Assembly (NCBI RefSeq): GCF_964340395.1
Contig: NC_135560.1
Location: forward strand, 11,842,098 to 11,906,097
Length of the DNA: 64,000 nucleotides
Direction: 5' to 3'
DNA from: Glandiceps talaboti
Lineage: Eukaryota > Hemichordata > Enteropneusta > Spengelidae
The notes below the pieces were generated by a model, which made no database searches, was not told the origin of the DNA, and was given only the letters and a program-made list of their open reading frames with translations. This document shows positions 1 to 64,000 of this stretch, piece by piece (the stretch's first letter is position 1; each line of letters starts with the position of its first letter). The translations under genes and the position numbers were made by a program.

Positions 1-608
1 TATTTACCAATTATCATTTAATCATTCAAATTCAAGATTTTACATTGTCAAATAAAACACTCCTCAACAGCAAAAAAACAACCACTCAAAGGTTGGTTGA
101 CTGAGATATTGAATCTTATCGCAAGTTAAATAAATTATGCATTGGATAGTTCCTTCCACTTCATTCCTTAATATCTGACTGCGTCATCTCACTGGAGATC
201 CTGAAAATACCAGTAATTAAGTTGTTCAATGTGCAGTACAATGTTTATACAACATTTGTTTGGTTACTTGTTAGTGGGCCAGTTAGTAGCCACTAGAGTT
301 CAATGTGGGAATTTAATATGAAGACACAAGTATCTGGGATCAGGTATCGATAATCTGAACGGTAGCAAGGTGTCAATCTGAGATTTAGCCAAGTGGATCA
401 GTATCTATCAGGATGTAATCCGTGCTTTAGCTGGGTGGATCAACATGAAAGCATATCATATGTGGATCAATGTAATAATAAAACTGGCACTGTGCAGGAA
501 AAGAAAGACATGGAAATCCCCTTTCTACATCAACCATTTTAAATTTATATTTTTGCGAGTATAGTCTTTTATACATTCACAGAACTTCTTTTCTGCATGA
601 ACATCATG
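1..608. other. HAX1 3' flank / probable 3' UTR
   Basis: AT-rich sequence downstream of the HAX1 stop on the minus strand. It probably holds the 3' UTR, but I see no clean canonical poly(A) signal in the correct orientation. No coding potential is seen. Confidence 0.4.
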
Positions 609-1070
609 TCACCTCCCAAATAATTTGTCAAATATAGATTTGGAACCATCAGGGATTGTTGGTTCTCTGACTGCATCATGTCTAGGTGTAATTAGTACAG
701 GTAAATCTTGTGATTCTGGTGAACTGATGCTAGGTTGTTGAATTCCATCCCGGTCTGTGGTAGTTACAGTAGTTTCAACGTTACCATGTTCATCTTTCAC
801 AGTTCGTCTCTCCTCCACACTCTGTAAAAATACAACAACAAAATAATGGCTTCCTTTCCAAGACTGTGCTACAAATGCAGAGATTGTTTAAATATGAACA
901 ACTTTCAATTCCTCAAATATGAACAGACATGAAATCAACAGTGTCATCTTGTCTAGTGTTATATTTCATAATAACCTCTCAATCTGTATTAGCAACAGAG
1001 TCTGTACCTTTCTACACGTCTAAGTTCTAAAATAGTGCAAAAAATTCAAGTTGGATAATAGTGATACTTC

Positions 1071-1113
<43 letters not shown>

Positions 1114-2734
1114 TTGGTTTATGGTCAACGTCAATTAACTGTGACTACTTTCTCAACATCACACATTAAATATTCTTTTACATGTAAAGAGACAAATCAA
1201 TAAGTTACATCCATGCAATGGGTTAGGTCTCGCTAGCTTTATCTTGGAAGTTGGTCACAATGTTCTACACTACAGAGTTCCACAGCAATGTCATTTGAAT
1301 GCACATACTCATGGTCTACAAATATAACTACCATGATTACACTGATTTGAATTATCAAAGTTGAAATCAATATCTCCTAGCACATCTTACTCACCCCATC
1401 AGGTTTTCTTACAGTTGTCACAGACATACTACGAAAAAAGGACTTTCTTTGAGGAGTTGATGGTCTTACATTTTCATGGTCATCATGTCTACCTGGTAAT
1501 ATTACATCAATGTTTCCAGACGAAATAGCATCATCTAAATCTGAAATAAGGAAAGCATTAAAGGTAGAAGTTGACTACTCAGTAACTTTGCAATACAGTT
1601 CACTCAATAAACCCAGATGAGAGAAATAAACAAGACTCTACTATGTACAACCCAAGTTGAACAAAAAATATGCAATATGTACTCTGGTCATCCTACGTCA
1701 CGACAACGTATGTCTATGTAACAGTAAACTGGTTTTGCTGTGTTCAAAATATGAGTCAAAACATTCAAAACAGCCATTTAATACTTTCCCCACTTTTTCT
1801 TTGATATTACTGGTGCTAGTATAATTGTGCTATTCTCCAATATTTTTCTTAATTCAGTTGGACAATACTCATGACCTTAGGGTTGTCACTATTTGTCTAG
1901 TGACTCTTAGTGACAAAGGCCCCTTAGGTCACTCATTTTTTCCTTGGCTGAAAGAAGAAAATTATTGTGGAACAACATCTAATTATTTGTATTATTAACG
2001 AGGATCCATTTCTTTGTCAATATATGGTCAGAGGGACTCCATCAACTCTCTTGGAAATGTTGCCAAGTTTGTCAAAATTATCAAACATGTTTGCCTTGAA
2101 AGAGTTCAAAAGTACAAGACTTAAACTATACAGGCATAATGGATTTGAGGTACCTGTTTTCTATGTGTTTTGAATTGCAGTTTACCTTCAAACTGAAGAA
2201 ATGGTGTTGTGGAAGTAAAATGAGAGTTTGTGTATTTTCACCACCACTCTCTATGACTCTATAAAGTTATGTCTCTTTACTCAAGAACTTGCATATGTAA
2301 ATGAGATTTTCTTTCAAACGAACATAGCCACTATCCCATGAAGATGACTTATCGCATTTTCTCAGTCTACATGATTTGGTGAATCTGGGGGCAAAACGGT
2401 AAGTTTTCTTCACAAACTAGCATTAAATAATTATTTTTGTCATACAATGAGAACTTTTTAGAAATCTACACGAGTGATCAACTCACCTTTATCTTTCTTT
2501 TCATTTGATGGTTGTGTTGACCTTGGCAACCTGTATGGCCAGTTAAATTGCCACTCTTTAAACAATGGCTACAAATGATAAAAGGAATGTAGTATCTTGT
2601 AACATCTACTAATCAATTTTTTATAATCTTGGATTCATGGATTACTAGATCTCCATAAAGTGTCATGTACACAGACTATCAGATTTTGACTAGTTCACAT
2701 AGACATATACTGACAACAACAACAACCACCACAA

Positions 2735-2803
<69 letters not shown>

Positions 2804-4946
2804 CAGGCTTGCCAAGTGGAAGATGTTTACGCATGATCATTGAAAGTTGGGCAATACTGCAAATGTTATAACATTAGATGCCCACTGTTGCAATAGTAAC
2901 ATTCTACAGTGTTTTAGCCCAATATCCTAACCTATGCTCATAAAATTTCACACAAACAACCCAAGCCTTCATTTTTTATATCAAAATAGCTGCTGTTCAT
3001 TTCAACACAAAAACACTAAGGATTACTTCATTTTCCCTTCTCTGATTTCAGTAAAGATGGAGATCAGGCACAGAGCTCAGCTGCAAGCCATCTCTTTCCA
3101 AATCATTATGCATTTATGACAATACAAACTATGCTTTTATTCCCCTATTAATCACAAAATATTCAATAATGTACTAACAATTGCTATACTCACACTTTGA
3201 CCATCAAATGGTTTTGTCCTAGTTTCACTTTCTGCATGATTATCTTGAGTTGGTTTCTTTAACATTTCATCCCTTAGAGAGCCAGATTTCTTCTCTGTCT
3301 TTGGCCCCTCTATTGATGGTATGTCTGAAAAAGATGAAAGAAATAGAATGATAGATAATTAGTTGCTATCATTTGCAAAAAGTGTTGTTATTTGGAATAT
3401 TCCTTATAACCAGAACAGAAAATATCATGCCTCATGATGTACAAGGAAGTTTATCCAGCAATATACAATGACAGGTGTTGCGATATCATATGCTGAGTCA
3501 CAGCATACCCCTCACATGAAAAATGCCAATGAGGATATAAGGAAAGCGACAGCATATCTGACAGTCAAGTGACATCCCTGCAGACTCTAACCAACAAACT
3601 CTGTAACTCTGTATTGAACAGTGTTTTTGAAAATCAACTATGTACATGTAACTGGAAATAGTAATCAGACAAGCATATGTTATCTATATGACTCCATGCT
3701 GGGGCTCAGTGTATTGGAAATACACCATTAATGTTGCATCATACACATGTACATTATTCTTGAATTAAACTGAAATTCATGGTTAAGTCAGATCTGTCAA
3801 CACTAGCAATATTTTATATTTTAATAGCATTCTTACCTTTACTTGTTGTTGTTGTTGTTGTTTTTGTTTTTAAAGTATATTTCAGTAGTTTCAACAAAGG
3901 TATGGCATAAACATAATTAGGATGAAATATTGTTTTTATGTTATTGCCACTGTGAATTGAAGGGTATGCCAGAAACATGTCTATTTGAACTTGAAGCCAA
4001 ACAACCATTGTACTTACTCATTGGTGGAAATTCAGCCAGTCCAAAATTTTTAAACATTTCAGTGAAGTGATGTTCAAAATGTTTGAACATTTGTTCAGAT
4101 TCCCGAAAGAAGTCCTGGTGTGAGCCTCCAAATGGATCGCCAGAGAAAATTCCATGACGCTCATCATACTCATCTTCATCATCATCATTTAGATTACCGT
4201 GGAAACCAAATGCTCCAAAATCCTGTTCACCCTCTTCATCATCATCATCATCATCATCACCCCTCCTTCAGCAAATAAAAACAGAAATTACTTATCAGGT
4301 CTTGTCAATATTTCACTTAACTTCCAAGAGCATATTGTGTTGACTCTACCATTGCTTGCCAGTTGGGAACTGCATCTAGACCTTATCTGAAAGTCATTCA
4401 CATACAGCCCTTCCTTTGACCCCCTCCCCCACCTATCGCTCGTCATGATGATTTCACTGAAAATATAAAATCTTAGCTTATTTACAAACCAAACCACACC
4501 ACACATTGGAACTAATAATAAACCCTACATTAAGATTGTAAATTGTAATCATTTGTGGTTTGTTTCATTTTGTGTGTGGCTGCCGGCTGTGACGAGATTA
4601 CTTAGGGTTGGGGAGGGAAAATATGGCAGTACGGGTCATTTTATCTCCGCAAAATTTGCTCAGCACAGTAATGTATAGCTTACATAAGTAACAGTGCTTT
4701 ACAATGTAAGTTTAACGTTATAAAATGCACGTATGGTGGCGATCCGTGTCTCCAGTCTCATACAGTGACACTGACGGATTATTCTGGAACTTGGGAGGAA
4801 GACATACGATCGGACATCATGATGATAAGTAGCTGTTGACATGGTTTTTCAGTCCAGCATTATGCAAACAACGTTAACACTTACCGAGGCGGATTCCTAT
4901 ACCTTGGAAACCCAAAGATGTTGCCAAAGAAGTCATGAAAATTCAT
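609..4946 (-). CDS. HAX1: HCLS1-associated protein X-1 (HAX1) homologue, six exons
   Basis: HAX1 is a mitochondrial/ER-associated anti-apoptotic adaptor, about 279 aa in human. Exons joined here by GT-AG sites with consistent phase are 4885-4946, 4018-4265, 3194-3324, 2487-2568, 1395-1540 and 609-821, giving about 293 aa. The N-terminus MNFHDFFGNIFGFPRYRNPP resembles the HAX1 start (DLFRGFFGFPG). Exon 2 encodes an acidic run of six Asp from a (GAT)n tract, like the acidic box of the family, then a region rich in Phe, His and Glu. Exon 3 has LRDEMLKKP (human LRDSMLKYP). Exon 5 ends SFFRSMSVTTVRKPDG and exon 6 begins SVEERRTVKDEHGNVETTV, matching the diagnostic C-terminal block of human HAX1. 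The start is the first ATG of exon 1. The gene lies head-to-head with the small heat-shock gene. Identity is from remembered family motifs. Confidence 0.93.
1073..1111. repeat. (CA)n microsatellite
   Basis: About 19 CA units in HAX1 intron 5. Confidence 0.95.
2733..2803. repeat. (AC)n microsatellite followed by poly(A)
   Basis: An (AC)n tract of over 20 units runs directly into about 21 A residues, in HAX1 intron 3. Such AC/poly(A) compounds often mark a retroposon tail, but no body is recognisable. Confidence 0.95.
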
Positions 4947-5472
4947 AATTTGTGTAGATACACGTCGGTTTAAATGATACTTTTCGACGATTGTGTAAAG
5001 GTCGTAACACGGTTTAGCCCTGCGCAGAAAAGATTATTCTGTAAGCCAATCAGCGACAAGAATAGTGAGGCAATACCACATCTATTTTTAGAACGGAAGT
5101 AAACAGATGGCGTAGAGCGAGGATTCCCTCTTAGGCTGACGCAATCTCCCGTTCGCTAAATCTACTAAATGATGAATCACCTATAAATCGTCGTGATCGT
5201 GGAAGTTTCTGATTGGACCAATTTGCTTTATATCAACGTGTCCTTATCGATGTACGGCAAACATAAATAGCGATGAAAATGGTACGTTTTGCCATATCAT
5301 CGATTGAACTTGAACAGACAACAGCCACAAGTCAAGTAGCAGTACAGCATTGCCTTCTCTGAGCAGAACTTCACATCCATCGGATAACTGGAAAAAAACA
5401 TATCTACCTCTAAATTTATCTCCGCATTGTCGACTACTTTCATAAATTTGGTGCATCAAAAGAAGAAATATA
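4947..5472. promoter_or_regulatory. Bidirectional promoter interval between HAX1 and the HSP20-domain gene
   Basis: About 526 bp separate the two divergent start codons. At 5202-5209 there is GAAGTTTC, an inverted pair of heat-shock-element half-sites (GAAnnTTC), followed at 5211-5215 by ATTGG (inverted CCAAT box). A shared stress-responsive promoter is inferred. The motif is short and could be chance. Confidence 0.45.
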
Positions 5473-7925
5473 ATGGCAGCAACAAAATTACTCTTGTTCT
5501 GTGCAGTAGCCGCATTTATGTGGCAGGACGCTCTCGCATTGCGTGTACAACTCGGAAACAAAAGGTAGATGAACAAATCTCACAATTTCCCACTGACTAT
5601 ATGTTTTAAGATAAAGTCCAGATTTCTTATGTATATTGTACATTATGTGATGGATGTAATTTTTCGGTTGGTTGGTTGGTTGGTTGGTTGGTTGGTTGGT
5701 TGATCGAGAGGAGAGCAAGGAAGTTGACTTGTCAAATAGAGAAAAAAATATTTAAATTTCTTTTCTTCTTCTACTCTTCTAATCATTGTCGAAAATATTT
5801 ATGTGTCCCTGATAAAAAATACGGATTGCGTGCTATAAAATTGAGCATGTAAACAAATATCTAAAAAATATTGTTTTGTTTGTCATCTATCTTTACAGAC
5901 CTGGGTCATCGGATTTATGGAACTTCCAACCACTACGTCATGACCTGTCGTGGAATAGAATGTTTTGGGATAACTGGAAAGATCCGTTTGTTTCCAATTT
6001 CTTTGATGACGTCTTTGGACAGACTCCTAGGTTGTATCATTCTTTACTACCACATGTACGGCATGATTGCAGTACCAATGACTTCCCTGATCATAACCCT
6101 GCCCGGAGAAATCTAGATAACGGTAAAACCCGTGAGCATGACACAGGTCAACCAGGTCACAATAATGGTGACGATCATCAAGATCATCGCCATGACAACA
6201 ACTGCATCAGACGACAACAAGTTGAGGATGAAGCGGTAAATCAAGAAAGACAGTTTCGGACTGAAAAACAACGGCAAGCTGAAATATCTAGATGTCAGGA
6301 ACTAGAAAGATTGAAACAAGATAATGAACGAAGACAAAAACAGTTGGAAAATGAAAGACAACAGTTGCTACGACAACAACAACACATTGAAAAAGAAATG
6401 AGACAAAGGGATGGTGTACAACATCAACAAAAACTCCAACTTGAAAGACAACATCAAGAAGAATTGAGAAGACAGGGAGAAGCTCAGAAATTATATCAAC
6501 AAAACAAGGAAAGAGAAAGACAGAGAGAAATAGAACTTCAAAGACAGCGTCAAGAAGAGTTAAACAGGCAGAGAGAAGCTGAGAAGCTTTATCGGGAACA
6601 ACAACAAAACAAGGAAAGGGAAAGGCTGAGAGAAATTGAACTTCAAAGACAGCGTCAAGAAGAGTTAAACAGGCAGAGAGAAGCCGAGAAACTATATCGG
6701 GAACAGCAACAAAACAAAGAAAGAGAAAGACAGAGAGAACTTGAACTTCAAAGACAACGAGAACAGGTGAGTTTTATCATTTTGGAAAATTCTATCATTA
6801 TGTTATCAGAAATGATTCAAATATGCTTTATTCTTCCAAAACAAAATACTGTTTAATGATTGTTACACATCTAAATGTAATGGTTTGAAGATATAGCAAA
6901 GTGAAAACAATCTTTTGTATGTTGTGCACCGAGCTGCACGACAGAGTGGTGTTTACACTTTATACCCACAGATTCAGGATTCTAGTACCCTTATTGTCTG
7001 AAACCAATTTACATATCAAGACAGAGTCTTAGAAAGAAGATTAAAATTTAGGTTGTGAAAAATAGTTGTCTGGCAGAGCTTTAGAAAATGTTTGTCCAGA
7101 ACAAAAGGATAATCCTATGTAATCCTTATGGCTCCATTGATAAGATACATGTAACACGAATGCATGAACCCAGGATTGAAACCCTGGCCTTTAAGTAAAT
7201 CTCTCCCAGAAATACTGAAGGATATGCATGTAACTGGTTAGAGCTGAGTATAGAAAGAACAGTGGAAACAGGCCGAGGCCTAGATTCTGAATCACTCCAG
7301 TTGCTAAATATATTCATGGTGTACTAATCTCACTGAAATCTTTTGCTTACAGCATGACAGACTGAAACAGGAAATAAGAGGAGAGAAGCAGAACTCACAT
7401 CAATCAAGAAATCAACACTGGAAAAGTCAAGATAACCAACATCACAGAAACCGACCCACTGGGAAAACAGTTGAGATATTCTCCCTAATAGTTAAAGATT
7501 ACGACCCAGAAGATTTCAGAATTTCGACCCGTGGAAACTTTCTAAAGCTGAGTGGAATGCATGTATGTAGATGTAACGAAAACTGCTTTGAGAGAGAATT
7601 TGAACGTAAAGTTGCCATCCCAAGAGGTGTTGATACACAGAGTTTATCAGCAACATACAATAGAGATGGCGTCTTGAGGATTGAAGGAGTACAGTATCGC
7701 TACGATGTACCTCAGGTAGACACCAACGTTCAAGTTCATGGTTTGGGACTTGTCCGGAACACTGCCCCTGTTTGTAATAATTTAAAATCTGGAATAAAAT
7801 TGAAGAAGTTGAATAAGAACACAGGAGAGGTTTTTGATGACATCCCTATGGCAACAAGTAGGACACCACAGTTTGAGAACGAAATTGATAATGATGGTGT
7901 AACCATAGAAACAGACGAGTACTGA
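5473..7925 (+). CDS. Secreted-looking alpha-crystallin/HSP20-domain protein with long Q/R/E coiled coil
   Basis: Exons are 5473-5564, 5899-6766 and 7353-7925 (phases 2, 0), giving 510 aa. Residues 1-22 (MAATKLLLFCAVAAFMWQDALA) form a signal-peptide-like hydrophobic N-terminus. Residues about 32-80 hold aromatic blocks (LWNFQPLRHDLSWNRMFWDNW) like the N-terminal arm of small heat-shock proteins. Residues about 137-330 form a charged Gln/Arg/Glu coiled coil with imperfect repeats of about 36 residues. Residues about 357-437 are an alpha-crystallin domain: VEIFSLIVKDYDPEDFRIST, FLKLSG, FEREFERKVAIPRGVD and NRDGVLRIEG match the ACD beta-strands and the final G-V-L motif. Three Cys in a CxCxxxC pattern sit inside the ACD. 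The tail is acidic. AATAAA near 8472 is a likely poly(A) signal. Typical animal sHSPs are about 150-220 aa, cytosolic and lack both the signal peptide and the coiled coil. Domain call is strong; secretion is inferred. Confidence 0.88.
5666..5702. repeat. (GGTT)n microsatellite
   Basis: About nine GGTT units in intron 1 of the HSP20-domain gene. Confidence 0.9.
6480..6766 (+). repeat. Internal coding repeat (~108-bp period, ~36 aa) in the coiled coil
   Basis: The block containing RQRQEELNRQREAEKLYREQ and QQNKERER occurs about two and a half times in tandem in exon 2, with few substitutions, then runs to the donor at 6767. Indicates recent repeat expansion of the coiled coil. Confidence 0.85.
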
Positions 7926-8490
7926 TTCTCACATATTACGGACAGCACCTCATCAACTCTACACTCCCACTGCCTTGTTGGCAATACTCTCATTATGTAT
8001 TTACAGAAATTTGATTTTTGGACAGTGAAATAATCACTTTGGAATGGCAAATTTGAACAATATCAAATCCATTCACTATGGGCCTCAATTATGCAATTTG
8101 ACTTTTATTGAATAACTTTTCACTATTCAAGGATAACACAGATTGAAATGAGACAAATGTAGCATTAATTTATTTTCATTTGAAGTGATTCGAGAAGTTT
8201 AATTTTTAGTAATCCACTGATTTTGTTAAGTTCATTAATTTATTGATTCTCCACTTTCAGAAAGGATTACCCTCAAAGTTACACCTTGGCTTTATTTCGC
8301 CACAAAAAATTTAATCAATTTTTATTTGAAGAGTAACTTAAAATGTGTATTCATGTTTCAAAGTAAGAGTTATTTCATTTTTTTAAATGTTTGTTCTTAG
8401 AGCTTGTAAAAACGATAAATAACTTGTATCATGTTTAAACTACTTTTGATACTTTTTCATATTTATGAAAACAATAAAGCCGAGAAATTT
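7926..8490 (+). other. 3' UTR of the HSP20-domain gene
   Basis: AT-rich, non-coding, ending at an AATAAA-type signal around 8472. The transcript end just after it is inferred. Confidence 0.6.
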
Positions 8491-8552
8491 CACAAATTTG
8501 AATTCTTTGTGTCTGCACTTTGATTACGGTATTTCACTGTCAAGTATTTGAC

Positions 8553-8781
8553 CAGTCACTAGTGAGCTAAAATTCTATGATTGAAGGATGGTAATGTGAA
8601 ATAATGGAATTGTTAGGTACGTACGAATATTCAAAACATAATATCACGGTGATTGCACTGAAAAACGTTCTCAAGTGCAAACATAGGTATTGTTCGAATA
8701 TTCGTAAACACCTATTACATGTAATGTCATTATTTTGTATCCTGACCATCCCTGAATAGAATATTAGCTCACAAGTGACTG
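8553..8781. mobile_element. MITE-like inverted-repeat element (229 bp)
   Basis: The left end CAGTCACTAGTGAGCTAA and the complement of the right end CAGTCACTTGTGAGCTAA pair. Similarity continues inward through TTCTAT, GGATGGT and GAATATTC, so most of the element folds into one long imperfect hairpin. No ORF. No clear target duplication seen. Confidence 0.75.
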
Positions 8782-9575
8782 TGTACAATACATACATGTA
8801 CTATGCAGTGGCAATAAATTCTCTACATTCTTGCAAACTGTTGCATGTTTTCCACAGATGCAAATGGTGCATCTCAGATGGTGCTGTAAAGAGAACTACT
8901 ATGACGTTTATGCTGATTCCCCATTGATGAATTAGACTACCTAAGTTTGTCATACAAATCACAATTATTCAGAAATTTAAGACCTGCCATATTAACATGG
9001 AAAACCATAAGTACACATAAAGATGTCATTTTCTTCTTATTTGTGCATTTTTAAATGAAATTAAAAGATGAATGAATTGTCAAATTTTGCATGCATCACA
9101 AAGAGTTCAGTTATGCATGATGAATTAACACATTAATAAGATCTCAATACACTATAAGTGTTACCGAGTTGCAAATCTGTTATGAGGAGAGTCCGAGCAC
9201 GAAGTGAAATACTGTTTCACAAGAGCATAAAAAAGTAACAGAAATTTAGTGATGAAACCACATCCCATGCATCTCAGTTAAATAAAGTAGTCATTCATTT
9301 TGTTATTATTTATATGTTTATTTAAGGTTGATTTCACAATGCCATTTCTTTAGACTGTTTTCAATACAAAAAGACAACAACACTTTACAACTATCTGGTG
9401 GTTAAGACCTCTCACAGAATAGGTACCGTACAAACCAGTTTGTAATTACAATTCATAAGGTATTCAAGTTGTACAAGCTGAGTTTGTATGTTTGTAGGGT
9501 ACCGGGGTAACTCTTTATGCATGTACTTTTTAGTATTTACATATTCAAACCATTGCTTACATTTGGTAATAGACC

Positions 9576-9729
9576 TGTAGACTTGAGAACGGCTATCACT
9601 ATTCTATTCCGTTATCCTAACTGACAGCTGCTGTCCTAACCGACATTTTGACAAATCAATGGAGCAAAAAATTCAAAATGTCAGTCAGGATAGTGGAATA
9701 GTGTAGTGATATCCGTTCTCAAGTCTACA
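9576..9729. mobile_element. MITE-like inverted-repeat element (154 bp)
   Basis: Terminal arms start TGTAGACTTGAGAACGG on both strands and continue imperfectly through TATCACTA, CTATTCC and TATCC to a short centre near 9640-9675. Non-coding foldback element. Confidence 0.75.
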
Positions 9730-10994
9730 AGTAGGCTAATATGGTAAAGTTTAAATCTAGTATTCCTCCATGAAACACATAAAATGTAGAGGAAACCTCT
9801 AAAATTATGCCATCAACTGTGCTAACGATGCCAGAAGACAAATTCCAATGCCTTCGAAGGTATGAATTCAAATATGTAATAAAATTGAGGTTTTTATATC
9901 CAGGTGAAATTGTTACAAACTCAGCTTGTGCCACTTCTAAATATAGTAGAACCAGTAGAACTGAACAGAGTAAAATGCATTTATACAACCCAATTATCCC
10001 TGTCTGCATGTATGCTTCCATGATTTCATATCAATAGATAAACACTGCTCTAACTTGTATAGAATGCTGCTATCTTTGGTATCCATGACAACTATTAGAG
10101 AACAGCGCCCTCAACTGACTCTGTATTGACAGGATGAGGATCTTGGCAACAGAACACTTTCCATTTTGACACCTGTTAGCAAGACAGATCTTTATTTTTT
10201 TCTACTTTAACATCAAAATGCAGTTAATAAATAACAAGAAAAAAGAAGAAACTGACAAAAACTGAAACGAAATGTTAAAGTTCCAATGTTAATTAGTGTT
10301 TTAAATGAAAAGGTTGACATGATATACTGTACTGCAGACACGAAATGGCTGTTTATTTGCTTAATTCTGTACCATTCTCACCAAACAAATAGTTCTAAGT
10401 TTAAAAGTCTTTAAGCCAGTTCAGTCATCCAGTGTGGGAAAGTCTTCTCGCCGACAATTATTGCAATCTCTGGAATTTCTAAGTTTTTTGATTATTTCAC
10501 AATATATACAGTAACTCCAGCACCTTTCAAACTGTTGTAAATTAAATTTTAAGTAAGCAGTTACTGTACTTTTTGGAGATGGCTGCTTTTCAATTCTTAA
10601 ATTCTACTTTCTATATAAATTTGTTCTACATGATACTGGCCCATGATAGCGTTTTTTTGAAATATTACACCATATATGAGTGGTGTAGCTATATCACTAA
10701 AGACAAAGTTCTTCATGAACGTTTTGACATGATTTATATTTGATAAATTTTTCTACCTGTAGGACAGTTACCAAACCACTTAGCTTGCTGATGATATGGT
10801 AATGACAGAACCCCTCAGTTTGCTAATAATAGCAAATAAACCACCCAGCTTACTGATGACAGTAACTAAACCACTCAGTTTGCCGAGATGAGCAATTCAA
10901 CCTCTGAGCTCACTACTAATGTCAGCAGTGCTACCTCTTATATGAAATGTTTAACAGTTGTGCTTTTCATGGTGATCGTTTAGAATTGTAAAAT
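9730..10994. other. Interval between hairpin element and PRCC stop; PRCC 3' UTR side
   Basis: Non-coding. TTTATT near 10191 is AATAAA on the minus strand and is a plausible PRCC poly(A) signal, about 800 bp past the stop. A weakly periodic stretch at about 10770-10930 repeats 'accactcagtttgctgatga'-like words. Confidence 0.45.
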
Positions 10995-13900
10995 CTAGAA
11001 TCCATATTTGGCTTGTGTCTGTTTCCTGGTAAGCCGGTTCTCTGCCCAAGAATTTTTCAGTTCCAATTCTCTTTCCTTGGCCTGCAATGAAATAGAAGGT
11101 ATATCCATCTGGTAACTAAGGCTAGGCTAGAGAATGTTACGTTATTTCTGTTCAAATCTATATACAGGGAATATAAGGCTCTTGTATCTCAACACACATG
11201 CATGGAGTTTTTTTTTTCTCGAAAGTCTCTGGATTGTTAAAGTTTAATAATATCATAAGACTGTTATTTTCTTTTACTTTCTATGACAAGTTACACCCCT
11301 CCCCCCCCCCCCCCCCCCCCCATATCAGTGATTACAAGAAAACATAAGATGTACACAAATTCATGTGACATATTCGGACATGTACAGAATCACTGTCACA
11401 ACATCATATTTTAAGGATATGAATCAGATAAAAGTATTTGTAATATATTGGTAACAAAAAATTACCTATTTCTCTCAAAATCTTCTTAAGAATACAATGC
11501 AAATTTGAAACGAGCAACTCAACTAGATAATTTGACATGATCATAACAATGGTACATGCATAAAATTAGGTTGATGATTCTTACCTGATGAGCTAGGTAT
11601 GTGATATGATGTTTCCTCCTTTGCTGACTGGTTGGTAGTTGTTCCTTTCTCTGCAGGTTGAAAAGAAACCCAATTGTTAGAATTTTTATTGGATTTAAAG
11701 ATGTATACATTCAATTGTGTTGATTTTTTTTAAATGGAAAAGCCAAGTCAGGCAAAGAAATTGTGGTAACTATAACGTCATTTCCTGCAAACAGTTGTCC
11801 CACAAATGTTTGCAGGAAATCTCCAAAATTGCAGAAAACATTTCAAATGCAATATGGCTTCTTCACATGATTTCAAAGTTGTACAACTTAAGACAAGGTG
11901 CTATTTTATCACCCAAAATCTTGATAACAGAAATCAAGAAATAAGTCTGACTGGACTTTTCCTATAAGTTGATAGCAGTAATCAATACAAGTGTACTAAA
12001 GGCAGAAATAAGTCTGACTGGACTTTTCCTTTAAGTTGATAGCAGTAATCAATACAAGTGTACTAAAGGCAGAAATAAGTCTGACTGGACTTTTCCTTTA
12101 AGTTGATAGCAGTAATCAATACAAGTGTACTAAAGGCAGAAATAAGTCTTACTTTTCCTTTAAGTTGATAGCAGTAATCAATACAAGTGTACTAAAGGCA
12201 GAAATAAGTCTGACTTTTCCTTTAAGTTGATAGCAGTAATCAATACAAGTGTACTAAAGGCAGAAATAAGTCTGACTTTTCCTTTAAGTTGATAGCAGTA
12301 ATCAATACAAGTGTACTAAAGGCAGAAATAAGTCTGACTTTTCCTTTAAGTTGATAGCAGTAATCAATACAAGTGTACTAAAGGCAGAAATAAGTCTTAC
12401 TTTTCCTTTAAGTTGATAGCAGTAATCAATACAAGTGTACTAAAGGCAGAAATAAGTCTGACTTTTCCTTTAAAAGCAGTAAAACTTACTAATTGACTTC
12501 TAAATTCCTTTTCTTCACTGTTGTATTTATTTAACCATTCTTTACTACTGTAATCTTGTCTGTCTTCCTGAATGTCAATAATCTGGACATCTTCTTTACG
12601 CCCCTTCTTGCCTTGGAGTCTCCTAAACTGGTAAAACAAATAGAGCAAGTGATGAATACCTGTCAAGTAAAGATATGAGGGTGTCCACAAATGTACATTC
12701 ACATAATTCACAATATCAACTACAAACCATTGCACTGAAAAAGAAACAGGAACAAAGCACCATAGCAGACTAGCAATAATTCCCTACAAAATGTACCTCA
12801 CACAATCCAGAGTCCTTTGAGAAGGACAATGAACATGCTATTTTAAAGTCACACACAACTAGGGAGACACACATGCTCAGTCACAGTCACATAACTTAGA
12901 AGAGACACATGCTCAATCACACACAGCTAGGGAGTTATATACTGTGTCACACAGCTAGGGAGACACATGCTCAGTCACACACAGCTAGGGGTATACACAC
13001 TGTCACACACAGCTAGGGAGACACATGCTCAGTCAAACACAGCTAGGGAGATTCATGCTCAGTCACACATAGCTAGGGAGATACATGCTCAGTTAAACAG
13101 CTAGAGAGATACATGCTCAGTCACACACAGCTAGGGAGTTACATGCTCATTTACATATAGCTAGAGAGTGACAGCCACATGCTCAGTCTCACATAGCCCA
13201 GCAAGAATGAGTCCATAAGGTGCACTGTAGCACTTACACAAGCATACATCATACATGTAGTCTAGCTGTTAGACCTCAGGCTTTCTTCTGAAAGGTGCAA
13301 TCAAGATCAGAGCCATTTGGCCTATCGCCCGCACTAGTGACCTTTGGTCGCCTTCACAGTGAGCAGAACAGCCCATGGGTTCTAGCACGACTAGCATACA
13401 TGTAAAGCTATCCTGAACTCTTCATGCAAAAACAATATAAAAGTAAAGACAACTTTGAAAGTCCTATAACCATGAGTAATGTCCTTCAGTATTACTATAC
13501 TGCAAGTATTTGTCGCGTAAAACTAACAACTTTGTAACAAATACTTGCAAACATTGCAAACTTACTCCTTCATCCTGTGCAAAGTCCTGTGAAGTCGTGT
13601 CTGGTGCAATCTGGTCTTGGCTTGCATCATAATATCCATATTGTTGTGTTGAATCACCACCGTATGCATACTATGGACAGAAATGATACGATAATGATTC
13701 ATTGATCTATAGAAACACTCATAGCAATATGTGTCTATGAATGTTCTAAATCCTATCATATCCATATCCATAGCAATGTCAACGAACAATTTCACAAAGA
13801 CACTGTTATGAATCACTACTATAGTGTACATGTACTGAAAACAGAAATTATATTAATTGACAAGTTATTTCTGCAAATAGAGCTGAAACCACTTCCATGT

Positions 13901-16900
13901 ATTCTTGGAAAGTTTTGCTGCCTCTTGACATAAATACTGGTAAATTGAAAACCTCCTTACCTGCTGGTTGTATTCTTGAAACGCTTGATTATCCTGTTCA
14001 TATTGTTGGTTGTAATACATATTATCAACATTTTGATAACCTTGACTGGATGACGACACTCCACCAGAATTCACACCAAAATCTAGTGGTGCACCAGCTC
14101 TGTCTGTTGATGTTGTCATTGATTTAAATGAAAGAGGTTTATTTGCGGCTACATCCATTTCTGATGATGTAGCTGTATATAACAATTTATTGTGATCTGA
14201 CTTGGTATGACTAAAACCAAGTGGTTTATCCACTTGACTTGCAGCAGGAACTGAAGTTGATGGCTGACCAGTTGTATATGTACCTATGTTGTCAGTTCTA
14301 GTAGTGGTAACTGCAGCCTGCTGGGCAGTGAATGTATTTATCTTATCTTTGATAGTGGTGGAAGCAATAGTCTGACTAATGGAAGATGTTGATTCCGGAA
14401 GCTGGCTTTCTGTTTTGGATTCGTTTGTTTTCTGTTCACCAAAAGAAAAGAAGCTAGCAGGTTCATCTTCATCGTCACTACCATAGTTCAGAAATAAAGC
14501 ATTTGTTCCCGCTGGTTGTGTGTTTTTCTTTGGCTGTGGTGGTTTCACTGGTGCTACTTTTGGTTTGATTTCTTGTTTCCTGGTCAGTGTGTAAGGTATT
14601 AGTATTCTGTTGGCTTCTTTTGATGCGGCATGTTTAGGCTTGGGAAGTAATGCAAACAGTCCAGTACCCTACAAATTAAAACATCAATATTACATAATAT
14701 GCATAAAATGGTATACATCATTCTTATAATTGGATATAATGATTGCATAAAGGCATCTAATGGGAAGGGGTAGTGGTGAGGAATGGAGATCTGCGCCATA
14801 GTAATATATCTTATTGATATTGCAGTGGTCTTTGTTGGTTTTTTATTATCAAAATCAATTTACTTGCTTGAACATGTACATTACACAGAACTTTAAAAAG
14901 TATACACAAATTTCATACTTACTTCATTACTGACCAAAAGTCCAAAGGTACTTTGTTAGTATCAATTTATTTTTATACAAAATTATGAATTTGTAGGGTT
15001 TAAATTATTCTTGTACTTTTTCCTCCTTTCTTGAATTTTTCCATTTTATTGAGACAAGAACTTACTCACCTGAGGATCTTGTTTTACTTTCTTAGGAACT
15101 GGTTCATCCTCATCTGAGTCAGGCTGAAGTGTGAAAACAAAGATATTTATGATCAATACCAGTAACAACTAAAATATAAATTAATAACTAGAGAAATTCT
15201 ATGATTGGTTGTATCAAATCTGATCATTTTCTTGTCACTGTTAGTAATTTTTTACCACACTTGAGGATTAATTTGCAAAGTACAGAAGACATTCAATATT
15301 GCATGTTATCAATGCATTATACTAGATTATATTATAGCATTACCAATTCCAGTGAATTTTGTGACGTCATCGCTGTACATTATTACTGATAATGTACTCC
15401 GTTATTGGGCATCGCGGCCCCGGAAGGAGCATAACAATACAAGCTTATTTGTTCTGTTTCTTCATACGACTAGGTATTTTTTCGAAATGCATGTTGTTAC
15501 TTATGATTGTCATTTCCACTGTTTAAAAATACAACGCATTCATGAAACAAATTTGTGTTCACAGCAGTTCATTGGAGTGTATAATGTGTGTACGTGTACG
15601 TACATGTGTCGCTATGATTAGTATTCAGCTTCCGGGCCGAACATGGCAGACGATGTTCAGCGCTGTGTATATTATACGTTTTTTTGCGTTTCTCGGTCTA
15701 CAAATTCACTGGAATTGGCAAAACTATAAAATAACTCAAGCAAACGTTGCACTCCATAATGGGCTCGGCTGTCGCCTCGCCCATTATGTCGTTCAAAGTT
15801 TGCTTTCGTCCATTATGGGCTGGGAGGGCGTACATTATTGTTTAATTCATGGATTTTCAAAAATTATACCAAAATGAACAAGACTTTATTGTTATTACTC
15901 TGAAAAATTGCGGGCACTCCACATTGCTGAGTGTTGTTAGCAACACAGCAATCTGGTATACCACACTCCACAACAGTCAAGCTTTCTGTCTATATTCTTA
16001 CATGGGTGCTTGAAATTTCTGTTATCAGTCACAAGAGGGCACTGTTGATATCGTAAGACTTGAACAGGTGGTGGTTCAAATCTTGCCAAAGGATAGCCAG
16101 TCAGAAAGAAAATACATGTGGCTGTGGTGAACCTAGACTGTAAGATACTGGTACATTGTGTTGCTATGCCCCTCATTGGCCCAAGGGGTGTGTGACGGTG
16201 CCCTGACATGGCATACATTAGTATCTTTTAGTTTTACAGACTATGGTGAACCTTGAACTAGGAGAAATGTGCAGATTACACTGTAAATATAAGCTTGCCC
16301 CTACAACTATTTGATCATGATCAATACTACACACAGTAACACTGATGTCCACAATCAATAAACTGTACGCATGTAGGGTTACAGAAATTGGAGGAATTTG
16401 GGCAGATCAATTGAACGAGTTAACCATATTTTCAAACTGAATATGATGAAGTCGTTGTTGGTTATCATAACTATGATACTTACATCAGGCAGTGAAGGAA
16501 CAGTGATTTTCACAGGCTGATTTTTCTTGGGTGGTGGTAAATTCAGTGATCTAGTTGGTTTTGTTGTTGTGGATGTGGTGCTACCTGTCCTTTCACCATT
16601 ATTTCTGCTACTCAGTGACAAACCACTCTTGCCCAAACCACTGGTATCTACAACAAACAGAATATCGATCAAACAATGCATCTTTAGCATACATCACTCA
16701 AAGATGAGGAAAATTCTCTATCTTATCTTTGCACTCATACCAAACCTTTAGCCAACCCAACCCAAGTGTGAACAGTTTGGCACGGCTACATGTATTACCT
16801 CTAGACAAGTCTTCTCTCAGGTCAGATTGTCATGCCAGTTTGCCAGGCATAGTTTGGCGAATGGGTTCAACACTCCCCATTTGCCAAACCATACACGTTG

Positions 16901-17456
16901 TAAGTTGCATGACAATCTGACCTAAGTAAGAAACTTTACAATACCTGGCTATTTTTCCCCCATTTCACAAAAAATAAAGGGTTTGTTTTCACGTGTTTTT
17001 CTACGTAGTTAAGTAGTAGATTTCTTCGTCACAGTCCTTTAATGATAGAGGAACTGTGGTATAGCATACTTCACGATTTTCAGAGACACTTTCCTACACT
17101 TGTTTTTGTTTATCAATCTCGGAGTGGAGTGGAAAGTCTATGGTTTAAATGATGATCTCCACATTCCTTTGTGTGTTTACGAAGGCCCACTGCCAGCTGT
17201 TTTGAGTACGGAGTCAATTAACGGAATCAAGCCGTCCGAATGCACGGACTCCTGATTCTGTACCCATGATTCGGATTGTCAAACATGCATGTTTACCTAT
17301 TTTTGGTACAGATGACTTCGGTGGAGGTAAAGTTGACAGAAGCGACTTCGCCGTCACAGACGGTTTATCGCCAATCGAAGCTGACTTCGTGACCTGTGAT
17401 TCCTCGTCGTCACTGTAATCGCTTTCATCACTACTTCCATACGTTACCAAAGCCAT
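10995..17456 (-). CDS. PRCC: PRCC homologue (proline-rich mitotic checkpoint/splicing-associated factor), eight exons
   Basis: PRCC is a nuclear protein linked to pre-mRNA splicing and the mitotic checkpoint (human 491 aa). Exons on the minus strand are 17297-17456, 16484-16647, 15070-15123, 13961-14668, 13566-13670, 12490-12627, 11585-11650 and 10995-11081. All phases agree and give 493 aa. Landmarks: N-terminus MALVTYGSSDESD (human MSLVAYASSDESE); SLNLPPPKKNQPVKITVPSL; GTGLFALLPKPKHAASKEAN; DDFA-like acidic stretches; IAPDTTSQDF and FRRLQGKKGR; the RNA-splicing-factor-like QQRRKHHITYLAHQ; and the nearly invariant C-terminus AKERELELKNSWAEN...QTQAKYGF. All canonical splice sites are present and nothing is truncated. 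The start is the first ATG, followed directly by the family motif. Divergently paired with the acidic-protein gene at 17948. Confidence 0.96.
11295..11321. repeat. Poly(C) tract
   Basis: Run of more than 20 C residues in PRCC intron 7. Confidence 0.9.
11941..12478. repeat. 67/62-bp tandem repeat array, about 8.5 copies
   Basis: Copies begin at 11941, 12008, 12075, 12142, 12204, 12266, 12328, 12390 and 12452. The first three spacings are 67 bp and the rest 62 bp, after loss of a few bases around 'gactgg'. Copies are almost identical. The array ends about 11 bp from the PRCC exon 6 splice donor, at the start of intron 6. Confidence 0.95.
12845..13195. repeat. ~30-bp minisatellite (TCACACACAGCTAGGGAGAC...)
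   Basis: About eleven degenerate copies of a unit containing 'cacacagctagggaga' and 'acatgctcagt', in PRCC intron 5. Unit length drifts. Confidence 0.9.
15333..15729. mobile_element. MITE-like element with ~25-bp terminal inverted repeats
   Basis: CCAATTCCAGTGAATTT at 15343-15359 is matched by its complement at 15701-15717, with similar TATAG-rich outer bases. The 397-bp interval lies in PRCC intron 2 and has no convincing ORF. Just beyond it (15750-15815) 'ccattatgggc' occurs in both orientations. Confidence 0.6.
16819..16923. mobile_element. Short foldback element (105 bp)
   Basis: AGGTCAGATTGTCATGC at the left end is perfectly complementary to GCATGACAATCTGACCT at the right end. Inner arms GTTTGGCGAATGGG and CCCATTTGCCAAAC also pair. 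It sits in PRCC intron 1. Confidence 0.75.
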
Positions 17457-17947
17457 GAATGTCTGTATTGAACTGAGCTATGCCCCCAAGAACACGATAG
17501 TTCGGCAATCTTTCAGCCTCTTGCTTTCTGTCTAGGCCCTCGCTCGGAGCTACGAGCAAAATACGACACTTCCGGTGACCCCAATATCACTATAAGTAGC
17601 CTATAATTTACAACACATCGAACGTCGATTGCAACAAGATTTTACCGAGGAAAACGACTTGCCATCTTTACTATCATACATCTATATAATAACATACGGT
17701 TTTAAAAATAAAATTGAATAAACAAAATTTGTATTTAATGTCTGAATAGAAATGAAACAAAACAAATCAATGTGAAATATATAACGAATCACACGCTGGA
17801 AATAAAACATGGTTGTTTAGATTGTCCCGCGAAATGAACAAAACACGTCCGCACGCACGGAGATCGAGTAGTAGATGCAACACTAGAATATAGATGTGCA
17901 CTCGAGTCGTCCAAATGTTTTTGGACAACCATACCAGTTAGGACAAG
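17457..17947. promoter_or_regulatory. Bidirectional promoter interval between PRCC and the acidic-protein gene
   Basis: A 491-bp gap separates divergent start codons. It has locally higher CpG content than its surroundings (17500-17580 and 17825-17950). No TATA box is evident near either start. Confidence 0.5.
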
Positions 17948-20014
17948 ATGACCACGAGGAGTTACAGGCGTGTAAAACAAATATCGGTGTCAGAATCGTC
18001 TGAAGATTCCGAAACATCTTGCCGAAAATCCTTGAAAAATGGAAAATTGCAGGAACTTGAGGAAGATGGACATGACGAGGTCAGTGTTGAAACCCAGTGC
18101 ACGCAGTTCAGTGCAGTGTCTGTGACAGGCGTAAATGAGCATGTTGTTATCAGTATAAACATGGAGGCAGTCCTTCCTACCTCCATGGTATAAACAACTG
18201 TGAAGTGTGTGAATTTTTGACACAACTTTCATAGCATTAGCAATATTTGCTTGCACCACGCTATGTGTGCTTGTTTGCCCCAGCAATCACGAATGATGGC
18301 CATGGCTGCTGAAATGAAATGGACATACACAGAAGATAGGTGATGGGAGAGTGAAAGGATGTATTTAAATATTATTTGCATATAGTATATGACAAAGGAC
18401 ACGCCATACCAGTAACTTGAGATCGGTTACCATGACAATTTGCTTTATCTCTTGTGGAACAGCTAGTACACAGTGGAATGAAAACTTCATTGTTTCTTCT
18501 GACTATTTTTCAGAGATGTGATAAAACGCCAACATCACCAGTCCGATTTTCTAGAAGACTAGAGGGTAAAAGCAAAAGAAAACTTTACATACCAACCAGG
18601 GATGAAGTATTCAAATCATTGGTACCTGAAGGAACTCCTTCTAAAAATCTAGAATATTTCAGACCAAGAAAATTGGTCAATAATTTGTTGAGAGTGTAAG
18701 TATATTATGCTTGGCATAATGTTGTTGTCAATTTAGAAGACCTTACATGGATAATGAATGATGGATTGGTTGGGTAGTTAGGTAGCAAGAAAATAACTGC
18801 TTGGAAATAAAATCCTTGTGTAACTTGAAGTACTCTCACTTACGAGTCTTAAGTATTACAGTCTTGTACTTATGTTAGGGGGATCAACTTGAACTCTAGT
18901 AGTAGTAGTAGTAGTAGTACTGATATACAAAATGATTGTCATCTCTAATTGAAAAAAACAAAAGTTTTGAAAACACTATTACAAAAAACTGCCAGCATTA
19001 TGCAGACAAACATTCACCTGAAGATTTATATTGATTTGTAAATAGATGTTACTTGATTATCGATTTAATATTAATGAACTTATTGCTAATAAAGTATTTC
19101 AGATCAAATTATATGACACTCCATCATGTTTCAGAGACGGAAAAAACTGGGTACGGGTAGCTACAATACATCCCCAAAAGCACAGCGTGTTTTTCACTGC
19201 CTCTTTGCAGTCAGTACACTTTGGAGTGTGTTATAAAGAGGCTTGTGGTTTTATGACAATGCTACAATAATTGTAGTCTGTAAGATATGTGGTGTGAGGG
19301 CGCCCTCATCCATCATTAGTCCACCCAGTATAATATAAGAGAATGTAGATGAGGGTGGAATGAAATGACATCATACAAGCTACAATAATCCATGACAAAA
19401 TTAATACAAAAGTATCACCTATTCAGTAATGATTCTCTGTACATATCAGCATTGTACTCGGCCACTTGTAGACATAACTTCTTTTTTACTTTCTTTGCAG
19501 ACATCATCGTTATAATTATGATCCAGATTATTCCTCTAGTGGTGATATTGATGACTTCATTCAATATAGTGAGGAGGATTCGGACTCTGATTCATCAAGT
19601 ACAGAAGACAAGGAATCTACATCTGATTCTGAATCTGAGGACGTGCCAAATGGGAGGAAATCAAGGACTCAAAGTAGCAAGAATGCCAGTCAAAAGAGGC
19701 GACTAGAAAATTCTGACCGACGTGGTAGTAAAGACAATGTTTTATCTAAAGGAAGGAGGCGAATAGTATCAGTGAGTTCATCTAACGATGAAAGTGATGG
19801 TGAAGACGACGATGTTCAAATATCAAGGGTAAAGAAGCGAAAACCATCAACTTCTGTCTTGACTTCCTCTGATGACGAAACTTGTGAAACCATAGCAACA
19901 AGAAGATCTGAGAGAGCAGACTGTCTCAGAAGGGAGCGAGATAAGAAAATTAGCAACAGACTTGCTGAATATAGAAGTCAGAGACAACAAAAACAAGTTA
20001 GAAAGTCTTCTTAA
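17948..20014 (+). CDS. Acidic, serine-rich, probably nuclear protein; family not recognised
   Basis: Exons 17948-18079, 18514-18695 and 19501-20014 join in phase to 275 aa. The first donor is GTCAGT, slightly unusual but acceptable; the others are GTAAGT with normal acceptors. Residues 1-44 hold an SESSEDSE acidic-Ser stretch. Exon 2 is the most sequence-complex part (RKLYIPTRDEVFKSLVPEGT, then FRPRKLVNNLL). Exon 3 begins HHRYNYDPDYSSSGDIDDFI, followed by D/S/E-rich runs alternating with KRR/RRR basic clusters that look like nuclear localisation signals, then a charged tail RRERDKKISNRLAEYRSQRQ that may be helical. The DDFI plus acidic run is seen in several chromatin-associated proteins, but I cannot assign a family. 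The head-to-head arrangement with PRCC supports a real gene. Confidence 0.75.
18897..18919. repeat. (TAG)n microsatellite
   Basis: About seven TAG units in intron 2 of the acidic-protein gene. Confidence 0.9.
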
Positions 20015-23000
20015 GTTAATTTGACAGCCAAGTATCTGTCTCAAGAAATGTAAATATCATAGAACTGTATGCAAAGAGGTGAAAAGACTAATTTTGGTCA
20101 TTTTTTTTATAGAATGTGATTGTATATGTTATAGAATTATACCAAATGTTTGTATATATTAGTGATTTCAGTATGCAGCATTCAAATATATTTGGTTAAC
20201 TGCCTTCATATGTCAGTTCAAATTTAACATATTCAATTCGACTAGATACCACAGGTGTGTGGCATGAAATATGAAGATAGGAATTTTATACAAACATGTC
20301 CTCTATACAAGCGTTGTTTGTGTTCAATATAGCTTTCATGTATGATTTCAACTACTTTCTGTACTACTTAGGGTGACCTTATGTTTCTCATTACTTTTTC
20401 ATGGCAATTATGGTTGGTTGGTCGATTTAAAATTGAAAAATTCAAAAATCATCATGTTTCTCTGCCTCTACTTTTCAACATCTCTAGCTTCCTTTTATTG
20501 GATTCCTGATATCAAACCCTTTCCCAACTTCTTTACACATTTGATATGTTCTCAGCCTCACTACTTTAGTAACTTCCGTAATGAAAGAAATGCTCTGTTC
20601 GTGAACAAGTGTCATCGCCGCCACCATGACTGTAGATGATGTTGACAGTCCAAACTGTTGTGTGTATTCTTGCCAGAGAGGGCGCTGTTTCGCAAAATAT
20701 TGTTTTATTTTGATGTCGGAGCTGAAAATTTGCGTCGGTCAGGTAATGAGAAACAGAAAAAAAGGGTTATCCTTATATGGAAAAAATCAACTAATGAAAA
20801 AGCACTATGTTTGATAAGTGAAAATGTGACAAATAAATCCTGCAGCTATAGCTACTGCAATGGAAAACTTTGTGAGTTTTATGTACCTATTAGTTTTTCT
20901 TCCACATAGCCGTGGTTCTCAAACATTCTATCAGGGAACATGCTTGATTCCATGAATTAAAAATTAATTCCCAGTAGTCCTGTGTATATATCTCATTGTG
21001 CATAATAATAATTTTTAGAAAGAAAGCAAAAACATATTTCCATCATGAATTGATTTAATTAATCCAGGTTCTGTTTACACTTCCGGTCTTCACATATACT
21101 GCTTAGACTGAAGTCACATGACGACAACTTTGTCATTCGCCCTTGTTCTGCTCCCTACAAGAGCGCCCCCAACGTGCTAAATGAACATGTATATGTTGTA
21201 ACGCTAGTACACACAGTCACTCTATTATATGGGACTGTACTCTAGACGATTCATTATCAGCAGGTGTTATAACACCTGAATATAATTATAATTATAATTT
21301 AATATATTCAAATGTAAAAACAAAGATGGAAACGGACTACCTTTGTGTTGGCATAAGGGAAAGAAAACGTTCGACTTTGGTAAATCTACAATTATGTCAC
21401 CAATGGCAACAGATGTCGATCGAGCTCGAATTCATTGCACGTATATACTGTAAGTTTTAAATCGGAGTTTAAATCAATCAAATATATAACATGGCAGAGA
21501 GGTTCAGGTCATGTGGTCATACAGTATCAACTTTTGTGAATCTCCGTGATAAGTCTATCACAATGATAAACGTGACAGGATTTAAATTTGTCACTGTCTC
21601 CAGTAGTCATCGAGTCGTTTATACCAAGAATGTTGGCTACTGCATGTGGACTCATCAGTGTTTTATCATTTCACATAAATACTGCAACAATTTCAGTTGA
21701 TGCACACTTTATTTTCTGAGCGAAATATTACACACGATGTGACTTTCATATTCATGTCTTGTGAACTACGTACACACACACACCTACCTACCTACATAAA
21801 AACACACACATACACACACACACACACACACACATACACACTAGGTTTTGGCGAAATGTATATAAGCAGTGTCATGTCTGCACCCAAACACAGTAATTTG
21901 CAAATTCATGACATGATGTCGTCTTGATATGAATGCTATGGACGAATAAATAAAATGTGCAACATTATGACTGGTTTATCGTTTCGTATATTTGAAAATA
22001 AAACGTCAGGGTAGAAGCTCGGGGAAACTGTAAAATGCCAGTTCTGTTGGTGTAAAGTTCAAAATAAATCTAAATTTACACACATTCTCTATCCAAGTAC
22101 CAGTATGACAATTATTCATCACGACCAAAGGAATAAATACGTACCTAGTATATCTAAAGCCGTTAAAAGTGATTTTAACTGAACATTGAACAATCAACTT
22201 GTTCAACATAATACATTTAATAGTAACATTACTAATTTAAGGTAATTCAGTGCGAGACCAAATATGTCATGACAGATGACATTTTACATCCATTGGGATT
22301 AATATGTTGCAATTGGTCGTATGCATATCGCTCATCCATCAAGTGCAACAACGTGGTACACAGTATTTTATCACAATATATGATGACACGTTCAGCACGT
22401 GTGATACTGAATATTATTAATCAATGTCAATATCTACCATCAGAACTAATTTGTATGTAAATATTCATGTATGTGTTTAGGCTTAAACTTTATATTAGGT
22501 GACATGCCTCGATTCAATATGTCGATCAATTATCATTATCATGCATACAGAACCTATTAAAACACCATTTGTACGCTAATATATGGCTGTGGACATTTCA
22601 TATTTTATTAGCCACATGGAGTCATACTAAATTATATTATGAAAACATTGTATTCAAATTATAGACTATGGGTTGAAGGTTTGGCGTAAATTTCGCGGGT
22701 AATAATAGCCATGCGTGCACACCAGAAAAAAGGCGGGTTGATTATTTTTCATAATGCGGTCAAATGAGGACATGTAACAAATTATTAATAGTGCCTTCTT
22801 CCCATCTAGACGGCACTAAAAATCCTACCTCAAGTAGGATTCAGGGTAGTTTGAAGCCCGTGTAGATGCAAACGCGTCCTGAAACCGTCCTGAAAACTCT
22901 CCTGACTTAGGACACCTTTGAGATGTTTCCTAAAACCCACCCGACTTCGTCCTATGTACTGTCAGGACAGAGTCAGGAGGGAATGCGCGACATCTACTCC

Positions 23001-23100
23001 ACAACGTTCCTACGTGTAGACACAAATCTATCCTAGGACAACCTACGTGTAAATGGGGCTATTGACGTGTAAACAAAGAGTGCAAAGACACCACCAAGAT
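20015..23100. other. Gene-poor interval
   Basis: Includes the 3' side of the acidic-protein gene and unassigned sequence. A CA-rich microsatellite lies at about 21772-21842. At about 22800-23060 a GC-richer patch carries several scattered copies of 'tcctgac/gtcagga' and 'cctacgtgta', suggesting a decayed inverted-repeat transposon. Small ORFs show no recognisable homology or splice support. Confidence 0.5.
21772..21842. repeat. CA-rich microsatellite
   Basis: Imperfect (CA)n with ACCT interruptions. Confidence 0.85.
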
Positions 23101-23248
23101 TCCCTAACATTGTTAATTAACCACTACTACTAAACTACTTCCAAATCTGGGTCAAGAAGTTCTTGAATTGGATTGGCACAGGAAACAAAAAATGATTGGC
23201 AATCAAGAACACCCCAGTAAATAAAACAAAACAAAAATAATCCCACAA

Positions 23249-23251
<3 letters not shown>

Positions 23252-23339
<88 letters not shown>

Positions 23340-23346
23340 AACAAAC
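23252..23346. repeat. (ACAG)n then (ACAA)n microsatellite
   Basis: About 20 ACAG units followed by ACAA units. It creates spurious Cys-Leu-Ser-Val reading frames on the minus strand. Confidence 0.95.
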
Positions 23347-23394
23347 AAAATAGACACTGACATAAAAGACTACTACTTTCTCCGTTCAAAATCC

Positions 23395-23640
23395 AATCTT
23401 TTCAATTCCTTTCTTTTCTTTCACCTAATCCAATCCTTCCCCTCCTTTGCTTTGCTTTTCTTTCCTTTCCTTTCCTTTCTTTACCCTACCCTACCCTAAG
23501 TTACCCTTCTATACACTCTACCTTACCTTACCCTGTCCTACCCTATACCCTACCATATCCTGCCCTACCTACCCTACCTTCTCTATCTCTCATCCCCTTC
23601 CCTTCCCTTCCTTTACCTTGCCTTTCTTTATACCTTGCTT
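23395..23640. repeat. Polypyrimidine / (CCTA)n-like tract
   Basis: Almost pure C/T on the plus strand over more than 200 bp, with degenerate TTTCC, TACCC and CCTTA words. The apparent ORF through it is a low-complexity artefact. Confidence 0.85.
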
Positions 23641-24517
23641 ATATAATTATAGCTGTGCTAATTGTAAGTGTTTCAATTCATCTTGGATTTTATTTTCTTG
23701 GAATTGTATACGTAGATAAAGAATATAATGCCGAAACCATGACCGGAAAATTCATCTTGACTTGCGAAAGTCAGATTCGACTGAGCTGACAGGTAAAAAT
23801 TCTTTTCAAAATAAAAATAAATTCACCAAAGATCGGACTATAATCTTATAAAACAAATTGCATATTAAACTGTGCACTTTGTTCATACTGTGGTCACTCG
23901 TAACTAGACTATTAGAGTCGTAACAGATCGAATGATTATAAACATATTGTGGAGTGAATATGCGGGCAGTTTAACCCCAACGAATATATCACTTACACCA
24001 GACATTAAAATTCGAAGTCTAGGTATGACTGATTAACAAATTAAAATAATGTTAATATATTGCATATCATTGGTACTTTGGGATATTAAATCACGTGGTT
24101 GATATTCATGTCATTGAGACTGGTGACCGGTGCAGTTCATATTCTTCGTCTGAAATTGGAGACACACCCATTTATTTTCACAACAACGCTATTTTAAGAT
24201 ACAGATAAGGCATACAATTAACCCCTAGGTCAATATTAGGGTCATTTACTCTTGTCTTATGAAAGCAATGAAGGGAGTGTATTCAATGTCTTGTCTTGAC
24301 CAATTTTGACTTGGATTCAAGGTATGTTTTATAGTGACGAAGGCAGCTGACGCGTCGAAGACACGAGCGAGCGATGCTTCTATCTTGGGGAAACCGAAGC
24401 TTCGATTACCAGAGTGGTATAAACATGTATGTATGTGATGAATTGCCCGAGGTACTAGTGAGTGATGGTATGTTCACGAGGGGTTCTTGTCATATACAGG
24501 CACGATGATAAACACTC

Positions 24518-25120
24518 ATTGCCTGACTATGAGGGCACTACTAGACATCTATCACCCCGGGGTTATTATGCAACAACTATTTCCCCGAGGTGAAAAGCCG
24601 AGTGCTAAATAACAGCATTAGGGGACGTCTACTATTGCCCGAATAAGGCCAGACAATAAGCGTTGTATACATCATATTCTCAGGCACATACATATTCTTT
24701 TCACAGTCAAAGCAATCACGGAAAAGGCTCCAGTGCTACATGACTATTGTCCTTGGGAATATGACTTGTGCACGCACTATGTAAATTGAGGTCACAAATA
24801 TACGCTTATAGTCCAGTCAAAATATACTTATTATTGCCTGGCTATGAGGGAACAAGCAGACGTCTTACTCCGAGGGTTGTTACAACAATAACTAATTCCC
24901 CGAGTCTGTAAAGCAGAGGAAAATATTTGCTCCATAACAGCAGGAGGGTATGATATGGCGTTTACTAATACCCGATTAAGGCCAGGCAATACGTGTCATC
25001 ACATTCTCAGGCACATATTCTTTCCATAGCCAGGCAAATCCATAATAATACTTCCATATTACATGAATATTGCCCGGTGGAAAATAGAATGCGACTAGTG
25101 TCCCTATATGCAAATTACGG
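24518..25120. repeat. Two diverged direct copies of a ~315-bp repeat
   Basis: Copies start 'attgcctg(a/g)ctatgaggg' at 24518 and 24833. Shared landmarks in order are CCCCGAG, AACAGCA, 'cccgaataaggccagacaat'-like, ATTCTCAGGCACAT and a 'tatgcaaattacggtcac'-like end. Within each copy, the beginning ATTGCCTG and the internal CAGGCAAT/CAGACAAT are inverted, so each contains an imperfect foldback of about 160 bp. Confidence 0.7.
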
Positions 25121-26987
25121 TCACTGTGGGTCAATAGTCAATACCAAGTGATACGATCTAAGACAATCACTGGTGAGTTTATATGAAAACGATGTGATAT
25201 ACTGGTCACTAGTCCACTGGTACCACGTGACACAATCTAAGCCAATCACTGAAGACTGTGAAATCGGTGAGAATATAGTGAAATATTCAATTAGTCCTTA
25301 CACCACTATATAGTGGTCTGAGATCTGTCAAATACAATTTATATAGCGCCAAAATCCAATACGACTTGGAACGTAAAGGCTTTCTCAAATCGAAAATGCC
25401 GAATAGTGAGTAACCATTAAGTTCAAAGTGTGGATGGGAAAAGCACCCATAAATATAAGGTTTTTAATTTTTTTAAAGAAAAGAAAACTGTGCAAAAATA
25501 AAAGTAAAGGTAAATTGTATAATTTTGACTGAATTTGAAGTTTCTGTTTCAATACATAGAGGTTTAATTGTTTGTTGAAACACAATAGAACACTTACCCA
25601 TAAGTCCCATATTTACCCATTTACCCATAAGAATTAGTAGTTAACTTCACCACCAAAGAGCAATATTCCAAGTTCACAGTTCATAACATTTAAAAAGCGA
25701 TTAAAACAAGTTTTACTCCTAAAAGTTACAGGGAATTCGTTCGTCGGAAAAAAAGAGCGTTCTGCCATAAGTCTGACGACTGACTTTCTTTGAACTGACG
25801 AATGGTTTTGTACTTTGATGAATGGTCTTTTCGTACATGAAATGAAACAATGAAAGTATAGTGTGAAGTAAGAAATTCATATTTCCAAATAAGGTAAAAC
25901 AATCGTAAGACGTAGACGATAAATACTTTCAAATCTAAACACCTGACAAGCTTATCAATGGCGGGATTTTCAGCGCATTCTTAAATATCCTTGTATGATA
26001 TCGAAATGTTGGTCTGTGAAAATAAAAAAAATCTCGGAAAGATGGTTACCTTCGTTAAACAGTTAGTACATGTTACCCCATTCTACTTGGTGAGGCTAAA
26101 TTAAGCTGTTACAGAAACATTCTCCATGCAACACCTGCAACCACATTGTATCTGTCGTCAAATATTTATATTGCTATGGCCGCCATATTAAAGGGCAGTG
26201 CCATCCTACTCAAATATTAATCAATTCAGTACATTCAGAAATGTTAATGAATAATCGGATTAAAACTACACGTAATCAGATTTTCTGTGGAATGTTTTGT
26301 CGTTTTAACAATTATTTTAATAACAGTTTTATTTCAGGCCTTTGACTTGAAAGACAAGCTAGCTGAAGGGTGCATTTTGCATATGACATGTACACATGCT
26401 CGTATATTCCTGAGCAAACTTTCTCCTACATCCAATCAGGAAACGAATTTTATGCAAAACTCAAACTGGCAGCCCGGTGACCTCTGCTGTAGAATGTAAC
26501 CCCCCCCCCCCTTCCGAGTCCAGATCCTGAAACGACGTGTTTATGTTTGTTTGTTTGTTTGTTTGTTTGTTTGTTTGTTAAAGATAATGACCAAAAGCCA
26601 AAAGAGTTGTGTTCAAAATTCAGAAGTTTAAATTTTATATGAAAGACTACTTCGTCATGATATTTCATCAGTATTACCTCCTGGAACTTCTCCCGCCATT
26701 CGAAATTATGCTTGGTGTTTCAATATTGTAAGTTGTAGAGTAACAGTACGTCGGTGGGGGGGGGGGGGGGGGGGCACGAACTGTACTTATTTGTCGGGGG
26801 TGCTATGTTAATTTCAACTTCATATTGAATATAAGCTTATCTGTACTGTTGCGAGGTATACCAGTTGGTTTTGGCAGAACGTAAATGATTATACATATTT
26901 AATACGTGTACTAACTTGTCAAGGAGCCTGACCCTTGTTTAAATAAGATTCTCATAACATTTTGATATATAAATTTGCATAAACCTA
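25121..26987. other. Gene-poor interval with homopolymers
   Basis: No credible exons. It holds a poly(C) run near 26500, a (TTTG)n array at about 26539-26579 and a poly(G) run at about 26755-26774. Confidence 0.6.
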
Positions 26988-28167
26988 TCACGTCCAATGA
27001 GGACAGTGCAAATATGGGTGCATGCGGGTGTTCGGAAAGCTGAGACTGCTTTGATTTATGAACCAGAAGCTAGCATGGGGCTCTAGCCGGGGCCCTAGGG
27101 ACACGAAGAGCCGATCGTAGACCACAAGGTCCAAGGATACTATATTGTGAGTAATAATTCCACTTTTACACTGGAATTCTGCATTTAAATTTGATAGTGA
27201 AAGAAAGAAATTGTCCGTACTTAGTGTACAAAAAGGGCAGTCCATAATAAAGTGCATTAAATTTTATCTTCAACTTTGTTGGTACCACGTTGCTTGCATA
27301 TATTCTCTCCGCTATTGTTAGTTTAGGTCTAATGTGTCTCCCTTTTTCGGTCATTAGGTTATGATCACTGATTCTCAATTTACAAATAAGTTTCCTATGG
27401 GAATTATGTGTAACATTATAGAAATATTCTTCCATTTTGAATTTAGTTTTAAATTTATAGTAGGTGTGCAATTTTTTGCCTTCCATAGACGCCCTATCAG
27501 CATTAATATCCTGTTCCCATAGAGCAATGTATTGTTTATCTATCCTCTCTATTATGTTATTCATGTTATGTCTGTTTCCATTATTCAAGTAATTTTCTAT
27601 GTTCTCAGATCCACTTATGATTTGTAGAGCAGTAGCCCAGGCTGTTTTGTTAAGTATGTTATAATATTTGACAGTCTCATCAATCAGGCTGTTTTCTTTT
27701 TTTCGTGCACACTCTATGCCAGTATTTCACCATCATGTTATTTACAAAATTTGACAGTGGTTGCCTACCTAGTCTCCTCTTACTGCTAAGTTTGTTGCAC
27801 ATGAGTTAACTTGAAGTAACATTTTGGATAATTTGATGTCCAGTTTCTCTATTGGTGTTTTATCAATGTATTTATCAACTCCACAATATGTTAGTGCGTG
27901 TCTAATAGTGAGATCAAAAATGTTGATCCATGTTGGAATGTTTACATTAGTGGTGTGAAGTGGTGATTTTTCTAATATTAGAGTAGAACGCCTTTTTGTT
28001 GCCTTTTTATAAAGTTTGTATTTTGCTAGATCAAACTTACCATTGGGTTGAAATTCTATCCCTAGATACTTATAGCTATATACGATCTCGATATCCAATT
28101 GATGTTTTAATAATCTATTATTTCTATTAAATATCAATACCTTTGTTTTCTCTATATTGTTTAACAT
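26988..28167 (-). pseudogene. Degenerate 3' fragment of a non-LTR retrotransposon (LINE reverse transcriptase C-terminal part)
   Basis: Minus-strand frames read in order like the end of a jockey/CR1-type LINE ORF2. From 28167: NIEKTKVLIFNRNNR, YSYKYLGIEF and NGKFDLAKYKLYKKA, the palm/thumb region after the RT active site. Then at about 27588-27300: KLHTYYKFKTKFKMEEYF and KLRISDHNLMTEKGRHIRPK, the conserved block before the terminal zinc knuckle. The frame then shifts into MDCPFC. At least two frame breaks are seen (about 27590-27770 and about 27250). The catalytic RT core and endonuclease are missing, so it is 5'-truncated and dead. LINE assignment is from remembered family motifs. Confidence 0.8.
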
Positions 28168-28492
28168 GCATGGTTATCTAACAAGGGAGGTATTTAATGA
28201 TAAAGGGATGTACTCATGTACTCCAATACCTATTGACATACTACATGTACTCACAGTGGTATTCAAAAAATGTATACTTATTGTACATTACATGTAATCT
28301 GCATTACTAATGTTTAGCTTACTTTGGAGTGGTTTGATGATTGAAAAGTTTACTCAAAATAGAGCGTCAATAACTATTTATGGGAAAAAATATGTAGGCT
28401 AATACTAATGTATTATTTTACATGTTAATTACACTAATTAACACTTGTTTAACATGCATTTTTATCTAACAAGAGAGATATTTAATCATGAT
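28155..28492. repeat. Pair of ~45-bp direct repeats flanking ~245 bp
   Basis: 'gtttaacatgcatggttatctaacaaggg...' at about 28155-28200 recurs as 'gtttaacatgcatttttatctaacaagag...' at about 28447-28492. The first copy coincides with the 5' break of the LINE fragment. Confidence 0.6.
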
Positions 28493-30914
28493 ATGTTATT
28501 CAGCATAAAATTCTGAGCAAGATGCGCTAAAATGATTTCTGTTGCAACCATGCCCTGGTTTGGCCTAAATTTCCGCTAGACTGACTGGACTATATACTTC
28601 TACATCTCTCCACTATACATGTAATATATAATGGAACATTTATAATTGTTGTTTCTTTTTTGCATTCGAAGTTGTCTCATGAGTGAAGTATCAAGGCATC
28701 TTTATTTCTCCTGTAAAAACAACACTGAATCTCGCTGTCTGGTAAATCTAATAATATAGGCCTATATGATGTCATGTCTCGTATAAAGGTTTTAAAAAGA
28801 CCAGCATGGGCTGAGCACGCAATAGCTACATTCCGATTTTCAAGGTACACTAATAATTTAATGAACAAATGTCAATCCTAATCTGCTTTGACCTCACAGT
28901 AAACTTTTTTTTAGTCATAAATGAACCAGCTGTGACGAATTCGAATCTCAGTAATCTACACAATGGGGTTAATTCGTAAGTTGACACGTAAATGGTACAC
29001 ATCGTCGACAGCTGTTTGGTTTACATGAATGGTGCATTATGTTTGAATATATTGAAACAGCCGGTAAAATGACAATTTGTGCTAAAAGATTAACCCAAGA
29101 TGACATACCGTGATTTCATAAACTAACAATGAGTAATTTCAGTACAAGTCAATGTAATGAATGACCTAAACTGGTTCAACAAGAGGAACTGCAATTTACT
29201 TGTTGAAAAATTCAAATTCCACATATCACACAATACAACGTCCTTTTTGAGTTTTTTGTTGTTGTTGTTATTATTATAAATTATATATTATAATAATATT
29301 AATATTAATGTTAGTTTTTATATTGTGCTTTCCCACTCTGTGCTCAAAGCAATTTACAATTATTACCCCTGGCTCGGATCTATCTATATGTACGCCGATG
29401 TTTTTTTTTATAATTCTGAAATCAAGTTCATTAGCTTAACCTCTTCATATTGACTGAAACCAATTTCCTTTTAATGATATTCTGAATTCTGACATCAACA
29501 CAGTAAGTAGTTTGTAATTTTACGTACATCTAGGAAGTAAAATTTAAAGACTGTGCCATCTTTGTCATCCAGGAATTATTACCATGGTAATAAGATAATT
29601 ATAAACGCCAGTCTTCACATATAATCATTTTATTAAAAGATAAAGTCATATTTCAAATATGATATCCGCTTTAAATTACAACGCTCCATGATACATCTTA
29701 TTCAAAAACTGAACATTAATGAGTCTAATTAAAAACAATTTCATCTTATGTGTTAATGAACTAATTAAAATGTTGCTAAACAACATTTTAATTAGTTCAT
29801 TAACACATAATTGTTGTCACCTGCTATGGTCAAATTTGTCAGCTGAGATACCATTATTGATTTGTCATTGCAAAAGTAATTGCTGATGTTTTTTTTTTTT
29901 AAATTTGCTCTCGTTCTTTCGTGTGTATTTCTCGATTTTGTCGATGAAGTTTAAGTTAGAACTCTGCTCAGACTGTGCAATTTTGATGCTGATAAAGTGC
30001 AATTTTACGGATCTGACTGAATATTTAGACCAAAAGTTTTAATATACAAACATGACAACTGTTCAAAAATGTTTCACCCTGTATGTGTAATTTTACCAAA
30101 ATAATGTTTAATGTTACTTTTTTATATTGCGTTTAATCATATTGTGCTACAAAATGTTACTCTAGACAAACAAGACCGAACACGCCTGTACTTGTGTTTT
30201 GAGTGTTCTCTCAGTGTACGTATATGTATGGAACAGATGTCAAACATAATTTAAGTTGTACAGTATCAACGCCCAAAGTCTCTGATTGGATTTTGGCTGC
30301 AATGCTTTGTGATTTAGACACGATAGATTGTACCGTGGGCCCTCCACCAAACAGTGGAGGGTTGTGTGATGTCATAACTTTAATGTATGAAAGGTAATAT
30401 GTTGATAGCAGACATGTATAACAATAGTATATGTATATATACAAAACGAACTCAAGCTCCACGCGTTTTCAATATTGATGCATGGTGCTTTAGATTTGCA
30501 CTGACCATGCGCAGTTCATCGATCGTTCTTCATGATTCATAAGGATACATTTGACAGGTAAGCGAGCTGTGCGAAAAAACTATGGCAATACCAAACTAAA
30601 ATTTTGGAAATCATGTGTTTAAAATATCCACTTTAAATATTCAAAAGTATCATCTTTAAAAACACGTTTAATTCGAAATTAGAATTTCAAACCAACAACT
30701 TTTGCCAAGTCATTAGCCATAAAACAGCTACAACAGAAACGTTTATTCTATGGCAAATCTGTATATACATATAGTGTGGATGGTTGGTGAAACGTTCTAA
30801 CAGCATTTCTGTTCCGTGTTTCTGTTGTGCCTTATACAGTGGTGAAACTTGACTGAGATCGACGTTGGATTCCATGCGCAAATTAATTTCATTTTCTGCG
30901 GCTATCTCGGAAAG
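28493..30914. other. Non-coding interval upstream of the exchanger
   Basis: AT-rich. I see no supported exons. Upstream non-coding or signal-peptide exons of the exchanger could lie here but are not identifiable. Confidence 0.45.
29746..29810. repeat. Perfect 30-bp inverted repeat with 5-nt loop
   Basis: Bases 29746-29775 are an exact reverse complement of 29781-29810; the loop is CTAAA. The stem is AT-rich with no mismatch. Flanks do not show a terminator-type context. It may be the remnant of a foldback element. Confidence 0.95.
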
Positions 30915-33900
30915 ATGACTACGGACATGAATTGCACTCCGGTTGGAACTCCAAGGGACCTACCGACTCACCTGTTCACCGAAGAACAGCTTCGTCATGG
31001 TGCTGTGATCGTACATATTGCTGTACTTATTTACATGGTGTATGCGCTCTGTTTGGAATCTGTACGCTACTTTATTCCTGCCATGGAAGTCATGTGTGAA
31101 AGTGAGTACATCTTAAATCTCCGACAAAGTCTGAGATCCTATAATAGTGTGATCATTGACTATGTAGTGAGAAAATAACAAATATTATAGTGAAAAAATG
31201 AGCATAATTTAGTCTATTCACAAAATTTATTTGTTAATCAAATTTGTATGTGAGTATCAATGGAATTAATGTTTAATTTCTTGTTATAAATATAATTCCA
31301 ACTGAAGGGAGGAAAGACAAGAATCTTTTCACTTTAAATGTTTACACGATACTGGTATTTTAACATGTTCAAGTTTATGAAAGACAAAATTCACGTAGAA
31401 AGTGATCTGTTTTGGACAATACAACTTGAGTTTGTTTCACCAAGGATTAATCTTCTACGGTAGTGTAACTCAAAGTAGTCTCTGATGTAATCTTGATTAT
31501 AAGCTACGAAGTGTTCAGCTATGCCAGCCTTAATTTAGACCTACCGATAGATACATTTATGTAGACCATATTGTGTGTGTACCCTTATCTGTGGCTCAAG
31601 TACTTTTTATTGATGCATGTATAAACCTTCGGTTCAACTGGCACTGGCATTAACGCACAAACGCAGACTATAAGCTTATGTAATCTATTAATTGTTGTAT
31701 AACTAAAAGTTGCTGATCTTCGTTATTGCGTTGTTTATATAATTAAGTAATGCATTTTACTAAGTAGTGACTTTTGAGCATTTGACATAATTGTTATAAA
31801 TATGAGATATATTTTGTTATTTGGTTAGGTTATTTCCACACTTCACAGTACAGAATATGAAGTATGACTGTCACGTTTCCTCTATTCTTTCGTTTGTGCG
31901 CGGTGTCGGCAGTATTCAAGGACTTTATGCCATTGAAAATAGATTCGTTAAATCTAACATATTCTCAGTTGTGTTTAACCCACTCAAAGAATTCGGATGT
32001 ATCTGTTTTGTCCCCATTTGTTCTTCGATATCCATGTTAACGTTGGGGCTGAAGACTTTATATTTGTCACTGATTACCACATGTGATGGTACAACAACCC
32101 ATATGGGCTTTAAATCAAAACTATTTTCACTTCATAAACTGAAACTTTTCCTGGTAGTTCGTAACAATGGTAGTACTACTGTATACATAGAGGTAGATAT
32201 GATCACTGACAACTTGGTGAATTTTTATTTCACTTCCCGTAAAAAAAGTTGCAATTGAGGAATGGATATGACCACCACCAACACCATGATATCACGCATT
32301 TCCAGACATTGTATCGTTTGTACGTGGGTAACTGATTGTTTCGACACTTCACCGTTTCAACTTATGACCCGCTTTCCCAGGTAGTTTGTGAACTTGACGG
32401 TAATTATTCATCCGAAGGTCAAAGATATTCAAGTCTTTCGAATGAAGGGGGGGGGGGGGTCTGACGTAAACGATGGCGACCATGAACTCCGACTGGGTTT
32501 AGGACAGGCGACCTCAAGTGAACGTTATTGTTTATGTTTTTTCAGTAACTTGCTTGTTGAATATATTTACGTGACCATACGACATATATAAAAAGAATTT
32601 AATTGAAATATACTGGTATTCAACGGTTAGAAATATGATACCCGTATTAAACTTTTATGTTTGACGTATCATGTAATTCTTAACTTTCTCATCGAATACA
32701 ACTATCTCACTTGACCATTAAATAAGGATATGTGAATATAGCATAGTCAATCGGTGTGTCTCACATAACCATAACAGTTTCTGATTAGGCCTAATTAGGT
32801 GGGGTAGGTAGATTTTTTATTTTATTTTTTATATTTATTTTTTAGGCCTTACAAATTGAAATTTTTTCTCTCTACAAAATGTCTCTTAACGTGTGACTTA
32901 TTAACACATGAGCTCTTTCAATGATGTCATCCAATTTTACATTATAATTTTGGTACTGTCATACAAATATGCTTTGCACATTCTATATAGCTAGTTACTT
33001 AGTAAAATAAAACATGTCACCACATGCTGGTTGGCAGCGGATTGTATTTAAACTATATCAATATTTGATTCAGCAATTGTAATTTTTAAATACTATAAAA
33101 GAAATATGAAACCTGTTTGTTTACCTTACCAGGATTCCATATTCCTGAAGGTGTTGCTGGGGCAACTCTGGTGGCATTTGGCAGTTCGGCAGGAGAACTA
33201 CTAATAACGCTAATAAGTAAGTGACAAAAAATGACCTGGTTTCCTTCAAACCTGGCACAAATATGATATACAATGTGTAAGAATCGCGTACTTCCCTAAC
33301 AAATATCATTTTTTTAACCAATATTTGGGGTAGAAGTACACTAATTATAATTATAATTATAATAGTTGAGGAACTATCCAATCTGATTAAAATCCGATGT
33401 AGATGTCGGCTAATCGTTCATTGCTATTTTACCTTCGTTATTTTGCCTGAATTGACCTTCTTGGTACATGTTTACATTTTTTAGCCTGTGTGGAGTAAAG
33501 ATAATTGACAACTCTTTGCTTTGTGTTGTATCTGATCTTACCGTCATTCTTCTAGGTGTTATAATTGGTAGTGGTACCATTGGATTCGGTACGGTGATTG
33601 GAACGTCCACATTCACAGCTGCATTCATTCCTGGGTGTTGTGGTTTAGTGCTCGTGACGGTAAGTCACTTAATGCATACCTGTGCATAGCATTCCGCACG
33701 CTTGTCAAATAAGCACGTAAAATGAAAGAGCGGTCGTACAATTCACACGTTAGGCTAGGGGTCCCACGTTACAAAAACTAACTTTGTTTCTGAGCAGATA
33801 TTTACATGATTTAAAGACAAGCGTTTCCTCTGTTCACTATTTTTGCAAATGTTGTGGGGTTGACCTATACAACACCACATGCTATTTTTATTCAGCGTAT

Positions 33901-36900
33901 GCTTTCTGATCAAGTTATAAAAACAAAATCCCCCCATACAAAGTATACATATAATTCAGAATATGTAATTAGTCATTTTATACACAATGGCATTACAAAA
34001 AAGACTAACATTTTTATCGTTATTTCGTGGGGTAACAACGGTCGATAACCACATCGTCAAAGCTGTTAAGTTTCATCATGTCGGCAAAATTAGTTGACAG
34101 TGATAGCGTATACTTAATAATTAATATGTGATCATACAAGCTCATTTCTGAGTTTATATCTGCATATCGCAGACACGTGTTTGGCATTTAAGTGTGGCAA
34201 ATAACTTTGGAATTACAAATAGGTGATAAAGAACAGGGGAAATGTGTGCATGTATAATTTTTTGAATTATGCTAATATCACTGTTACTAAAAGGCGACCA
34301 TATTTGTTGTAAAAATCCATACTTTTTACAATAGCTCAGGCACTATAAAAAAAGAGACTAAATTCAAGTGTCCAACCCCATATCATAAGATGTTACCCTT
34401 CTCATGGTTGAAATCGCTATATTGAAATCGCCATGTTTGACCTTGACCTTGACCTTCAGGGTCGGAAATAAAATAAACATCTCAGAGTATTGGTTAAGAG
34501 TTGTTCTATCTTTAAACTGCATTTGGGTTGCTTGACATTTAAAAAATTGATTTATTTCAGGCATTCCGGTTGGACTGGTGGCCTGTGTTTAGGGACACCA
34601 GCTTTTACATGATTGGTTGTATAGCTGTTATGCTTATGCTGCGTGACAGTGTTATTGTGTGGTAAGTTCTAATCAGCTTTGCAGAAAGTATAGAAAGTAT
34701 AAAAAAAAGAAAGATGCGTGGGAATAAGCACACATCCTGGATTACATCACACAATCTGTATTGTACAATGAACTAAACGTCCTAGGCTGCTACAGATGTG
34801 TTTATACAAAGGTGTTGCAATTGAATTGGTGAAAAGAACTTACTATAAAGCGGCGATTATGTTTTTTTTCTTTCCCTGGTAGCTTGTCAACACAAATCTG
34901 TTGCCCACACGCTCAAAAGGTAACATGCGGTGAACATTTTTTTTTCTGGCTAGAAATACATATATATCATACATCATAATTTTATGATGAAATTCAAGCG
35001 TTTGTAGTTGTTACCATGGTAACAGAATAGGAAAATGTCCATATATCTTGTTGACCAAATATTAGATCTGTTGATTAACTACAATTCACACCTGTGTGAT
35101 CATTCCACATTAATATTGTTATGACACTTCTTCCATGAATTAAGAAGTGTTGGATAATTCAAATTCGGGAAAACAGACTAAGCAACTTTCACTGTTCAAT
35201 ATTTTAAGTATTTTTAACCTATTTTTGGAGAATCTTACGGATTTTCAGAGCACGACCGAATAATTTCAAATGCTATCATAAATTGTCAATATGTAAATAA
35301 GTAAAGTATACAACAAATCATAACAGTCTCGTTGATAAAGCGAGCAACTATAAACATCACCAGAAAACATTTGTTTGACAGTTCCACAGCAACGTGATAT
35401 AGAGCGTGCTACATAGCCCTGTCACGTAGTCCCAAACCCGAATGGATCTCTGTAGCATTTGTGTTTGTTTGTTTGTTTGTGTGTATCTGTCTGCATAACA
35501 GAAAATCGCTGGGAGGAATTCCCAGCACAAAAATTTATAAAAACAAAAAAAACAAAAAAAAACAAAACATTTATTTATCACCGCTTATGAGTAGCCACAG
35601 TCGTAAATCCAGGAATCACAATACATTGTCCATGCCACTTAGTTCATAATATGGTGTGCATACATCCTATACAACGTATACAAACCCTTTATATGACGTG
35701 CACAAATCACTATTATATGGTGTGCAAATAGCTTTATATGATGTACAGAATCTTTATATGATGTGCATACTTTATTATATGATGTGTAAAAATCTTACCA
35801 CTGCATACAATCAGACTCATGACTGCATGTTAACAGAGATGATGCCAATGAATATATGGGGTTTTAAAATGTAGACTGAACAAACAATGTTGCTGTGAAC
35901 TCTGGAGCATATTGTGAAAATAATTGTATTGAATTATGTGGGAATAAATGGTACCATATGGAGAAAAGACAATTAGAAACATTTGATTTATTCATATTTA
36001 TGACATATCTCAATTTGAAATTTATTCGTTGGACAATTATCTACGTCTATCTAGGTCATCCCACCATTCACAGTACAAAGTCTATATGCAGCATGGCGTG
36101 AAATGTCAGTCAGTTGAGATGTTCCCACAACACGAATGACAGTTGAGAAAACAATGCATGCCCATAGTCTCACATTGCTTACACACACAACTAATAAGCC
36201 TCACATTGGAAGCGCAATGCTTCACTATATACTTAGACACAAGGTGCTTCCCATTAAAGTCAAATGGGAGTACCACTTGTTTGCATTTCGTCATATGACA
36301 TCTGTGGATATTCAGTTTTGACGACGAAAGTTTAACACGATATTGCTTTATTTTGATGTAGCTAACAAGATATGCACCCTCTGTCTTTGAATAACAGGTT
36401 TGAAGCCTTCTTAATGGTCATTATGTACTGTGGATATATACTATTCATGTACTTTGACAAACGAATAAGTGAAGGTCTCAGAGTTGCAATGAAACGTAAT
36501 GAGGATTCCAGGGCCGACCTGTTACAAACAGAAGAGGAAGAAAACTATGGCACAAATGGAAGTGCTAATGATGAAAAGAACGTTTTACAACGAGAAGAAG
36601 AGAAATCAGGAGAAACAAACTTGAAAGGTATATATGCGTAAAAAATAGGAATTTTATAATTTGCATGATCTAGTGATTGAAATGGCTAACTTGCAATAAC
36701 AGCGACTGAGAGTCAGCCATGCCAATAAAAGTTCTAAACTTTTTAGAAGCTGGAATGTAGTGTTACTTTCCATTATTTGCCTAATTTGGATGTCAGCTCT
36801 AGAGCAACTGTCGGTGTCCCGTTTTAGTTTTGTTTTTTTAGTTTAAGGGCTTCAATATTTTTGAAAATCAAAATAGTTTGAGTATCACAGACTTTTGGAA

Positions 36901-39357
36901 AGTTAAAAAGTCTGTACTTCGGGTCTGTACTGTGGTGCCTTTGCATTTATTTATTGTTTTCATTTTTCCTCAGAAATTCAGAACAATGAACCAGACGTCG
37001 AAATGAAAGAATACTCTCCCTTCCATGTTCCCAATTCAATTCCTGGCAAATTTATATGGATTATAGGATTTCCTATAAGCATTGTATTCTATTTCACTAT
37101 CCCTGACTGCAGTCTTCCAAGATGGCGCTCGTGGTTTCTCTTCACATTTTTTATGTCAATGGTATGGCTTGGCGCTATCAGTTACGTCATCATCTGGATG
37201 ATTGACGTCATGGGTAAGTGCGTGTCACGTGACTATAACATCATCAAATCACCATATGCTTGCGTTATATTTTGCGTAGCGTTTATTCTAAAAACAGACA
37301 GACTTGGCGATGAATATTTTCAGGTGCAAATTCTTCAAAGCATCACACATTACTCTTTCATGTGATGCTTCAGACACACACTAACTTTTGTCACCATGTA
37401 TGCAAATTAGACAGCTAGCTCCGTATAAAATCTCCTCATATAACTTTGGTAATGACTTCGTTTTTTCTCATGTATGATACCCTCCTTTTATGTTGTTTTT
37501 TTAAATATTTTTTTTATCAAACTTTAACTGTACATGTAGCGGCGATCATCTCTCTGCTAATTCTATGCTAACTCTATGCTAATTCTATGCTAATACTTGT
37601 AGTATACAGAACCTAAATACCCCACAAATGGGTGATGAGGCGAACACAGAGGACAGAGTTTGTCATGTGTTGCATTAAGCTACGCTTTCGCTTGTGAAGT
37701 CTCGCCTATTTACATACGGTCACAGGACAGTTGGGGAGGGGGAGAGGGTTCTCTCAGCAAGAGCCGGTGTACAATATCTGACATATGTAAATTAATTTAT
37801 ACAATCTATAAGGGTTATGCTTTTGGTTTTGTTATTGTTATTGTGTATGTTGTATGTTAGCATATTTTTTTAGTTTATCTACTGCTCATCTTTGTTTTGT
37901 TTTTTTGTATTTATCGATTTTCCAGTAAATTCAATCAAATAAATTAAGCCATACTACACAAGAGTGGTTTGAGCCCTCCCACCTTTTAACACATATAGAT
38001 TTGTGCCTCTTGATTTGTAAGCTTTATGTAAAATTTGTAAGCTTTATGTAAAATTTGAACCTTGGACTTTTTACCCCTATTGTCGTGCCGAAATATAGAT
38101 AGAGTTTAGACTCCTAGTTTTGGTACATTTGTAGAGTTTGTACAGTATCTCGCACCCTTTACGGTATACCTGTACCCTTTCTCCTTCTATTTACCCCTGC
38201 AACCCCACACTCCACTCCATCCCCATCCCTGGCTACGGAATACACCACATTTACTCGCGAGATTATATTGTAACTCCTCATCACCCACTTTGACGGCGAG
38301 AGTTTCTGTTATCACTTATAGCGTTAAAACAAGCCCGGCCTGTTGTTGGTGTTGATAGGAACCACGTGGTTCGAAATTCTTTAGGAGACCAAACTTGTGA
38401 ATTTATAGGGAACGTCCATACCTAAGTTGAATTCTCGAAACAAAGATGATCTCATCACTCTTTCTCGGGTTGCTTTGCATTCATTTCAAACTTTTATAGC
38501 GTCATATACAGGGTTCCATTAACGGTGGTGTGTTCCAAAATGATTCTTTCTATATTCATAACTACATATAATTATATCAAATCGATTCGTTATTTATCTA
38601 TGTTAACATTCATTTACTTTTATTTGTCATTGAAGGCTTCGTCTTTGGGATTCCGGATATTATAATTGGGTTGGTATTTGCAGCAATAGGCAGTAATGCA
38701 CCAAGTCTAGTTGTCAGTATCTTGGCTGCAAAGAAAGGTAATTATGCCTCTATTGTTATCTTAATTTCGGATTTGTGTGATTCAGACACGTTTACTTACG
38801 AGTTCATATACATACATTATCAGATTATGATTGCTGTCACTGTCTGGCCACAATTTGGCGTGAATATTCTTAATGGGTTACTCTTTAAGTTTAATCGGTT
38901 TGATATTGGGAATTTCAATATGGCGGCCATTTTCCAAGATGGCCACTATGATATATCGTGAAATCTCATATTATACAAAGACGTTAATCATATCTTACCG
39001 CTTTACGTTGAGGGTGTTTACATGTATATAATTGTTTTCATTTTAGGGTACGTTGACATGGCTATTGCAAATGCTTTTGGCAGCAATGTGTTCAACATTC
39101 TACTGTGCCTTGGACTACCATGGATGGTCAGTTCTCTTCTACACCCAATTGATGGTTGGCATGCCATCTGGATCGAACGTGTGAACATGGTTTATATCGC
39201 TGTTATATTGTCGCTATCAGGCTTACTACCCGTACTGTGTTTGGCTTTATCTCGGTGGAAGCTTATACGTATAAATGGCATCATTCTGCTGTTTATCTAT
39301 ATTTTAATAATAACATCGGCAGTACTATACCAAATGCTTCAACGACAATATTGTTGA
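30915..39357 (+). CDS. NCKX/SLC24-like cation/Ca2+ exchanger, divergent, eight exons
   Basis: SLC24 proteins exchange Na+ for Ca2+ plus K+ across membranes. Exons are 30915-31101, 33133-33216, 33556-33659, 34561-34661, 36398-36627, 36974-37213, 38636-38737 and 39047-39357, all in phase, giving 452 aa. The N-terminus NCTP...LPTHLFTEEQLRHGAV and the first membrane helix match the NCKX pattern. Alpha-1 repeat: IPEGVAGATLVAFGSSAGEL (residues 66-85; family SSAPEL). Then FRLDWWPVFRDTSFY, a charged cytosolic loop, and a second helix cluster. Alpha-2 repeat: GIPDIIIGLVFAAIGSNAPS (320-339), then MAIANAFGSNVFNILLCLG (354 onward). The family acids at the SVPD and SNVFD positions are Ser339 and Asn366 here. 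The start is uncertain: an in-frame ATG exists at 30849 and an acceptor-like AG just precedes 30915. Any upstream signal-peptide exon is not visible. Confidence 0.87.
34437..34456 (-). promoter_or_regulatory. Three tandem AAGGTCA half-sites in exchanger intron 3
   Basis: On the minus strand the sequence reads as overlapping TCAAGGTCA units, the extended half-site used by monomeric nuclear receptors (NR5A/ERR class). It lies about 105 bp before exon 4. It may equally be a short simple repeat. Confidence 0.3.
35650..35800. repeat. Degenerate ~27-bp 'tatatgatgtgca' repeats
   Basis: Six irregular copies in exchanger intron 4. Confidence 0.6.
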
Positions 39358-40796
39358 TCAGACAGCGAAATCGACTTTGTGAATTAATGGGTTTTAAAAA
39401 AAATTCAATTTTCTTATTCATGAATGACATTCACCATTCCTGTTTATGTATAATATCATAATGAAATTTACACAAATACAATTAGCTTATTACACATTTC
39501 AATGCAAATGTTATCAAGTCTCAGGACTCCGTCATCAATACGTCAAATGACCGTTTTGGATGTGTATTTAAGAATTTAAAGAAAACTGCATGGGTATAGA
39601 TATTGTTATTAAAATTTGCAAATTGGTTCTACTTAGTATTTCAATATAATCCCTTTTATGGTATTTACACATTATGGATTGATATACGTGAATCACAATG
39701 ATAAATGCATATGATGGAAAAAAAATTAAAACTAAGCATATGTTATCCTATAGATAGTTCCATTTCCGCGTCAGAGGATGGATGTCAATCACGCCAGCAG
39801 TTGCGTTCCACTGCCTCTCAACACATTGGAAATAAGAGAAGCAATTCCAGACAGTGCATGATGTTATGCTTCGATTTCAAATGAAATATAATTCTTATCA
39901 TAAAACCTAAAACAGCTTGCTTAATTTCTGTCTTGCTTAAGTCCTGATGGAACGCACAGAAATGGTGTTCTCGGTGAAATGTCGCAAGACAAGGAATGGT
40001 CCCACGATAAACCAACGAAGGAGCATCATCTTATCAATTCCTGGTACACATATTGCAACCTTTTTCTCATGACCAAGTCTATTTTATGAATGGTTTATTC
40101 ACAGAACTTTCAACATATGCTTAATATGGTATGTTTTGTGCTATAAAAGAAAAAATTTATCCTTGTACTAAATATTTTGCTCTCAAACATTAATCATTTC
40201 TTCTACAAATGTATTGTTCCTATGTCACCTGTGGGCCACCGTAGGTATGTCACTTTCGTTAGAATTTAAAATGTTCATTTTCTTTTAAACCACAAAGGGG
40301 GAAAATCGAAATGAAATTCTTTTACCAACAAATTTATATGCATCTATGTTCTCAATTCACCTATGATAGAATTTAAGCTCTAAAGTTGGTTTCTCTATTT
40401 ATAAATGGAAATCAATGTCATTGACAAATGAGTGTTCAACATTGATATGAAGGAAACATAAAATTAACCCGGCTTATCTATATTTTTTAACGTAATTCCG
40501 TCTTTATCCACAAGTCATTAACATAAGAAGTTATCCTGCCCAAGAGAGAATCTGGGCAGAATGCCATTGTGTAGATCCAAGGTAATCTATGTATAGTATG
40601 ACTGTACGTATCAAAGTTTGATGTTTACCTGCATTTGTTTGGTTTATGTAAAAGCAATTGTTATTAATCTTACATGGAGGCTTGGTGCTGTTAAGTTGCA
40701 TGTGAAATATTTACAACTATTTTACTAAATCTTTCAATAAAATGCTGTATCACAATATGCCACTAGTGACTATTCAAGGTCCCAATATGAGTTATC

Positions 40797-40834
<38 letters not shown>

Positions 40835-40835
40835 G
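40797..40835. repeat. (TTG)n microsatellite
   Basis: About 13 TTG units. Confidence 0.95.
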
Positions 40836-40943
40836 ACGTCGTCATTTACTTTCAGATAGTTATATAAATTGAATTGATATGTTGATTCACACTCAGTTTA
40901 CAAAGTACTCATTGAATTTCGATAACCTTGGCTCATTCCTTCA

Positions 40944-41078
<135 letters not shown>

Positions 41079-42745
41079 ATAAATACGACAAAATAGATAT
41101 TTGGGGAATCTTTATTGTCATAGGGTAGTTTCAAATCGTACATTGCAAAGAATTAACAATGTAGTATAAATTATTATTTACTTATTTCACTATATACTGA
41201 TAATCTTCGACGGTAACTTTTTGTCTCCAAGTAACGTTACCAAGAACATATTTTCTAACACTATTCACAATTAAAAAATTCCAAAATTGGTGTTGTTTGA
41301 TATCGAAGGTTCAATCGATGAGATGAAATAACTAAAAGGCTAATAGTAACGAGGTCTCTTCTTATACGGTTTTGACATATTCAATCAAAATATGACACAG
41401 AACGGAGAAACAAAAAGTATCTCCTAAACCTCAAAAGTTTAAAGTGATACAATGCCAAATGTCGAGTAAACTATTAACAGTAATTTTAAGCTACCTGTAA
41501 CAATTAGTACTCTCAAATCTTGCATCTATTTCTGTATATCACTGAAACAATGTTGACAGTCAATAACAATAAAGGTTCATACTACTTACGAAACAGTCAT
41601 TCCCTAAGTCTTGGAATAGTATTTGGTTATAATTGACATTGATAATTATGTTAAGTTTAAGATGCTAGAATATCTATCATCAAAGGGGATTTACTTCGTT
41701 AAATTAATATCGCATTGTCATTGCAATTAACAACTGTACTCCAATGACGTAATGCCATTCTCAAATGACGTCATCATATCGCAAATATTGCCAAATTTCA
41801 CACTACGTGTATGCAGAGTACAACCAACATATTCAGATCAAGTTATTGCATAATAGATTTTTAAAACAATATAATTACCCATTCATTACAATATAATTAC
41901 ATATTCATAGCCATATAATTACATATTTAAAACAATATAATTACTTATTAAATACAATATGATAACATATTCACTTGACAAATAATCCAAATTAAAGATG
42001 ACATACATTTTACGACAAAAAATAAATTCATGTAAAGTTTCGTGGAAAAAAATCTATGAAACGTACGTCATATGTATAGTACATTTAACAATGAACGTAA
42101 CGAACACGATATAGATATATAAACTTCTTATACCTTTCAAAGTCCCGATTGAATTATTTTGATATCTATACATGTTTATCTGATGGGAAATAAATTCCTC
42201 AAATTAGCAAACATGAAATTCGGGGAAAAATAGTAAATTTCAAGTCAATGTTAATAAGTTAAACTAACAGCCTTAACTTACTATCACAAGTAGTCAATCA
42301 AATTCACGTACCACTTGGTAAAGACTTGGCGGCCATTTTGTATTAAAAGTAGTGTCTTACGCTTGTTGGAGAATGCTGTAATAATTTTCTTGTTGCATCA
42401 TTTGCCCATTCATATTCGATCAGACTATCGTGATTACTGATCTGATAGATTGACGATGCTGTATTGTCAATCTCATCCTAACACGTGACCATGAACTAAA
42501 TATCGTATTTTAATTTTATTATTTCCTTTTTAAAATGACAGTGCCATAGCATGGTCGTCTCCAACGGTGTACACTTTTTATTTTTGCGACGACAATGCGA
42601 CATCTGCTATTGAACATTATTAACGTTTAGAGGGCGGTAGTACTGCAATAAACTTATTTGCTGTGAATTTGTGTCGCCCGATACCTCTTGTGTGCATGTT
42701 GGCCAGTAGATAACCATATTTTTACGTGACGTCATTAATGTCCTC

Positions 42746-45700
42746 TTAGTTGGTACACAGTACTTCTCTGACGTGAGCTTGTCTTATAGAAAACATCATT
42801 GATAGGTCGATATTTAAGGTGTATGGAATAATCCTTTGCATGTCATTCACATCAAATGATTTTAATTCTAAGCTGATATATCTTTCGAATAATTCGGGAT
42901 CTCCATCCAATGCAATCAACATTTCCCAATCTGTAGGTTTCCTCAGGGCCCCTTTCACAAGACGATATATGCTTTTCAGTTTCATCTTTTTGTGGACGGC
43001 TTTGTCTACCTCAAGACCAATTGATTGCTTCTGTAAATTATCTTCTACATGGTTGATGATATGTACGGATCTATACGGCCATTCATCTAACATGATGGTC
43101 CACAAAACGACCTCTCGCGGCAGAAAAAGTGGACCTCCTAAAACTTTAACCATGTGTGCTGTCAGGCAAAGCAGGTTGAAAATGCGTCGAATATTTCTAG
43201 GGTTAGGAGAAATGTATTTCACCAAGCCACCATCTTCGAACTCTCTCAGAAGATCATTCATGTATTGGTCCTGGTAAATCATATCTCTGCCAAAGACCTT
43301 GACCTCCAAAAGCTCCCTCTCTTCCCCATCCTTTTCGTCGTGTGACCAAGAAAGCGAGGAGGAGTGAACACTAGAAGATGGTTTATACGTTGATGCACGC
43401 GGCTCTTCTGTCACATTTTCCTCATCAAGAGCTCGACGTGGTTCTTTCTCGTATTTGTCAAGGTAGTAAGCATCTTCGATCAGCGACTCAAGAAACTTGT
43501 TTGTTTTACTGCTAGTCATCAGTGGGATACTGAACGGAATCTGGATCAGTTTCTTTAGGTATTGACTGCCAGTCCAGTACGAACTCTTGGCAACGGCACC
43601 AAGATTTTGATCGATAGCTTGTACGACGATTCGTGGATCGATTGCCAGTATGCAGATGAAGGGTGATCGCTTATCAGACATGAGGATATTGATAGCATCT
43701 ACGACATCGACGATTTTCTTTGGAGGACATCGGTCAAGTTCATCTACCGTTATAATAACTCGAATTGGTTTCTTTTCATAACCAGCAATCCAATTGACCA
43801 AGCTCGATGCAGTCAGCACCTCGCATTTGATGTCACCCATGAATCCTAGTTTCGTCGAGAAATCTGGTTTGCTCATCATTTTCTCAATCTTCGATTGTTG
43901 AGAGTACAGGAAGATGATCAACCCACTCCAGATACCCTTGATGTTGGTCACCACGGCAACACCCATGATGGTTGCAAGTGTTCCCCCGACTGCAACGAAA
44001 CCGAACGAAGTGTCCTTTTTTTCTGATTTCATCGAAATTACGCCAATTCCTAACAATACTGCAATGACAATTACTATGATGATTGCCACAAGTAAACAGA
44101 TGAATAAAGTTAGCACGGAGATGGAAAACATTTTAAAAAGAGTTGTCTTCCGCATTTCATATTCGTCATTCTTTCCTCGCGATGTTTTATCACGGCGGAA
44201 CTGTACCCGTTGATGTTCTGATGGCGTTGTCATGATCCTAAAAAATCGTGTTTTCCAATAGCCGGCATAGCCTTCAACGCGAGAGACAAGCTTGGTTACA
44301 ATGCCAGCCCACAGTGTGTCACTACCTGCGTACTCCCAGGCGTTGAACTTGACGAAGATGAAGTCCATTTCATCAGTTTCAAAGTAAGGAGGAGCTTTGG
44401 GTGGTAGGTAGAAAATGATCATGAGGAGAAGGCGAAAATCTCTCCAAAGACTAGTTTTAGTCGTATTGTATCGCTTCTGCATATCACTCAGGAAGTCTAC
44501 CGAAGACAAAAGAAACACCAGTCAATGAAAAACTAACAGTAAAATATATCAAATATTCCTGCTACATGACAATAACATTATGATAGCAGTCCAAGAGAAA
44601 AAAAAATGTTCTGTGAAGACCAGCATGTCACGACACAACAGTATTTGGCTTATATACAAATCTTAAAAGGTGTTGCATGGACATGACATACCTCACATAA
44701 TTACAACTTAATAATCTAATATAAAATCTTGCTGAGTAAAGTTTACGTTGCGAACAATACTAAACTAATCGCAGATCTAGACTTAGATACGTAAAGGACC
44801 AGGTAATATAATAACTGGTACACTTACCGGTTACACATTTTAGCAAATACGATTTTCCAGACCCCCATGGTGCATATATGCCAACCGTCAAAGGAGTTGA
44901 TATAGCTAGACAGTATAACGCATTGGAAAGACTTCTTGCATAAATGTTGAGACTTGTTGACCCCTTTATAAAGTCACTGTCGTTACGAAGGTCGTACCCA
45001 ATAGAATGTGGTTCTGTTACTGCATAGATAGAATGGAGAAATGTGATGAGTAGATTAATTAGCCAAGAGTTAATAAACGATCTCATCATTTAGCGTGAAA
45101 AGTATGAAACTTTCACGAAATAAACTTATAATATTAATATTCGGGCGGGGGGGGGGGGGGTCATTCAGTGTGAAGTCACCATATAGGTAATGTTAAACCA
45201 CTGACATTAATGAGGGGTTACATATACTACTGTGGAAACCGAGGTTTAGGGTTACTTAGATTGACACAAACTAAAAGATTTGATGTTCGATATGGTATAT
45301 TACACAAGTGGATGATAGAGGTGCCTTCGTTTTGCCTCAGACAAGTAACACGTGTTATATTGCTTGTCTGTGGTTTTACTTATAAAACAACCCTGTAATC
45401 AAGATTGTGTAAACACATGGAAATCTAAAAATGTACACTATTTGATCACTGAGGTTATCAGAAATGACACCCTAATGTGAGTACAATTAAACCAACGTCC
45501 ACTCAAGAGCTGTTATCAACATGTCTTAAAATAATAGTTTGTATCAAGTTCGGTTTCCACTGTCGTAACTCTTCCACAGCATAAAGTCGCCGGAACTTTG
45601 ATTCGGGGAAAAAACTTTTCTTCGAAGAAACTTCTTTTAAAAAAAATCAAAAAAATCACAAACTGGTAGGAATTGCTCCCAGTGAATTTTTCTACTATGC

Positions 45701-46781
45701 AGACATATACACAATCACATTTTAAACTTAAATGTACATATTTATCTTTCCTATAACATCAAACATATAAAGCTCTTCCACCTATAAACCACCACCTTGC
45801 TCAAAACCTCAAGAGCATACTACTTTTCCAATACGCACATCAAATGTTGTCCTTTCCCTCATCCTACAAGTAATTCCTAACATAATACGTGTTGGCGACT
45901 TACATAACGATTCGTCTTCTGGATCAATCATTCTGTACTGTGCAAGCCGTTTCATTCTTTTGCTTGCACACTCCAGGGGCACTTCATTTGTTCGATTCTT
46001 AACATGCTTCAATTCAGGACTTTTCTTCATCAGGTAAACTGCAACATCGTCAGCGTCACATTTCAAAGCTATATGAAGAGCAGTGTCCTGCATCGACAGG
46101 ATGAATAATTTAAGCCATTTGGAAACCCACCATTTTGAATGGTGCATTGTGGGAAATTTAGTATCATTCAATTGATAAGCACTGTTGTAAACAACCTGTC
46201 GCGTTGTATGTGACAACATATGATTTAGTCTTGGTTACCAAGACCATACATTTAAAACAGATTAAACTGAAGACCTTTCTAAGAGCTTCCATTCCAAATT
46301 GTTCTCCTTATAGATGTTTATCGAATACTGACTAAAATGACTTTCGATTAATCACTTACCCCTGTGCTATTCAAGGCTTTGAGGTCATTTTCACAATATT
46401 CTGATATAACCAGGTGTTCCATCATATCAACATCATTCTTCATTGCTGCTGCAGACAAATCATTTGCCTGTAGTCAAAAAAGAAAATAGTGCATTGAACA
46501 GCGCCCTCGTTGTTAATGAAACGGTGATGCAAATGTGGACAACTACGGCTATGGTATTTCGAAATCACAGTTCCTTCTTGTCAAAATTGTAACACTTCTC
46601 TTGTTGCATACCTTATCAACTGGCAACTCGTGACGTTGAAGTTTAATAGAGATGTTGAAGAGGTCTTCATCTTTACCCTCTGTCAGTAGAGATGGCGGCC
46701 CAGCACTTGCATCGTGTTTGTGGAAAAACGCCGTTAGGATTAAATAAGTCGCACCTCCAGCATCAGCCAGCGACTTCTCAT
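42746..46781 (-). CDS. Ankyrin-KAP P-loop NTPase, copy 1 (5' end not resolved)
   Basis: KAP NTPases (Kidins220/ARMS, NKPD1 and bacterial relatives) are membrane-anchored P-loop ATPases. Exons on the minus strand are 46612-46781, 46360-46467, 45904-46087, 44828-45019 and 42746-44496, in phase, about 801 aa. Exon 1 seen here: unassigned region SLADAGGATYLIL...IKLQRHELPVDK. Exons 2-3: two ankyrin-like repeats (ANDLSAAAMKNDVDMMEHLV; DTALHIALKCDADDVAVYLM). Exon 4: Walker A APWGSGKSYLLK. The large last exon has FNAWEYAGSDTLWAGIV, two hydrophobic helices (LFKMFSISVLTLFICLLVAI and the segment ending GLIIFLYS), Walker B VIITVDELDRCPP, AIDPRIVVQAID, a Ser-rich linker and ISPNPRNIRRIFNLL. The first visible exon starts with two bases of a split codon, so an upstream exon is expected unless translation starts at the unspliced ATG at 46812. 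Confidence 0.88.
45145..45160. repeat. Poly(G) run
   Basis: More than 12 G residues in KAP copy 1 intron between ankyrin and P-loop exons. Confidence 0.85.
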
Positions 46782-47373
46782 CTGATTGAAATGTAATAAA
46801 AAACACATACAAATGAAAGTTTGGTACACATTTTGTGAAATCTCGTTAGATTATTCATTAATGACGTATGTGTCAAGAGAGGTGAAATAATCTTCAAATT
46901 CACGTAACTCGAAAGTGATCTTGAAAATGTTCTAAATTTTCTCCATTGTCTGCTTCCGACGAGCAAAACACCTAAACGGAATGATTAACTTTTGCATGTA
47001 TACGTGTTCATCAGGTCACAATAAATAAATAAATAAAAATACCTGTCAAAATCGCGCGACTGTGTGAACTAATATAATGTAGTAATACCTTGAATGAGTA
47101 AAATATACAGTAACAATTTGTAGACTTACTCAATTCAGTAGGATTCACAAATAAGTTGTTTCCAAATAAATTTGTATAACTCATGAAATGTTTGATCTAG
47201 TTACATGCATGGAGTTATTATGAAACCCATTGCGGCAAACAGAAATACAAAAAAAATCGAGAGAAAAAAAGACAAACTGCTCAAGAAATAGAAATTTGCT
47301 TGTTGGAAGCAAGTACTCAAGTTATCTGTGACTTTGAGGAGTCATGAGCCTCATTTTCAATTCCTAAAGGTCA

Positions 47374-47993
47374 TTATCCGTTGACATTGTCCAATAGGAG
47401 GACTTGGTACATACGAAAGCCTACACCTCCGGACCACTCCATAGACCATGGATGTCCGTTATATCCTAGTGTTGTAAACAATCGCCATTTGATGGATTGG
47501 TCAGCTAAACATTGGATTTGTCCGGAATCTATACCATATGCACCAAAATCAAATTTCCATGCAACCATTGGGACGCCCTCTTTAGGCTGAGGAGGTTCAG
47601 TCTGAAATTAAAAGGAAATAGGAGTCTGAAGACTTTCTTCAGTAGTGTAAATATAAAAGGTGTATCCTCTAATTTCCTCATTTTGCAAATAGAATATTAA
47701 TTAATGTTAATTAACTTTCTATGTTTTTCAAATTTGAAAAAAATGGAATATTCAGCGAATCAATATCTAAAACACGTATGTGTGTAACAACAACAACAAC
47801 AACAACAACAGCAACAACAACAACAACAACAACAACAACATCATCGTCATCATCATCATCATACTAACAATGATAACATCAACTAGTAAACCAATACTTG
47901 TAGACACACACACACATAGACACACACAGACACACAGACACACACACACACAGAGACACACACACACACATACATACATACATACATACATAC

Positions 47994-48024
<31 letters not shown>

Positions 48025-51000
48025 CATACATACATACATACATACATACATACATACATACATACATACATACATACATACATACATACATACATACATA
48101 CATACATACATACATACATACATACATACATACATACATACATACATACATACATACATACATACATACATACATACATACATACATACATACATACATA
48201 CATACATACATACATACATACATACATACATACATACATACATACATACATACATACATAAATAAATAAATAAATACATACATACATACATACATACATA
48301 CATACATACATACATACATACATACATAAATACATAAGCTTACACCTTAAATATGGGAACAGAATTTGGAAAATCGTTGCTATTAGGACTCTTTCATTTT
48401 GCGAGTTCTAATCTACAGTTCTAATCCACTGATGCTAACAATAGCAATGGTCGAAAGACTTTTTCCCAAAAGCAGTTTGAGGTAACGCGAATACGTTCGT
48501 TTTTGTTACCCTCACAAAATATAAATATTGAATTATTTATATACCTGATATTACAATACAAATATCATTGTGGTCCGTATACTGTATATAGCAATAGTTC
48601 TGTTTGACCTTTGACATAACGATTCTAATCAGGAATCAAGTCACATGACCCCGATAAAGTATTTTAAACTAGGTGCTCGATGAGTATTTTCTTCTAGGAC
48701 GCTGCTTTATCACATTAGTATACAAAAGACTAATTCTTAAAGGGTCACGAGCTGAGTGTATACGTGGGGGGTGTTACTAATTGAGGGGGTACTCGCAGTA
48801 TTCTACTATGCTTACTGAAATATACTTAACTATCAGTTGTAATTGACTGAACTCAAATCTGATAATGATTTTTACGGCTGACGATTACTATTCAGACGTA
48901 CCAATGCTGCATTCAAAAAAACTTCCTAAAGGCGACAAAACGATTTAGATAACTTGATACATATTAAATCTTCTCCATATCGTACTGTCATTCATTTCAC
49001 TCAAATTGATTTATATTATCATATTAATTTTGACATTGCTACTTTAAGGTAAAGGTTCATCTTTGAACCCCCTCCCCCCGCCCCCGCATTGTTTGGATTC
49101 CATGAGCTATTTTTACGTTGTCGTGACCGTGTTGGTGTGAACCTTGTATACAAGTAGTGTGATAGCTGGTAGATGCGGGTTATAAACTACACGTGTATGA
49201 ATGTACTTGCATACAAATATCACACATTCAATCCACTTGTAATAATCACATGCTCATGGAATTTTGTTGTGATTCTTACCTAACCAGCCAACCAACCAAC
49301 TTACTGACGTACCTACCCACGTGCCTATTTACCAATTTGCCTATCTACTAACCCACGACATATGTCATATAGTACTCATTCGTTTACTCATCCATCCATC
49401 CATCCACCTACCTAGAGCTACTTACCAACCTACCTACCTACCTACCTACCTACCTATCTGATTAAAATGTGATGAGGTGAAAGCGGCTAGATGTCTTTAT
49501 TTACCTCTATTTCTATCGTTTTGTGTCGTTTGTTTTGTTCGGGGTGATCGCCGCCTTCGATCTCCCAGTAACATGTACAAATAAACGACATAAATGATGG
49601 AAATAGAGGTAAATAAAGACATCTAGCAGCTTTCACCACATCAGATTTTAATCAGATTGACTACCTACCTACCCAGACCCATCTCTCTAGCTACCCTACT
49701 GCCCACGTTCTCCTTAGCCGTTCGTCTGCCAACCCGTTTTCGACAACCCACCAGACCACCTACCCACCCACCCACCCACCCACACAGCAAATTAGGGACA
49801 CGTACAATACGTAAATTGTCTTGACTGACACTAACGTTTTTTTCCAAATAGTTATTAGTTCGCACGCTTACATTATTAGTATGAATAATTTGGGCATGAG
49901 ACTTATTTCGACTTTAATGTAGGTCACACTCAAGAGTTCTCAACAATTTATAGTCCATGTACGTAAAAAACACAAAAATGAAATAATATGCGATATTAAT
50001 AAACTTTTAGCTATTTAATCCATCCATACTTCATTAAAGTTTATAAGTTGTCACTGAAGATTCGTCATATTTTGAATTTACTTATGATGTATAAGGTATT
50101 TAATATATTAATATTAAGATCTAGGCTAATTAATTTTAGTATTTGACCTTCACATAAGTACTATAATCGTTACGCCAAATCACTTCTTACTTAATAATTA
50201 AGACCACTTCAAAAATAGTTTAGGTATAGTAAAGTCTCATACTCTCGCGTCTCATATACAAAAATTACCTTGTCATCTGAATTATGTTCAGCCATCCACG
50301 AATGATAGAATGACCCGGCTCTCCATCCACATCGCATACCAACAACCTTGTGTTGTTCACCTCGTTCGTACTGGCCATGCTTCAGTGAATACTTGAGTTT
50401 AACAGCTTCACGTTCACGGTCAGCGATGTTCAAGATGAATACCCCACCCTCTTCTTGACTTTTACAGAAACGCTAAATGAAAACAAACGTAATCACCGAT
50501 AAATACTTTGAGTGTCTGTGTACACTTATTCTTTTATTTATACTTCTAATATATCCAACCCCAATTACGAATTTCATGTCTGAAACCTTTCAGTTTAAAA
50601 AATACAATACCCTTGCATTGTAACAGTATACAATGCCATTGCAGTGTAACAGTTAAAGGGGCACAAGCTGAGTATATATCATTGGCGTAGCTGTTCTGTA
50701 TATTTAAAAGGTATTTGCATTACCGTACCTACTGAAGCACACTTAACCATCACTTGAAATTGATTGAACCTAAACCTGGTATTCAGATATAACTTGTAAA
50801 CGATCCTAATTACAACGATCCGGTGACGAAATTAATCATAGGTATAGAACTGTTCAAAGAACCCCTACTATGAAATCAACTGTTTTAACAATGCAGAAGA
50901 CAATTGTAGTAATGTCATAAAATGCATGTATCGATATTAGCATATTATACTATAATAGTTTACTCAAGGTTTCATGGAAGTATTATCACTTGAGTAAAAA

Positions 51001-51330
51001 ACTTATAAACTCAGCATTTGCCACTTTAACAATATTGTGGACAGTTTCATTGAAACGGTTAACGAATGTGTGGATAGTTACATTGTGTAAATGTACGAAA
51101 TGTATTTAATGGAACTGAGAACATCGTTGAAGCAAAGAGGATTAGTCGGAGAGGAGTATAATTGTTGTTATATTTCGTGAAATCCTGTTTGTGATGGAAA
51201 TTCAAAATAAATATGTGATATTATGTAAAAACCAAATACAGCATACAAAAAGGACACTTTTAGAGAATAAACGCAAAGCAAGTAACACTATACTTACCTC
51301 TCTTTCGTGACAGAGAATGGTGTGTGTCAT
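47374..51330 (-). CDS. Small stand-alone PAW-like domain protein (tentative)
   Basis: Exons 51298-51330, 50269-50472 and 47374-47601 (all phase 0) give 154 aa. The start MTHTILCHERE is preceded in frame by a stop in the same exon, so the N-terminus is complete; that exon begins at an acceptor (51402-51404), so the 5' UTR is spliced. The body reads VFILNIADREREAVKLKYSL, then GMRCGWRAGSFYHSWM, then MVAWKFDFGAYGIDSGQIQC and SIKWRLFTTLGYNG. The order GW-x-G-x-F, then WKF-x-(6-8)-D-x-(I), then WRL resembles the PAW domain at the C-terminus of peptide:N-glycanase (NGLY1), which binds mannose glycans. No transglutaminase core is present. The domain call is by eye and uncertain; the exon structure is firmer. 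It lies immediately upstream of KAP copy 1 on the same strand. Confidence 0.6.
47788..47868. repeat. (AAC)n/(ATC)n microsatellite
   Basis: CAA units with one GCA interruption, then CAT units, in intron 2 of the PAW-like gene. Confidence 0.95.
47904..48337. repeat. (CA)n then (CATA)n microsatellite, ~370 bp of tetranucleotide
   Basis: A short imperfect CA tract leads into about 90 CATA units, with a brief AAAT interruption near 48260-48275. Open frames of Met-Tyr-Val-Cys or Thr-Tyr-Ile-His type across it are artefacts. Confidence 0.98.
49378..49455. repeat. (CATC)n/(CTAC)n microsatellite, left part
   Basis: CCATC and CCTAC units. The matching CTACC/CCCA units resume after the hairpin element, at about 49660. 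Confidence 0.85.
49456..49657. mobile_element. Hairpin MITE inserted in a CTAC microsatellite (202 bp)
   Basis: ATCTGATTAAAAT at the left end and ATTTTAATCAGAT at the right end are exact complements. Pairing continues through GTGAAAGC, CTAGATGTCTTTATTTACC and CTATTTC for about 75 bp per arm. It interrupts CCTAC repeats on both sides, so insertion into the repeat is inferred. Confidence 0.88.
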
Positions 51331-52600
51331 ATCGTCCTATGATACAAATACTGATGTTGTTTGTAGTGTTCCAACTCTTGAAATTTGGTCCCAGTGGTGA
51401 TCTGAAAAAAAAAATGTTTAGTGCAATCATATTACATGCAATATCATGAAAATATCAGAAGTGTCTTAGTTTTGTACACGTATTACGATTTTTATGAGAG
51501 ACCAGATTACTTTCAAACGAACCGACAGTCACGAGTTCTGTCGATCTGACCAATAAAGAAGATTTTATAAATATTTGATCTGTACCGCTTTGAAACCCAA
51601 TAATATTTGTTCATTGTCACCATTGTTACGATACTATTATGTATTATATAATTTCTGGGCCGTTCATAATCTGAGCTAAGAATATAATATTTTGGACTTT
51701 TTCCCCTCTACTCAGAAGGTGTGACTCAGCTGTAGGGGCCCCATGGTACGGCTTAGTAGTACACATATTCGGGAGCTCAACACAAACATTGTCAATAAAG
51801 ATACATTAATATATACCACATCAAGTGTCTTAAATTTTACGAAGACAGAAAATAAAGACCGGCTTTATTATGAATAATCGTATATTTATTGTTTTCACAT
51901 TGCGGTAGAGTGTATCTCGTCGACGAAATTTTACGGTAATCCTTTTTACGTTGTCTTGTCAATTCAGTCAAAAAGTCGGTACATCTATCAAACTACCAAA
52001 CTCAATTCTAGGCAATCCGCAGAAATGACGAGAGTGGAAACGTATCAGATTTTCTCAATATCAAAGTAACTTTTCAAACACCGTTTTTTTATAAACGCTG
52101 GTCTTTTTTCGTAAAAACTGTAATGTCAGTATCTTATTTCTGTTAAAAAACGACACCATATCGACTCCGTTAACGTTGCTTATTTGGATTGTTAGCGTAC
52201 AGTTGCATCTACGCCGAAACAAGTACAAGCTTTTAAGATTTCTCAAAAAATAACTAAAGTAAATGAAGTGAAAAATCGTAGATGTTAACTAGAATCCACT
52301 TACCTTAACTTTCATGAATACAAGTCATCATTGATATGTATTTCTGATGCACACATCATATGTTATATTCACACACGCAGTTTTGTCAATCTGAACTTGC
52401 TTAATATGCTGTTACTGATATATCAGTCATTTGAGTGCTAGATTTTATTTACAAACCCTGACCTTTAAGGCTAATTGTATTCAAAGTATACTTTCAAAAT
52501 AAACTTTCTGTAAAATTGGGTGGTAGTTCATCTACATCTATTTTAGTCTTCAGACCCGTACAGTTCAGTTCAGGTCAATGAGCGGCGTGCTTTACAAGAG
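51331..52600 (-). other. Spliced 5' UTR and upstream region of the PAW-like gene
   Basis: The 5' UTR runs to 51401, where a strong acceptor (long T tract then CAG) sits on the minus strand. A good donor (AAG before GTAAGTGG) at 52304 could end an upstream non-coding exon. The transcription start is not seen. Confidence 0.4.
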
Positions 52601-52735
52601 CTAGTGTCACACACCTTGCACAATTGTTAAAGTTTATTTGTCTACGTACAGACAAGTCAGTGCAACCGATATTGTTGATCTTTCCCACTCTCCCATACTT
52701 TGATGTTGTGCGACGATCCCTCAAGCGATCCTAAA

Positions 52736-54440
52736 ATATGCACGGCAGGCTTGCTGATTGGTTATGTCATAGTGCCATGTCACCCTAACTCGAACTAAAT
52801 TGATACGAAACAATATAGAAAAGTTTCTTGGTTTCGTAAAATCAACTGTAAATTTATCTAACGCTATTAACGTTTTACTAGTTGATTTGGTTTTTAAAGT
52901 TTAAATAATACCACAGAAGACTTTACAGTTTCTAATATTCCTCAGAATTTATTTGATCTTTTACAAAAACAACAGTGGATAATACATTTATACCATAAAC
53001 CCCTTATTTGATGATATATGATAATGGTGATAACAACATTTAAACTAAATAATGCTAGAAATTATTTAGTAATACGACATGATCAAGAATTGAACTGGAT
53101 TGATATACCAATACATTCATTTACAATTAACATCTGAAAAAACAAAACAATTATGAATAGCAACAACAAATTCAAAAGGCTTATAAGTAATGATACATAG
53201 ATGGTATTATAGTTGTAATTACGAACACTCATTGAAAAATTGAAAACGAATTATCTTACTAATCTCATTATTATATGATACACTAAAGATGGAGCTCAGA
53301 TTTAGATATAGAATTAAAAATGGTAGCACTATCTCAGCAAATAGTAAATGACTTTACAACCGTAAAGAATGGTAAAACCGCTATATAGATTGCATAAAAT
53401 TGAATACTTGAAACACATTTGATAAATTCTTTTCAAATATATTGATAACATGTACCTCAAGATCATGAATATTAATAGTTATAAGAATTAATAACGGTAC
53501 TATAAATGCTAATTTTCAAGGAACAATCATTTTCAAAATGAAATATCTCCTTATCAAAATAATACTTATATCAGTATATTTATATTAAATTATTATAATA
53601 TTAATTGATTTGAAATATACAGATAAAATATAAAACTTAATTATGATATATAATGATTAGTGATAAATACCAACTATTTAATGAGTTAATAAACTATTTA
53701 GAAAGAGTTTGCAGTGTGGGACACTCGTATAAATTACTAAGCGGTATCAATAAAGATATTTTGATAACTGCAGGAATATAGCAGTTAGTGCTGTTGTACA
53801 TGTTGTTCTAGGTTTTGTAGCTAGGGTTAGTGTTATTCCTATTGTTATCCAATTATAAACCAAACTTTTGAAATTGGATGAGAAAAAAAGAAAGATTGAA
53901 AAGTCCAACATAGGAATTACAAGCAGCCTTTCACATATACATGAAGTAAGATATATGGAGAGAACGCTCAAGAAGTTATAAAAGAAGTGTTCAATAAGTC
54001 AACTTGTTAGAATTTCAAGCAAATGTTAATTATGTAACTTCTAGAAAAGTTAATGAAGAAGCCCAAACTAAATGGGTATACTTATAGTGATTATAAATCT
54101 TTAGTTTTTTTTTTAAATTATAAAATGACAACATAGAATCTAAGCCTTGCTGTTATCAAAGTTCATAAAATAACATGTGAAAGAAATTATCAAAAAATAA
54201 TTTGGCTACACATATAGTTGGGAATTAACACCTATTGTGCAAAAGAAGCATATTAAACAACGAATAATATATCAATATATAATTTGATCAAATCCGTTAA
54301 ATACTGGTAGTAAATATATTACATTATTAAACTTCTTTGGATGATAGAATTAACTCACATTTTGTTAATTATTTAAATGAGAACATTATCAATCATTTAA
54401 TTACATCTGTGTTGGATGAACAGATAAAACCAACCATTTT
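52736..54440. other. AT-rich 3' flank of KAP copy 2
   Basis: Very AT-rich, with no exons. Homology with the 3' flank of copy 1 starts only around 54440 (matching about 42610), at 'tagagggcggtagtact'. Confidence 0.6.
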
Positions 54441-54765
54441 ATATTATTAATGTTAGAGGGCGGTAGTACTTTGACAGACGACATGGTATTTGCTATGGAT
54501 TTGCGTTGCACGATAACTCTCTTGTGTGCATCCTGTCCAGTAAATAAACCACTGACGCCAATTCAGAATCACAATCACTTCCTTCGTCAATGCAGGAAAC
54601 TATGTATAAAACGAACAAAAACTATAAGTAATCAGGAGATAGAACAGTTCTGTGTTGCCCCAAGTGCAGTGCCTCTTTCCTATTTAGAGCACTGCACTGT
54701 GCCATCTTCCTATTCAACAGGATCAATAAATGGAAAAAATAATAATTAATTCGATTATTGTTCTC

Positions 54766-57700
54766 TTATTTGGTACACAGTACTTCTCTGATATGCGCTT
54801 GTCTTATAGAAAACATTATCGATAGGTCAATATTTAAGGTGTATGGAATAATCCTTTGCATGTCATTCACACCAAAGGATTTTAATTCTAGGTTAAGGTA
54901 TCTTTCGAATAATTCGGGATCTCCATCCAAGGCAATCAACATCTCCCAGTCTGTAGGTTTCCTCAGGGCCGCTTTCACAAGAGGGTATATGCTTTTCAGC
55001 TTCATCGTTTTGTGGACGACCCTGTCTACCTCAATACCACTTGATTGCTTCTGTAAATTATTTTCTACATGGTTGATGATATGTACGGATCTATACGGCC
55101 ATTCATCTAACATGATGGTCCACAAAACGACCTCTCTCGGCAGAAAAAGAGGGCCGCCTAAAACCCTAACCATGTGTGCTGTCAGGCAGAGCAGGTTGAA
55201 AATGCGTCGAATATTTCTAGGGTTAGGAGAAATGTATTTCACCAAGTCACCATCTTCGAACTCTCTCAGAAGATCATTCATGTATTGGTCCTGGTGAATC
55301 ATATCTCTGCCAAAGACCTTGACCTCCAAAAGCTCCCTCTCTTCCCCATCCTTTTCGTCATGTGACCAAGAAAGCGAGGAGGGGTGAACACTAGAAGACG
55401 GTTTGCGTGCTGATGGACCTGGCTCTTCTGTCACTTTTTCCTCGTCAAGTGCTCGTGGTTCTTTCTCGTATTTGTCAAGGTAGTAAGCATCTTCGATCAG
55501 CGACTCAAGAAACTTGTTTGTTTTACTGCTAGTCATCAGTGGGATACTGAACGGAATCTGGATAAGCTTCTTTATGTATTGACTGCCAGTCCAGTACGAA
55601 CTCTTGGCCACGGCACCAAGATTTTGATCGATAGCTTGTACGACGATTCGTGGATCGATTGCTAGTATGCAGATGAAGGGTGATCGCTTATCAGACATGA
55701 GGATATTGATAGCATCTACGACATCGACGATTTTCTTTGGAGGACATCGGTCAAGTTCATCAACTGTTATAATAACTCGAATTGGTTTCTTTTTGAAACC
55801 TGCAATCCAATTGATCAAGCTCGATGCAGTCGACACTTCACATTTGATGTCACCCATGAATCCTAGTTTCGTCGAGAAATCTGGTTTGCTCATCATAGTC
55901 TCTATCTTCGATCGTTGGGAGTACAGAAAGATGATCAACACACTCCAGATACCCTTGATGTTAGTCACCATAGCAACGCCCAAGATAGTTGCAAATGTCC
56001 CTTCGACTGCGACGAAAGCTAATGAGGTGTTTCCTTTTCCTGATTTCATCGGAATTACGCCAGTTAATAGCAATACTGCAATGATGATAACTGTAATGAT
56101 TACGACAACTGAACAAATGAATAAAGTTAGCACGGAGATGGAAAACATTTTAAAAAGAGTTGTCTTCCGTATTTCATATTCGTCACTCTTTCCTCGCGAT
56201 GTCTTATCACGACGGAACTGTACCCGTTGATGTTCAGTTGGCGTTGTCATGATCCTAAAAAATCGTGTCTTCCAATAGCCGGCATAGCCTTCAACGCGAG
56301 AGACAAGCTTGGTTACAATGCCAGCCCACAGTGTGTCACTACCTGCGTACTCCCAGGCGTTGAACTTGACGAAGATGAAGCCCATTTCATCAGTTTCAAA
56401 GTAAGGAGGAGCTTTGGGTGGTAAGTAGAAAATGATCATCAGGAGAAGGTGAAAATCTCTCCAAAGACTAGTTTTAGTCGTATTGTATCGCTTCTGCATA
56501 TCACTCAGGAAGTCTACCGAAGACAAAATAAACACCAGTCAAGGGAACACTAATTATAATAGTAAGGCATATCAAATATTCCACAAGTTACATAATATGA
56601 TAGAGGTGGAAAAAAGTCTCTTATGACCAGTATGTCTCGACGACGTTTGCAGCTTATATACAAATCTTAAAAGGTGTTACATGGACATGACATACCTTAC
56701 ATATTTACAACTTAATAATCTAATATATATAAAAATCTTGGTGAGTAAAATTTACGTTACGTTGCGGAAATTACTCAACTAATTGTAAACTTAGCGCGCC
56801 CCTCGTCTAAATGTCCAGGTAGTATAAGAACTGTTACACTTACCGGTTACACATTTTAGCAAATACGATTTTCCAGACCCCCATGGTGCATATATGCCAA
56901 CCGTCAAAGGAGTTGATATAGCTAGACAGTATAACGCATTGGAAAGACTTCTTGCATAAATGTTGAGACTTGTCGACCCCTTTATAAAGTCACTGTCGTT
57001 ACGAAGGTCGTACCCAATAGAATGTGGTTCTGTTACTGCATAGATAGAATGGAGAAATGTGATAAGTAGATTATTAACCAAGTTGGCATGAAAAGTATGA
57101 AAACTGAAGAAATACGGTTATCATACTGGCATTGTTCTGAGGAGATGAAATGTTTTACTTCCCGTGAAAAAACAACTATTCTAAGATAACATTTGGTCCA
57201 GCCAGAAGTTCAAGTTATTCTGTTATATATACTTTTTTCTCATTGGCGATGTGATTACTTGATTATTTCATTTTCGACCTCTGGCAAATAAATAATATAA
57301 ATACAGATTTCACGCAACAACAAAAAAAGATTCGACTTTTACAAAAAAAAAACTAGCGGGTGCCTCTTATGTGGGTCCAGGTGACGCTTTTATCAGTTCG
57401 TTTCTATCTGTTGAAGTTCTGATTGAACACTATATGATTGTTATAACATGAGGCATTCTATCAGTAATTAACAAAGTTATAGGACCCTGGCTCCTACGGT
57501 GTTTATGCTATGATAACTTATTGCTGTTAATTAAGTTATATCTTTGCATGAAACTTGTCTCATTACCACAAGCAAGAAAACACATCGGAGATTTTTCCGG
57601 GTTGTATTCAGTGTGAAGTCATCAAGTTCTAAAATCGTATTACTAATGGATACATCTACTATACCTCGTAAAGTCACTGGAACATTGACTCAGAAGATAT

Positions 57701-58873
57701 GTTTTTCTTCGAAGAAACATGTCAGCCTGACGCGTCTTTTCTATATCATCAAATATAACTTACATCACCTCAAGAGCATACTACTTTTTCAATATGCACA
57801 TCGAATGTTATCCTTCCCGGTTAAGTAATTCCTAACATAATACGCGTTGGTGACTTACATAGCGAAGCGTCTTCAGGATCAATCATTCTGTACTGTGCAA
57901 GCCGTTTCATTCTTTTGCTTGCACACTCCAGGGGTACTTTATTCATCCGATTCTTAACATGCTTCAATTCAGGACTTTTCTTCATCAGGTAAACTGCAGC
58001 ATCGTCAGCGTCACATTTCAAAGCTACATGAAGAGCCGTGTCCTGCACCGAAATATATGAATAATTTAAGCCATTTGAAACCCTACCATTTTTAACGGTG
58101 CACTGTGGGAAACCCTGTGTGATTCCGGCAGTTGTAGCACTGTTACGGTAGCAAACAACCTGTCACATCGTATGTAACAACATTAGTGTTACCTAGACCC
58201 TTCAGGGAGTGCTCTGTTTCTCGCTGTCAAAGATTAGTTATTAGCACCACAACAGTGCTTTGTGACTGAGCATGCCCAGTCTTGATAGCAAGTTGGTTAT
58301 TAAAGTACATGTCTTACACCGGATGTATAGATATGATACTACACATTTCACCACTTCTATGTGATTGTTGGTTTAGCTGAGAATGATGTCATTATACCAA
58401 GTTTTTCCATCAAATACGAAATCACCAACTGATTAAGGAGTCACTTACCCCTGTGCTATTCAATGCTTTGAGGTCATGTTCACAATATTCTGATATAACC
58501 AGGTGTTCCATCATATCAACATCATTCTTCATTGCTGCTGCAGACATATCATTAGCCTGTAATGAAAAAGCCCATAATAGTGCATTGAACAGTTCCCTCT
58601 TGTTAATGAAACGGTGATGCAAATGTGGACAACTACTTCTATGGTATTTTGAAACTACTTTTCCTTTCCTGTTATAATTGTAACAATTCTCTCGATGTAT
58701 TACCTTATCAACTGGCAACTCGTGACGTTGAAGTTTAATAGAGATGTTGAAGAGGTCTTCATCTCTACCCTCTGTCAGTAGAGATGGCGGCCCAGCACCA
58801 GGATCGTCTTTTGGGAAAAACGCCGTTAAGATTAGATAAGACGCACCACCAACATCAGCCAGCGACTTCTCAT
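54766..58873 (-). CDS. Ankyrin-KAP P-loop NTPase, copy 2 (5' end not resolved)
   Basis: Exons on the minus strand are 58704-58873, 58449-58556, 57859-58042, 56844-57035 and 54766-56513, with the same sizes and phases as copy 1 except for one codon fewer in the Ser-rich linker. Walker A (GSGKS), DELDRC, the two-helix membrane hairpin and both ankyrin-like repeats are intact. By my count it differs from copy 1 at about 53 of 589 residues in the long exon, about 20 of them in the 78-residue membrane segment. Upstream homology with copy 1 continues past the first visible exon but is cut at 59386 by the duplication junction, only about 510 bp beyond that exon, so promoter or first exon may be displaced. 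The gene is otherwise open and looks functional. Confidence 0.88.
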
Positions 58874-59386
58874 CTGATTGAAATGTAATTAAAAAACACG
58901 TACAAGTGAAAGTTGGGCACACATTTTGTGAATTCTGGAAAGATTACTCACTATTATGACCTAGTTGTCAACAGAATTGAAACAATATTTACTTGATTGA
59001 AACAAATTAACAACTCATCATTTCAAAATTGATCTTGAAAATGTACTAAATTTTGTCCATCGTCTGCTTCGGAGGAGCAAAACATCTGAACGAATAACTT
59101 TTGAGTTCATGCGTGTTCATTAGCACACATTAATTGAAGAAGTTCTTGTCAAAATAAAAAAAAATCCTGTGCGGCGTAGGGAATAAATGTTTTGTAACAA
59201 GTCCTTGACTGTGAAAAGGCAGTCACAATCTGTAGACCTACTCATTTCGGTGAGATTCACAAGTGATTTTCTTTTTACAGTGAACTAAATTTGTATAATA
59301 AATGATTTTTTAGCTTGTTGCACGTGTGGAGTTATTGTGAAACCCCTAGAGGCATACAGAAATATAAAACAGAAAGATCGAGAGAG

Positions 59387-62300
59387 ATATGCACGGCAGG
59401 CTTGCTGATTGGTTATGTCATAGTGCCATGTCACCCTAACTCGAACTAAATTGATACGAAACAATATAGAAAAGTTTCTTGGTTTCGTAAAATCAACTGT
59501 AAATTTATCTAACGCTATTAACGTTTTACTAGTTGATTTGGTTTTTAAAGTTTAAATAATACCACAGAAGACTTTACAGTTTCTAATATTCCTCAGAATT
59601 TATTTGATCTTTTACAAAAACAACAGTGGATAATACATTTATACCATAAACCCCTTATTTGATGATATATGATAATGGTGATAACAACATTTAAACTAAA
59701 TAATGCTAGAAATTATTTAGTAATACGACATGATCAAGAATTGAACTGGATTGATATACCAATACATTCATTTACAATTAACATCTGAAAAAACAAAACA
59801 ATTATGAATAGCAACAACAAATTCAAAAGGCTTATAAGTAATGATACATAGATGGTATTATAGTTGTAATTACGAACACTCATTGAAAAATTGAAAACGA
59901 ATTATCTTACTAATCTCATTATTATATGATACACTAAAGATGGAGCTCAGATTTAGATATAGAATTAAAAATGGTAGCACTATCTCAGCAAATAGTAAAT
60001 GACTTTACAACCGTAAAGAATGGTAAAACCGCTATATAGATTGCATAAAATTGAATACTTGAAACACATTTGATAAATTCTTTTCAAATATATTGATAAC
60101 ATGTACCTCAAGATCATGAATATTAATAGTTATAAGAATTAATAACGGTACTATAAATGCTAATTTTCAAGGAACAATCATTTTCAAAATGAAATATCTC
60201 CTTATCAAAATAATACTTATATCAGTATATTTATATTAAATTATTATAATATTAATTGATTTGAAATATACAGATAAAATATAAAACTTAATTATGATAT
60301 ATAATGATTAGTGATAAATACCAACTATTTAATGAGTTAATAAACTATTTAGAAAGAGTTTGCAGTGTGGGACACTCGTATAAATTACTAAGCGGTATCA
60401 ATAAAGATATTTTGATAACTGCAGGAATATAGCAGTTAGTGCTGTTGTACATGTTGTTCTAGGTTTTGTAGCTAGGGTTAGTGTTATTCCTATTGTTATC
60501 CAATTATAAACCAAACTTTTGAAATTGGATGAGAAAAAAAGAAAGATTGAAAAGTCCAACATAGGAATTACAAGCAGCCTTTCACATATACATGAAGTAA
60601 GATATATGGAGAGAACGCTCAAGAAGTTATAAAAGAAGTGTTCAATAAGTCAACTTGTTAGAATTTCAAGCAAATGTTAATTATGTAACTTCTAGAAAAG
60701 TTAATGAAGAAGCCCAAACTAAATGGGTATACTTATAGTGATTATAAATCTTTAGTTTTTTTTTTAAATTATAAAATGACAACATAGAATCTAAGCCTTG
60801 CTGTTATCAAAGTTCATAAAATAACATGTGAAAGAAATTATCAAAAAATAATTTGGCTACACATATAGTTGGGAATTAACACCTATTGTGCAAAAGAAGC
60901 ATATTAAACAACGAATAATATATCAATATATAATTTGATCAAATCCGTTAAATACTGGTAGTAAATATATTACATTATTAAACTTCTTTGGATGATAGAA
61001 TTAACTCACATTTTGTTAATTATTTAAATGAGAACATTATCAATCATTTAATTACATCTGTGTTGGATGAACAGATAAAACCAACCATTTTATATTATTA
61101 ATGTTAGAGGGCGGTAGTACTTTGACAGACGACATGGTATTTGCTATGGATTTGCGTTGCACGATAACTCTCTTGTGTGCATCCTGTCCAGTAAATAAAC
61201 CACTGACGCCAATTCAGAATCACAATCACTTCCTTCGTCAATGCAGGAAACTATGTATAAAACGAACAAAAACTATAAGTAATCAGGAGATAGAACAGTT
61301 CTGTGTTGCCCCAAGTGCAGTGCCTCTTTCCTATTTAGAGCACTGCACTGTGCCATCTTCCTATTCAACAGGATCAATAAATGGAAAAAATAATAATTAA
61401 TTCGATTATTGTTCTCTTATTTGGTACACAGTACTTCTCTGATATGCGCTTGTCTTATAGAAAACATTATCGATAGGTCAATATTTAAGGTGTATGGAAT
61501 AATCCTTTGCATGTCATTCACACCAAAGGATTTTAATTCTAGGTTAAGGTATCTTTCGAATAATTCGGGATCTCCATCCAAGGCAATCAACATCTCCCAG
61601 TCTGTAGGTTTCCTCAGGGCCGCTTTCACAAGAGGGTATATGCTTTTCAGCTTCATCGTTTTGTGGACGACCCTGTCTACCTCAATACCACTTGATTGCT
61701 TCTGTAAATTATTTTCTACATGGTTGATGATATGTACGGATCTATACGGCCATTCATCTAACATGATGGTCCACAAAACGACCTCTCTCGGCAGAAAAAG
61801 AGGGCCGCCTAAAACCCTAACCATGTGTGCTGTCAGGCAGAGCAGGTTGAAAATGCGTCGAATATTTCTAGGGTTAGGAGAAATGTATTTCACCAAGTCA
61901 CCATCTTCGAACTCTCTCAGAAGATCATTCATGTATTGGTCCTGGTGAATCATATCTCTGCCAAAGACCTTGACCTCCAAAAGCTCCCTCTCTTCCCCAT
62001 CCTTTTCGTCATGTGACCAAGAAAGCGAGGAGGGGTGAACACTAGAAGACGGTTTGCGTGCTGATGGACCTGGCTCTTCTGTCACTTTTTCCTCGTCAAG
62101 TGCTCGTGGTTCTTTCTCGTATTTGTCAAGGTAGTAAGCATCTTCGATCAGCGACTCAAGAAACTTGTTTGTTTTACTGCTAGTCATCAGTGGGATACTG
62201 AACGGAATCTGGATAAGCTTCTTTATGTATTGACTGCCAGTCCAGTACGAACTCTTGGCCACGGCACCAAGATTTTGATCGATAGCTTGTACGACGATTC

Positions 62301-64000
62301 GTGGATCGATTGCTAGTATGCAGATGAAGGGTGATCGCTTATCAGACATGAGGATATTGATAGCATCTACGACATCGACGATTTTCTTTGGAGGACATCG
62401 GTCAAGTTCATCAACTGTTATAATAACTCGAATTGGTTTCTTTTTGAAACCTGCAATCCAATTGATCAAGCTCGATGCAGTCGACACTTCACATTTGATG
62501 TCACCCATGAATCCTAGTTTCGTCGAGAAATCTGGTTTGCTCATCATAGTCTCTATCTTCGATCGTTGGGAGTACAGAAAGATGATCAACACACTCCAGA
62601 TACCCTTGATGTTAGTCACCATAGCAACGCCCAAGATAGTTGCAAATGTCCCTTCGACTGCGACGAAAGCTAATGAGGTGTTTCCTTTTCCTGATTTCAT
62701 CGGAATTACGCCAGTTAATAGCAATACTGCAATGATGATAACTGTAATGATTACGACAACTGAACAAATGAATAAAGTTAGCACGGAGATGGAAAACATT
62801 TTAAAAAGAGTTGTCTTCCGTATTTCATATTCGTCACTCTTTCCTCGCGATGTCTTATCACGACGGAACTGTACCCGTTGATGTTCAGTTGGCGTTGTCA
62901 TGATCCTAAAAAATCGTGTCTTCCAATAGCCGGCATAGCCTTCAACGCGAGAGACAAGCTTGGTTACAATGCCAGCCCACAGTGTGTCACTACCTGCGTA
63001 CTCCCAGGCGTTGAACTTGACGAAGATGAAGCCCATTTCATCAGTTTCAAAGTAAGGAGGAGCTTTGGGTGGTAAGTAGAAAATGATCATCAGGAGAAGG
63101 TGAAAATCTCTCCAAAGACTAGTTTTAGTCGTATTGTATCGCTTCTGCATATCACTCAGGAAGTCTACCGAAGACAAAATAAACACCAGTCAAGGGAACA
63201 CTAATTATAATAGTAAGGCATATCAAATATTCCACAAGTTACATAATATGATAGAGGTGGAAAAAAGTCTCTTATGACCAGTATGTCTCGACGACGTTTG
63301 CAGCTTATATACAAATCTTAAAAGGTGTTACATGGACATGACATACCTTACATATTTACAACTTAATAATCTAATATATATAAAAATCTTGGTGAGTAAA
63401 ATTTACGTTACGTTGCGGAAATTACTCAACTAATTGTAAACTTAGCGCGCCCCTCGTCTAAATGTCCAGGTAGTATAAGAACTGTTACACTTACCGGTTA
63501 CACATTTTAGCAAATACGATTTTCCAGACCCCCATGGTGCATATATGCCAACCGTCAAAGGAGTTGATATAGCTAGACAGTATAACGCATTGGAAAGACT
63601 TCTTGCATAAATGTTGAGACTTGTCGACCCCTTTATAAAGTCACTGTCGTTACGAAGGTCGTACCCAATAGAATGTGGTTCTGTTACTGCATAGATAGAA
63701 TGGAGAAATGTGATAAGTAGATTATTAACCAAGTTGGCATGAAAAGTATGAAAACTGAAGAAATACGGTTATCATACTGGCATTGTTCTGAGGAGATGAA
63801 ATGTTTTACTTCCCGTGAAAAAACAACTATTCTAAGATAACATTTGGTCCAGCCAGAAGTTCAAGTTATTCTGTTATATATACTTTTTTCTCATTGGCGA
63901 TGTGATTACTTGATTATTTCATTTTCGACCTCTGGCAAATAAATAATATAAATACAGATTTCACGCAACAACAAAAAAAGATTCGACTTTTACAAAAAAA
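59387..64000. repeat. 6,651-bp tandem duplication, unit 2 (incomplete at window end)
   Basis: Corresponds to 52736-57349, with no difference found over 4,614 bp. It ends at the window edge inside the intron between the P-loop and ankyrin exons of KAP copy 3. Confidence 0.93.
61417..63686 (-). CDS. Ankyrin-KAP P-loop NTPase, copy 3 (partial, runs off window)
   Basis: The last two exons (63495-63686 and 61417-63164) are identical in sequence to those of copy 2. They encode the Walker A exon and the long exon with membrane hairpin, Walker B and C-terminal helical part. Ankyrin and N-terminal exons would lie beyond 64000. The gene is intact as far as visible. Confidence 0.88.

Follow-up and report, generated by a model that had tools for sequence, protein, structure and literature searches.

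The KAP P-loop NTPases, for which the founding paper is reportedly that of Aravind in 2004, include NKPD1, which we take to be a vertebrate protein of this family and which the earlier note describes as lacking ankyrins. The PAW module is known mainly from peptide N-glycanase (NGLY1; PF04721; PDB 2g9f, 2i74). According to the part of the literature cited here, Kidins220/ARMS has 12 ankyrin repeats in its N-terminal part, ahead of a KAP NTPase whose ATPase contains membrane segments, and it also carries 4 TM segments, a proline-rich region, a SAM domain and a PDZ ligand; the same excerpt suggests that KAP NTPases are assemblers or disassemblers of membrane signalling complexes (PMC4632323). In bacteria, QatA and PifA are anti-phage proteins with a KAP ATPase core, and Tmn, likened here by description, is a KAP defence protein with a KAP NTPase and two unusual transmembrane domains (PMC11846954, in excerpt). 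Lectin-fold domains are coupled to NTPases in bacterial conflict systems and, in the FGS systems, the STAND NTPase is replaceable by KAP (both as stated in a section of PMC8195603). The PAW domain is described as mannose-binding (PMC9102325, in excerpt).

All ankyrin-KAP copies in the window, i.e., the whole 64-kb stretch of DNA that was analysed, lie on the minus strand (Table 1); the earlier note had placed its three genes on one strand. Copy 1 was modelled with eight exons that encode a 938-aa protein with the order PAW-like, ANK, KAP and the C-terminus VREVLCTN; all of its introns (7/7) are GT-AG and keep the frame. The domains, their order, the motifs, the paralogy and the constraint described in this study are observed. 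Our best explanation, which we hold tentatively and put at somewhat less than an even chance, is that copy 1 represents an animal gene in full, encoding a membrane-anchored KAP NTPase in which a PAW-like beta-sandwich and ankyrins precede a KAP domain whose Walker A and Walker B are separated by a membrane hairpin; that copy 2 is its paralogue under purifying selection; and that the protein would work as proposed below.

Table 1. Coordinates of the ankyrin-KAP copies and of the repeated unit in the window.
Feature	Position	Strand	Basis
Copy 1 exon 1, coding part from start codon	51298..51330	-	GT donor
Copy 1 exon 2, PAW-like part 1, aa 12-79	50269..50472	-	AG/GT boundaries, phase 0; Pfam PAW match from aa 16
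Copy 1 exon 3, PAW-like part 2, aa 80-138	47427..47601	-	Weak donor GAG/GTGTAG (exon/intron); strongest stretch of PAW alignment
Copy 1 exon 4, end of PAW-like region	46612..46781	-	Acceptor, phase 1, no in-frame Met; extends PAW alignment
Copy 1 exon 5, ankyrin repeat	46360..46467	-	Pfam Ank_2
Copy 1 exon 6, ankyrin repeat (DTALHIA...)	45904..46087	-	Pfam Ank_2 and Ank
Copy 1 exon 7, KAP N-terminal part, P-loop APWGSGKS at 44850-44873	44828..45019	-	Pfam KAP_NTPase; motif position
Copy 1 exon 8, KAP ATPase to stop codon	42746..44496	-	Pfam; hydrophobicity; motifs
Copy 1 exon 8 landmark, putative hairpin	~43907-44107	-	
Copy 1 exon 8 landmark, DELDRC	43727-43744	-	
Copy 1 exon 8 landmark, NPRNIRR	43184-43204	-	
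Copy 2 exon 4	58704..58873	-	92.9% identity to copy 1 exon 4; boundaries
Copy 2 exon 5, ankyrin	58449..58556	-	96.3% identity to copy 1
Copy 2 exon 6, ankyrin	57859..58042	-	93.5% identity to copy 1
Copy 2 exon 7, P-loop	56844..57035	-	99.5% identity to copy 1
Copy 2 exon 8, KAP ATPase, putative hairpin, Walker B, stop codon	54766..56513	-	93.1% identity to copy 1; Pfam KAP 2.6e-38
Tandem-repeated unit, 6,651 bp	52736..59386	.	Self-alignment; right end within copy 2 intron 3
Second copy of unit, ended by window edge	59387..64000	.	4614/4614 bases = 52736-57349
Copy 3 exon 7	63495-63686	-	Copy 2 coordinates + 6651
Copy 3 exon 8	61417-63164	-	Copy 2 coordinates + 6651

Judged by their sequences, copies 1 and 2 are KAP P-loop NTPases with a putative membrane hairpin within the ATPase. 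The Pfam profile KAP_NTPase (PF07693; cutoff 20) matched copy 1 at aa 318-801 (E 7.7e-38, 130.8 bits) and matched copy 2 with 132.4 bits. In copy 1, Walker A is the P-loop APWGSGKS (aa 341-348), where the strict pattern G-x4-GK[ST] found no match because the first residue is A, and Walker B is DELDRC (aa 607-612); Kyte-Doolittle hydrophobic peaks at aa 486-504 and within about 520-552 lie between the two motifs. The Ank_2 profile (Pfam cutoff 27.3) scored 29.2 bits (1.4e-06) on the slice of copy 1 exons 4-7, and fell under the cutoff on the longer proteins (25.5 bits for copy 1, 25.1 for copy 2); the match in copy 1, aa 198-273, spans about two repeats. These results bear out the earlier reading of a membrane ATPase with KAP and ankyrin domains, as well as its separation from Kidins220. 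Unlike Kidins220, copy 1 begins with a PAW-like region, its ankyrins number about two and its membrane part is a hairpin; no SAM match was found by Pfam in the 938 aa at E up to 1. Past the KAP domain, Pfam recognised nothing in copy 1. Two Pfam matches over the membrane hairpin, Anoctamin and Claudin_2, were below cutoff and were rejected as composition. SV2A was rejected as a relative of exon 8 for the same reason: the matches were to seven distinct PDB sequences, all SV2A, at E 2 to 2.7 and within the hydrophobic part. The AlphaFold model of exon 8, built from an alignment of two sequences, had a pLDDT of 32.5, too low to serve as a fold. Searches for relatives yielded 6 pattern matches among viral contigs and 56 among genome contigs, with 0 confirmed in both sets.

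The N-terminal region of copy 1, previously thought to be novel, is probably a PAW domain, which in peptide N-glycanase serves as the mannose-binding module. With E values of up to 1 allowed, PF04721 was the sole Pfam match of aa 1-194 (E 0.027), and it was collinear across most of the domain (profile positions 20-164 of 197), with 14.8 bits, under the Pfam cutoff of 31.4. The region is named PAW-like because the match is sub-cutoff, yet collinear and the only one for aa 1-194. In comparison with the PDB sequence of the mouse PNGase PAW, the local score of 59 (z 6.0) was reached by 0 of 1000 shuffles, and the global alignment score by 4 of 1000. Neither exons 1-2 nor exon 4, taken separately, did better than shuffles against mouse PAW (scores reached by 713/1000 and 110/1000, respectively). 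The addition of exon 4 increased the score from 52 to 59, which, with a gap cost of 11/1, was equalled in 26 of 2000 shuffles of exon 4; at gap cost 8/1, this support drops to 95/2000. It should be noted that phmmer with aa 1-194 found 0 PDB chains at E up to 10, and that PAW was absent from the Pfam matches of the whole 938-aa protein (E up to 1), and of the exon 4-7 slice and the copy 2 protein (E up to 0.1). In PNGase the PAW domain is C-terminal to the transglutaminase core, whereas in copy 1 the PAW-like region is N-terminal and joined to the ankyrin and KAP domains. If the PAW-ANK-KAP order holds, a mannose-binding module is joined to an ATPase core common to Kidins220 and bacterial defence proteins, and there is a concrete ligand candidate for an animal KAP protein.

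Copies 1 and 2 are related as paralogues, and purifying selection acts on them. The dN/dS ratio was 0.246 over 800 aligned open codons and, because so many codons stay open at this ratio, the ankyrin-KAP genes are not a chance occurrence. The identity between copies 1 and 2 was 92.9-99.5% in exons and 75-88% in introns. Exon 4 is under less constraint than most other parts (pN 0.058, pS 0.11). Diversifying selection on the hairpin was rejected, since synonymous change is elevated there as well.

Only exons 7 and 8 of copy 3 lie within the window, and all visible bases of copies 2 and 3 (4614/4614) are the same, introns and flank included, at an offset of 6,651 bp. Therefore, copy 3 is no independent evidence, and only two genes can be distinguished because copy 2 exons 4-8 adjoin an exact repeat of themselves. 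Of the three genes of one architecture claimed in the earlier note, two distinguishable loci stand, whereas the third is this repeat. The homology of copies 1 and 2 extends to 59385 and the repeat begins at 59387, breaking the copy 2 intron 163 bases before the position of the PAW exon 3 of copy 1. Since the junction cuts intron 3, copy 2 is without PAW exons 1-3 in the assembly. There is an even chance that this structure is genuine and stems from a partial duplication in tandem that took place very recently, copy 2 being 5'-truncated and devoid of PAW exons, and copy 3 being the 3' part of a gene that extends past the window. The N-free junction, the offset of exactly 6,651 bp and the adjoining older paralogue are consistent with such an event, and tandem copies promote further unequal crossing-over; however, zero differences provide no clue to age, and the window offers no feature that would tell a duplication from an artefact. 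We assign just under an even chance to an artefact of assembly that produced the repeat and copy 3, with one second gene in the genome, its exons 1-3 coming next at the point where the assembly starts the unit anew. The 0 differences over 4,614 bp, introns and 3' flank included, versus 12-25% of aligned intron bases between copies 1 and 2, point in this direction, as does the interruption of the intron short of exon 3. In three older vertebrate assemblies, according to the cited part of the source, false duplications accounted for 4 to 16% (PMC9516828). Conversely, gaps between duplicates on the same scaffold mark false duplication in the same excerpt, whereas the window contains zero N, and a recent true duplication would look alike. 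The claim of a three-gene expansion thus partly rests on an exact repeat, and a read check is needed before an expansion is counted.

The weak point of the eight-exon model of copy 1 is the splice from exon 3 to exon 4. The donor of exon 3, the best phase-1 GT within this exon, scored -0.3, compared to 3.8-7.6 in the other six donors. If exon 3 is read through, an intact frame meets its own stop 17 residues on, giving a 154-aa protein. Exon 5 has an in-frame Met (AMKNDV); thus, the ankyrin-KAP part could start within exon 5. These features, together with a PAW signal that lies mostly within exon 3 and the weak constraint on exon 4, speak for two genes, an alternative that we consider unlikely although it deserves weight: exons 1-3 would form a stand-alone PAW-like gene, and the ankyrin-KAP gene would have its start either in a first exon that is not seen or at the exon 5 Met, with exon 4 as a leader. 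However, exon 4 carries on the PAW alignment with about the right spacing, and the stand-alone form ends at PAW profile position 109 of 197, whereas the spliced form gets to 164. In addition, a scan of intron 3 for a first exon found no exon that starts with ATG and ends in a phase-1 donor scoring >3.

For the spliced form of copy 1, we infer, in addition to the exon 3 to 4 junction, the ligand, the topology and the switching. The hairpin would anchor the ATPase on the cytosolic side of the membrane; the PAW-like domain would bind cytosolic ligands, glycan-bearing or other, like the PAW of PNGase; the ankyrin repeats would hold a partner; and the assembly of the complex would be switched by ATP binding and hydrolysis, as suggested for KAP NTPases.

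The KAP core is common to copy 1 and the bacterial anti-phage proteins, and the likeness is confined to this core. The PADLOC profiles matched were QatA (5.7e-16) and PifA (3.4e-13); these matches lean to defence because PADLOC has defence models only. The NCBIfam QatA equivalog scored 73.7 bits versus a cutoff of 600. In tblastn of exon 8 against plasmids, 40 of 72,556 records matched; among the 20 matches listed, 7 were annotated as QatA, and the similarity was confined to the ATPase core, with 21-36% identity and coverage at most 50%. The earlier link to bacterial defence KAPs is therefore sound only as homology of the ATPase core and does not speak for an immune role. An innate immune receptor, in which PAW-ANK-KAP would detect foreign or mislocated glycans and trigger an ATP-driven membrane response, as proposed for bacterial lectin-fold NTPase systems, would fit the QatA and PifA matches and the lectin-NTPase coupling in conflict systems but, given the defence-only models, the core-only plasmid matches and the sub-cutoff QatA score, is improbable. 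Still more doubtful is an animal family of lectin-gated membrane ATPases of this architecture, expanded in tandem, which might act as a cytosolic sensor of misplaced glycans (e.g., from ruptured vesicles or invaders) with an ATP-dependent membrane response, in the manner of the bacterial conflict systems that couple a lectin-fold domain to a KAP or STAND NTPase.

The three 5' exons of copy 1 (47427-51330) fall inside the range covered by the earlier note (42746..63686). An in-frame stop lies immediately 5' of the copy 1 ATG, and an acceptor-like site at ~51401 suggests an extra 5'UTR exon upstream of exon 1.

The minus-strand gene model of copy 1 (eight exons) was derived by splice-site reading; its introns are GT-AG (7/7), all phases are compatible, and the predicted product has 938 aa. 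Pfam searches assigned aa 318-801 to KAP_NTPase (E 7.7e-38). Over aa 198-273 of the whole protein, Ank_2 scored 25.5 bits (2e-05), below the cutoff of 27.3; on the slice encoded by exons 4-7 it rose to 29.2 bits. The Walker A motif is APWGSGKS (aa 341-348), and Walker B is DELDRC (aa 607-612). By Kyte-Doolittle analysis, aa 486-504 form a strongly hydrophobic segment, and another lies within about 520-552; both are placed between the two motifs, an arrangement shared with KAP proteins. The earlier description of a KAP NTPase with ankyrins, a P-loop, DELDRC and a membrane hairpin inside the ATPase holds, and copy 1 is a genuine KAP-ankyrin gene, probably including a PAW domain.

Coordinates of the exons and of other features in the window
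Feature	Position	Strand	Evidence
Copy 1, exons 1-8	51298-51330, 50269-50472, 47427-47601, 46612-46781, 46360-46467, 45904-46087, 44828-45019, 42746-44496	-	splice-site reading
Copy 2, exons 4-8	58704-58873, 58449-58556, 57859-58042, 56844-57035, 54766-56513	-	
Sodium/calcium exchanger-type ORFs	38572-39357	+	Pfam Na_Ca_ex 8e-07 and 7.3e-12
HSP20/alpha-crystallin domain ORF	7308-7925, within 5816-7925	+	E 5.9e-08
Minisatellite	11954-12473		62-bp unit, 8.2 copies, 97% match

Exon 4, with which the part common to copies 1 and 2 opens, has an acceptor, in phase 1, and no in-frame Met; in copy 1, three further exons lie upstream of it. The earlier note called the N-terminal region novel; judged by profile and alignment, it is probably PAW-like instead. 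PAW (PF04721) was the only Pfam family matching aa 1-194 at E up to 1 (E 0.027, 14.8 bits, under the cutoff of 31.4; profile positions 20-164 of 197); it was not among the matches of the whole protein at E up to 1, and a phmmer search of aa 1-194 against PDB gave zero matches at E up to 10. Using the mouse PNGase PAW sequence (PDB 2g9f) as the reference, we obtained a local alignment score of 59 (z 6.0), reached by 0 of 1000 shuffles, and a global score of 30 (z 3.8), reached by 4 of 1000. Exon 3 is the main source of this signal (its local score was reached by 0/1000 shuffles), and neither exons 1-2 nor exon 4 by themselves exceeded chance (713/1000 and 110/1000 shuffles as good, respectively). 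Addition of exon 4 to exons 1-3 raised the score from 52 to 59 at gap cost 11/1, a gain matched by 26/2000 exon-4 shuffles (39/2000 at 9/1 and 95/2000 at 8/1).

We lean towards a fusion of PAW to ankyrin-KAP in one protein. The donor of exon 3 is the top-scoring GT within that exon, yet it is weak (-0.3 versus 3.8-7.6 for the other six donors, with a matrix built from textbook frequencies), and read-through meets a stop, giving a 154-aa form. Since exon 5 contains an in-frame Met, an ankyrin-KAP product started there, without PAW, is possible. An ATG-started exon with a phase-1 donor scoring above 3 was found neither in intron 3 of copy 1 nor in copy 2 up to the repeat junction.

Copy 2 has 91.6% amino-acid identity to copy 1 (800 codons), with dS of 0.161 and dN of 0.040. 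Because the dN/dS ratio is 0.246, and identity is 92.9-99.5% in exons versus 75-88% of aligned bases in introns, the two copies are paralogues that were under past constraint. Their intron 3 homology ends at 59385, and 59387 is the first base of the repeat; another 163 bases on, copy 1 has the near edge of PAW exon 3. The homology stops at the repeat junction and tblastn of exon 1-3 peptides found no second set of these exons in the window (non-self matches E 0.6 or worse), therefore copy 2, as assembled, is without PAW exons. Three genes had been proposed earlier; the distinguishable loci are two, as 59387-64000 is an exact repeat of 52736-57349 (4614/4614 bases) and copy 3 within the window consists of exons 7 and 8 only. 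The observed pattern is what one would expect from a 6,651-bp partial tandem duplication, and equally from an assembly artefact. False duplications are marked by gaps and low read depth, according to PMC9516828; the repeat region is gap-free.

Copies 1 and 2 have diverged unevenly. The P-loop exon has one synonymous and zero amino-acid changes (pS 0.022). Of the 68 positions that differ (one of them a gap), 19 fall in the hairpin (aa 481-560; about 43907-44107 in copy 1), which makes up 80 of 801 residues; the enrichment (Fisher p 8e-6) is post hoc, the region having been chosen after the low-identity stretch was noticed. Its pS of 0.317 is the highest among eight regions. Because synonymous and amino-acid change are both raised in the hairpin, the simplest reading is gene conversion between the copies in patches that do not include the hairpin.

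Relatives included QatA (5.7e-16) and PifA (3.4e-13) in PADLOC, which contains only defence proteins; NCBIfam QatA at 1.2e-20, although its 73.7 bits fall short of the cutoff of 600; and one PHROG match of unknown function (2.1e-11). Exon 8 matched 40 of 72,556 plasmid records by tblastn; among the 20 matches listed, identity was 21-36%, coverage at most 50%, and seven were annotated as QatA. These matches represent the common KAP core and nothing beyond it. No relatives were confirmed in the viral contig and genome contig collections. Among the papers listed in searches of open-licence literature, no title or abstract start named an animal protein joining a KAP NTPase with ankyrin or PAW, which is weak evidence that none has been described; sequence databases may well contain predicted animal proteins of this type.

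We infer the function of copy 1, beyond its domain order, by combining two sources: KAP proteins have membrane segments inside the NTPase, and assembly/disassembly of signalling complexes at the cytosolic membrane side was suggested for them (PMC4632323), and mannose moieties are bound by PNGase PAW (PMC9102325). The protein would be a membrane-anchored ATP switch facing the cytosol, of which the PAW-like front end may bind a ligand and the ankyrin repeats may hold a partner. The arrangement could be likened to bacterial conflict systems that couple lectin-fold domains (NPCBM, FGS) to NTPases, with KAP replacing STAND in some FGS systems (PMC8195603); PAW is unnamed in section 7 of that paper, and the parallel is our own.

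The window contains zero N, its GC content is 33-39% in 4-kb steps, and its genes bear introns. It is presumably animal DNA, judging by the sodium/calcium exchanger and HSP20 gene pieces elsewhere in it and by the combination of KAP with ankyrins. Two adjacent minus-strand ORFs at 27166-28173 had no Pfam match and presumably resemble the terminal portion of a LINE-type reverse transcriptase; minus-strand ORFs at 13865-17477 (two scanned, no Pfam match) we take to resemble a PRCC-like nuclear protein. Within 5816-7925 (plus strand), a long Gln/Arg/Glu-rich ORF with an internal 105-bp tandem repeat at 6497-6756 precedes the HSP20 ORF. The right end of the minisatellite is overlapped by a minus-strand ORF, and an ACAT microsatellite of ~95 copies (47956-48336) is located within intron 2 as modelled for copy 1.
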